Assembly: GCF_932294415.1 (NCBI RefSeq) | Contig: NC_065536.1 | Location: 8,182,474-8,246,473, forward strand | Length of the DNA: 64,000 nucleotides | DNA from: Quercus robur | Lineage: Eukaryota > Streptophyta > Magnoliopsida > Fagales > Fagaceae | Reading direction: 5' to 3' | Shown: one piece after another, positions 1 to 64,000 of the stretch | How positions within the stretch are numbered: position 1 is the first letter of the stretch | Layout of the letters: every line of letters begins with the position of its first letter | Notes under the pieces: model-generated | Told to the model about the DNA's origin: nothing | What the model saw: the letters and a program-made list of their open reading frames with translations, nothing else | The model's database searches: none | Program-made: the position numbers and the translations under genes

Positions 1-2621
1 TCAATAAATACATACCACTTTGAAAAATTACCTTAGTAATAAATAGCATCAATAGAGAAACTTACTTCTTTGGATAGTTATAGTTGGGGTATATACTCTT
101 TAGCAAGTCAACCACATCCTTTGCCTTGATTGTGTATGCCATGCATATGTATCTTCCTTCAGCCTCAGGATTCTCATAGGCCAGGAGTAGTGCCTCAGCT
201 ACATCACGTACGTCTACAATATATCGAAGCTTGTTTTCCAGTGACTCACACCCATCTGCAGGGTAATAATGTGGTAAAAGATTTAGAGAAGCCATGACTT
301 AGGAGGAAAACTAAACTCTCTAATATATTAATCAGAATCACTAGTGCCACTTGTGGCAAAGCAAGGCACAATTAGAGAGATGGAAATCAGAAGAAGCAGG
401 AATCCTAGAAATATGGTCCTGAGTCTAAAAAGAAAAAAAAAAAAAATTCAAGCATGAAACATTAACTTGAGATGTTAATAGTCTGTTTCATAAATACATG
501 TAGAGGGTGAGATACACATTTTCACCAGTATATAAAATTATTAAACATTAAAAAAAAAAAAAAAAAAGGTGACATTTTTTTTTTTTTTTGGATAGGTAAA
601 AAAAAAAAAAAGGTGACATGTATTATATACATATTTATTATTATTAGCATTCATACATTTAAAAGCACGGGAAGATTACAATAGAGATAATATGCTTCAG
701 GCAAGTACCTTTCAGAAGTTGAAAGATAACCAAGCTACTTGTATTCACTGTAGGCTGCAGAATCGGCCCCAAAATAAGGGAAGGACATACAGTTACAACA
801 TCAAGCCCACTTCCTTTTGCAAATTCAAAGGCCTCACTTTCTGCCTCCGTTTTAGAAAGAAAATACCAGTTCTAGAAAAATTTAGAACTAGGTCATTCAG
901 TATACATATAGAAACAATTTATCAGAATCTATATTTCAGAATTGGTATGCAAGTAATTTTACTAAATTTGTATTGGAATCACATGATGTACAAAATAGAG
1001 CTACAAGCTCAACATACAATTGTATTTTGTGGTCAGTTACCATTGCAGTTCTACAATATTCCTTGTCAGACCAACAAGTTTCATCAATCACTTGATCCTT
1101 GGGCCAGCTTGGATTCATCATCAGAGCAGCAAGAGCGGACACAACAACAACCCGTTTAACTTTTGCTTCAACACATGCTTTCAGTACATTAAGTGTGCCC
1201 TTTACAGCAGGCTCAATCACTTCTACCTTAACAAAAGATATATGAAAAGAATGTGAAAGGGAAAGCAAAAAAAAATTCTATGCATAATATATTAAACAAC
1301 AATTAGGATGGCAATATAATTATATTATTAAGGATGTCTTAGTAGATTTGTACTAATTGATGCAAAACGATTTATTAATGGGGAAAAAGAAGTCATAGTT
1401 AGGTATTCTTGCCTCAGGGTTCGGGACTGCGGTAGCAGGAACTGGACTAGCAACATGGAATACTCCAATGCACCCTTCAACTGCAGAACATATGGAGTTG
1501 TAATCCAGTAGGTCTGCCTTGAATAGTTTCAAGTTTGTGGATGCGTTCTCAAATTCACTCAAGTGAGCATACTTCACATCGCCTGCACACAATTTCCTAG
1601 AAGTTCATCTTAAGGGGCATCCAAAAAATGATTTAGCAGCAAATTAATTATAGTTCTCCTAGATAGAGGGGATTTTTTTTTTTTTTTTTTTTTTTTAAAA
1701 TTGTTTGATACAAATTAGTTCTAAAACTAGAACTGAAAGTGGAAAATGGCATTTATTGTTTATATGGGTCATCCCATGGAAATAAAATTCTTACTATATA
1801 TTGACTTTTGATAATTCTTTAAAGTCAGTCCTTTTGTTTCTTAAAAGTATTTAACATGATTATATTTCATTTCAAACAAATAGAACATGTAGAAAACTTG
1901 AGTCCATTCCATTTGCAACAGTACGAGAAATGTCCGTTTCTCTTTTTTCTGATTAAAATGAAATTCCTTCACACACATAAGTGGGTTAAGTCAACAGCCC
2001 AGTAAGTTGTTACTAATAAAAAAAAAAAAAAAAAATTCAACAGCCCAGTAAGTTTATTGCTGTGAAAGTAGTAGCAAAATTTTATATTAGAAAGGAAAAA
2101 TAAAAAATAAAATTGTACATTAGCATATATTCTGTTTCTATTTTTATCTATAATTCATTTTGAATTCGCAGTTTCATTTTGTTTTTCTTTTCCCTTAAGA
2201 ACCGACCGGATACTAAACAAAGATTACATCATGTCACAAGCTGTAGAAATTTATTTCCGAGCACTTAATTATAAGATGAAACTTCTCAAAAAAAAAAAAA
2301 AAATTATAAGATGAAAGTCGAAACAATATAATAGGCAATTGCAAGATTGATGAAACAGTAATACCACCAGTTATCAAGTCAGGCAAACTGAGTAAGAGTC
2401 AAATATACCTTTTCCTTTCCCAAACTTTTAACAGTATCAAAAAAATACATAAAGAAGAAAAGAAAGAAAAAGAGAGAAGGCAAGGGAAATGATTTACCGG
2501 GTTGTCTAACAGTTGTGTGGACAAAATAGTTCTTGGAGAGAAGTAGCTTAATGACCCATGAAGCAACGAACCCTCCTCCTCCTGTTACACAAACTCTTCC
2601 CTTCTCATTCTCAGCTGCCAT
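1..2621 (-). CDS. Cinnamoyl-CoA-reductase-like NAD(P)-dependent reductase, 3' end outside window
   Basis: Five exons are visible on the minus strand: 2498-2621, 1413-1582, 1041-1226, 709-871 and 66-297. Their phases join without a break, and a GTAAG donor at 61-65 shows the gene continues off the left edge. Exon 1 carries the Rossmann dinucleotide motif [10 protein letters not shown]. Exon 4 begins NWYFLSK, which supplies the catalytic Y-x3-K of extended short-chain dehydrogenases. True lignin CCRs have NWYCY at this site, so I read this as a CCR-like (CRL-type) reductase of unproven substrate rather than the lignin enzyme. Exon 5 holds the conserved block around [14 protein letters not shown] chose the ATG at 2619-2621 (MAAENEK); an in-frame ATG ten codons upstream is possible. 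Intron 2 has a GC donor (CCTGAG|GCAAGA). A degraded partial copy lies at 4214-5040. Confidence 0.88.
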
Positions 2622-4213
2622 TTCCAAAACCAGTTTCCAACACTCACCCACCTCAACAAGTCAACACGCAACAGCACTGTTCCTCTCTCTCTCTCTCTCT
2701 CTCTCTTTTCTTGCTTCCCAATGTAAGTTTTTAGTTTTTTAAGTGTTTATTGGCGGAAAGGAAGAACCGAGGGACTATAAAAAGGCCGAAAGGACCCACC
2801 CCAGGTCCCCATCCCTAACCTAACCCAACTGTGTTGGATGAGATAGATGAGGAATAGTCCATAGTTACTACCCTGACCAGGGAAAGAGGCGGCCCAAACT
2901 GTTTTTACTTTTATGGACCTAAAAATGGCTTATCTAGGTGTACAATAATTAATAAAAATCCTATCTACAAAAGATTGATAAAAAACAATAAAATGTAGTC
3001 AAAAGTCTAAGAACACAAAATGAACTTGTCCACGCAATTTAAACATGCGGCAAGTTGTGATTATCCTCTTTTCACACATTGACAAATATATAAATTGTGG
3101 AAAAATGTGTCATTGTGTGGATCAAAATTTTTGACATTTTTGTCAAAAACAAACTCAACTATGTTAAAAAATAAAGTTCATAACCTTGAAAGACCAAAAT
3201 AAGGAATTTGAGAAGAATGTTAGGAAACTGAAAAAAAATGTAAAAAAAACTAGTAAAAAATGTAGTTTATAGAGTATTTTCAAGAACATAACCAAACCCC
3301 TAAAAATATTTTCACTTGAAAAAACATTTTACATTCTGAAAAACATATTTACATAAAGCCAAACACATTTTACATTGAGCTAGACAGAGGGTAAAACAAC
3401 TTTGTCGGTAAACAAAAAGAACCGCAAATTAAAGAGAACTAATTCTTGGATGTCGGCCTCCTGATGTAGAGAATCTAATTAAAGGGGAAGAAAAGATCAA
3501 CCCAATTAAAAATAACAACAATCCACGTGTACGAACAAATTATCATAGGAAATATCCTCCTCACTTTTGAAAGACCAAATAAAAAAAAAAGAAAAGTGTT
3601 GTCAAATCAGAATCAGCACGTCGTGCCCTCATCACCATAAAATCCTAGTTCCCCCACTCATTAAAATACAATTAGTTATAGACTGGTAGATGAAGAACTC
3701 AAATCATTGATTGGGATGGCCACTCACTACTGAGAGTCTTCAACTTCACAAACAAACAGTCTTCTCTCTCTAACCAAAAAAAAAAATCAAAATGGATGAA
3801 TCGTTGTACGGTACGGAGAGGCCTACTGGCAATGGTCATACCCTCACCTCCATTGCCGTATGATTCTTGCTTTGGATGCAAGAGTTCGAATCTATCATTG
3901 GGTTGGTATTAGGAATTCATTTGGGAGGATTGTGGGCAGTTGCCAACTGAGACTTTGTGACAATTATTAGACCAAAGAGAGAAAAAATCAACAATGTTTT
4001 TTAAATGAATTTGAGAAGAAGCTGCTAAGTTAATTTCTTTAACATCTAATACCACCACAGGTAGAACCCAACATGTAGGGTTCCTTTTCACTCTAAATAA
4101 GAGATAGTAATCACTTATCCCAAAGACTACCATATAACAGAGAATACTAAAAAGTAAGAATAAAATTTGGTATAACAGACTTAATGAAATAATGATATGT
4201 AGACACATGATGG
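2622..4213. other. Upstream/intergenic stretch, no gene seen
   Basis: AT-rich DNA lies between the CCR-like gene and its broken copy, and presumably includes the promoter. A CT microsatellite at about 2682-2706 falls in the likely 5'UTR or promoter. Short open frames near 3699-3881 and 3909-4208 resemble no family I know. Around 3822-3893 a TGGCAATGG and a later GAGTTCGAATCT resemble Pol III A and B boxes, so a decayed SINE is possible there but weakly supported. Confidence 0.5.
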
Positions 4214-4635
4214 CTTAGGAAGGTAATATAATTATATTACTAAGGGCATCTTAGTAGATTTGTACTAATTCATGCAAAACTATTTATTAATTGGGGAAAA
4301 AGAAATCATAGATAGGTATTCTTGCCTCAGGATTTGGTACTGTGGTCGAAGGAACTGGAACTGGACTAGCAAGATGGAATACTCCAATGCTCCCTTCAAC
4401 TGCTGAACGTATGAAGTCATAATCCAGTAATTCTGCCTTGAATAGTCTCAAGTTTGTGGATGCGTTACTCAAATGAGCATTCTTCAGTCTTCACATCTCC
4501 TGCACACAATTTCCTAGAAGTCATCTTAAGAAGCCTTCAAAAAATGATTTAGCAGCAAATTAATTACAGTTCTCCTAGATAGATTAAAAAATTTTCGTTT
4601 GATACAAATTCATTCTAAAACTGAAAGTAGCAGCT

Positions 4636-4728
4636 AAGAGAATTATAGCTTAACTAACACCTCCTAATGTTTCTAATGAAGATGTTTAGGATTCAAATCT
4701 CCCACCCTCCATTGTAACTATTTATTTA
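4636..4728 (+). mobile_element. tRNA-derived SINE fragment
   Basis: A Pol III A-box-like TAGCTTAACTAAC (about 4646) is followed by a B-box-like GGATTCAAATCT (4689-4700), as in tRNA-derived SINEs. The segment interrupts sequence that is continuous in the intact gene copy near 1740-1770. It is clearly similar to the reverse complement of about 50340-50415, which has better A and B boxes, so both probably belong to one family. No clean target duplication could be fixed. Confidence 0.55.
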
Positions 4729-4762
4729 TCCCATGGAAATAAAATTCGTAATATATATTGAC

Positions 4763-4944
4763 AAATACAAATTCTCTCTACCACTTTTTGTGTTCTGTTT
4801 TATATTCCATCATATGTATGAATTTTTTCCTCCATTTTAAACTTAATTTATTTTATAAGGAAAGTAAAATAGAATACATGACAAATTATGATTGCTAGAT
4901 TGGTACAATACAAAGTGGAATACAAAAAGTACTACAGAGAATTT
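4763..4944. mobile_element. MITE flanked by 15-bp direct repeat
   Basis: The element is bounded by the identical 15-mer GTAATATATATTGAC at 4748-4762 and 4945-4959. In the parental gene copy the corresponding sequence occurs only once (near 1793-1805). The ends form imperfect inverted repeats of about 45 bp built on ACAAATTCTCT / AGAGAATTTGT. It has no coding capacity. The superfamily is uncertain because the apparent direct repeat is longer than the usual 8-10 bp. Confidence 0.7.
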
Positions 4945-5040
4945 GTAATATATATTGACTTTTGATAGTTCTTTAAGTTAGTTCCTTTTTTTTTCTGAAA
5001 CTTTTTGACATGATTACATTTTCTTTGTCTTTGCTTTAAG

Positions 5041-6251
5041 TTAGTTCTTTTTTTTCTTTTCTTTTTTTGGTTTGGGTGTTCAAGTTTATATTTTAGGTGG
5101 GTCAAAACAAGAAATTTAAATATTAAATATATATATATATATATATATTTTTTTTTTTTTCCTCTTCAGGTCAGGTGGTTCATTATAACTATTCATACAG
5201 TTTTGCATATATGAACTTAATGATATGTTTTAATTTATCAAAACAAATTTTATAGAAATTAAAGGGAAAAGGGAAAAATTTTAACAACCCAATTACAACT
5301 TTGAATTCAATCTAAAATGTGTAGAATATAGTAAACTATAGTTTCCATTACAGTTGATTGTTATTAACCAAAATTTGAATGCTATAGATTATAGAGTTCC
5401 AATTTATAAATTTCAGAAGATTACAATAGAGACTACAATATTTTTACAACAAATCCTAAGTGGCAAGTTGTTACTAGTTGTTATTGTTGGGGCAAAAAAG
5501 TAATCTTAGCGTTAGTTTGAAATTTAAACCAATAACAACTAACCACTCGTGATTTGTTGTAAAAATGTTGTAAACGTAGCATCTCTCATTACAATAACAA
5601 TATAGCTTCTTCTTTCTTTCTTTTTGGAAGAATAACCATTGTATATTAATTAGAATAAATATCAAAGTAAATAAATTTCTAAAAGCATAAATCAAATAGG
5701 AAGATGAAATGTGGAGAATCAAGAAAAGAAAACAATATATATGTATATATACACACAATTTTAAAAGCAAGTGACGACAAAAAGAGTGGAGATTTATAAT
5801 AATAAAATTGATTTTTACCTTCTTTCTATATTGTGATACACTTAATTATGGAAAAAATTAATTGTTTTGTTTTGTATTCTCTTTTTTTTTTTAAACCGAC
5901 ATGGCAACAAAAAAAGAAAATATCTAATATTCCATTTATATATTAATAGTATTTGTATATATCACATTTTTAGGGATTTAATGTGTAAAAATATGCTTAA
6001 AAATGAAAATATTATAATTAGATATAATAATATTGGTTATAAGGGAGAAATGTGACTTTTGGGCTTCTTTCCTAATTGTGATGCATTAAATTACACATTC
6101 AAACACTCATTTATTTAGGGGTATTTAAGAAGACTAACTATTCTATAATTAAAATAATATAAATGAGCAATATTTGGAAAATGTGTCAAATATGTATGAT
6201 TTGTACAAATCATTGTTTGTCGTATGGAGTTACAAGCTTACTTTATCCTAA
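5041..6251. other. AT-rich intergenic stretch, no gene seen
   Basis: No supported coding region. An AT dinucleotide run lies at about 5129-5148 and T-rich runs are common. Open frames here are short, of biased composition and without recognisable domains. Confidence 0.5.
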
Positions 6252-6807
6252 GGCCTCGTTTGGGAGGAGGGAATGGAATGGAATGGAAAGGAATAAAAAG
6301 AATAATTTTAGAATATTCTTCCCTTCCTTTTGTTTGGGAGTTTTAATGGAGGGAATGGAAAGCTCATTCCCTTGTTTGGGAGTTTAAGTTGAAGGGAATG
6401 GAATGAGTAGGAGGGAACACTCATTCCTCTCTATTCCCTTAAAACCTCAAATTTTCATTCCTCCCGAAATTGGGAGGAATGGGAGGGAATAGAATTAGAT
6501 TTAATGATTTTTTTACTAAAACTCCCAAAATACCCCTGTATATTCAATTATTTATTTTAAAATAAGGGTCTAATAGTAATATTGTTATAAAATGAATTCA
6601 TTCCATTCCCTCCATGTTGCTCCCAAACAAAATTACTTACATTCCATTCCTTCATTTTAAAACATCCAATCAAGGTTACTTAATTCCATTCCATTCCATT
6701 CTTTTCCATTCCTTTCTCTTGCTTAAATACATTCTATTCCATTCTGTTCCTTTCTATTCCCTTATGATCATTCCATTCCCTTCCCTTATGAACTCCCAAA
6801 CGAAGCC
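6252..6807. mobile_element. Tourist-like (PIF/Harbinger) MITE
   Basis: The ends are GGCCTCGTTTGGGAG and, inverted, GGCTTCGTTTGGGAG, flanked on both sides by the trinucleotide TAA (6249-6251 and 6808-6810). A TAA/TTA target duplication with GG...GTTTGG termini is typical of Tourist elements. The 556-bp interior is dominated by degenerate GGAATGGAAT runs and their complements, so the transcript could fold on itself. There is no transposase. Confidence 0.85.
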
Positions 6808-7132
6808 TAAAAGGTGACACGTTCCATTATAATATGTATTGTCAAAGAGACATGTGTCAGCATTTTGTATAAGAATTCAACTTTTATAATATTTATATAT
6901 AATATACAGTAATATAAAAGATAGGTTTACCGTTGAATCTTGATAATTTAAATACCAAAAAGAAAAATCTATAAGAAAAATCTATGAAAAAAAGTTAACA
7001 CTTTTTACTAAAATAATATCCAAAAAATATAAATCTAGTTATATTGAACCAAGAAAAAAAAAAAATGAATCTCCACCATAAAAGAAATTTCCTCTTAATC
7101 ATACTTTTGAAAGAAATTTTGGTAATATTAGA

Positions 7133-7809
7133 TGTGGGGCCCAATTATTTGTGGCCCTGACCCATTTTTACATTAGGGCCCAAGGCCCGAGCCGAGGAAG
7201 GGTATAGCCGAGGATGGATAATAAAGGTCCAAACACTCTTGAGACACAGCCGAGGATGATTCTGTCCTCGGCATATCCGAGGTCCACCTGGAAGAAAGGA
7301 CAAAAACGGTATAGGAACAGTTTGGGAAAAAATCTAGAATATCTTTAATAGAGAAGGAGACTCTAGATAGTATAACGACCAAGGACAAAGGGAAAGCTGC
7401 CATTACTGCCATACAATACTCTGCATCTGACAGAGCCATGCTCTTCAGCTTTTACAACCACTCCCAACCACTTTGGGTATAGGCTGATGAGACAAGTATC
7501 AGTCCTGAAAAGTCGATCCTACACGTGGACGCTGGTAAAAGGATAAATGCCCATATAAAAGGATAAGAGAGGCAGTGTGAGAGGGAGGGGGACGATCCGT
7601 CCTCCTAGCCATGGTGTCCTAGAAACAAGGAAAATAATAAGAGCATAGAGCTCCCCAGACTCCTCGAACGAGATTTGCTGACCGGAGCAACCACCGTCCA
7701 GTGACCAAGGCCTAGCCTTTCAAACCCACGCTCTACAAATGATATTGTTTGAGCCTTTTTACGTGCGAACCCAATATCATTTTGGGTCGTTACAAATTAT
7801 GTCCTTACA
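7133..7809 (+). mobile_element. Solo LTR (family 1)
   Basis: This 677-bp sequence starts TGTGGGGCCC and ends CCTTACA, and is flanked by a perfect 5-bp duplication TTAGA (7128-7132 and 7810-7814). It contains a TATA-like CATATAAAAGG (about 7552) and repeated CCGAGGA motifs. No primer-binding site, polypurine tract or gag-pol adjoins it, so it is best explained as a solo LTR left by recombination. A related LTR begins at 63436. Whether the family is Gypsy or Copia cannot be told from the LTR alone. Confidence 0.88.
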
Positions 7810-7814
7810 TTAGA

Positions 7815-8907
7815 TATTTTTATCTTGGATAAAATTTCCCATTTATTTGTGAAAAATGCATAAAGAGCATAAAAATAAATAAATATATAAAAGGTAAACT
7901 AGACCCACATCCCTTGAGATTTTCTAATATGGGTATCCCAGAGGAGAAAACAAAAACAAAAAATACAAAACAAAAACAAAAAGCCTTATGAAACGACACT
8001 CTCCCCTCACAGTTAAGTTTTCATTAAACATAATATTTCAATTTCAAAAGAAAATTTTATTTTTAATTATACTTACCTCAAGTTGAGGGAGTGTGACTCA
8101 TTCACAAACATCAAGGAAGGGGAGTTTAATTTCATCCATAATTTAGGCAAGAACCTCTTTTTAAAAAATGGTATATTCAGCCAATGAAATCACAATTTAC
8201 AAGGATACATACTTTTAACAGTTATATTAATACAAAACAAAAGGGAGAGTGTCATTTATATAAAGGTTGTTTGTGACTGTGTCATTTCGATAAACCTTAA
8301 AGGATTGTGAAATTAAACCAGGAGATACTTGCTAGAACACTCAAACAAAGGAAATAATAACTATCTATTTCATTTCCTATACCGCTTTAGATTTTTTTTT
8401 TTCATTTGAAAAATAAATATTATTTTATATATACAATATGAGATTAAATTTTATAAAGATGTGTATTATTCATTGCAAATTCGCATGCCCTTTATACGAG
8501 ATATGATTGCTATACATAAAAAAATGACTCCCCATTTTGATGAAGTTGCTTTATTTGTCTTTCCTTTCACGCAAGACAAACTGTTTTCAACAAACAAAAA
8601 AAGCAGTGGGCATGAATCGCGGCATGATAGATTTCAAAAGGCATTCCGTCTAGTGCTCTTGTGCACTGTTGTCACTTGTCATGTGCAGTGCAAAGGAAGG
8701 CTAGACACAAGCCAAACACAATTACATTCCACTTTATTTATTAAATCATATGACTCTGAACCAAAAAACCAGTTATAAATACAACAAAGGATTGCAATGA
8801 AACTTAAATTATTTGAAATAAAGCTTTAACAAAAAGTAGCAACCAGTACATAAAATAAGCAAAAATCTACCCTATAATCAAATGCCAAACAGACACACTA
8901 AAACAAC
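7815..8907. other. Intergenic stretch downstream of the GDSL gene
   Basis: No gene is supported. An A-rich run of CAAAAA units lies near 7945-7990. The stretch near 8515-8580 resembles one near 12390-12450, suggesting a small dispersed or duplicated block around the GDSL locus. The open frame at 8461-8778 has no recognisable domain. Confidence 0.45.
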
Positions 8908-11122
8908 TTAAGCTTTACAATTAAGCTTAGGTAAGATGTCATTGATGACCCAGTTTGCCATATTCTTGTATGCGTTTTGTGTCATATGAATTCCATCCCA
9001 ACTGAAAAATTCATCTGGATTGGGACAAACTGGTACATCAGGAGCTCCACACATTTTATCCGAGGAAAAGTCATAAGCACCTCCAACACCACAGCAAGCT
9101 TTTTGTAAAGAAGCAGCATTAAATCCTGTCCATTGTGAAACAGTCAAAATTGCATTACTGAATCTCTGTCATATCCAGTTACATATTGTTCTAGTAATTT
9201 ATTAGAATTAGACAGAGACTCACCGAGATGTGGAGCATTTTGGTTAACCGATAGGAAAGCATTGTAATAATCACCATATACGATAACAACATTAGGATTT
9301 TCTCTTTTCAGTTCTCCAATGGCTTTTTTGAGTAGATCATTGTGATATATTGATAATGAATTCAATCCCTTTAGGCAGTGAAATTCATCATAATCAGCTG
9401 ACTTGTTGGAATGGAATAATGTAAGATAAACTGGTACACAGCCGATTGGGAAGTTTCCAGGGACAACCACTCTTGCAGCTCCAAAACCAATGACCCTCTA
9501 CAAACAATGTCATACAATAAGGACTCATTAATCATGGTAAGCAATTTTGCAAGGAAAACTTAGAAGAATTTTTTTTGTTTACTAATAAAACATACAGTGA
9601 CAGCGTCCTTAATTTTTTTGACAACTTTTGGAACCAAATCTCTGACAACATTAGAGGATTTGCCTTGAAAAAATGGATAGTTATAATCATTGCCTCCAAT
9701 TTCTCCCACCATGAATAAGCCTGTTTTAAGCTTCTCAACACAATCTATCAAAAAAATCAAAAACAATTATATATTAAAAAAGTGAAAAGAAAAATGTAGA
9801 TAATTTGTAGATATTATATATTTGATACAAACTCATGGGTAGAACTCACCCTTGAAAAATCGGCTTGCAAGGACAAGGTACCTTCTTTTTTATACAAGAT
9901 AAAATTCTACTCTAGTCTAATTTAAGTGCATATGTATGTGAAGCTCCCTCTTGAAAACTTGAACCCCAGCCCTTACCCCCCACACCTCACAAGCGCTTAT
10001 ACTTGTGAATTGACTATCACACTAAAATTGTGCGGTGGTGCAAGAGCAGGGTAATTAAAAACTTATAAACACATATTTAAACTTACACTTAAAAAACATA
10101 GAACACTAGGATCATAACAATATTTAAGGCAAAAATATAGGTTTAGTCCAGGTTGTGATCCATAGCCTTCTGTGGCAAAATTTCCTAAAACCTCAGGACG
10201 CTTTGTTGGAATGGCAAGAATACAAAAGGACTAACTTGAAATGTTTACAAATTTTTGAAAAACTAAAAATGAATTTTTCAAATTTCAAAAACTAGAACCT
10301 GAACTAAATTTTATGGACCAATCTAATATTATCTCCTACATTTAACTTAGTATTACATGCTTAATTCAAATGATCAGAGGCTAACCATCATGATTGAGAA
10401 AGATATTACTGAAAAAGGTGGACATCCAATCCAATTGCACACTGAGAGAATAACTGTCAGTAACTGGTGATGTAATATTCTCATCTTTAAGGACACTTGC
10501 AGACAAGGCAGTGGCACCAGCCACTGCAAAATTCACCCCAACACCACGAACAAATGATGCATTCTTATTCAAGTAAGGATCAAGAAGTGGAATTCCTGCT
10601 GATTGAGCTGTGGAATTATAGAGCAAAAAAAAAATTAGTATAATCTAATTTTAACCATCGTATTGGTTCACAAGGTAGTTCTTAAAACAAGTAGTGAAGT
10701 CATATAACAGTGTCATTTCTCAAATCACGCTTAGCCCAAGAACAGCCTTATAAAAAAATCTCAAGCAAAAGCATTTTCTTTGTTACTTTTTTAAAAACCA
10801 AGATCAACTAAAAAAGAAAAACATGAACATCAACAAGTTTAATATGATTCCTACCAATATAATCAATCATTAGCAACCCATCGGAGAACCTTCCAGTTGC
10901 TTTCTTGAAGGTTTCGCCATAGGGAAAACGAGCAGAAGACACAGCTGGGCTCACAATAATCAAGTTGCCTGTGTCAGAGATAGAGTCTCCTAGGTTATAT
11001 ATTCCATCAAACTTGCAAACCTTAAGGGACTTAGCATCAATGCAATCATGTGGAACAAAAAGAAGAGAGAAAGCAATGACTGTGATGAGAAGCAAAGAGA
11101 AAACTGATTTGGTGGTAGCCAT
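8908..11122 (-). CDS. GDSL (SGNH-hydrolase) esterase/lipase, secreted
   Basis: Five exons on the minus strand (10855-11122, 10386-10607, 9596-9744, 9224-9497, 8908-9125) join in phase to give a 376-residue protein, the usual length of this family. A hydrophobic signal peptide follows the chosen ATG at 11120-11122 (MATTKSVFSLLLITVIAFSL), so the enzyme is probably secreted. Block I is NLGDSISDTGN with the catalytic Ser. The oxyanion-hole Gly lies in GVNFAVAGAT, the Asn in GGNDYN, and the catalytic Asp and His in WDGIHMT near the C-terminus. An in-frame ATG 29 codons upstream would bury the signal peptide and is less likely. The last intron is only 98 bp and is partly open in frame. No disabling change was seen. 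Family members hydrolyse acyl or acetyl esters; the substrate here cannot be named. Confidence 0.93.
9895..10045 (-). mobile_element. Possible SINE-like repeat in GDSL intron 2
   Basis: On the minus strand the stretch contains GGGGTTCAAGT, a good Pol III B box (complement of about 9957-9967), in a locally GC-richer block inside an AT-rich intron. An A box could not be placed with confidence and no target duplication was found. Confidence 0.35.
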
Positions 11123-11587
11123 AATTTGCTGCAAGAGAAAGAAGCAACTCTTGCATGTTTTATATCCGACTAGAATCTTTCTCATATCCTGCTTTAATTT
11201 TGTTTCCATTTTAAGGGATGTATCATGTATATTAATTTGTAAATTAGAGCTTTTAAAGCTATTTTTTTGAATGATGATAAATTGATAATATTTTTGTTAA
11301 TAAATACCCTAAAGGCATAGGTTAAAGTGCAATTAATTCTTTATTAAATAATACTTTTATACCATTTTCAAGAACTAAAATGAAACTATGCGCAAATATT
11401 CCAAAAAAAAAAAAAAAAACACACAATCATGATGAGTTTATTTCTACAAACCAATGAATTATTGACACGTGTACTTATTTATTAAAAATATATGCATTAT
11501 AGCTCATTAGTCTGCAGGTTAAAGAATAATAAATACTAAATTATGAGTTGTAATAACAATAGCTAATTATGAGATGTAATAATAAAT

Positions 11588-11770
11588 GGGAAATGTTAAC
11601 AAGTGTCGTACAGTATTGGTTAAGAATCTAATTAAAAAAAGTTTGTATAGAAAAAGAAAAAAAAGCAATTAATGTTTTGACAGCTTTTTTCATTTCTCAT
11701 AAAAGTGATGTCAAAACTTTCCTAAAATGGATTCTTAACCAATGTCGTATGGCACTCATTAACATGACCC
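11588..11770. mobile_element. MITE nested in the foldback element
   Basis: The ends match as inverted repeats of about 40 bp, from GGGAAATGTTAAC inward to TTGGTTAAGAATC, paired with GATTCTTAACCAA and the terminal CATGACCC. TAAAT flanks both sides (11583-11587 and 11771-11775). The right half of a relative occurs at about 34127-34225. Confidence 0.7.
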
Positions 11771-11818
11771 TAAATAAATTATTATAACTCATAATTAAAC
11801 ATTTATATATTATTCTTT

Positions 11819-11997
11819 GGGTTTAGATTACCTCCAATACTTTTTTAACTGGAATCTCTTTTTATTTTAATAATAAACTGCCACATCACCCACTAATCAA
11901 ATAAAAAGCGGAGATTAAAACTCACTACCACTTGTTATTATGTATTTAAACAAAAGGACACTTCCAGTTAAAAAAGTACTGGAGGTAAACCAAACTC
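11819..11997. mobile_element. Mutator-like MITE with 9-bp target duplication
   Basis: A 179-bp element with 36-bp terminal inverted repeats, starting GGGTTTAGATTACCTCC and ending with the complement of GAGTTTGGTTTACCTCC; the inner parts ACTTTTTTAACTGGAA match exactly. It is flanked by the perfect 9-mer TTATTCTTT (11810-11818 and 11998-12006), the length expected of Mutator-superfamily insertion. Confidence 0.85.
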
Positions 11998-12777
11998 TTA
12001 TTCTTTAACTTGCAAACCAATGAGTTGTAATTCACTAGAAAAAAAAAATACATATGTCAATGATATTGGTTTGCAAGAATAAATTTAGTATAGTTGTGTG
12101 TGTATTTTTGAATATTTGTGCACAATTTAACTTTAGTTTTTGAAAAAGTATCCGATTAATAGACGCTATTTTAATTGTTTTTTTCTTTTTTCTTTTCATA
12201 TAAAAATTTTCTAAAAATATTACCTAAATCAATACCCTTAAAACATTTGTTAACTTTTTTTTTCTCTTTCAAAAAAGTATAAAAATATTATTTAATAGAG
12301 CATTAATTTCACTTTAATATGTGCTTTTATGGCATTGTTAACAAAAGCCTACAAAATATGATTATTACACATAATAAAAATAAAAATAAAAAAATGACTC
12401 CCCAATCCCCATTTTGATGAAGCATTGTTTTATTAATCTTTCCTTCTTCTTTTTTCTTTTTTCTTTTTTTGAGAATATTATTAGTCTTTCCTTCTATGCA
12501 AAAGTTTGTATAAAAAAAAATTTCCCCTTAAAAACAACAAGATTGGACTTTTCTCACATTCATTGCTACGACCATATTCTGAGAGATTTCCGAAAACCAT
12601 GGCCTAGTTGTCCATTCAGGATCACACCATGTTGGAATTTGTGGGCCACTGGGCGTAATATGTGTGTTCAAGTTACACGACCACACTTCTTATCAAAAAA
12701 AAAAAAATTACACAACCACATTGAATTGTTTTTTTTTATTTTTTTATTTTATACAACTGAATTGTTATACTTTACTA

Positions 12778-13225
12778 TTCACAAATATTAAAAAAAAATA
12801 CACACAAATATTAAAAAAACACATAACCAAAATGAATTTATTCCTCCAACGAATAAATTATTGACAGATGTATTTATTTCTTCAAAAAGTGTGTATAATA
12901 AAGCTCAATAGTTTGCAGGTTAAAGAATAATAAATATGTAATTATCAGCTATAATAATAGTAATTAATAACTGCTTAATTATAAGTGGTTACAACTCATG
13001 TTATTCTTTTAACCAACAAACCAATGAGCTAACACATTTTTCGAAGAAATAATTACACATGTCAATAATTCATTATTGGTTTACAAGAATAAATTCTTTA
13101 TGGTAGTGCATGTTTTTTTTTTTTAATATTTGTGCATAGTTTGATTTTGGTTTTTGAAAAAAAAAATATAAAAATATTATTTGAGAGAACATTAATTGCA
13201 CTTTAACATATGCTCTTACTCTAAA
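12778..13225. mobile_element. Second, shorter foldback-type element
   Basis: The stretch repeats the arms of the element at 11296-12345: a left arm near 12790-12930 with ATTATTGACA and GTTAAAGAATAATAAATA, and a complementary right arm near 13000-13220 with AACAAACCAATGAG and TTGCACTTTAACATATGCTC. It lacks both nested MITEs. Between the two elements (12346-12777) lies AT-rich DNA with no gene. Confidence 0.55.
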
Positions 13226-13252
13226 CTTTTCTCCCCCTCACTGTCTACATTC

Positions 13253-13387
13253 CATGGTTTTAAAAAACCGGTACGGTCAAAAAACCAGTTTGTACCCCAG
13301 TTTCCAGTTCAACCCAATTTTTATTGGATTGGACTAGTGTCCGGTTCCCAGTTGAACTAGTCGATCCGATCCATTTTTAAAACAATG
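13253..13387. mobile_element. Small MITE-like inverted-repeat element
   Basis: The ends CATGGTTTTAAAAA and (inverted) CATTGTTTTAAAAA enclose an interior of duplicated pyrimidine/purine motifs such as CCGGT..CAGTT. A target duplication was not resolved, so the boundaries are approximate. Confidence 0.5.
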
Positions 13388-13605
13388 CTACCATCTTGGA
13401 AAGTAAAAGAAACCAACTTGCGTTTTCTCATGTAAAATTCAAACCTCTCATATCTGAGTATTAGGTTGTAGTAGGATTTTCTTTTTTATGTCTAGCTCTT
13501 GTCACAATCATCCGTTCTTATCTCATAATTTTGTTTTCATACCTTCATTCCTTCTTTTCCTTTCCTTTCCTTTCCTTACCTTGTTATCCACTTTTTTAAT
13601 CCAAC

Positions 13606-13746
13606 ATGGATGCTTCAATGGAGGAGTTATGGAAAAAGTTTCACCTCTTTGAAGAAGAAAAGGAGGTTCTGGCTGTTAGCTCTCAAGAAGTGGCTCTCTC
13701 TAAACAAGAAGCCCAATTTAATCTTTTATTCAAGCTACAAACCAAT
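13606..13746 (+). pseudogene. Older LINE ORF1 fragment, first half
   Basis: A methionine-started frame (MDASMEELWKKFHLFEEEKE) resembles the N-terminus of plant L1 ORF1 proteins. It is cut at the target site of LINE A and resumes in frame after the second target copy at 20103. No intact continuation exists, so it is a relic. Confidence 0.7.
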
Positions 13747-13782
13747 TTTTTTTTTTTTTGGTTAAAAAAGCTTCATTACAAA

Positions 13783-16700
13783 CTAAGTAGCAACAATACA
13801 ATCAGAACAGATTCTATTACAAAACACCCCATTGAGGTCATCCTTAAAAACATCTAAAAGGTCCACAGGCGGACTATCAAAAGTAGAAAAATCAACATCT
13901 AGACAATAGCTTAATCTAGCAAGACTATCCGCACACCTATTCGCCTGCCGGAAGCAATGATGAATACAAACCTGCGGAATGCGCGATATCAAAAGTTTGC
14001 AATCATCCAACAGAGGCGATATGACATTATTCACATAAGAAGGATTATCCAAAGCATCCACAATAGCCTTGGCATCAAGTTCAACTTCAAGGGCATTAAT
14101 GTTAAGGTTGCGGCATAAAAGAAGACCCTCCCTTAAACCCCATAGCTCAGCGGCAAAGCTGCTGGTCATGCCAATACTCCTACTAAAACCCATAATCCAC
14201 CTACCTGCATCATCTCTAATCACCCCTCCACAACCTGCCATACCAGTGTTACCACAACAAGAGCCATCTGTGTTAAGCTTCCACCATCCTTGAACCGGCT
14301 TCTCCCACCTAATCCTCCTTAAAATTTTCCGAGTCATTAGCCTTGGAGAGGAAAGACAATGAAAAAATTCCACTGCTTGGTTTATAATCACCAAATCAAG
14401 CTTCGGATTCCTACTTTTACCATTGAAAACCGCATTGTTTCTACTCTTCCAGACATTCCACACAGCAAAAGGAAAAACAACATTCCAAGGAGGGTGGTTA
14501 GCACCTAAACTGTGCTTAAATTTACTATTTAACATCATCCAATCCTGAAGGTTGCTACTCCAAAAGGCTTGATTAGAAGGTGAAATCCCCAACTGGTTCC
14601 ACAGGCCTCTTAAAAGAGGGCAATCTCTCAAGGCATGTAAAATGCTTTCAACTCCTTCCTGGCATAAAGGGCAAGTAGTAGCATGACTAATACCTCTCCT
14701 CTCAAGGCAAACCTTAACTCCAATGCTATTATGGGCACACTTCCAAAGAAAAGTTCTAATCCTTGGAAGAGTATTCACTTTCCAAATCCAACGAGCTGGG
14801 AAAAGATCTATCCCTTCATCCCCCATGGCAATCCTATAAGCACTCTTCAAATCAAAGGTGCCTTTAGAAGATCCCGACCAAGCCAACTTATCAACACCTC
14901 TACTCAACAAAGTCACTGGGGTTACTTTAATCAACCTTCTAACCTCAATAGGAAGATCAAAAGGAATCTTCCCCCAATCCCAACCAGTGTCTAACATAAA
15001 GTCTTTCACTTCTAGCTAACTAGCCTCCCTCGTGATAGGACCCTGAATCAAGCCTCTAAGAGATCCTCCATTAGTCCAATTGTTTTGTCACACATTAAGC
15101 CCACTATCCCTACCAACCAACCATCTGCTACCCTTATTGAAAGTGTCCATACCTTTTTTCATCGCAGCCCAAATGTGAGAACAAGGAAGCCTATTAGCAT
15201 TGGTAGCAACTCTTCTTCTCGGATTACAATACTTCGTATTCAAAACTCTAGCCCAAGGGGCCTCCTTCTTAGTATGGAACCTCCAATTAAGCTTAGAAAG
15301 GAGAGCTATATTCTTCCCCTTTGCAGATTGCAGCCCAAGCCCCCCTTCCTCCTTAGACTTTATCACCTTATCCCAACCAACCCAATGAATCTTCTTGGTA
15401 GCCTCAAAAGAACCCCATAGGAAATTTCGATTCAATCTATCTAATCCATTCAAAATTCTATCAGGCAACAAGTTACATTGCATGACATATGAAGGAACAG
15501 CAGCTAAAGAGGCTTGAATGAGAACATTCCGCCCCGCCAGAGAAAGCATGTTAGCCTTCCAACCCGAAAGCTTTTGTTTAGCTCTATCAAGGATGAAGTT
15601 GTACTCCTGAGAAGAAGATCCAGGATGCTTGAGAGGAAAGCCAAGATACTTCCCCAAGAAAGCAGTGGAAGCAAAACCCAGAATGTCACAAAGAGATTCC
15701 CTTGTGTCACAGTCTACATTTGGGGAGAAATACACCCTCGACTTTGCTTCACTCACAGATTGCCCCGATAACTCACAAAAATCATCAAGAACATCTCTAA
15801 TGGCGGCACAATTAACCCAATCTGCCTTAGCAAAAAGGATGAGGTCATCCGCAAAGAAGAGATGAGAGAATTCAGGACCACTTTGAGAGGCTTTAACTAG
15901 ATGCCAAGTCTTCATATTGCACTTCTCTTCTATTAACTGACCAAGGAAATCCATGCAAATGATGAAAAGATACGGGGAGAGGGGGTCACCCTGCCTTATC
16001 CCTCTAGAAGGAAGAATTGGATCCAAGACTTCCCCATTAAACAAAATGGAGGTGGAGACCGTCGACACACAACTCATTATAACATCTATGAGCTATGTGG
16101 GAAGGTTAATACTAATAAGCATGCTCCGAATAAAACCCCACTCAAACTTGTCATAAGCCTTCTCCAAATCAATCTTTAAGGCCATGTACCCCGTCTTCCC
16201 TTTCTTCTTCCCAAGGGAATGGATTATCTCTTGGGCAATGATGACATTATCAATACCCTTTCTACCCGGGACAAAATCCGTCTGAAGGGGAGAAATAATC
16301 TTATCCAAAAAAGGTCTCAACCTTGCCACAATGATCTTGGTCACCACTTTATACACCGTATTACACAGGCTAATAGGTCTGTAATTACCTAAAGTCTCTG
16401 GACCTTGGATCTTAGGAATCAAAGCAATAAAAGTCTTATTCAGATGCTCAGGCACTTTCCCACTCCTAAAAACCTGCTTAACTTCCTCAATCATAAAGTC
16501 CCCCACAACTAGCCAAAATTTTTGGAAGAAGCCCGCATGAAGACCATCCGGACCCGGGGCTTTAAATGGTTTTAAAGCCCACAAGGCAGCCTTGATTTCT
16601 ATTTCAGTAACCTCTTCATTGATGCTCTCCCTCTCCCCATCTGATAGGCTGGCCTGACACTGGACAAAACTAGTCTCATCCCTTGAAACAGCCTCATGAG

Positions 16701-17913
16701 ATGTTGTGTATATCCCACTAAAGCCGCTTCTAATAAACTCTTTAATATCATTCTCCTCAAGGATCCACTCCCCCACTAAATTCTTAATAGCCATGATTTG
16801 ATTCCTTTTCCTCCTAACCAAGGTTGAGACATGGAAGAAAGCTATATTACGATCCCCTTGAACCAACCAATTAACCCGAGACTTCAAAGCCCATAACTCC
16901 TCTTCTTGATTGAGAACAAGATCAAGATCCCTAAGGAGATCCACTTCTAGCTTGAGAAGAGAACTAGAAGGTTTAAAAGCAATAGCCTTCTGAATCCCAT
17001 TGATTCTAGCCATCAAAATTTTCTTCCTTGTAAAAATATTCTCGAACTGATTTTTATTCCAATCCACAACATTCCTAGTGAAGCTCTCAACGGCCTCAAC
17101 AAGATTATCTGCACCTCCCCAAGCTTGAGAAACAATAGCAGGGAACGTAGGGTCAAGCAACCAGCACATTTGAAACCTAAACGGCATCTTCTTCCCCCTA
17201 CTTACACTTGGTTACATCTCTAACAGAACAGGGCAGTGATCAGAGTGGTATCTAGGAAGATGGGTGATTTTAGCATCCGGATAAAGCAAACACCATTGAG
17301 GGTTCACAAAGAACCTGTCTATTCTCTCCTGAATCAAGGCTTGAATTTCCCTTCTATTGGTCCAGGTATATTGAGGACCCGCAAAGCCGATGTCCATCAT
17401 ACTACATTTATCTAAACACTCCTTAAACAAAAGAGAGCTGTTCACACTAACCGCTCTACCACCAAATTTGTCATCATTAACCAAAGGTTCATTAAAATCC
17501 CCTGCTATAACTCAAGGCATATTATGAAGATCTGCTACATTCATAAGATTATTCCATAAAATATGTCTTTCAGCACACCTAGGACTAGCATACACAGCAG
17601 AAAAAAGCCAAATAACATTTGAACTGCATACCTTAACCGTAAAGTGAATTTCTTGTTCAGTACTGGCCAAATGGGCAACGTCAACTCTTTCAGAATTCCA
17701 CAGCACCCATATTCCACCAGCAAACCCAACTGCATCAGAGCGAATAACTCCATCAAAAGGGAGTCTCCTAGTGATTTCCCTAGCTCTATTAACCCCAACA
17801 CGCGTTTCCATTACCACCAAAATAGCCAGATTATACTTCTGCACCATCTCCCAAACACGCTTCTGAAAAGAGGGCTTTGAAGCACCTCTACAATTCCAAA
17901 TAATGCTATTCAT
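13783..17913 (-). pseudogene. LINE A ORF2: endonuclease, reverse transcriptase, zinc finger, RNase H
   Basis: Five open stretches on one frame make up an ORF2 of about 1,375 codons starting at the ATG 17911-17913 (MNSIIWNCRGA). In order: APE-type endonuclease (METR, AGDFNEP, SDHCPVLL), reverse transcriptase with the FADD catalytic motif (SHLFFADDLILF), a zf-RVT zinc finger (CPLCQEG), and RNase H with NTDG, AAELWG, ELDAK and the closing ADSLAR. The frame is broken by five stops: TGA at 17509-17511, TAA at 17212-17214, TAG at 16093-16095, TGA at 15088-15090, and a TAG just upstream of 15009. There are no frameshifts. It is inactive but well preserved. Confidence 0.92.
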
Positions 17914-17944
17914 AATGACAAATAAAGCTGGGACAAGACAAAAC

Positions 17945-19987
17945 TCAATGGTATGACCCATCATCACATCTTCCTTCCAACACCATCAAGTCCACACCAA
18001 GTGCTATACATCCCCCACTCTCATCCCTTAATGAGCCATGATCAGATCGAGCTACTTGAATACCCTCTCCAAGGCCGGTACAAACACCAGCACAACCCAA
18101 CATGCCGTCATTGCCGCCAGTCAGCTCTCTGTCCAAACCTTGAACTTCACTTTGTCCAAACCCATTATCCCAGTTCATACTCCTCGCCTCACAACCACTC
18201 CGATCACCCTGATTTTTCCCGGACCCGCCTCTTCGAACCAAACCCATCTCGGACTCGTCGACGGCAACAAGCTGAAGCTCTCCATCAGGCAACGGCACGT
18301 TGAGTTGCGCCATACCAATCTGCCTCAAGTCCGCCCTTCTCACCTCACAGTCACTCCTAACACCAAGTTTATCCCCGGCACCACCTCTTCGAAACAAACC
18401 CATCTCAGTCTCGTCAACGGCAGCGAACTGAAAATCCCTACCAGGCGACGGCGTATTGAAATGCACCATATCGATCTGCTTCAAGTCCGCCCCTGCAACG
18501 GCGACGACACCGACTTAGCTCGTCCTCTGCGTCGGCGAGCTGTCCCTAGAGGTTTCTTCCCCAGCAGCACCGACCAATCTCATGCTTCCAACCCTTGAAC
18601 GTGCCTCCATCTTCATAGCTTTGACTGAACCAGCTTTACGAGCTTTACCATTTTTTGGAATATTGACTTTCTTATTTGCATTGTGGGCCGACTCATCTTA
18701 GGCTTCCTTCCCAATTCTAAGAATGGCTTGCTCCAATTGGGCTTTCTCCAGAATCCTTAGAGGGGCCAGCTTCCTTTTTGCCTCCTTGTTAAGCCCGTTG
18801 GCATCCTCAGGCTTCTCAACATCAATCCAATTTCTCCTATTAGCTAGGAGAATACCGTTACTTCTCTGCTCCAAAGCATGACCGTGGCCAGGTAATGACC
18901 CACTACTTCCCTGGAATTTTGTCTCTTTCTTCCTACGTGCCACGACCACCCAAGGTCCATACGATCCCTCATGCACGTCCTCTTGCACGGCATCGTCCTT
19001 TCCATGTGGTCCCAATTTTTTTCCAGCACTGTCAGCATCATGCACAACATGTGTGCTTGCCCCTGTATCCCCTGCATCTTCCTTCTCCGCTGCCTCACAC
19101 GGCGGCACCGGCCTAATAACATACGGACAAGCCTCTCTTTTATGGCCCATTCTTCCACACTCAAAACATAAATTATGGATGCCCTCATAAGTAACAGTTT
19201 GCTGAAGTTTACCTATCATCACCGTAGTGATAAGCGGTTTATCTACATCAACTTGGATACACAGCCTTGCAAACTTACCTCTAGATTCAGTCACCGTGAA
19301 AGTATCAATCCTTAATACATTGCCAATAGCCTTCCCTATGTGCTGTAGAGCCTTAGCATTGTAGTATTCAATAGGTAACCCACTGAGTCTTATCCAAACT
19401 GCAATAGAAGACACCTTGGCTGATTCAGGCTTGAAATCTGGTTCCCATGGTCTAACCGATAGGAAGTGGTCTCCTAAGAACCAAGGACCTTTCTTCAACA
19501 CAATCTCAACATCCTCTTTCAATGACAACCTTATGAGGAAGAAGCCATGTTCAAGGTCTACAACATCCATACGCCCTGCTGGCTTCCACAAAGATAATAA
19601 TCTAGCTTGAAGAAAATTTAATCCAACAGCTCTACCGTAAACTTTCACAATCAAAGCTCTTGCCCAAGGTCTTCGGATCTCTTGTTTAAGCTCCTTCGAG
19701 AACTTCACAGCTACCATACCTTGCCTAAGAGTTTCCACTTCATCATCCGACTCGGGATCGTCATCCATGAACTCTTCAAAACAAAATGCCTGCATGTATG
19801 CACCAGGTATTTCACCCACAAGCTTATCTCTAAATGAAACATTTTGGCTGCCTTGGCCCCCAGCGAAGCTAGGAGATGGAGACCCCGAGCTTTGGCCTTC
19901 ACAAAAACCCGCATGATTCACATTTTTAACTTTTTTATTGCTTCGGGCAAGTTTCGCTTGTTCCTCGAGAGAGAGAGAGCGTTTCAC
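17945..19987 (-). pseudogene. LINE A ORF1: DUF4283-type RNA-binding protein with CCHC knuckle
   Basis: The main open part (19987-18698) holds the DUF4283-type domain (around GPWFLGDHFLSVRPW) and a zinc knuckle CFECGRMGHKREAC. In the same frame after a TAA (18698-18700), and a second TAA upstream of 18484, coding continues to a TGA at 17945-17947, so the ancestral ORF1 was about 680 codons. The C-terminal part contains two imperfect tandem repeats of about 52 residues marked by GLFRRGGAG and GLVRRGGSG. The likely start is now GTG (19985-19987); no in-frame ATG lies between it and an upstream stop, so the start codon may also be lost. Confidence 0.85.
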
Positions 19988-20102
19988 AAACTTGGCCGTA
20001 CTATAGTCTTTCTGTATATAGTACGTACAACATTGTATTGGCTAGATGAAATATCAAAAGAAGCGGGGTATTCCTCTGCAGAAAATAAAAAAATAAAAAA
20101 AT

Positions 20103-21160
20103 AGCTACAAACCAATGAGGGTTTAAACAATGAGGTTTTCAAATCTATTTTTCAACAACTTTGGCGCTGCTCAATTGTTCTAACTATTAAAGAAGTTAGG
20201 AATAATTCATTTCTGGCTATCTTTGTCAAGGAGGAGAACATGATTGAAGCTCAAGACAAAAGCCATTGGTCTTTTGATAAAATACTTATTTTATTGAAGC
20301 ATTTCAGCGGTGATCTCAGCTCTGGTAATGTCATTTTCCAACATTCTCCTTTCTGGATTCGAGTTTTTAACACTCCTATTAAAAGTATGAACAAAACTGT
20401 TGGTACTCGTATAGCTAATGAGATTAATACTCGTATATCTTATGGTTGATGCCCCTAAAAGTGGTCTAGTTTGAGGACCCTTTCTTCATATTTGGGTGGA
20501 TATTGATATCACAAAACTTTTGATAAGAGGAAAAATGGTTCATATTGAAGATGTAGAAGAAGGGTGGGTCTTTTTCAAATATGAAAGGCTACCTATCTTT
20601 TTTTATTGTTGTCCTATCTTCTGCTATTGTTGTGGTTGTGGTATACTCACTCATCAAGATCATGAATGTCAAAAAATTAGAAAAGGTTCTCTCATCGGAT
20701 GATGATGATTTTCAATTTGGTCCATGGATTTGTGCTATGGCTCCAAAATTTAGTCAGAAGAAGAGTAATTTTAGCCAATCCAAACCAAGAGAGGAAGACG
20801 ATGAAGAAATACATGCATCCAAAGATGAAAAAGGCGAAGCTGAGTCCTCTCAAATCTGCCATCAAATGACAATTCCTTCATTGGCCGGAAAATCCAATGA
20901 GATGGCAGTTAGGCATCTACTGGATGGCCCCACCAGAAATTATATTGAGCAGGAAAATTAGAAATCCTCTTATCCCTAACAAGTTTCCATTTTTTAGTGG
21001 GATATTATCCCACCCAAATCTAAAATATCTGAAAACCTTATCCCTTCTCCAAATTCAAAATCCAAATTCATTCGAATAAGCCCAACCCTTCATCTAAAAA
21101 AATTGTTTCAAATACAAAAGTTACAGCAACGGCAAAGGAAGATAAGTCCCAATGTTTGAG
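20103..21160 (+). pseudogene. Older LINE ORF1 fragment, second half
   Basis: After the target duplication the frame of 13606-13746 resumes with LNNEVFKSIFQQLW and runs through a DUF4283-like region (SHWSFDKILILLKHF, PFWIRVFN) to a stop at about 20447. Coding continues in other frames: DIDITKLLIRGKMVHIEDVE and FFKYERLP, a degraded CCHC knuckle (CYCCG..THQDHEC), then DDFQFGPWICAM. At least two frameshifts and several stops make it a relic. No ORF2 follows. It is unlike LINE A's ORF1 in detail, so it is a different family. Confidence 0.75.
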
Positions 21161-21987
21161 TCATATGCAATAACTGCTAGGAGACGTGGATAAGTAGAAG
21201 ATTATCGAAGAAAATTTGAAAAATATTCTAGGTATGGATATGCATAAGATAAACTATTAGCATCTCATTCCACCTCTGGTGTTGCTCTATAGCCCCCTCT
21301 TCCACCATGAAAATTTCTCCAAATGACACTGATGTCTTAGCAAATCAAGAAAGTGTCATTTGACACTTTTATTGGTTTTTATGGGCATCCATAAACTTTG
21401 AAGAGAGGGTTTGTTCTCTTGCAGTAGCTTGGATTCCTGAAGACATTAATGTGGCGTTTGATATGAGGGAATCTACGTTACTCCTAGTATCCAGATTACT
21501 AGGAATGTGATGTCTTACAATCTGAATGCCTAGAAATATAATTATTCCTATGTTTGGTTTAATTGAGAATCTAATAAGATTCCTAGAAAGTGTCATTATA
21601 AAAGCCCATAAGATGAGTTTTTTTTTTTTTTTTCAAAAAACAGCAGTAGACATTATAGATTATAAAATGCATTATGTCTAGTTCTTAGCTTCTGCGTGAA
21701 CTCTGTAAGGCCCTTCCGGACCAAGCTGGGGTCAACATGGTCAACTGGCACAGCCTCTATGACAATTACATCAACAACAGAGTTAGCATGGATAAAAGTA
21801 AAACTACTGCTCAAGAAGGGAGAGGATCCCAGGCTTTAGCTCTACGATTGTAGGTACATTTCTGGGCAAAACATGAGAGTGAGAGTGAGAGTGAGGGTGA
21901 AGGGGAAGAGAATGAGATGAATTTGACGGGAGGGAGGGTGTTGGGGATTTTAGTGAGACCAATCTCACATGTGAACAACTAATTTTG

Positions 21988-22022
<35 letters not shown>

Positions 22023-23174
22023 GTAATCTAACTTAGCAGTACAATTGGTTGTTGATGTAGCATGAAAAATTAATTTTTTATTAATTTGTTTGACACATTA
22101 GTTTTTTCTATCCAAAAGGATAACATCAATGACTAAAAAAAATTTCCTAACTCGACAAACACTGAAAATGTCAGGGATCAAATTAACACAATTAAAATAT
22201 TAGAGATCAAATTAACACATTAGATAAAAAAATAAGAACCAACTTTCTAATTTACCCTATTTTTTATTAGAATGATTGAAATTTTATCACTAAAAAGAAA
22301 AACATCACAAAATCTGGTATTAGACATGTAGGTACTAATGTAGCAAATAGGTGACTGAGTTTTGCAACATCTGATATTAGTTTTAGAGTACTTATGTAGC
22401 AAATAGGTGCCTATGTGAGTTTTGCAAACATAACAAAGTTTACATGCGAATAAGTTAGGTTGTGGCAAGTTATAAATATCCCAACCGACTTGCTAAATTA
22501 TCTATCTAACCCACCCAACCCTACCCACCTCACTTGATGGACCCACATGGGATTAAGGTTCGCAAGCCAAGTGGTTTTTTTGCCCAGCCCAGGATCCTAA
22601 TCCCTTGTTAATATTTTACATTTAACGATCCAAACATGACAATTAAGAAGGTTGAGCTATCTTACAATTGCCCCCATTGTCAACATTTACCACAACTAAA
22701 TTAAAGGCAGCCTGTGGAAATCCTATCTATTGGATTCAAAACAAATGAACTAGACAAATAATACCATAGAGCAAATAAGCAATTTTTTTTTTTTTGGAAT
22801 AAGCAGATAAGCAAATAAGCATGCCTTATCTTAAGTAGCGAATTTGAAATTTTTAATTATGATATAAGTATGGTCTGGTAAGTAATGCATTAAACGGTGA
22901 AGAATGCAAAAGAAAGAATCAAGCACAACTTGTAACCTCATAAAAGTTGCTTGGAACTCCAATAATCAAAACAACAAAGCTGGATTCGACAATGACAGAC
23001 TTTCTATATTACCAATCCAACAATAGGAATATTGTAAAATCTCTAATTTACTCAACAAAATTGTTAAACAGTTTCAACAAAAAGCAGCATCCCAAAGGCA
23101 ACACTAAAACAGAAAGAAAGATCCCTGAATATAAGGTGAGCAAAAGTCTTAAATGACTAAGCCAGTTCAGATTT
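21161..23174. other. Intergenic stretch, no intact gene seen
   Basis: The stretch holds T tracts at about 21617-21632 and 21989-22021, a GAGAGT-rich patch near 21870-21910, and an imperfect direct repeat around TGTAGCAAATAGGTG (near 22339 and 22395). A short coding-like piece at 21689-21853 is listed separately. Nothing else is recognisable. Confidence 0.45.
21689..21853 (+). pseudogene. Unrecognised coding-like fragment
   Basis: A frame of 54 sense codons, open from just after a TAG to a TAG at 21851, has unusually protein-like composition ([17 protein letters not shown], then [10 protein letters not shown]) within AT-rich DNA. It has no ATG at its start and no splice context I could confirm. 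I do not recognise the family. It may be a piece of a retrocopied gene or an exon fragment. Confidence 0.3.
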
Positions 23175-25316
<2,142 letters not shown>

Positions 25317-26207
25317 CTTCGATTATCCTCTATATTCCACACAAAATAAAACAAACTAATCAAATTTCTTTATATGAATCACTGATAAACAAAACAACAT
25401 ACACACTACCTCAACTGAACTTGCATTATACCTCAAAATGCAAGCAGAATGGTTATTAATTTATTGATAGATGCACCAAATCAAACACCACTCTCCCCCT
25501 TAAAAAAGCACATACATCTATCCCTCCCTACGTACATACATACATCTACGATTTTTCCCCCTCCGCTATTCACACAATTGAATACCAAATCCCTTTGAAA
25601 CACGCATCTAGAATGCAAATGACATACTCCAAATTCATACACAAGTCACACATATTCATAAACGTACATTGTGTAACAGAGTCATTTAGATTTATAAGCA
25701 AACCATATATACATATATAAACAAATACACTATCGGGTCAATACAGTAACCACAGACATCACCCAGCAAATCCCATCTACACATATGCATCCATTGAGCT
25801 AATATTTGACATACGAAATTACCATATATACATACACACACAGAATGTCACAAACACATAAAAACATAGGAAAGTAAAGCAAACCCAGTTACAGAATCTT
25901 AGTATTTCGAATAGCTACAACATGAAACAACGAAAATCTCAAACAAAACGTAGAGTATCACAACCACTTGGGCCTCTTTCTAAAATACCCAAAAACAACA
26001 AAAGCTTTTAAAACAACAATCAAAAACAAAACTTTTCAGAAACCCAGAAATCTAAATAGAAAAAACGATAAAACCCCATGTTGTTTCATGACATCCTCTT
26101 CATTTCCCCACAATCCAAATCATATCATTAAGAAACTCATTTTCCTTCACTTTACGTCGTTTTCTTAGCAACCAAACACAGACAAAAACAGAGAGAGAGA
26201 GAGGTAC

Positions 26208-26294
26208 CGAGTTACAGAGCTTGGAGCTGAGCGGCGTGAGAGATGAGAATGGAATACGAGAGAGGGTGCGGAAGCTAGGGTTTTGGTATTTAAA
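26208..26294 (-). promoter_or_regulatory. RPL22 5'UTR exon and core promoter with telo-box
   Basis: Read on the minus strand, a TATA-like TTTAAATA (complement of about 26287-26294) is followed by a telo-box AAACCCTA (complement of 26276-26283) and then a pyrimidine-rich leader ending at a GTACCT donor (26207). Telo-boxes near the transcription start are characteristic of plant ribosomal-protein genes and support coordinated translation-related expression. Confidence 0.7.
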
Positions 26295-26449
26295 GATTGG
26301 TTTGCTATGTGGGTTTTGTTTTGTGGACTTTAGGATTTGGTCTATAGGCTCAAGTTTTCTCTACTTGAGTTGGGCTGGGCTTGGCCGTTGTAACTTGTAA
26401 ACCTGTTTCTGATTTGTAGTATCCAGTTAGATCCAATCCAAGCATGTCT

Positions 26450-26995
26450 AGCTTTGTGCTGGTATCTTTATATGTGTCACTTTTACACATGTAACGACAC
26501 TCACGTGGGAATGGGCTTAACCTCTTTCTATTTCAAACCTGTTTTAACTTGTACCCAATTGGGTTGAATCTAATATCATATGATTTGATTCATTTGTTTG
26601 TTATGTTTAGATTTGAGCTAACATTTGGAACATGTAATGACATTCACATATAAATGGACTTAACTTATTTTTGATTTGTACCTATATTAACTTGTAACCA
26701 TTTATGCCGTCCAATATGAAATGAATCCATCTAATTTGACCCACATCAGGTTTAGACGTGGATTTGTATTTAGCTTTGAGCTAATATTTGGAGTTACTAT
26801 TATCCATATAACAACACTCACATATAAAAGGGCTTAACCTATTTCTGATTCATGTTCATATTAACCTGTACCCATTTAGGTCCAATATGAAACAAAAATA
26901 TCTAATTTGACCCGTGTCAATTCTAGCTTTGGGCTAGTATTTGGTGTCATTGTAATACATGTATCGACACTCATATAGGAGTAGGCATGTGTAAC
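26450..26995. repeat. Diverged tandem repeat, unit about 160 bp, just over three copies
   Basis: Successive units share, in order, a GAGCTAATATTTGG-like start, ACACTCACATATAA, GGGCTTAACCTATTTCTGAT, ATTAACTTGTACCCATTT and TCTAATTTGACCC. Units begin near 26455, 26610, 26778 and 26931; the last is partial. The array lies directly upstream of the RPL22 promoter and has no coding capacity. Confidence 0.7.
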
Positions 26996-27312
26996 TGTGA
27001 CATAAAATTTGGTTTATTGATCCACTTTTATGTAGCCCCCTTAATTGGGTTTTTTGTCTTTTAAACAAATTATAGAAATATATTTTTTATCTTTAAATTT
27101 TGGTTCTACTTCTATTTTCAACTTACACTTCCCTCTCTTCTGTTTTTGTTTTAAATTTTTCAAAAATGAAATTATAATTTTTTTTTTAAGTTAGGGATAA
27201 AAATTGGACTTGATCGAATTTCAACAACGAAAAATGTATTTCAACCAAATTTTTTTTTTTTTAACGTTGAAATTTTCAAGATACTATTTTGAATCTTTGA
27301 TGTTTGTTAAAA

Positions 27313-27343
<31 letters not shown>

Positions 27344-28625
27344 TTTTTTAAGTAAAGCTATGAAAAATACATCGAAATTTTGTCTATAATTCTTTAAACT
27401 TTTGTGTTAAAAAAGAAGGAGGTTTTTTTTTTTTTTTTTTTTGGAGGAAGAAAACAAAAGGAGGTGTTTTCATAACATAATCAAATTAGTCTTAACCTGT
27501 GCTAAATGTGATTGTGATATTATAAATTTGAGATACGTACCAATAAGTTATAATGTCACAATCACATTTAAAATATGAACTAATAATTGTTAAATTTATA
27601 TGATTTTTAGTTGGAATGGAATTATGGAAGCACAAATATTATGTTAGACCCAAAATAGTATTGAAAATTTATTAAAATTGGTAATATGTAAGTCGCAAAA
27701 TAATGGATTTATGTTCATTTAATTTCTTTTGGTTAATCAAAATGATGGATCCAACATATTAATTGGATTTTTAAAATTAAAATTAAAATAATAAAAAAAA
27801 GTTCAAACTACATTATCAAGATTGAGACTTATTAAATTGTGAAACTATTGTGCTTCTATTCCAACTAATTTTGATCCACATGTACTAAAGTACTCTTCTT
27901 GAGGTTTATTTGAAATATATGCTTATGAATCTCATCTTCTCCTGTCGTAAAATTTTCCTTACCGAGAAAATAAACACCATAGAATGATAATTCTCTTTTT
28001 CATCCCCTCTTTTGGGAGAATGTACATTAGTTATGGTTTATGAAAGTAGCCAATTATATGGTGAACATATTTTGGTCACCCTCTAGGCCTTTATTGTCTG
28101 TGTTATTGAACTGACCAAAATCCAAAATTTCTTTTAGCTTCCAATTGAATAAACCCCAGAATCCAAGTAAAACTTAAAGCAGAATATGTTAGATTCTAGG
28201 TAGGACCATATCCGAGCACTCTCTCCAAAATTCCCCATTAAGATTGGTAGTTGATAATGATCCTTGACAAAATGGGTGGACAAGGTAACATAACAAAAAA
28301 AGATTTAACAGTCATTTCTGAATCCAGTACAAATGAACATCAGATTCTAGCAAATACAACACATTATGAACTGTGTATAAAGAATTGAATTTTTTTTTTT
28401 TTGATTGTTTGAATTTGATGCCAAATTTACCTCTCTGTGAGATTACTGCAAACTACCATAATTGCATATTAGAACACTGTGGTACGAAACACCTCATACA
28501 ATTGCCAAAAACAATATCCTGGGAAGGAGACATAACACAGTGTTTCCCATACAAATATTTTTATTTATCCTCCATCTGTATATTCCTAGCAGATTGTACT
28601 CAATCCAGTTAGCTGGAAACTTCGC
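26996..28625. other. AT-rich intergenic stretch, no gene seen
   Basis: Contains an AT microsatellite near 27310-27345 and a long T tract near 27423-27443. The last few hundred bases should include the 3'UTR of the HIG1-type gene. No coding region is supported. Confidence 0.45.
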
Positions 28626-31148
28626 TTAATCCTTGTGTGCGTAAGTATCAATTGGAAGGAACTTAGAGTATCGATCATCCTTCGGTTCCCCTCCCGCACC
28701 CGCCTTTGCCTTGCGATCATAGAATTCAACTACTGCAGCACCAGCTAGTGCAGCCAGCGTAAGCGCCTGAGCATGCAACCTGAAATTAAATTGAGAAGAG
28801 AAGAAAAGTCAGCCAAAAGACCTGCATTGGAACATATGAAGGGGAGAATAGAACTAGGTAAAAAACAAATTATTCTAGAAAATCCAAGATATATGACATG
28901 GAAGAAAAACAAATATTTAAAAGCATTTTAAATGCACATTTGAATTCAGTAGGTCTGGCAATGGGCATTTGATGGTTCAATACCTAAAAAATCACAGCAA
29001 GAGATTCTTTAACATAAGGAACATGAGAGACAAAAAAAGTGTAGATTTCATTACAAAATCAAAACTTAGTAAGTTTATAAAACTACTAGTAACACTAACT
29101 TGTATGAGCTACATTTGAGACCTATCTTGGCATTACAAAGCTCTTTCACAGTTTCAAGTGAAAGCCAGATGATATATTAATGCAAGAAAACATTAAAAGG
29201 ATGATATTTTCATTAAATTGTATTTATCTATTATGGTATTTTACATGAGTAAGCTTATGATGTTAAAATACCACTTATAATTCAAATGGAGGGATTTCTA
29301 GTGCCTAGATAGGTCTCATGTGTACTTTATGTGGTTTTTTGTTACTTTGAGTAAACATAGTATTTCTAAGGATTCAAAATATAAAATTATGGAGTAGGCA
29401 TTGATGTAATTAAACTTCATGGCCAATTTTTTAAAGATGAAACCAATATCAAACTCTGGAGTTTACCATGTAATTACCAAAATAAATATATGGTAAAATA
29501 GTTCTTTCCATTCAATTTAAAATCCTATTAACAAATTAACATTTGCTTCACAGCATATGGCCTCAATATGAATGGTAAGCCAAATGATTGAAATGTTCCA
29601 TCACATTAATGGTTGAATTTAAAGAACATAGTAGTGGCCAGCTAAATGATTTTTTTTTTTTTAAGAAATAATATTATTAAGAGAAGAAAAAGAAAGAGAA
29701 CATTTAAGTATACAGGACATGGACAGATGGTTCCCTTCATCATTACAATCTAAAATCTAGACTATCTAAGAAGCTTTTCATTTCAGATTATCGCATTTTG
29801 AACCAAAAGCTTTCCAAAATTTTAGCATCCAAACCATATTGGTTTTACCCTAACTGTCACTAATTTGATTTGAATTACGACAACAACCAACCCTTAGTCC
29901 CAAAATTTTGAGGTTGGCTATGGATCCTCAACAAACTAATTTGATTTGATTTATTTGTTGAAGAAAAAAGGTTGCACTAGTTTGATTCAATCCCTCTTAC
30001 CAAATATGCATTAGGGATTGGTTTACAGCATCAAATACGGCACAAAAGCAACAGGTTCTAAGAAATGGCCTCAACTGTATTGAATACCATAACAGGACTT
30101 GAATCAACTACACATGATTAAAGTAGGCCTGTTTTCAATTGAAACAACAGCTGCAAACACACACAACACTTAAATTCACCTGGTCTTTCCTTCAAGCCTC
30201 ATCACTATATTGGAAAACATCCATAAACAAATGCAACCTAAATTTCACAAGTGTCTCTCACATCCAGAAACAAATGCACAGGCAATACTGTAAACCTAAA
30301 CTTCACAAGTCTCTTTATAAATCAAATTTCACAAGTTTCTCATTATTCTTGTTGAGAAATCCAGAGGAAAGTAAAAGAATATATAGATTTAAAACCCAGT
30401 ACTTTTCAATTGTTTTCAACCCAACCAAGTATTCTACAATTATTTCTCCAAGGTAATTTATCTTTTCCCTAAAGAGTACACAATAGAAAAAGTAAAAAAG
30501 CTTCAATTTATTCCTCAAACTTCCTCACCAGCCAAGCAAAAAGAACTTTTTTCTATAATTTTTTTTTGATAAGTTACTTTTTCTATAATCAAATCACAAA
30601 TTCATCAAACTAGACATATCCTAGTTACCAAAAAAAAAATATATATATATATATATATAATCAAACATAAAACTTCAAACAACTATGTCAGAAAAATCAA
30701 AGAATCTGATATATAAATGAGCAACAAAAACTTACCTAGCGTGAATGATCTTGACACTGGTTTTCATTGTAGGTTGAGACCAATTGTAGGCAATCGAACC
30801 CGTAATTCCACTAAGCCATAGACAACCTTTTTTCCAATATAGACATATAAGAAAAGCAATCAAAAACCCAGAAAAATATTTCAACAAACTAAAGCCAAAG
30901 AACCCCTTTTTTTTTCCAGTATCAAACACATCCAATAATAAAACCCAGAACCCAAAAAAAAAAAAAAAAAGAAGATTTTATGCTTCAGGATCGAAGAGAT
31001 ATGAATCTTAAACAAAAACCCAGATGAGAAAACATGCAAATAAATTTAAAAAGCAGTTAAAACATGAAGAAAATTTACCAACAGTTCGAAGCTTGTGGTC
31101 CACAACCCATTCCCTTAAAGATTCAAGCTTGGTCTTGGATTCTGCCAT
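28626..31148 (-). CDS. HIG1-domain (hypoxia-responsive family) small mitochondrial protein
   Basis: Three exons (31079-31148, 30736-30826, 28626-28779) join in phase to give 104 residues. The protein reads MAESKTKLESLREWVVDHK, then CLWLSGITGSIAYNW, a short basic stretch ending IHARLHAQA, a second hydrophobic segment LTLAALAGAAVVEFY, and a charged tail. Two membrane segments split by a basic loop are the HIG_1_N pattern. The relatives are plant hypoxia-responsive/HIG1 proteins of the inner mitochondrial membrane, linked to respiratory supercomplexes. The leader is GA-rich and a TATA-like TATTTATATTA lies upstream (complement of about 31290-31300). Intron 2 is about 1.96 kb. Confidence 0.88.
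29640..29790 (-). mobile_element. Possible 3' end of a truncated LINE in an intron
   Basis: T's at about 29650-29662 precede a complement reading TCCTGTATACTTAAATG, then AATAATATTATTTCTTAAAA, which resembles the 3' tails of plant LINEs. No coding part or target duplication was found, so this is tentative. Confidence 0.28.
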
Positions 31149-32217
31149 TGCACAGAGAAAGATTGAAACTTGAATTCAGAGAGAGAGAGAGAGAAAGGCA
31201 ATGGTCTGGTTTTCCAGCAATTTCCAATTTATACGTGAGAAAGAGAGGAAAAAGCGAAATTGTTAACAAAGCGGTGTTGAAATTGTGGTAATATAAATAC
31301 CATGTGCTAGATTCTAGCCTATTTAATATCAACCAATCACTTCATGACACCTGGAATGACAGAAAGCTTGACTACACCTCCACTTCATCAACCTGAATAT
31401 TTAAATATTTTCATTAATTTATTTTAAGAAAACTACATTTTAAAAATAAACCTCGTATTTTAAAATGTAAATTATGTAATAATTTTTTTTTTTTTTAAAG
31501 TAACAAATTATATCTTGACAGTTAAAATAGGTCATGAATTATTAAATCTCATTTAAAATTTCAAAGGTTAATTTGTTAGTGCTTTTAAATTATTAGAAAT
31601 TTTTCTGTTACTTTTGAAATTTTTTTTTTTTGAAATTATAATGTTTAAATCAATTATTTTTAAACTACTTTGTTTAGTTTGTTGCCTCACATAAATTATA
31701 AATTTAAAATGCAGTTTTCCCAATTTGTTTCAATCTTATTCATATTCATGTTACAAAGTTTATAGGGCAATTTTTTTTTTTGGAGAAAAATTTATAGGGC
31801 AAATTTGTCATAAAGTTCAAATTTTTGGAGAAGTAGCATCCTAAATAGCTAATCTCGTATGTTTGGCATGTGATTCATATTTAAAGTAAGTAGGTAGGAG
31901 CTAAGGAAATGCAAAAAAAAAAAAAAAAAATTAGTGTGGAGTACAAGGAAGAAACACCCAAAATGTATAAGTTGAAAAGGAAGTTTTTTTTTTTTTTTTT
32001 TTTTTTTTTTGAGAAACTAAAAGGAGTTGTTGTATAGCAACATTTTTACAATAATTGAAGTGTCAATCAATTATAGGTCAAAATTATATTAAATAATATA
32101 ACAAAATATTATATTAGAAGCCACCACAACTAAAAATAAGAATGTTATGAAAATATTGTGACATTTTGTTATGTTCCTAAACTTTGAACTCTAGGGTTCA
32201 ACTTCTTTGATACTCAC
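31149..32217. other. Promoter side of the HIG1-type gene and AT-rich intergenic DNA
   Basis: A GA microsatellite in the leader (about 31180-31195) and TATA-like sequence near 31290 belong to the neighbouring gene. Beyond them the DNA is AT-rich with long T and A tracts (31912-31931, 31985-32010) and no gene. Confidence 0.45.
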
Positions 32218-32745
32218 TGATGGTGTCTAAAAATAACCAACTCCTTATTCGTCCATAGAGGTCGTCCATAGAAGGGATAAGAGACTAGCCACTCGTCCTT
32301 AGTCCACAAAGGATACAATGACTAGCTGCTTGTCCTTCGTCCATAGAGATCTCCGGACGAGATCTCCTACTGATGAACAACCTCCCGTCCAGCATTGCTT
32401 AGGACGAGCCTGACAACAGTTCTGATATGAAAAGATAACTGCTATAGCGGTTATGATGTTATACTCTCCGGACTCCGTGAAAATAGGGGAAGTTATCCAA
32501 CGGGTAACCGTTTCCTAAACCTATAAAAGGGCACGAATCTCCGACAAAAAAAGGGTGAAGGACTTCCAGACACCATCTCTTTAAGTTGAAAATTCTTTGT
32601 TTCAAAAGAAAATGCTAACTTTACCATCGGAGGGTTTGTGGCCAGTCAACCCCGGTCTCTTCTGATCTCTTGTTTCTTATCTTTCAGACCCTCAACATCA
32701 TCACTATCCATGCTGTTCAATTCACTGATTCCTTGATCATTATCA
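32218..32745 (+). mobile_element. Solo LTR (family 2)
   Basis: A 528-bp sequence beginning TGATGGTGTC and ending CATTATCA is flanked by a perfect 5-bp duplication CTCAC (32213-32217 and 32746-32750). It contains a TATA-like CCTATAAAAGG (about 32519) and repeated CGTCC motifs. No internal domain adjoins it. It is not similar to the LTR at 7133. Confidence 0.85.
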
Positions 32746-32750
32746 CTCAC

Positions 32751-33591
32751 CAAAAAAAAAAGAGGAAAAAAAACACTCTAGGTTGATTTGGTTTTCTTAT
32801 AGAATATAAATTAATGGAAATATTAAAAATTGCATTGTTAAATATGATTACAAGAACTTTTTTTAGATAATTGTTTATGAAAATATAATATTTTTTATTA
32901 GCCTTTTGTCATTTAATAATATATTTGATGTTCAAAATTTATTTACATCAAAAACCAATTAATATCTTAACCTGATGATAAAAAATATTCATTATCATAA
33001 ATTTACGATAGGTTAAAATTTTATTGTATATATGAAAAAGTATATAAAAAATGAAATGAATATGATACTTTTTTGTTTTTACATCCAATCTTACTACTCA
33101 ATAAAAAACATTATTTTTTTTCTAAAAAATAAAATAAAATAGGATACGTTGAGACTTATTATTACATAAGAAAATTGAATTAAAAATATTTAAAAGTGAT
33201 ATTGAAGCAGGATTACATCAAAATACTATTTTTCGAAATTATTTTTATTTTTGATTTAAAAGGAATAGAATTATTTTAAAAATTAATGGTTGGTAAATTT
33301 TCTCTTTTTGTGAGCATTGAAGTTTTCATGGTGGCTTGGTGTGTGGGTCCAAAGTCAAACTCAGCAGTCTGTGTTGCGTTTTGTTTGTCCACGTGAAAGG
33401 TAGCAATCGTAACAAAGGGTTTTTGAATAGCCAGTTGAGATTCGGCCCTGGCCCAATTTTTAGGGTCGGGGTCGGGGTTGGGGTTAGCAATTGAACGACT
33501 CCTCGTCCTCGTTGAACGCCAACCTTCTCTTTTTTTGAAAAGCTTGCAAGGTCAACCTTGTAAACAACGAAGAGTCTAATGGTTTATTTTA
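32751..33591. other. AT-rich intergenic stretch, no gene seen
   Basis: No coding support. A locally GC-richer patch at about 33350-33540 contains repeated GGGTCGGGG motifs and a CCACGTG G-box-like hexamer, but no gene could be attached to it. Confidence 0.4.
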
Positions 33592-33780
33592 AATTTGCTT
33601 ATTTTGCTAAAATTAAATTTTTTTTACTGAAAGTATTGTAAAAAAAAAGGTAGAAATTAGTTGAAATAATAATGGAACTCATGAATAGTACCAAAAAGTG
33701 TAATGAGACCCATGAATAGTAGCAAAAATAAACTGAATAATAAAATAAACTGGCTTTTTAATTTAGAGTCAAACGCACAC
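33592..33780. mobile_element. MITE-like repeat, family X
   Basis: The order of motifs TTTGCTAAAA, CTGAAAGTATTGTA, GAGACCCATGAATAGTAGC and AAATAAACTG matches two further copies at about 42150-42510. Ends are approximate and no target duplication was fixed. Confidence 0.5.
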
Positions 33781-33995
33781 TAAGAGCATTTATATCAACC
33801 TCGGTGGGTTTTAGCCAAATTTAGTTTTAGAAACTTACTTTTATTGGTTGAACTAATTTACAATTCATAAACCATTATAAAAAATGCTAACGAATACCCT
33901 TAATGCATTGAGCAATCATTCTTCTTCTTCTTCTTTTGGTTTTATGAAAAAAAAAAAAAAAAAAACAACAACAACGACAACTACAACAACAATTA

Positions 33996-34123
33996 GGGTC
34001 TGTTTGGTGAGTGAGTTTAAACTCACATTTTCATATTTTAAACAACATTACATACTTTTTCACCCACACGTATTTCAAAAAACTACAAAGAACAATTCTC
34101 AAACTACTCTACCAAACACTCCC
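33996..34123. mobile_element. Short Tourist-like MITE, family Y
   Basis: The ends GGGTCTGTTTGGT and (inverted) GGGAGTGTTTGGT are flanked by TTA on both sides (33993-33995 and 34124-34126), as in PIF/Harbinger Tourist elements. A closely similar copy in the opposite orientation lies in an SF3A2 intron at 44165-44304. Confidence 0.8.
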
Positions 34124-34126
34124 TTA

Positions 34127-34225
34127 ATGTTTTGACAACTTTTTTCATTTCTCATAAAAGTAGTGTCAAAACTTTCATAAAATTGATTGTTAACCAATGT
34201 CTTAAGGGGACTCATTAGCATGACT
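34127..34225. mobile_element. Half of a MITE related to 11588-11770
   Basis: The stretch with TTTTGACAACTTTTTTCATTT, AGTGTCAAAACTTTC and GTTAACCAATGTCTTA matches the right half of the MITE at 11588-11770. The left half is missing, with the Tourist element immediately upstream. Confidence 0.6.
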
Positions 34226-34740
34226 CTTTCACATTTTCTCTTAAATCACCACCACCACCGAATATCCATAATCACCTAAACACAACCATAACAAAATAAA
34301 AAACCAACCCAACCAAATTTGACCAAATCAAAAAATATCAAATCCGATAAACCCAAATCCAAATCAAATCAAATTCGATATGTAATCTCTAATATGTAAG
34401 CTCCAAGTTGTGGCCATCACAAGCTCCACCTATATTTCCACTGTGAATAAACTGAAAACCATCATGAGTAACCCATATCAAACTGTAAAGAGAAAGTGTG
34501 AGAACTACAAACCATATGGAAGCTCCACCACTAGACCACCACACCAATCTATATGGACTAGTTGAGAGAAAGAGGCAAAGACAAGTGGTGAGAGAGGCAC
34601 AATTAGATTGAGGCTAGAGAGAGAAGGAGAGTTGAGGTCAGAGAGAGAGAGAGCGAGAGAGAGAGAGGCGTAAGGTGTGAATAAAATAAGTTTTTAATTT
34701 GGTGTGTTGAGTGAATAGTGCTCAATAGATGTTTCGAGCA

Positions 34741-35341
34741 TAGGGGTATACACGGGTCGAGAGGTTTTTTCAATATGGCCCATCATGGTTGGGTTGGAAA
34801 AAATTAAACCATCATAGGGGTCTAATCCAACATAACCCAACCGACTTGGGTTGGGTTGGACCATGGATTTGACTTTTTTTCTATTTTTAATTGAGTATTG
34901 GAACATCACCAACACAAAAATAAGAGTAAATTTATAACCTAATAAACCCAAGCATAGCACCAATCAAACACAAATTGTTTTATTAGTGATTTAAAGTCCA
35001 AACCAACACAAATAGTTTTATTTGATGCGTCTATCATATAAAAATTCTAAGTAATAGCACCACTATATATAAATTATCAAACAAAATGACATTTCATTTA
35101 GTTAGTAGGATATCAAATAGTTCTATGTTTACTCAGTTAATAAACAAAAGAATAAATAATAAAATTATATAATATATATTTTAAATATATAATAAATGCA
35201 GGTGGGTTAGGTCCTCAACCCACCATTTTAAAAAAAGACAATCCAACCCAACCCAACATCCCTTAAAAACTAGCCCAACCCAAAGGCTAGAGCTAGATCA
35301 AGCCAGTTTTGGCGGATTAGTAGGTTGGTTGCACACTTCTA
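34741..35341. mobile_element. Non-autonomous hAT-like element
   Basis: The ends are TAGGGGTATACACG and (inverted) TAGAAGTGTGCAAC, a common hAT terminal pattern. The adjoining 8-mers TTCGAGCA and ATTGAGCA match at six of eight positions, the hAT target length. The interior is rich in AACCCAACC and its complement near the two ends. There is no transposase. Confidence 0.6.
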
Positions 35342-35349
35342 ATTGAGCA

Positions 35350-36138
35350 CACTATTTATTGTTAAGTTTTTAGAACAAAAATATTAAGGCTGATCTATAG
35401 AGGTCTTGGGTGAATTTAGCTAATTTTCTAACTAAATGTTGTTTAAACTAGATTGGTGGAAATGCTCTATCAACTTAAACACCTATCTTTCATGTCAAAA
35501 ACCTTATCATTTTGTGATATTATTTGATTTTCTATGATATCCTTTTATTCTCTTGTATTACTAGGAGTAATCGAATTACTAATTTTGAATAATAGCAATC
35601 TTAATGGATTCCATATTTACAATTAATCAACTAATAAACTCCCTTGTCGTCAAATAAAGAACCTGAGAACTTGAGGTTTATTTTTACCTTACACAAAGGC
35701 AAATCACAAAAAAAAAAAAAAAAAAAAAAAAAAGGACAAAGTTTAGTTACAAAATTGGTAGTAGTTTTAGGCTACAACCTTACTTAATATCTTTTTATTG
35801 AAGGTAAATCTTGACAAATTTATCATTGGATTATTTCTTCTTCTTATATCCTCCATATTTGCAAAATTTTTAGAAAATTAAATATCAATAGCTATATCAT
35901 CAATAATTGTTCAAATTGTAAGTTTTTGTAGTTTAAAATTATGCATAAAATATAAGCTTATAGATCATATTGTAAATAATATATGATTGACACAAAATTT
36001 AACATATATATTAAGAAGGTAAAAAATATGCAATTCAACAGTTAGATTTTCAACATATATAATAATATTTATTTTATTGAATAAGATAGCCTTAGATTAT
36101 AACCAATTCTATAACTAAATTTTGTCCAAAAAGAAAAA
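35350..36138. other. AT-rich intergenic stretch, no gene seen
   Basis: Only AT-rich DNA with an A tract at about 35707-35733. No coding or repeat structure could be supported. Confidence 0.45.
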
Positions 36139-36622
36139 GAAAAAAAATACTAAGAAACCTCCTAAACTTTGAGGGAGTGGCTATTACACCACTCGAACTT
36201 TATTTTTAGCCAATTTGCTCTATAAACTCCACACATTTGCTAAATTGAAGCATCCGTTAGTCTACGGTTAAAAGAGACTAACGTTGACTGACTAGCATGT
36301 GCTCTTCAAGTCTCAGCCAATCTTTTCAATTGCTTTCTTGATGACCTCCTCAAAGCCTCTGTTGCTTACTTTTCTTTTTCTTTTTTCATTTATTAAGTAA
36401 TCCTCTGTTAACACAAAATACAAAAATTGAATCTTAAGAAACCCATAAACTTCCTTCACATTTTGACGAAGAAACAAAGAATATGAGTGTCAAAGCCTTT
36501 CAACATGTACACTTTCTTGAATTCCACAAATAGCGGTGGAATGGAACCCACAGTACAGATGGCAAGATCAGCAGCAAACGACGGCCTCTCTCTCAGTTAC
36601 TCTCTCTGACCGTTTGAAGCCT

Positions 36623-36655
<33 letters not shown>

Positions 36656-36677
36656 AGAAACCAGCTGGTGCTTTATA

Positions 36678-38188
36678 TTAGATGGACAGAAAACTTCTGT
36701 CAATTATTACAAGATTTTTTGCATTACAATGGATGTCTTCAATCCAAATCTGAGGATCATAAGAGAACTTAGCTAAATGGGCAAGCTTGTCAGCTACAGC
36801 ATTACCACTGCGTTTTATATGGGAAAAGGAGGCAGCTCGCATCTGCGAAGCTAGAGCTCGAACCTCATCGGTAATGTGACCAAAGGAGGCCCAGCTTGAG
36901 TCGGCAGTAGTAAGGTGCTTGAACACCACCTCGCAATCACCTTCAAACACCGCATCTTGCATTCCAAGCTCGCCAGCCAAAGTGACTGCTCTTCTCCACG
37001 CCATTGCTTCCACATCCTCCACTGAAGGAGGCAGAGGGACCTGTTCAGTAAGCGCCGCCATCACCAAGCCTTCATGGTTTCGAATAACCACTCCCAGTCC
37101 AGCACGGTTGATGTCTGGAAACAGAGCGCCATCACAGTTTGCTTTGAACTGCTGAGGCAGCGGTGGAAGCCAATGAGCCGGGTTCGCTTCGGTCGGAATG
37201 TGCAGAGGATGATCGGTGGCTGCCTGGAATTCTTGTAGTCGCTCCAAAGCATCCCGATGAATTTGATTTGTTGGCAACGTTGGGCTGCCCACTCTAGAGG
37301 CATTGCGGTTAAACCAAATGCTCCACGCAATGAAAGCCACTGATTCAGCAAGGTTGTGACTGTTACGCAGCATTACTCCCTCAAATAGGTCCCTGAAATT
37401 GACAAAGCTTTCGGACAAGAAACTTCTACACGGCTCCACTTCCCACCATAATTCCTTTAGCATTTGGCAACCCCATAGTGCATGCACTGTATCCTCAATC
37501 TCACTGCCACACCTCTCACAAATTGCATTTGGAATTGGGATTCGCCTGCTTAAATTCAGCTTTGTCGGCAGGGAATTGTTGCAAGCCCTCCAAATGAAGT
37601 GCTGAATCTTGCTCGGAACCTTCAATGACCATACCTTCTGCCAGAAATTTTTGTGAGCATTCCTATTTGAAGGACCCGTTGCAGCTGACTGCACCGTGTC
37701 ATTAAGAAGCTGATAAGCAGATTTTGTTGAGTAGATGCCATTTTTTGTGGCAGCCCAAATCAGTTTATCTTCAACACCAAAGTGGCTTAGAGGCAGACTG
37801 AGGATGGTGTTTGCTTCATGAGGGAGGAATTCATCTCTAACCCGATCTTCCAGCCAACATGAGTTGTTTTCATCAATGAGAGCACAAACCCGAGTGTTAT
37901 TTGGGAAGTTTTTTTGTGGAGATATGATGCAGCTTGAATGTTGGTTTGGGAGCCATTTATCCTTCCGAATGATAACCTGTCTTCCATTGCCAATTCTCCA
38001 ACGAGCCCCCAAACTCACAACCCGCCTAGCCTTCATGATACTTTGCCAGGCATAGGACCCATTTAGCTTCACTTCCTCATCCATAATTGAACAATTAGGG
38101 AAGAATCTAGGTTTAAACACTTTGTAAAAGAGTGAATCAGTGTTGTGAAGGAGCCTCCATACTTGTTTTCCCAACAATGCTAGATTAA
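36678..38188 (-). pseudogene. LINE B ORF2, C-terminal part: zinc finger and RNase H
   Basis: An open frame of about 500 codons begins at the inversion breakpoint (NLALLGKQVWRLL) and ends at the TAA 36678-36680. It carries the zf-RVT finger (WSLKVPSKIQHFIWRAC, then CERCG and HALWGC) and an RNase H domain with NCDGAL, VEDVEAMAW, FEGDCE and VADKLA, so the acidic residues appear intact. It is separated from its own N-terminal half by the inversion and so cannot be made as one protein. Confidence 0.9.
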
Positions 38189-38189
38189 C

Positions 38190-39443
38190 TCAATACTTGG
38201 TGATCACATAATGCTCTTTACTTTTGATAACAAATCTGATGTGGATCGGGTCCTTGCAAGTGAACCATGGAGTTTTGACAAACACTTGGTTGTCATGCAA
38301 AGGTACGAGCATGAAACATCCTTTGAAGAACTTCCTTTTAACCGAGCTAGTTTTTGGGTCCAATTGCATGGTATTCCATTACGCTACATGACAGCAGAAG
38401 TAGCAGTGAAGATTAGTTCCGTCATTGGAGACGTGGCCCAACCAATTGATCCAAAGGAATTAGACGGGGGGAAATTTTTACGCCTCAAGATCTCCATCGA
38501 CCTAACTCTACCATTGTGTCGAGGGCGCCTTATTTCGTTGGACAATGGTAAACAAACTTGGGTAAGCTTCAAGTATGAACGACTCCCAAATTTGTGTTAT
38601 TGGTGTGGGCGTCTTACACACGATGACAAGGATTGTGAGAATTGGATTAATAGCGAGGGTACTCTCTGCCCTGAGGAACGTCAATTTGGCCCTACTCTAC
38701 GTGCCCCTGCCTTTGTGCAGTCAAGGAATACTAGTGTGACTGTACCAGGGTTCTATACAGCACGGAAGAAGACTGAAGCAACCACTCAAAACAATGTGAA
38801 AACCTCCCCTGCCAAGCACGGCAGCGATCAGATGCCTCACGGTGGACGGAGTGATTCAGGCAAGGACGATCCAATAACTCAGGGAAGTCATGTAACGGAC
38901 TGCAACGGAAAAAAAGCTACAATTAATGAACATGGTGAAACGTTACCTGAAGTGCCGCCAGGGTTTAAACGTGCTGTCAATTGGGTCTTAAACTCTACAG
39001 GTGCTAATAATAAGGGTGTAAATGCAGGAACCGTTTGTGATAATCAACATGAAGACCTGGAGCCAGACGTTAATAATTTTGATGTGGAGGCGTCAACAGG
39101 GGATAACGAAAAGGTTGAGCAGGGAAAGAACCCTAGCATGCCACGTGACTCACTTATCTCAAACACTATCAGGTTTAGTGAACCACGTGACACACAAGAG
39201 GCAGATAGGGTTGAAGCATCTCACACTCCATATCGCAAACTTCCGTCGTGGACCCGTAGAACTCGTCCAGGTTCTTCAAGCCACGGCCAAAATTCCAATC
39301 CCATCTCAGGCAGCAAAAGAGAAGCAACACCATCATACAGAGAGGATGAACCAGCTAGCAAGCGTCAACAGTACTATCAGAATGAAACAGAGGAACTATT
39401 CGAAGTGGTGGAGGCTGGCAGCCAGCCCCGCCAACCACGATGA
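38190..39443 (+). pseudogene. LINE B ORF1, 5'-truncated: DUF4283 domain and CCHC knuckle
   Basis: The frame enters from the breakpoint in mid-domain (MLFTFDNKSDVDRVLASEPW) and continues through FWVQLHGIPLRYM to a zinc knuckle CYWCGRLTHDDKDC and a long charged tail, ending at TGA 39441-39443. Compared with LINE A, roughly the first 160 residues are missing. The stop overlaps the ORF2 start as ATGA. Confidence 0.9.
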
Positions 39444-41905
39444 ACTGCCTCAGTTGGAACTGCCGTGGATTGGGCCAGCCACGTGCAGTTCTGGAACTCA
39501 CGGAGATGGTCAAAAAGTACTCTCCGGCCATCATTTTTCTCATGGAAACCAGATCAAAGGAAAGCTTCTTAAAAAAACTAGTTTCGAAATTACAGACAGA
39601 CAATGTTTTTATTGTTCCACGAACAAACACAGGAGGAGGTTTGGCGCTCTACTGGAAAAATAGCATTGACCTTAATGTAATGAGTTCCTCACCAACTTAT
39701 ATTGACGCAGTGGTTAACCCAGGAGTGGATGACGCCTGGCGGTTCACGGGTTTCTATGGAAATCCGGTAACAGCCAACCGGGAACACTCTTGGGCGCTAC
39801 TTAAACACCTATGTCTCAAGATGGATCTACCATGGATGTGCATAGGAGATTTCAACGAAATTGTTAAAGCGGAAGAAAAAATGGGAGGTGCCCTTAGGCG
39901 GGAAAGACAAATGAGGGAATTCCGGGAAGTGTTGGATTTTTGTGGCTTTCGTGACTTGGGCTTTGTGGGTTCACCATTCACTTGGTGCAATAACCGTCCT
40001 GATGAAGGGGTGACATGGATCCGGTTAGATAGGGGGGTGGCTACACCTTCGTGGTCCCAATTATTCCCAACAGTCCGAGTACATCACATAGCTGGTTCCT
40101 TATCAGATCATTGCCCATTATGGCTGAGTTCAGATGATGAGAACAAGCGGTTCTACAAGCGGAATAGACCATTTCGTTTTGAAGCGGCATGGTTGAAGGA
40201 TGAGGGGTGTGAAGGGGTAATCAAGCAGGCATGGCAGAAACAAAGTCCAGGAGAGCATATGGATAAGGTAATACAAAAAATTGAGGCATGCCGTACAAGC
40301 CTTCAGTGTTGGAGCAGATTGTCCTTTGGCAATATAAGACAGTTGCTGGAAAAAAAGAAGAAGCAGCTGGTTCAAGCAGAAGCTTTATCAATGAGAGGGG
40401 GCAGCCATGAACAGGTTCGGATTCTAAAAGGGGAAGTATATGATCTCATGGTGAAGGAAGATGTCATGTGGCACCAAAGGGCACGGGTTGAGTGGTTGCA
40501 AAGTGGAGACATGAATACCTCTTATTTTCACAGTAGAGCAACTCAACGAAATAAAAGAAATTTTATTTCAAAGCTGGTCTTGGAGGATAACTCAGTTGTT
40601 GAAGATGAAAAAATGATTGGAGAAGCAATGGTGAACTATTTCAGAAATATTTTCACTTCAACGTCCCCATCTGATTTTGAGCCAATTCTCCAAGGTATTG
40701 AGCCAAAGATAACCCCTGGTATGAATGCAGACTTGACCCGAGATTTCACAGCTGTAGAGGTGGAGAAAGCCTTGAAACAAATGAAACCACTGACAGCACC
40801 TGGACCCGATGGTATGTCTCCTATTTTTTACAAATCTTGTTGGAATTTTATAAGCCAAGATGTAATTGCTGCTGCCCTTTCTGTTCTTAATTCGGGTACA
40901 ATGCCAGAAAACTTAAACCACACCTACATAGCCCTCATTCCAAAGACCAAATCACCAGAACAAGCAAAAGATTTTAGACCAATAAGCCTTTGTAATGTTC
41001 TATACAAAATCATCTCCAAGACCATAGCAAACCGCCTAAAAACACTCCTACCCAAACTGGTTTCTGAGTCACAAAGTGCCTTCATGTCCAATAGATTGAT
41101 ATCTGACAATATCCTTGTTGCCTTTGAAACACTCCACCACATTAAAAATAAGCGGAAAGGAAAATCGGGTTTTATGGCTCTTAAGCTTGATATGAGCAAA
41201 GCATATGACCGAGTGGAATGGATCTTTTTAGAAAAACTTATGGAGAAATTGGGTTTTGGTAGCAGGTGGATTTCTCTTATAAGCTCTTGTATGCGTACTG
41301 TGTCATTTTCGGTATTGCTTAATGGTGAACCCCATGGTCACTTTACCCCTAATAGAGGACTCCGTCAAGGGGATCCCCTTTCCCCTTATTTGTTTCTCTT
41401 ATGTGCAGAAGGTTTACATTCTCTTATCCAGCAAGCTGAATGTTCCGGCTCACTTCGGGGTGTGTCTCTTTGTAGGGCTGGGCCAAAGGTGTCTCATCTC
41501 TTTTTTGCTGATGATAGCCTGCTATTTTGTAGAGCTAATCAGAAAGATAGCAGCACTATTCTGGAGATACTACAGCAATATGAGAAAGCATCGGGCCAAC
41601 AAATAAATAGAGAAAAAACCCAACTGTTTTTTAGCCCCAATACAGATCACGCCATGCAAGAGCACATCAAATCCAAGATAGGAGTATCGGCCATCCATCA
41701 TATTGAGTCATACCTTGGCTTACCAACTTTTGTTGGAAGAGGAAAAAAGAAAAGCTTCAGCTACATACGAGAACGGATTTGGCATAAGATTCAAGGATGG
41801 AAGGAAAAATTGTTGTCACAAGGGGGTCGGGAAGTCTTGATAAAGGCGGTCCTCCAAGCCATGCCATCCTACACCATGGGTTGTTTTTTGCTGCCCAAGT
41901 CTTTG
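39440..41905 (+). pseudogene. LINE B ORF2, N-terminal part: endonuclease and reverse transcriptase
   Basis: An uninterrupted 822-codon frame starts MNCLSWNCRGLG. The endonuclease shows METR, CIGDFNEI and LSDHCPLW. The reverse transcriptase shows APGPDGMSP, FRPISLCNVLYK, GLRQGDPLSPYLF and the catalytic SHLFFADDSLLF. LINE sequence stops at LLPKSL (41905), where the target duplication begins; the few residues after it are flank. Zinc finger and RNase H lie in the oppositely oriented piece, so the locus is not autonomous. Confidence 0.93.
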
Positions 41906-42149
41906 TTGAAGCCTAGTTTGTTTGTTTGTGTGTGTGTTTTTTTTTTAATCTGAGGTTTAGCCTTGGTAATTTATGTGCACGTGACTGTCATGTGAGTGAC
42001 GTTAGTCACTTTTAACAGTAGACTAACAGATGCCTCAGTTTGGCTAATGTGTGAAGTTTAGGAAGTAAATTAGCTAAAATTAAAGTTAGGGGTATAATAA
42101 CCACTACCTCAACTCAAGGGTCTCTTAGCATTTTTTCCAAAAAATACAC

Positions 42150-42510
42150 TATAGAGTTTGTTTGGGATTTACTTATATTGTTGAAACTAAAAACTTTTTG
42201 CTGAAAATATTATAGATAAAGGTAAAAGTTAGCTAAAATAGTACAGTTAGATACATAAATAATATCAAAAAATACAGTGAGACCCATAAATAGTAGCAAA
42301 AATAAGCTAAATAGTTAAAATAAGTTGGCAAAATTAGGATCTATTTAAATACCGCTTATTTGCTAAAAACTAAAAATTTATTACTGAAAATACTGTAATA
42401 AAATAATTTTTAAAAATGTCAATAGTGCAGTGAAACTCAGCCAAAAACACATAAGCAAAATAATTTGCACAAAAAAGCACACTTAATCATGCCAAACGGA
42501 CACTATGAGC
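42150..42510. mobile_element. Two adjoining MITE-like repeats, family X
   Basis: Two tandem or abutting copies (about 42150-42340 and 42350-42510) share TTTGCTGAAAATATT, GTGAGACCCATAAATAGTAG and AATAAGCTAAATAG with each other and with 33592-33780. The right edge GCCAAACGGACACT is typical of MITE ends. The rest up to 42825 is the promoter and leader of SF3A2, with a GA microsatellite near 42673-42696. Confidence 0.5.
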
Positions 42511-42825
42511 CTATAAGTGGGCCTATTTGAGCCCAAAAGGAGTTTTTTTCTCCAGCCCAAACCATTAAAATCTAAAATCCCAAATAAAAAAAAAAAAAAA
42601 AATCCTAAAATCCCTAACTAAAAACTGATCTGCAAAAAGAGAGAGAAACAGAGACACTGTGTGCTGCGACTTGAGAGAGAGAGAGAGAGAGAGAGAGTAT
42701 AGTAAGTATTTGTAGCATATGATTTTGGTTTTGGGTTTGGGTTTGTAATAACTAACTAATTTTCCTTTTCCAAATTGGGGTACAAGTGAGCAGAGAAGAA
42801 GAAGAGTCTTGTCGAGGACATCACA

Positions 42826-45800
42826 ATGGACAGGGAGTGGGGATCCAAGCCAGGTAGCGGAGGCGCCGCCTCCGCACAGAACGAAGCTATCGACCGCCGT
42901 GAGCGCCTCCGAAGGCTCGCCCTCGAGACCATCGATCTCGCCAAAGACCCTTATTTTATGCGCAACCATCTTGGCAGGCACACACTCTCTCTTTTTCTTT
43001 CTCTTTGTTTGTTGTGTTTCTGATTTTGGTTTCTGATTTTGATTTCTGGGGTTTTCGTTTTTTGTAGTTATGAGTGTAAACTTTGCTTGACGCTCCACAA
43101 CAATGAGGGGAATTACTTGGCTCACACGCAAGGAAAACGGCATCAAACTAATTTGGCCAAGAGAGCTGCTCGTGAAGCCAAGGAAGCTCCTGCTCAGCCT
43201 CAACCCCACAAGCGCAAAGTCTCCGTTCGCAAAACAGGCAAGCAAGCAAACCCTTTTTCCCCCATATTTTTTCACTATAATCTTGTTCCTGTCTCTGAGT
43301 CATTTTGTCGAACACTTAGTGTGCTAGTGTGAATTGTGTTAATATTGGTTGATAGTGTGAATAAGATCACATCTTTTGTGTGTTTGTAGGTGATTTTGTC
43401 GAAAGGGTAAAACTTAGGTGCAATAAAATAAAAATAGTGTTATCTTTTTCAAGGAAAATTAAATTCAAAACAACCAGGTGTTTGAATTCAATTGGGGAGC
43501 CTAATGTAGTGCACCTAAGGTACTGTAACTAAGTTTTATAGTTGTCAAAGTTATTCTGTGACTGTGAGACCCCGTTTGACTGCCTTTCGTAATTAGATTG
43601 AGATGGCAACTTAAAAGGACGTAGTCCTTGACCTTGGGTGGGCGGTATTGGGATAAGCTAACTTTTTGCGGTTCATGAAAATGAAGATTGTTTATTTGTT
43701 TGGGTTTTCTTATTTTATTTTAAATGGTAAGTAATTTGATCATTATGCATGATGTACCATTTTGATTCCTGAAGGAGTAGGATTTACATGACATGACATA
43801 CCTGAGGGTTTTATCTTGATTAGGAATAGCATTTTGGAGTTCTTGTTGTATTTATTTTGATAAGTGAAGGACTTAAAAATGTTACAATTGAAAAATAAAA
43901 GCTATAAAAAAAAAAAAAAAAAAAGGATTTTTATGTGACTAATTGGTTTTACTAAAAGCCATAAGGAGAAAGGGATATATGTCTTGTCTTGGCTTCACTT
44001 TTGGCAAGAGGAGGTGGTGTGTTAAGAATATTAGGGTTTAGTCTTACAAATAGCTCAAATGAAGAGGATTTGTAGGAAAGGAGCTTCAGCAAGTACTATT
44101 TGAATGACTTATTAGGATTAGAGTTAACATTGATTTATAAATTTATGGGTCCTTCCCAGAAACTGGGAGTGTTTGGTAGAGTAGTTTGAGTAATGTTGTA
44201 TGTAGTTTTTCGAAATACGTGTAGGTGAAAAAGTGTGTGGAAATGTGTGTAATGTTGTTTAAAATGTGAAAATGTGAGTTTGAGATAGAATACCAAACAG
44301 GCCCTAAAAATTTATTTGAGTGTTGGAGAAGTGTTAACGAGTATAGATGATAGTCTCTATGGGTTTCCTGTTGTGGATTTTAGTGGTTTGAATAGCTTAG
44401 TGGTAATGACATCTTGTGTCCAATGTCTGTTGTTCAAACCATACCTCCCCCTCCCTCACTATCTACCTATCAAAAAAACACTGGTATCTTTTTTATTTGT
44501 TGTGATAAGTAGATTTTACTGGTTTTACTGATGATATCCTAAATGTTTTGAATCATTGAAGTATTCCATTGTTAATTTTAACGATCTTATTTTTCTTAAT
44601 CCATAATTATTTCTCCATTCGGTGTCCTTGCAGTGAAAATTGGAAGGCCTGGGTATCGGGTAACAAAGCAGTTTGATTCAGAGACAAAACAGAGGTCTCT
44701 TCTCTTCCAGGTGATTGTTAGTTATTTTTCTCTCTTTCTCCAATATATTTTGGTTGTATAATACAAATCTCTTTGTTGCTGGTAATGGTGATTTTTGTTT
44801 ATGGATATGTTGAGCTGTGACAGTGAGACATTATATTAACTATCTTTTTCTGGCAATGTTGTTGTTTCAAGTAGATTGAATATCCTGAGATTGAAGACCT
44901 CTCAAAGCCTAGGCATAGGTTTATGTCATCTTATGAGCAGGTGACCTTTCTTAACTAGTTTCTTTCATAAGCATTTTCACATGCTGCTGTTGATTTATTT
45001 TCTATACAGTCACTGCACTTAAAATGATTGTAGCTGAATTTACACTTTTGTTTTTTCAAAGATGAGCTAATGTTCTAACAATTTTTTTATCACATCTCAA
45101 TGGATGCAGAGGGTCCAACCATTTGATAAAAGATACCAGTATCTTCTGTTTGCTGCTGAACCATATGAGATCATTGCTTTCAAGGTAAATCAAGCACATA
45201 ATTGTAAAAGCTTTTGATATGCGTCTTAATAGTTAGTTTCAGTAATCTTAGTGGTTGTGCTTGTGTATTTTCGTTTCAGGTTCCTAGCACAGAGATTGAC
45301 AAAACCCCTCCCAAGTTCTTCACACATTGGGATCCAGACTCAAAAATGTTCACGGTTAGTTTGCTTAATACTTTTCTCTATTGCTTCATATGTTTTCGGA
45401 TGTGCTCTGGCACAAAGACCAACTGTTTGAACATTCTACCTGGTCCATTCCTGGTGTGCTTTCAACCTAGTCTTGGTTGCTTATAAGTTAGTGGGCTAAA
45501 ATAGTAAAATTTGTGCACCCTAGAGAACTCATCTAAGTCACCTGGTGGATCAGCTCTTGTTCATAATTCCAATTATAGTTCTCTTTCTCTAAATTACTTT
45601 GGCACCAACTGATGCCACCAAGTAGACCAAAGCTAATATATCAACTGAATTGGTTGGACCATCTTCCAGTCTCACTGGTTTCGTTAAATTACTCTGATTT
45701 TTTTTTAATGAATTTCTTGTTTTGTCAATGGTGACTTTTAGCTGACCTGGTTATTTGTTGTGTATTAACTTGCAGTTGCAGTTATATTTTAAAACCAAGC

Positions 45801-46237
45801 CGCCAGAGGCAAGCAAGCCTCAACCTGCCCCTGCATCCAATGGCACAACAGCTCCTGGTGTCCCATCAAGGCCTTTGCCACCACCACCCCAAGCTCCACC
45901 ACCGCCGCCTCCTCCAACCCAAGGAGTACCACCTGGTGGACCTATTGGAAATCCTCCTAGAGCCCCTCCACCTTCAATACCTGCATCGTTCCCACCTCCG
46001 CCACCTCCTACAGCAAATGGCCCTAGGCCTATGCCCCCTGGTGGAACTCCACCTGTCCCTCCCCCACCCCCGGTTGGTAGTGGCACAATGGCAAATTTCA
46101 CTCCTGGTACTAGGCCTCCAATGCCTCCCCCACAAGGTTTTCCAAACCAACAGATGCAGGGCCAAGGGATTCGTCCATTGCCGCCACCTCCTAGCATGGG
46201 ACAACAGATCCCCAGGCCTCCTCCTCCTTCTCAGTAG
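42826..46237 (+). CDS. SF3A2: Splicing factor 3A subunit 2 (SF3a66/PRP11)
   Basis: Seven exons (42826-42977, 43068-43237, 44634-44710, 44875-44940, 45110-45184, 45280-45354, 45776-46237) join in phase to give 358 residues. Exon 1 reads MDREWGSKPGSGGAASAQNE. Exon 2 has the matrin-type C2H2 finger (YECKLCLTLHNNEGNYLAHT, then GKRH). Exons 3-6 carry the conserved core (KIGRPGYRVTKQFD, RVQPFDKRYQYLLFAAEPYE, HWDPDSKMF). Exon 7 is a proline/glycine-rich tail. SF3A2 is a subunit of SF3a in the U2 snRNP and helps branch-site recognition in the nucleus. Introns 1 and 2 both need GC donors (GGCAG|GCACAC and AACAG|GCAAGC). The gene otherwise looks intact. Confidence 0.94.
44165..44304. mobile_element. 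Family Y Tourist-like MITE in SF3A2 intron 2
   Basis: A 140-bp stretch from GGGAGTGTTTGGTAGAG to ACCAAACAGGCCC is the inverted relative of 33996-34123, sharing TGTAGTTTTT, GTAGGTGAAAAAGT and AATGTTGTTTAAAATG. TAA follows the right end, but the left neighbour is ACT, so the duplication is no longer clean. Confidence 0.7.
44385..44478 (+). mobile_element. tRNA-derived SINE in SF3A2 intron 2
   Basis: An A box TAGCTTAGTGG (44393-44403) and a B box TGTTCAAACC (44431-44440) are properly spaced, followed by a pyrimidine-rich body and the tail CTACCTATCAAAAAAA. This is the classic form of a short plant SINE. It cannot fold as a complete tRNA. Confidence 0.7.
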
Positions 46238-46626
46238 GCATATCAAGAACTTTGTTTGAGAACCCTTTTTGAACTATGTCTATGTGAAGGATAAAGATGT
46301 GGTTATCCTTATATTTTAACAGAATTGAAGTTGGATCTAGTTAGCAATATTTAAGACCCTTTTGAGTATTGGCTTATTGTGTATTTTGCCGTTTCAATTT
46401 GTTAACTTGTCCAGTACCTTTTCATTTTTTCGCTTTATTACTAATATAATTTTTTTAAAGGCTTGGAGAAAGCACAAGCTCCATAGATATTGTTAGATTT
46501 ATTTTAAGACCTTTGTTTGTGGAGAAGCATTTTAACTTTTAAGACTTCTTTTGCCGCAATTGTCATGTCAAATGCAAAACATAGCCTCAATATGTTGTTT
46601 GGTGTTGCACTTCCGGCATCTCATTG
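46238..46626. other. SF3A2 3'UTR and downstream DNA
   Basis: AT-rich sequence with several AATAAT-like and TTTGTT elements suitable for plant polyadenylation. The exact 3' end cannot be fixed. No other gene is seen. Confidence 0.5.
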
Positions 46627-47010
46627 AAAATGTGTAGTGTACAAAGTGCTGATAGAAATCAGTAGTGTCAAAATGTGTAGTGTACAAAGTGCTGATAGAA
46701 ATCAATAGGGTGAGGAGTTATTGACTGATATAATATGTTAAAAATCTATTCAATATTAGTTCAAGAGGTTTATAAGTTGATGTAAACGACAATAACATAA
46801 TAAATCAATTTTTGAACTATGATTTTGTTTTGTGATGTAACGATTAATGTAATTTCTATCACGACAATAACATAATAAATCAATTTTTGAACTATGATTT
46901 TGTTTGGTGTTTAAAATGATACGATTTTAATGTGATTTCTATCACAACAATAACATAATAAATTAATTTTTGAACTATGATTTTGTTTGGTGTTTAAAAT
47001 GATACGATTC
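46627..47010. repeat. Two small tandem-repeat arrays
   Basis: A 43-bp unit (AAAATGTGTAGTGTACAAAG, then TGCTGATAGAAATCA) occurs twice at 46627-46712. From 46786 a unit of 75-83 bp (ACAATAACATAATAAAT, then TTTTTGAACTATGATTTTG) occurs three times, at 46786, 46861 and 46944. The second and third units share a tail GGTGTTTAAAATGATACGAT absent from the first. Confidence 0.85.
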
Positions 47011-48010
47011 CAAACCGAAAGAAAAATCTCTTAATCTAGTGAAAAGGAAGATCCTCTCTAATCCATTATGCCTGCGATGCAGAAGCAACGATGAAACAAA
47101 TTTACATGCCCTATGCGACTTGTTCAAAAATATCTAAGGATGGTCTTTTTTTTTGGTTGTAAATACAGCATTCATAAGTAAATTAAGATCTTACAAAACG
47201 GTTTGAACGAGCCACAGAGTTATCAAACTCTAATAAAAGGAGTACATCAAAAGGGGGATCTTCAAATAATATAGAATCTGAAAATAAGAAGTACACTCTC
47301 TTGGTTAAGGCATCGGTGCACTTGTTGGCCTCCACATTGTAGTGTATTGCTTCACACCTATGGAAAAACTTATACTAAACTCCATCAATCATTCATAATC
47401 TAGATAAGAGAATATTAGGACAATACTCATTATCTAATAGCTAATATGATTTCCTTGGCATCTAATTCCAAAATTAGATTACGGATCTGAATCTCCCTAA
47501 TTAAAATGAGGCAATTCCTAACACCTCAAGCTCCATCCACCACACTCAAAACTTTAACCAATTGCTCAGGAAAACCCCTCACCCAGTTACCCTCCTTATT
47601 ACAGGGTTCATTGACATCATTGAAGTGATAATCCGTGAGAATCAAATACTATATTTATTTACTGAGATTGTCCCTTCCTTGTGGTATCTCATAAACAAAG
47701 TCAGGGTTGGTGAGGAGGTATTGCCACTACATATGATCTATAAGGTAGGTCATGAGAAGCTAAGAGAGTTTTAGTGCATTTGAGTTTTTTTCAAATCAGA
47801 TGCCCCCACCAAGAGTAAATCCAAAGGGATCCCCTAACATGTGGCTTCTACAAAGTCAATTTTGATGGCGCCACATTTGAAGCAAGTCTCTTTCTTGTAC
47901 ATTTACAAGCAAGGCAATAGTTTAACGAACGCTTTAGCAAGGAGAGCTAGATTCTCTTATCCATTGTTAGCCATTGAGCCTAGATGGGGTCAATTCCACT
48001 GAACATTCAT
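47011..48010 (+). pseudogene. Decayed LINE ORF2 C-terminal fragment (zf-RVT and RNase H)
   Basis: On the plus strand 47020-47140 reads KRKILSNPLCLRCRSNDE, then LHALCD, a zf-RVT finger. After an interruption, 47600-47990 reads NKVRVGEEVLPL, then GFYKVNFDGATF and TNALARRARFSYPLL, the RNase H part. Several stops and frame changes make it a relic. The interruption (about 47148-47560) is a second fragment on the minus strand. Confidence 0.65.
47148..47560 (-). pseudogene. Truncated LINE RNase H fragment nested in the previous one
   Basis: Beginning with T's at about 47149-47156 (poly(A) of a minus-strand copy), the complement reads IQIRNLILELDAKEI and later EANKCTDAL with stops between, the RNase H end of an L1 ORF2. 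It lies in the opposite orientation inside the plus-strand relic. No target duplication was recovered. Confidence 0.55.
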
Positions 48011-49130
48011 GATGTATACTAAACTTGGCAAAATTTGACTCAAATTGGTAATTCAACCTAAACCCGAGATTTTTGATCTAGAGTAAAAATGAGTTGACCC
48101 ATGACTTGATTTATTTTACCGAGTCGGGCAAGTTAACTCGTATGACTCGTGACTTGACCTGTTTTATTTATTAATATTCTTAGGATAATGGGTTATGTAA
48201 GGCTAAGTGTAAATGGTGTGGGAAAATTTATACGGCATATAGCAATTTTCAAGTATGAAGATTTTCGATGCTAGATCTATTACTAACATTGAGTAGATTG
48301 AGGTGCACTCCGTATTAAATATTTACACTTTTTCTTTACTTAATATATTATTATTATTATTATTCTTTTTTAATTTAGTTATCCTTCTAGGTAATATAAT
48401 TTTATTATTATTTTACATGCAACAACAATATGAGCAATTGAGAAGATAGATAATTTGACTTGGTTCACGACATTTAGTGTGATGATACATTAGCAGAATT
48501 TGAATTGTGTAAACTTAAGAATCAATGTATTATTTAACTTTTATTTTTGAATATTACGTTATTTTTTTATATTTTATTATTTGTTATTTTTCTTATTTTT
48601 TAATATGTGAAAAAATTATGGGTCAACCTATAACCCAATCTACACCACTCCTTGCATCTCATTTAAAAGACTTGTTTTTGACTTGAACCCAATCGACCCA
48701 CCTAACTTGTTTGGCAATTTTAGCCCAGCTTGAATAAAAAGTGTCTTGTTTTTTAAAATAAAAAATTTAGAAATAATTTCAAACATAAACTCCTGATAAA
48801 TACTTTTTTTTTTTTTTTTTGCTAATTCCTGATAAATACTTTTTAATCCTCTATGAAGAAATAATTAAAATTTTTTTTAAAAACTTTACGCGTTCCTCTC
48901 TGTATACCTTGTCACCATGTGGCAAGAGGGAAAAGGCCGTAAGGGTGTCGGTTTTAACACGCAACGTAAGGGCAATTCGGTACATTCGCACGGTAAATCT
49001 TAACATATATTATATACTAATTTTTAATATTTTTACGGTTATCACCATATATACATATCTGCCTTCATAGTTTATTATCCCAAAGACTCTTCCAGAAGCA
49101 TTCAGCCAAAAAAAAAAACACTTTTCCGGA
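48011..49130. other. Intergenic DNA upstream of the SR gene
   Basis: AT-rich. Motifs around GACTTG/CAAGTC and GGGTCAACC near 48060-48170 and 48620-48720 suggest the two ends of an old hAT-like repeat, but the termini are not clear. The promoter of the SR gene should lie in the last few hundred bases. Confidence 0.4.
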
Positions 49131-49377
49131 AGCTCCCATTATCTTCCAAAACCAGACTCACTTCTCTATCTTTCAAGGTAAATTATATATAATCCTTTTT
49201 TATTATTGTTACTATTATTATTTTTTTTAAGTTTAATTTTCTAAGCCCATGTTTTAATCTGTTTGGTAATTATTTCGATTAATTTCTTTAATAATTCATA
49301 GTTTCTTTAAAATAAAATTTACTCAGTGATCCACAATATATGCATGTGTTTGGATCAATTATATAAATTAAGCTTTC

Positions 49378-49490
49378 AAATGGGTCTTTGTTTTTTTTTC
49401 CTGGAAAAGATTCAAGTTTGCATCTTTTTCTTAAATGGGTAATTGTTTTTTTTTTCCTGGAAAAGATTAAATCTTGCATCTTTTTCTTAA
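49378..49490. repeat. 55-bp tandem duplication in the SR gene 5'UTR intron
   Basis: Two copies of a unit starting AAATGGGT and containing TTCCTGGAAAAGATT and GCATCTTTTTCTT (starts 49378 and 49433) lie within the leader intron at 49178-49618. A third AAATGGGT begins at 49489. Confidence 0.8.
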
Positions 49491-49626
49491 ATGGGTAATT
49501 TTTGTTTTTTTCGAATTACAACTTTTTATAGTGATTTTCGTATTAGTGAAGATTTTTTTTTTTTTTTTTTTTTTTTGTGTTAATGATGATTTGAATCAAT
49601 TTGAATTTTTTTTTTTAGGGAAAAAA

Positions 49627-52600
49627 ATGAGTAGCAGTTCGAGCCGTACCATCTATGTTGGTAATCTCCCAGGTGATACTCGTTTGAGAGAAGTAGAAGA
49701 TCTCTTTTGTAAGGTACTATTTTCTTTTACAAATATAGTTGGTGCTTTAATTTCTAATTTGGTGCTTTAATTTCTAATTTTTTTTTGGTGGGGATAGCAC
49801 ATTTTTGGTGTTCAATATGATGTGGTTTAGTTTGATAGATTAGATTGTGTTTAGTGAAAAGTTGATTTTTTTTTTTTTTTTGGGGTAAAATTTGTTAAAT
49901 AGAAAAGTAAAAAAGAAACCATTTTCTGTGGAATTTGGTGTAGTTAAAGAATTGCTACGCCAAATTTGAAATATAATTGGCATGGGTGTACCTTTGTAGA
50001 TTGACTCAGTTGATTGCATTAGTTTGTTTTTGTGTCCAGCCACAATTTTTGGTGCTTGGTAGGACTTGAAAAAGGTTTTCGTTTTGGTGAAAGTTTGAAA
50101 TTCTGTTTACCTTTTTCGTTTAATTAAGTGGAAGAAAGATAAATTTGTTGGTAGTATTTGGCACATTCAAAGAGATTATTTTTTTAGGTGAAAATTTGAA
50201 TTTTTTTTTTTTTTTCATACCCTTTTCTTTTTTGCAGTAAAATCTGTTACTTATAACGGAAGAATGATTGATTTTTTTGTGGAATTTTTCATAGTCAATG
50301 TGTTGCTTTGAGCATATTGTTTTAGATAATTTAATAGTTTTGATGGGGTGGGGGGATTTGAATCCTGGATGTCTCCATTAGAAACATCAGGAAGTGCCAG
50401 TTGAACTACAATGCTCGCCTCTTGGTACAAAGCCAGTGAGTTCTAGCTCATACAGCCTCTCCTCACTCCATAAAAAAGGCTGGAGGATTAGGTCTTGGGT
50501 TAAAACCTATTGTGTGTGCGCGTTGTTCATGTAAACTTACAAATTAGAAAAAGCATATTGTTAACACAAATACCTGCTGGTTGTGGGTGCACCTTTGTTG
50601 AATGATTCAGTTAATTGCATTAAGGTGTTTTTTTTTTTGGCCGTGTTTTCAGCATTTTGTAGGTGTTAAAATCTTTGGTTTTGATAGTTTCTTATTTATA
50701 TACTTTTCTTTTCTCGTTTAGAATTTTTACATGTAAAGAAAAGCAGACTGAGTTTTGAGGAGTTTGCCTTAGTCAATGAGTTATTTTGAGGATATTCTTA
50801 GTGTTAATACATAATATATATATTGGTTGTGGGTGCATGTTTGTAAATATGATCCAGTTGGTTGCATTAAGAAGCGGTGGTATGTAAGTGTAGAGTTATT
50901 TATTCATTAGAGGGAGAAGAGTTTGGTGGTGGAATTCACATTGACATTGGGTTACTGTAAGCATGAATTTTTTATTTACTGTTAATAGGCAACGATTTGC
51001 TGTTATTTGCTTGGTAGAATGTGTACTTTTATAACAGAGTCATCTTTGTATCAGATTCCAATATTTCTTGGATAACCCAATAAATATGTGATACTTCTTA
51101 AGAATCTAACCAGAATTTGGGGGAGGGGGAAGGTAGGAATCTGATACTTCTCGGAAATGCAATAGATTATCTCAAACTATATGATATGATTATTTGTTTA
51201 CAGCTGGGATCCAATCTACAACGATAAGCAAAGGAAGGGCTTATGATTATTGAAGCTATATTGAGTTTTTTGCTGCTGATTCTGTATTTTTGTCTTTGAT
51301 GTCCAAATGCAGTATGGGCCTATTGTTGACATTGATCTGAAGCTCCCACCAAGACCCCCAGGCTATGCTTTTATTGAGGTCAGTTCTAATCGTACAAACT
51401 TCTGGTATTTACAAAGCTGCATCAATGTTCAATTATGGACGTCTATTTTAATTTATTTTGAATGGACTTTTTTATTTTGGCTTATATAGTTCATTAAAAC
51501 TGTCATTTTGCAGTATGAAGATTCTCGTGATGCTGAAGATGCAATTTATTACCGGGATGGGTACAACTTTGATGGTTATCGCTTACGAGTTAGTGGCACA
51601 GAGCCTGTTTACGTTTACTTCTACTTCTGAGTATTTGCATTTATCTATTTATCTTTGTTGTTTTTTCAATATTTTCTCATGAATTTTTTTATTTGCATTT
51701 AAAGGTTGAACTTGCACATGGTGGGCGAGGAAATTCGTCATCAGCAGATTACCATGGCAGTTATGGTGGTAGTGGCAGTAGCCGTGCTGCTCCCAAGCAT
51801 TCTGACTATCGTGGTATGTGTTGCCTTCAATACATCTCTTTTCAGTTATACAAAGTTGTGTTGTAATGATTTTATGTGGCTCCATCATGCAGTTCTGGTC
51901 ACTGGATTACCTCCTTCTGCTTCATGGCAAGACCTAAAGGTAAGCATGCACCTATTTAATTATGTATGTTTCCAATGTAAATTTCTAAACATTCAGCAAG
52001 CGGGTTTGCTAAATGTGTAATGTTTCTGTATATTCAATAATTAGGATCACATGCGGCAAGCTGGTGATGTCCTTTTCTCTCAAGTATTCCGAGACCGTGG
52101 TGGTAAGTTTGATTAACTGTTTTGTCCCTTTCTTTTCCTTATTATACAAGAGTATGAACAAAGATACAAAAACTGGGTGGTCAAAGAACCATTTTATGCT
52201 ATTAGCAATTTGTGATTGGTTTATTCTCAGCATAGCGAAGAATTAGAGGTTCTAGCTGAATAAAGAGATCTGATATTTCATCTGGAGCATAATCATTCTG
52301 ATTAATACATAATGGGTGATTAGACGTGAGCACAGCACTAACTTGGAAATTGGAAATTATCTGACATTTTGATGAAAAAAGAGATTTTATTGCCTTCATC
52401 TCATCATATGTTTTCATTTGGATAAAGAGTTCTTCCATTGCATTGGAAAAGTTCTCATTTTCAATTATTTTTTCTCCTCTTTGCAGGCATGACAGGAATT
52501 GTGGATTACGCACACTATGATGACATGAAGTATGCTGTAAGTTACTAAACTATTATTAATTGTATAGGAACCTTTTTTTTATTAAAATACACTACTTTTC

Positions 52601-55540
52601 TTTTTCAACTGGAACTGGATTTGAGTTGAGAATCCTTTTAAAGGAAAACCTCATTATTCCCTTTGTGAGTTCTCTTCTTCTCTTGCCTTGTAGATCAAAA
52701 AACTTGATGATTCTGAATTTCGGAATGCTTTTTCTCGGTCTTACGTACGGGTATGTCACAATGTCTTGATGTGCTGAATTCTGGGTTTCTTTATTCATTT
52801 TGCTTTTACTTATCTACTTGCTTTGTCTAGGTGAGAGAGTATGATTCGAGGCGGAGTTACTCTAGAAGTCGCAGCCGTGATTCAAGACGGAGCTACTCTA
52901 GAAGTCCTTACATGTCGAGAAGCCCTAGTCGCAGCCGTAGCTATAGTGGCAGGAGTGGGAGGTTAGCTTTTAACTTTTGTTTTGTTAAGTAAAATTGGTT
53001 TTTTAGTAAAATAGTTTTTGTGAAGTAAGATTTGAAATGAGATTTTATATGTTGTTTGCAGCATATCTCCAAAGAGAAAATATTCACGTCGATCTCCATC
53101 AGTCTCTGGTTCAAGGTCTGTTTTGTTTCTCTGTCTTCCCCATCAGGGCTTTCTTGGGGTTGCACTCCAATTTCAATTTATCTAATAAAATGATTCTTGA
53201 TTTACATGCCTAAGGCTTATGCACAGGAATTCAATTTAAGTCCTTATTGCTTCTAAAAATTAATTATTTATGTGATGTTTTCTGGTTTTCGTGTGGGGTT
53301 ACTTCTTAATCTCGACTCATATAGGTCTTAGTGAAACTGATTGGGGTTGGCTAGATATATTTCTTAGGCAGGCTCATCCTTTTTCCTTCAAATTTTGGTG
53401 GTAATTCCTCTGTAAACCTCGTAACTCTCTCTGGGATTTGAGTTGGATGATTTTTCAGACATCCATAGTTATTTACCAATGAATGTTCATCTAGCTGATC
53501 TAAAAGCAAAGGCTTATGTGGTAATGGATAACAATAAGCATTGGTGAATTGCTCAATCTTTGGGGAATTTGTGTTCTTCATAGAGTGGTTCTATGGTTAG
53601 CAAGCTCTTTTCTAGTTCCCTTGCACTCCCCCCCCCCCCCCCCCCCCCCTTTTTAATTTTTTTTCTCCTTGCTACTTTTTTTTATGCAGCAAGGGTCCTT
53701 CCTCCTTAAGTTTTTATTTTTCATTTAGTGAACATAGAACAAGAATATGAGCATCATACTGGCAATCTTTTTTTGGTATCACAAAATCAGAGTCAGTAAT
53801 ATCTTTCATGGGTCATTCAAATTTTGATGATATTTTTGACTTTCTTTTCAACGTTTTTGTAAAAGCTTTCTTCCCGAGACAATGTAACAACCTTCAGAGC
53901 TTCCATGAACTTTTTCTACACAAATTCTTTTTTATTTTTCAAAGAGGAAGTGGTTTCTTAAGAAGAGGTTTACAAAATTGGTCAGTCATCATACTTTGTT
54001 TATGAGGGTTGCCTTGTGTGTTTGCTAGATCTGGATCTTTGCGGCGACCTGGGGACTGCATGTTAGGAACTTGATGTTGATGGCATGTGGTACTCAACGC
54101 CTGCAACTCTTTTGGTTGCTGAGGTAATACCGTTTTGTTGATGAGCACCTCTGGAAAAACCTCAATGCTAAAATAATAATACTAATATATTATATGCATG
54201 GTCTGCCAATGGGTGCTAGACTGGATCATTGTTGACAAATTGGTTGCGCTTTAAAAGCTGGATTACCTGTGAACTGAGTGCTATTGGTACACTCAACAAT
54301 TTTGTGGTGTAGACAATTCAAAACCTCCTCAACATTATTATAACTTGCGGTCAGGATTCTGGGGTGGATATCGTTCTCCTTCCAACTAGGGTTTCCATGA
54401 TGGTGCTGTATTTGTTTTTTCTTTCTTTTATTGGTCCATTTAAGTTCTCATGTGCTGCTGGATAAAGATGATTTACTAAGAGGATTTGATCATGAGAAAA
54501 TTGGGTTGAGTTCTTTTAATATTAGTTGCTGCTAAAGATTTGTGGTATATTCCATCTCTTCTATTTCATCCTTTGATTATGGTAAACCTAAATGGAACCG
54601 GGATTGAGGCTCTGGGATCAAGGTTTTGCAAAATTGTTGTTGATATTAAATTGGGTGGTTTGTGAACTTTTGTGCAGATCTCGATCAAGATCCAGATCTC
54701 CAGTTAATTCTGTAAGTAACATCTTAAGGCTTTTATCTTTAGTTTTTAAGAAGAGCAACCAAACATGAATTGATGCCATTATTCACTCCTGGTTTTTTTT
54801 TTTTTTTTTTTTTTTCACTGATTTGCCACGATGCAGCATCGTCGTCGTGAAAGTCGCAGTCCCAGCAGGAGCGTTAGAAGTATATCACGATCCCGTTCGG
54901 CTTCTGTATGATTTTTCTCCTTAGTTTTGCTATTTGCTAATATTTTTTTCTACTAAAAAAAAAAAAAAAAGTAGCTAATATTATTTTGTACTAAGGGTAA
55001 AACTTAGATACAAATTCCTTAGGTGCTGCTGTATATTAAGTTCCCCAAATTAAATTTGATCATGTTTTCATTGGCTAATATGTCACATGATTGAATTTTA
55101 TTGTCCTTAGGAAAGTTAACATCAGGGGTGAAAAGCCCCTGGATTACCCAGTAATGAGTATAAACTGCTTAGCCCGTTAGGGGTGAAAAGTCCCTTGATT
55201 ACCCGGTAACTGGTTCTGGCGTGTGGGGTTAGTTGCCCGGAGGAGTTTGATTAACAGTAAGGATTGTTGTACAGTATGCTCTGCGACGTGCAACTAATCT
55301 GAGTGAACATCATTGCACTGTATTGTTTATTGAAGCCATGTGTTTGAATTTAATTGAAACTTAGGAACAATACCACTAGGGAATAGCACCTAAGTTTAGA
55401 CCTTGCCCTTGCATTGGTTACTTGTCTTTCATTTTCCCTTTCTGCCCTGTTTTCACTAGAGTTTTTATTGGTTTTATGACTTTGGTTCACAGGTGAGATC
55501 TGATCGAAGCCGATCTATTGACTCCAGGGATCGTGATTGA
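49627..55540 (+). CDS. SR30: SR30/SR34-type serine/arginine-rich splicing factor (SRSF1 orthologue group)
   Basis: Thirteen coding exons (49627-49713, 51313-51378, 51514-51588, 51705-51813, 51893-51939, 52045-52102, 52487-52536, 52694-52750, 52831-52961, 53062-53115, 54678-54711, 54837-54905, 55493-55540) join in phase to give 294 residues. RRM1 has [19 protein letters not shown] and PGYAFIEYED. A Gly/Ser linker leads to the pseudo-RRM2 with [15 protein letters not shown], the signature of the SF2/ASF group. The C-terminus is an RS domain, with [11 protein letters not shown] and later RS runs. [10 protein letters not shown] and [14 protein letters not shown] are closer to Arabidopsis SR30 than SR34 as I recall them. 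The protein acts in constitutive and alternative splicing in nuclear speckles. A 5'UTR intron lies at 49178-49618. Intron 10 is unusually long, 1,562 bp. Confidence 0.93.
50340..50415 (-). mobile_element. tRNA-derived SINE head, minus strand
   Basis: The complement has a textbook A box TAGTTCAACTGG (50397-50408) and B box GGATTCAAATCC (50354-50365) at tRNA-like spacing. It is similar to the element at 4636-4728. It lies in intron 1 of the SR gene. Confidence 0.65.
50430..50535 (+). mobile_element. Second SINE-like fragment, plus strand
   Basis: An A-box-like TAGCTCATACAG (50444-50455) is followed about 45 bp later by GGGTTAAAACC, a decayed B box. It abuts the minus-strand SINE head, giving a head-to-head pair. 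Confidence 0.5.
53628..53649. repeat. Run of 22 cytosines in SR intron 10
   Basis: An uninterrupted C22 tract followed by T's lies in the long intron 10. Homopolymers of C are rare in AT-rich plant introns. The complementary G22 could form a quadruplex. Its exact length is uncertain in any assembly. Confidence 0.8.
54029..54074 (+). promoter_or_regulatory. Candidate alternative 3' splice site giving a premature stop
   Basis: Within SR intron 10 the acceptor-like TTTGCTAG is followed at 54029 by ATCTGGATC, close to the start of true exon 11 (ATCTCGATC at 54678). Splicing exon 10 to 54029 continues the frame as [14 protein letters not shown] and stops at TGA 54072-54074, truncating the RS domain. 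Arabidopsis SR30 is known to use an upstream 3' splice site in its long intron 10 for autoregulation. That the same happens here is inference. Confidence 0.45.
54990..55405. mobile_element. MITE-like element in SR intron 12
   Basis: The left end AGGGTAAAACTTAGATAC and the right end, inverted (AAGGTCTAAACTTAGGTGC), are similar, and both contain CCTTAGGTGCT-like motifs. Inside, GGGGTGAAAAGCCCCT and GGGGTGAAAAGTCCCTT form a direct repeat with GATTACCC. A shorter relative of the end occurs near 43405 in SF3A2 intron 2. Confidence 0.5.
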
Positions 55541-57520
55541 GCGCAAATTTTTAGTAGTTCTACTCTCAGCATGTTCATGTCGGGGACATTAGGACACCTA
55601 ACTATATAAGTATATGTAGTTAGCTACATAACATTTGGATCTGGATATTATTGGACGGTCTTGTAGTCTTGTAGTGCATGTTATGTTTCTTAAGTGAATA
55701 ATCAACACAACTAAGAACAAAAATTTTCTACCAAAATCTAATGGTACTGCTGGATCAATTTCTTATTTTGTTGCGTTGTGGTTTGATGTTACTGGTTGTT
55801 AACCCATTCATCCTGAGATTTTGTCACACGAGACATCCAAATTGAAATCCGTAATTTTAAAATTTTTTAGCTGAGATTTGCCCGACCCACCATTTGAACG
55901 TGGTTGGCCGAGTGGGTCGGGTTGGGTTCTCAGGCTCTAAGCACTCCTCATTTTAGGCTGAAATTCGAATTGCATGCACGAGTGGTCTATTTGGTGTTAT
56001 TAGTGAGTCATCACCCGGCTGCTAAACCCACCAAAAAAAGCTTGATCCACAAAATGCTTTGATAAAGTTTTTGGGTGGTTCTACTATAGAGTTCTTAATG
56101 AATGGATTCTATTTTATCATGTTATTAACATTTAAATAAATATTTTGATTATTTAACTTCAGTTTATGAGCTTTATAATTAGGATTAGTTTGTAACCCTT
56201 GCATAAATACGATTCATTGAAGAGTAATGATAAATCTGTAGTTAATCATCTTCATATAAAGCAAATTTTACAAAAAAGACTTGCAAATACTATTACTATA
56301 TAATCATCTATAATAACATATTGATACATGCTTGAGTGCTCTTAGTTCTTTAGTCACTGAAGTCAGAGTGCAGAGGCTACTTTTGAATAAGATGTTACAA
56401 AAAATTATTTTATGGGGCAAGCCTGATTTTGAGTAAGAATAAGAGACCTGAATCGAATAATGACTATACTAAAAAGACTATACTAAAACTTAGTGATAAA
56501 GAGCAAAAGACTATACAAAAAATAGTGATAAAGAGCAATTATTATGGAGTACATCCTATAGGTTTTCATTATACTAAAAATTAGCTCATGTTTTCACATA
56601 TTGATAAAGAGCAATTATTATAGATTCAAATCTTATTGTGTCGATACCAAAAAAAAAAAAAAAAAAAAAAAGCAAATTACTTATCATGCACCACTCCATT
56701 TTAGGAAGAATTTAATTACTAGTCAATTATTGGCTTTAACGATTTTGCATTGTTTTATAAATTGAACAAAATAGAGAACGAAGAAAAATGAAAAAGTGAC
56801 TGCAGTTTTTTTTTTCTCCAATGAGGTGTGACAAGTCATCAAATCGATGACAATATTCATGGCTTGAGTTGGTGCTTGCTCTTTTGTTTTATTTTGAGAT
56901 ATGTAAGAATAAAGTCATGATTTAAAGGTCAATTGATACAATATTCATGGCTTTAGTTGGCTCAATTAGCTCAATTCTAGCACAATGTGCGATACAATTT
57001 ATTATTAATTTTCTCAAATATTTCAATAAGTTTATCAAGAATCTTGTAACTTAATTGGTTGGTATCTTAATTTCCAATAGAGACATTCATAATTTAGATC
57101 CCCCACTTATTGATGTATAAAAAAAAAAAAATTGATTAAATCTTTTGGTAAGAAATTGTAACCTTTAGTTATTTTGTAGACAAAATAGAAATCACACTAT
57201 ATATATGTGTGTGTGTGTGTGTGTGTTCACAAATTGAAAATTGCATGATATAGTGGTTAATATAGATAAACATGTTTCATGCCTACTAAAAAAATGCATA
57301 TATCCTTTAATTATTATTTTTTACATTCTTAGTGGTGTGTTATTAAATTTTTCCCCTTTTTGTTGGACATTGCTTCAATTGTTGCATGATATAGTGTTTC
57401 AATTGTTTCTCACATTAAAAAAAAAAATTGTTTCTCATATAAATCTTAGAAAAATTATATTAAAATTTTGCTATGTTATAACAAAATAAATATATTTATT
57501 CTATTACACTCACACACACA
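55541..57520. other. SR gene 3'UTR and intergenic DNA, no gene seen
   Basis: The first 200-300 bases are the probable 3'UTR. The rest is AT-rich with an A tract at about 56649-56671 and a mixed AT/GT microsatellite near 57198-57225. No coding region is supported. Confidence 0.5.
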
Positions 57521-57869
57521 CATATTGTTGGGAAATTGCCTAAAATTCCAATTGTGACTTGGAAAGTCAATTAGGTTTCCTAGTTGAAGAAAGAAAAATT
57601 AATTTGGGTTACTTTGTTATAGAAGGAAAGGCTATTCCTTGGTGTGGAAGGAAGTCTATTCCTTGTTAAAGAGGTAATGTATTTCTATTCCAAGAGGAAA
57701 TAGACTCTTTGTTAAAGAGGTAATATATTCCTAGTCCAAGAGGGAATAGCAAAAAGGTCTTATAAATAGATAATGTTACAAAGAATTTGATGGCTTTGGC
57801 CCAAGAGTCCCCCCTATGGGGAGAGGGAAAATAAAAGGAGGAACATAAAAGGAAGGAGAGAGTAAGGTA

Positions 57870-58303
57870 TGTAGGGAATTAACCTGAATTTCCAACCTGT
57901 GAGAAACAAAAAAAAAAAATAGAGAAAGCACATGCCAAAAAAAAACAATCACATGCATAAGACAATATTTACGTGGTTCGGCAATTTGCCTACGTTCACG
58001 GAGTTGTAGGGATTTCACTATTATTAGGAAAAAGTACAAAGTGCGGTTACAATTTTTCTTTCACTCAAGAAACACGACAACAACAAACCCTAAGCACATA
58101 ATTGCATTTTATACACAAAACGGGCCAAAAAAATTTTTCCCCAGGGCAACGCCCCCGGACCCCCAGGAGGCTTGTTCATAAGCGCTCTAGCTCCATGGAC
58201 TAAGTCTTAGAAAATCTTCTATTAAAAAACCACGCAATATTATTTGGGTCGGGTCAGATCGTCAAACCGATTCAAATAAAACTAGGCTCCACAAAACCCA
58301 ACA
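57870..58303 (-). repeat. Copia 3' LTR
   Basis: The sequence runs TGTAGGGAATTAACC to CCCAACA on the plus strand and matches 62252-62715 throughout. It lacks about 24 bp present in the other LTR near 62570-62600, and shows many point differences. Confidence 0.92.
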
Positions 58304-58449
58304 AATCTCCCACTTGGAGACTAGTTCAATCACCAACATCAAACCGCAATCCTCCAAAAACAATCCCTCATCCCTGCAACTCATCCTCTTGTCCTTAAGC
58401 TAGAAGACCAACTGAAACTGCACGCAGCTTCAGCTTCTCAATAGTGACA

Positions 58450-61400
58450 CCCTTAGTCAACATGTCTGCGGGGTTTTTAGATCCACAAATCTTTTTAAGT
58501 ATTACCAGCTTATCTTCAACAAGGTAATAAATAAAAGTGGTATTTTGTCTGTATATGTTTCGACTTTAAATAAAAAACCGAATTTTTGGCAAGAAAGATT
58601 GCACTCTAACTGTCACTGTGTAGAATGCGCATCTCCTGCTTCTTACCCAGTTCATCTAAGAAACCATGTAACCAAATCATCTCTTTTCTAGATTCAATTG
58701 CTACAACATACTCAGCTTCTGTAGTAGACAAAGTAACAATTTTTTGTAGATTTGAAGCCCATGATATAGCTATACCACCCAAAGTAAAAACAAACCCAGT
58801 AGTACTCTTTTTACTATCAATATCACCAGCAAAATCAGCATCTACATAACTGCCTCCTAATGCTGCTTTCTAGGCCTACTAATGAATCTGCTCACAACTC
58901 CCACTGCATGCGCAATGTCTGGCCTTGTACACACCATAGCATACATCAAGCTGCCAATAGTTGAGGCATAGAGCACCTTACTCATATGGTCCCTTTCTTC
59001 TTCTGTCTTCGGTGAGTGTTCTTTGCTTAGTTTGAAAAGACTACTCAAGAGTGTGCTAACTGGTTTAACTTCATTCATGTTGAACCTGCTGAGAACTTTT
59101 TTCACATACTTTGACTGTGAAAGCTTCAATGTACCATTAACCTTATTTCTAATGATTCTCATACCAAGGATTTGTTTTGCAGCTCCCAAATCCTTCATTG
59201 CAAACTGGTTGGACAATTATTTCTTCAAATTATTAATCTTCTCAATGCTAGACCCTGCAATAAGCATATCATCCATATACAACAGTAATATGATGTAAGA
59301 ATTGTCAAAAGACTTAACATAGCAATAGTGATCAGCTTCACATATCTTGAACCCAATTCTATGCATAAAACTGTCAAATTTCTTGTACCACTGTCTAGGA
59401 GTTTGTTTTAGGCCATACAAGCTCTTTCTCAGTTTGTAGACTAGATTCTCTTGTCCTTGAACAATGAACCCTTCTGGCTGAATCATGTAAAGGTCTTCCT
59501 CCAAGTCACCATGAAGGAATGCTGTCTTCACATCTAACTGCTCAAGATGTAAGTTTTTTGCAACTACCATTCCCAGTACCAGCCTGATTGTTGACATCTT
59601 CATAACTGGAGAAAATATCTCTATGTAGTCAATGCCCTCCTTTTGCTGGAACCCTTTAACAACTAATGTGGCCTTGTAACATTTGCTATCATCATGCTCA
59701 TTCTTTATTCTGTATACCCACTTGTTGTGCAAAGCCTTCTTTCTTACTGGCAATTCAGTTAGTTCTCATGTCTGATTCCCCAACAAGGAATCCATCTCTT
59801 CCTTCATGGTTAACTCCCACTTGCTTGAATTCTCATCTTGCAAGGCTTCATCATTACACTCTGGCTCACCACCATTAGTCAACAGGAGATAATTTAGAGC
59901 GGGTGAATAATGTTGTGGAGGTCTAATGTTCCTAGAAGATCTGTGGACTTCAGCTACAAGTGTACTTAAATCTACCTGTGAATTTATATTCTTCTTATCT
60001 TCTTTACCCATTTTCTAGACGGTACTTTCAGTCAATTCATCTTAGTTGACAAACTCAGATTTCTTTTGATCTATCTCTGTAACATCTGACACTACAGTTG
60101 ACCTGTCCTTATACATAACATGTTCATTAAATATCACATTTCTACTTCTAATGATTTTCTTGTTTTGTTCATCCCAAAACCTATAGCCAAATTTCTTATC
60201 ACCATAACCAATAAAAAAACATATTTTAGACTTTGCATCAAGTTTACTATGAGCATCAGAATCAATATGAACATAAGAAACACAACCAAAAACTTTTTAA
60301 TGTGAAAACTTTACCCCTTTACCACTCCAAACTTCCTCAGGAAGTCTAAACTCCATGGGAACTGATGGTCCTCGGTTTATCAGGTAAGATGTAGTGCTAA
60401 CAGCATCAGCCCAGAAAGTTTTTGGTAGTCCAGCATGCAACCTCATACTCCTAGCACGCTCATTGAGAGTTTTGTTTATGCGCTCAGCCACACCATTCTA
60501 CTGTGGTGTCCTAGGAATGATCTTCTCCATCCTAATTCCCTGTGTAGCACAATACTCACTGAACCCTTTATCTGTGTACTCTCCTCCATTATCTGACCTC
60601 AAACATTTTACTTTCAACCTGTTTCTGTCTCAACCATGACCTTCCACTTCTTAAAATTTTCAAATATATCAGATTTATTTTTTTAAAAATAAACTCATAC
60701 CTTTCTGCTTGAGTCATCAATAAAAGTGATGTAGTACCTTGGACTTCTAAGGGATGCAATCGGAGAAGGCCCCCACAAATTAGTGTGTACTAATTCCAAT
60801 TTTTTAGCTTTCGGTGTCCTGTCAGTTTTCAAGAAGCTCACATTTTTATGCTTTCCTAAGATGCAACTTTCACACATGTCAAAATCAATAGACTTCAATT
60901 CTGGTAGTTTTCCTTTTGACAATAGCATCTTCATCCCTTTCTCACTCATGTGACAAAGTCTGCGGTGCCATAGGCTTATGTCAGTACTAGCATCAGCAAC
61001 TACAATTGTGTCTCTTGGACTTGAGGTCATATATAGAGTACCGGTCTTCTTTCCACGAGCCAATACTCTGGCTCCCTTTGTAACCTTCCAAGTACCACCA
61101 ACAAATAGTATTGCATGCCCTTCATCATTAAGTTGTCCAACAGAAATCAGATTCCTTCTCAAGTCAGGAATATGTCAAACCTTCTCTAGTAACCAAACAG
61201 ATCCATTGGGTAACAATATCCGGATGTCTCCCATACCTACAATATCCAAGGCCGAACCATCAGCCAAATACACCTTATCAAAATCACCTGCAACATAATT
61301 CTGTATGATTTCTCGGTGTGGAGTGGTATGAAACGAAACTCTTGAGTCCAAAACCCAATCATCAAGTGGACTGTCTACTGCAAGAAGTAATGCATCCTGT
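58450..61400 (-). pseudogene. Copia pol relic: protease, integrase, reverse transcriptase, RNase H
   Basis: On the minus strand in order: a protease region with DSR in place of the catalytic DSG (about 61340-61350); a GAG-pre-integrase zinc part (LWHRRLCHMSEKGMKML, CESCILGKHK); an integrase core with RSDNGGEYTD and NGVAER; a reverse transcriptase with WVYRIKNEHD, QLDVKTAFLHGDLEEDLYM, YGLKQTPRQWY and the catalytic YMDD (LLLYMDDMLIAG); and RNase H with [17 protein letters not shown] and STTEAEY. At least ten stops interrupt the frame, nearly all explicable as C-to-T or G-to-A changes. It is non-functional. Confidence 0.9.
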
Positions 61401-62212
61401 ACCTCTTTTGTTACAACATTAGCGAAGTCATCTTCATTCTTCTTCTTAGGACTTTTGCATTGCCTCCTAAAGTGACTTGTTTTCCCACAATTCCAGCATT
61501 GTACTTGTTGACCTGATCTAGATTTACTTCTGTTCTGATTAGAATTTCTGAATTTTGATCTGCCTCGATTTGAATTTCTGTCATTACCTCTGCCTCTTGT
61601 CTCAAGGTTTAGGGCAAAACCAAATCCTGAGGTTTCATCCGCATCTCTTTTGCGAATCTCCTCAGTTAGAATTAAATCTCATATATCATTGTACTTGAGC
61701 TTTTTCTTTCCTGTAGAATTGCTTACTACCATTCTCATTACCTTATAACTGTTTGGCAAAGAAGCCAAAACGATCAATGCATGGATCTCATCATCAAAAT
61801 CAATTTCTACAGACGACAATTGATTTGTGATAGTGTTAAATTCGTTCAGATGTTGTGCTACTGATGCATTCTCTGCCATCTTCAAATTAAACAGTTTCTT
61901 CATCAGATGCACCTTGTTGTTTGCTAACGGCTTTTCATACATACCAGACAAAGCCTTCATCAGATTTGCTGTAGTCTTTTCCTTTACAACATTGTGTGCA
62001 ACAGACCTAGACAGAGTTAACCTAATAACTCCCAGAACCTGTTTGTCAAGAAGCGCCCATTCCTTAGCCTTCATAGTCTCATATTTTGTCCCCAAAAAAG
62101 GTAGATGCAATTTCCTCCCATAGAGATAATCTTCAATCTACATCTTCCAATACGCGAAGTCTGTGCCATCAAACTTTTCTATTCCAGACGCCTTTCCTGC
62201 TTCCTCTACCAT
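61401..62212 (-). pseudogene. Copia gag relic
   Basis: From the ATG at 62210-62212 the frame gives FDGTDFAYWKM, then a UBN2/retrotransposon gag region (LKMAENASVAQHLNEFN, LIVLASLPNSYK), an Arg/Asn/Ser-rich stretch and a CCHC knuckle (CWNCGKTSHFRRQC). Stops follow WKM and follow NDI (61679-61681). Confidence 0.85.
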
Positions 62213-62236
62213 TGCTCCCACTCAAACCTAACCCTA

Positions 62237-62249
62237 GGCTCTAATACCA
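62237..62249 (-). promoter_or_regulatory. Copia primer-binding site
   Basis: TGGTATTAGAGCC lies two bases inside the 5' LTR and matches the complement of the initiator tRNA-Met 3' end (TGGTATCAGAGC) with one mismatch, itself a C-to-T change. This is where minus-strand DNA synthesis would start. Confidence 0.85.
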
Positions 62250-62251
62250 GT

Positions 62252-62715
62252 TGTAGGGAATTAACCCGAATTCCCAACCTGTGAGAAACAAAAAAAAAAA
62301 AAAAAAATAGAGAAAACACACACCAAAGAAAACCATCACACGCATAAGACAATATTTACGTGGTTCGGCAATTTGCCTACGTCCACGAAGGTGCAGGGAT
62401 TTCACTATTATCAGGGAAAAGTACAAAGTGCAGCTACAATTTTTCTTTCACTCAAGAAACACGACAACAACAAACCCTAATCACACAATTGCATTTTATA
62501 CACAAAACGGGCCAAAATTTTTTTTCCCGGGGGCAATGGCCCCGAACCCCCAAAAGGCTTGTCCATGAGCACTTCTGCTTGGGCCTACCGACCCAAGCTT
62601 TTGCTCCATGGACTAAGCCTCAAAAAATCTCCCATGAAAAACCACGCAACATTATTTGAATCGGGTCTGGTCATCAAACCGGTTCAAACAAAATTAAGCT
62701 CCACAAAGCCCAACA
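62252..62715 (-). repeat. Copia 5' LTR
   Basis: On the minus strand it starts TGTTGGGCTTTGTGG and ends TTCCCTACA. Its size and dinucleotide ends fit copia LTRs, and it is followed directly by the primer-binding site. Confidence 0.92.
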
Positions 62716-63049
62716 AGGTATTATTGCTTTCAAGAAGATAGCCAAGGAGGAGAGAGCAAAGGGTTGCCGCCTTCAAGAAAATAGCCAAAGAGGAGAGAGC
62801 AAAGTATTGTCGCCTTTGAGAAAGATAATTTGTGTGTGTGAGAGTAAAGAAAAATAAGAGAGATTTTTTTTCTTTAGCCGTGAGACATACACAAGAATTA
62901 TTGTAATTGATTTGATAATAGTGAATTATTGCTGATAATATTATTGTTATTTTTGATTATTAATAATCCAAAATAATCCAAAATTCTTGTGTGTGATTGT
63001 TATTTTGGATTATTAATATTGCTGATAATATTATTTGGGACCTAATACA

Positions 63050-63435
63050 TATATAGTTTGAAGGACAAAGATTTATTGGAGTGAATTCACAAATATTTAA
63101 TTTTTTATGGTTTTTGTGTCAATTGTTGTCAAAGCAACTAAATATAAGTAAGAATGTTATATTCTAAATTTATTATTATCATTCCAATTAAAAATTATTT
63201 CTTATATAGAGTTTTATAAAAATAATCATATAAATTCATTTGATATAAATAATTAATGCACAACTATAGATAATTAATATATGTATTTACTCTATTGGCT
63301 AATTTAATGAACTAATACATTGATATAAATGCAAACTTTGTTGATTTATAACCCCTAAATAAAGAAAACTTCAAAGAATGCGCAACATGACACAATCTCA
63401 TACTCTTTAATATGAGGTCTTTGCTTTTATATATA
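63050..63435. other. AT-rich intergenic stretch, no gene seen
   Basis: AT-rich DNA between the outer solo LTR and the LTR at the window end. No coding region or clear repeat was recognised. Confidence 0.5.
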
Positions 63436-64000
63436 TGTGGGGCTAGTGAATTCGCGGCCCAGTCCCACTCTACTTGGGGGCCCAAGGCTTAGGGCCCAAG
63501 CCGAGGAGAGCCATTGCCGAGGACGACCCATTGCTCGGCACCTCACGAAATGCCTGAAGAAAAGGGGAAACTAAGTTCAGGGGCAGGGTAAGGGAAAAAG
63601 CTACCAACATCATAATACCAAGCCCTGTATCTGACAAGTCCATACTTTAAACCATACCCTTTAACTTTCTCAACGACCCCAAACCATACTGGGTATGGGT
63701 TGACAGGACAGGTCCGCACCCCAGAAAAGGAAACTTACACGTGGACTCTAAAGAGGAAAACAAACATGAGAATAAAAGGGAGGGGGACAGCGTCCGAGGG
63801 GGGGATCCTGGAACCCTCACGAATGGAGGGCCTAGCTAGTCAAGCCAGACCCGCCCGTACAAGAATTTCCATAGACGCCACGATCAAACCGTTCACCTGT
63901 GCCCAAGGTCATGCCTTTCAAGCCCACTCTCTACAAATCATATTGTTGGGGCCCTTTGCATGTGAGCCCAACGTCAATCTTGGGCCTTTAAACAAATCGT
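63436..64000 (+). mobile_element. LTR of family 1, cut by the window edge
   Basis: It starts TGTGGGGCT and shares with 7133-7809 the GGGCCCAAG..CCGAGGA start, the CCGAGGAC..CTCGGCA middle, TACACGTGGAC, the TCTACAAAT..ATATTGTT junction and a closing GGGCC/CCCAA stretch. About 15 bases of the expected 3' end lie beyond the window, so whether it is a solo LTR or the 5' LTR of an element is unknown. Confidence 0.75.

Follow-up and report, generated by a model that had tools for sequence, protein, structure and literature searches.

The window, a 64-kb stretch of the Quercus robur assembly (C3:8182474-8246473), carries an L1-like composite of 5,278 nt between two perfect copies of a 14-bp target-site duplication. 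Exact copies of the 14-mer TTGAAGCCTAGTTT lie at 36614-36627 and at 41906-41919 and nowhere else in the 64-kb window, where the sole further match at two or fewer mismatches has two. The copy at 36614-36627 lies on the 3' (poly(A)) side of the element and is followed by a minus-strand poly(A) tail (36628-36654), read as T on the plus strand; this is the 27-nt part outside the duplication of a T run spanning 36625-36654. Beside the tail lies a non-inverted 3' segment of 1,534 nt on the minus strand (36655-38188), which holds the end of ORF2 with its stop codon at 36678-36680 and then a 23-nt 3' UTR. The minus-strand frame 38189..36678 is open over 503 codons. The exact duplication and the 27-base tail next to a minus-strand ORF2 end are as described in the original prediction.

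Seven extra bases, CTCAATA on the plus strand (38189-38195), separate this part from an inverted 5' segment of 3,710 nt on the plus strand (38196-41905). The inverted segment begins with ORF1 from codon 68 (38196-39443; stop TGA at 39441-39443) and continues with the 5' part of ORF2 (39440-41905), whose start codon (ATG, 39440-39442) shares the ATGA at 39440-39443 with the ORF1 stop. It is thus the 5' segment that is inverted, and the end of it that adjoins the duplication is the inner rather than the 5' one: the copy at 41906-41919, on the second-primer side, abuts an internal ORF2 position. The empty site is predicted to contain one 14-mer and to read GACCGT-TTGAAGCCTAGTTT-GTTTGTTTG.

The plus segment encodes DUF4283 and zf-CCHC_4 domains in the 5'-cut ORF1, and an APE-type endonuclease (E 3e-12) and a reverse transcriptase (E 2.5e-38) in ORF2. 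In the minus segment, a zf-RVT domain (E 2e-15) is followed by an RNase H-like domain (RVT_3, E 7.1e-22) in which four acidic motifs were found. None of the three frame pieces contains a stop, as had been noted before. Compared with solved structures, the endonuclease-reverse transcriptase part gave ten matches. The best was an RNA-directed DNA polymerase chain (8c8j_A, E 2.1e-39), followed by four LINE-1 ORF2 proteins, which we take to be human (best 8uw3_A; E 4.9e-39 to 1.3e-38); of the remaining five, three were R2 or R2Tg retrotransposon proteins and two were reverse transcriptase-like proteins. The endonuclease type, the non-LTR reverse transcriptase, the ORF1 zinc knuckle and the poly(A) end are features of plant L1-clade elements, part of which also have a C-terminal RNase H domain such as the one found here. 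The inserted element can be classed as a low-copy plant L1-like LINE.

We searched the element's own genome assembly (785.7 Mb, 42 contigs) for relatives with a 401-nt 3'-end query, which copies without a 3' end escape, and obtained 40 matches, with 40 of 48 first-look candidates scored. Among these, the family at 90% identity or more comprises at least seven copies including the window copy. The six other copies and one 73% relative were examined together with their flanks. L031 is 99.3% identical to the window copy in the 5' segment and 98.8% in the 3' segment; the corresponding values are 99.2% (over 1,864 nt only) and 98.3% for L032, 96.0 and 96.2% for L033, 95.3 and 94.8% for L034, and 92.1% (over 1,019 nt only) and 88.8% for L035. 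L037 is a 3' fragment of 521 nt (98.1%), and no match to the 5' segment was found within its 10 kb. The L033 element measures 5,791 nt including its A tail and lies in an 18-bp duplication; L034 has a duplication of 14 bp and L032, a 5'-truncated copy, one of 12 bp. Beside L031, L035 and L037 we found no convincing exact match adjoining the element. That three of the six other copies are without a detected duplication counts against twin priming.

The five uninverted relatives L031-L035 (89-99% identical) cover the inversion region, and the joints could be placed exactly. Projected onto the L033 element, the window copy comprises bases 390-4099 (4100 if the T common to the duplication is counted) and, on the opposite strand, continues from 4239. 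At its 5' end it has lost 389 nt relative to L033, a stretch that takes in 67 codons of ORF1 when counting begins at the first in-frame ATG of L033. The view that ORF1 and most of ORF2 lie inverted on the plus strand holds for orientation and domains, but ORF1 is not whole. Homology to L031-L035 starts exactly at 38188, and the inversion joint is 38188|CTCAATA|38196, where the seven bases match neither side in the relatives and are absent at the matching place. This corrects and sharpens the breakpoint, placed before near 38188-38192.

All of L031-L035 carry the two segments colinearly, with a spacing of 139 nt; the same loss is 138 nt when measured against the distant L036. The original prediction had put the loss at about 47 codons by comparison with LINE A, which amounts to 141 nt and is very close. 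LINE A itself (13783-20041, minus strand, same window) was set aside as a yardstick in favour of own-genome copies. It has a similar domain order, but with 33% (endonuclease-reverse transcriptase) and 22% (C-terminal part) protein identity it is too distant, and with its several stops it represents a different, more decayed family. The proposed alignment to family members located the deletion and allowed the microhomology to be measured. At the second-primer joint, continuous microhomology is 1 bp; the inversion joint has none and carries the filler instead. Both properties count against twin priming. According to PMC2912911, the 5' joint of human and chimpanzee L1 shows 2-5 bp of microhomology in ~70% of the 5'-inverted insertions and none in 28 of 605.

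Several features together support the twin priming proposed originally: the segments have the expected order and orientation, a single duplication encloses the composite, the poly(A) tail is on the proper side, sequence is missing both at the 5' end and internally, and uninverted relatives exist elsewhere in the same genome. We conclude, with a probability of about 0.94, that the insertion arose by target-primed reverse transcription with twin priming of a plant L1-like LINE RNA. A product of this kind is described in PMC2837659 and PMC2912911. An ordinary 5'-truncated insertion inverted afterwards by a recombination or repair event would also account for a joint with filler and without microhomology, as in end joining. 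Such an event, however, must have hit the boundary of element and duplication exactly with one breakpoint and the inside of the element with the other, with a loss of 139 nt. These features would be coincidental, whereas twin priming gives all of them by default, and we regard a later inversion as extremely unlikely. An assembly join or inversion artefact near 38190 is hardly credible. The basis is one assembly, but an artefact would not yield an exact 14-bp duplication around the composite, the 5' truncation and the 139-nt loss. When the joined flanks were searched against the same assembly, no empty allele was found: of 13 matches, two were the full-length flanks at the insertion site and 11 were short, none of them reaching or crossing the joint.

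From what was observed, namely the duplication, the poly(A) tail, the segment order, the joints, the lengths and the uninverted relatives, we infer the order in which the enzymes acted, a single RNA template and an end-joining step. A nick made by the element endonuclease in the plus strand at CCTAGTTT^G would have released a TTT end that primed on the poly(A) tail. Reverse transcriptase would then have copied the 3' end of the RNA as far as the base at 38188 and stopped. A nick in the opposite strand, at a distance of 14 bp, would have supplied a second 3' end (..GGCTTCAA), which served as a primer at an internal position of the same RNA, immediately downstream of the ORF2 codons LLPKSL. Over its final six bases, this second primer matches the RNA at four of six positions, the terminal one included (chance 0.038), a weak match that lends slight support to priming at that point. 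Extension toward the 5' end of the RNA would have halted 389 nt short of the L033 start, and the cDNA ends would finally have been linked through seven added bases, without microhomology, as in end joining. Reverse transcription would never have reached the 139 nt of RNA that lie between the end of the first cDNA and the site of second priming.

The two nicks could instead have been primed on two separate RNA molecules of the family, a dual priming that PMC2837659 proposes for inserts of like anatomy. The distance to the nearest copy indeed differs between the segments: the window copy differs from L031 at 27 of 3,710 sites in the 5' segment and at 19 of 1,534 in the 3' segment (0.73% vs 1.24%). 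Yet L031 is the nearest copy for both segments and a single RNA is sufficient, which makes two templates very unlikely. As to the filler, TATTGAG or its complement occurs twice in the window copy's own segments, a number reached by 216 of 1000 shuffles, and four times in the L033 element, reached by 18 of 1000. By these counts, the filler may or may not have been copied from another part of the RNA.

The insertion had been called recent, and the substitutions bear this out. We polarized the differences between the window copy and L031 by a single parsimony rule with L033 and L034 as outgroups, and the following tests rest on this rule and on few changes: 27 were private to the window copy, 16 to L031 and three were unplaced. 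The private divergence of the window copy is 0.51%, which sets a ceiling on the age of the insertion. Its 27 private changes comprise 14 synonymous, 13 replacement and no stop changes, against a neutral expectation of 24.7% synonymous (p 0.0026), while the 16 of L031 comprise six synonymous, nine replacement and one stop (p 0.25). C-to-T or G-to-A changes make up 8 of 27 in the window copy vs 13 of 16 in L031 (Fisher p 0.0016). The synonymous excess and the few C-to-T type changes indicate that a large part of the private divergence was acquired before insertion, in a lineage that replicated under selection. If solely the eight deamination-type changes came afterwards, the insertion may be ~0.15% old. 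L031 looks older or more methylated. This split of private changes is stronger evidence on age than the absence of stops, which we rejected as a measure: even at 1% divergence, 13% of such frames would stay free of new substitution stops.

The idea that the family may still be active is borne out in part. The lineage appears to have been under selection, and the family thus active, until shortly before the insertion in the window. None of the seven family copies found, however, has both ORFs whole. In L031 the first 218 nt of the L033 element are missing and ORF1 is interrupted; ORF2 is interrupted in L033 and in L034; L032, L035 and L037 are 5'-truncated, and the window copy is split. The source copy may accordingly have been lost, be unassembled, have been overlooked by the search or reside in another individual.

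In its encoded parts, the window element resembles plant L1-clade LINEs in having an ORF1 with DUF4283 and a CCHC knuckle, an ORF2 with endonuclease, reverse transcriptase, zf-RVT and RNase H, and a poly(A) end, and we found no difference from them in these parts. LINEs of this kind include the Cin4, ATLN and LIb types. Its relatives in the same genome are colinear, and the 5' inversion sets the window copy apart from them. From mammalian L1, the element differs in its plant host, to which its plant-type LINE domains and the gene content point, and in encoding an RNase H domain, which human L1 ORF2p is not known to have. The window copy further departs from mammalian inserts in having filler rather than microhomology at the inversion joint and 1 bp at the other. 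Like mammalian 5'-inverted L1 as portrayed in PMC2837659 and PMC2912911, it has a single duplication around two parts of the same element, of which the 5' part is inverted, and an internal deletion. Its 14-bp duplication falls within the 10-17 bp range of 17 inverted HeLa-assay inserts cited in PMC2912911.

Twin priming is standard in mammalian L1. The window copy, for which the original prediction holds in most points, adds a clearly resolved case to a mechanism already known. In the open-access literature, judged mostly by titles and abstracts and with most subscription journals outside its coverage, we found no plant twin priming, and we claim no priority. The main text of an article on L1-like retrocopies in dicots (PMC4838847) has no word beginning with 'inver', and a limited term search of PMC12312487 did not find plant twin priming. 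As a plant case with base-exact joints, the insertion suggests that, in a plant L1 bearing an RNase H, the nick in the second strand can be used to prime on the RNA of the element. The 139 nt left uncopied lie just upstream of the first cDNA stop, which fits a model where only RNA not yet copied is free for priming. With its low copy number and uninverted sisters, the family provides a clean point of comparison for studying how LINE cDNA ends are joined in plant cells. The insertion serves well as a worked example and leaves the overall picture unchanged. We tentatively propose, at slightly less than even odds, that a plant L1 encoding an RNase H of its own gives rise, as mammalian L1 does, to 5'-inverted insertions through twin priming, with filler end joining rather than annealing, and that this insertion, from a recently active lineage, may still be polymorphic ~0.9 kb upstream of an SF3A2-like splicing gene.

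Inversion was seen in one of the seven family copies found, the window copy only. We also considered a wider group of 19 loci with both a 3' piece and a reverse transcriptase piece (piece starts <6 kb apart), among matches comprising 40 of 44 rows for one piece, the last four short rows being omitted, and all 41 rows for the other, with both lists limited to the best candidates. Eighteen were colinear and one, again the window copy, was inverted; this figure is a floor, since only inversions with a breakpoint between the two query pieces are detected. For human L1, PMC2912911 gives ~10% of copies as inverted.

The closest relative of the inserted LINE is L031 (G000:C2:97499300-97509299), an uninverted copy elsewhere in the same genome. 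Although it is the nearest relative, no target duplication was found adjoining it. Of the 16 changes private to L031, 13 were C-to-T or G-to-A, a pattern as from methylated cytosines. In the inserted copy, the start of ORF2 overlaps the stop of ORF1 as ATGA (39440-39443, plus strand). Because of this overlap, the sequence suggests termination-reinitiation as a possible route for the translation of ORF2 in this family.

Downstream of the insertion, an exon at 43024-43329 (plus strand) resembled splicing factor 3A subunit 2 (match 6qx9_A2, E 1.3e-27). The gene would span 42826-46234 on the same strand, judging by visual inspection of the translated sequence, which gave a putative start at 42826 and proline-rich stretches reaching 46234. 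If 42826 is right, the start codon lies ~0.9 kb downstream of the insertion's end. Inverted repeat arms (33993-34123 and 44165-44307; 81-91%), ~10 kb apart, flank the insertion on both sides; they appear to belong to a different dispersed repeat and not to the insertion itself.

A separate ORF1-like fragment (20267-20675, plus strand; 28-40% identical) was observed immediately upstream of ORF1 of LINE A, the more decayed LINE in the window, and in the opposite orientation to it. Pieces of a degraded retrotransposon, which we take to be copia-like, occupy 58609-62137 on the minus strand, with a GAG-pre-integrase domain at 60698-61174 (E 2e-21). They are bracketed by direct repeats (57938-58186 and 62325-62573; 90%) that may be its LTR remnants.
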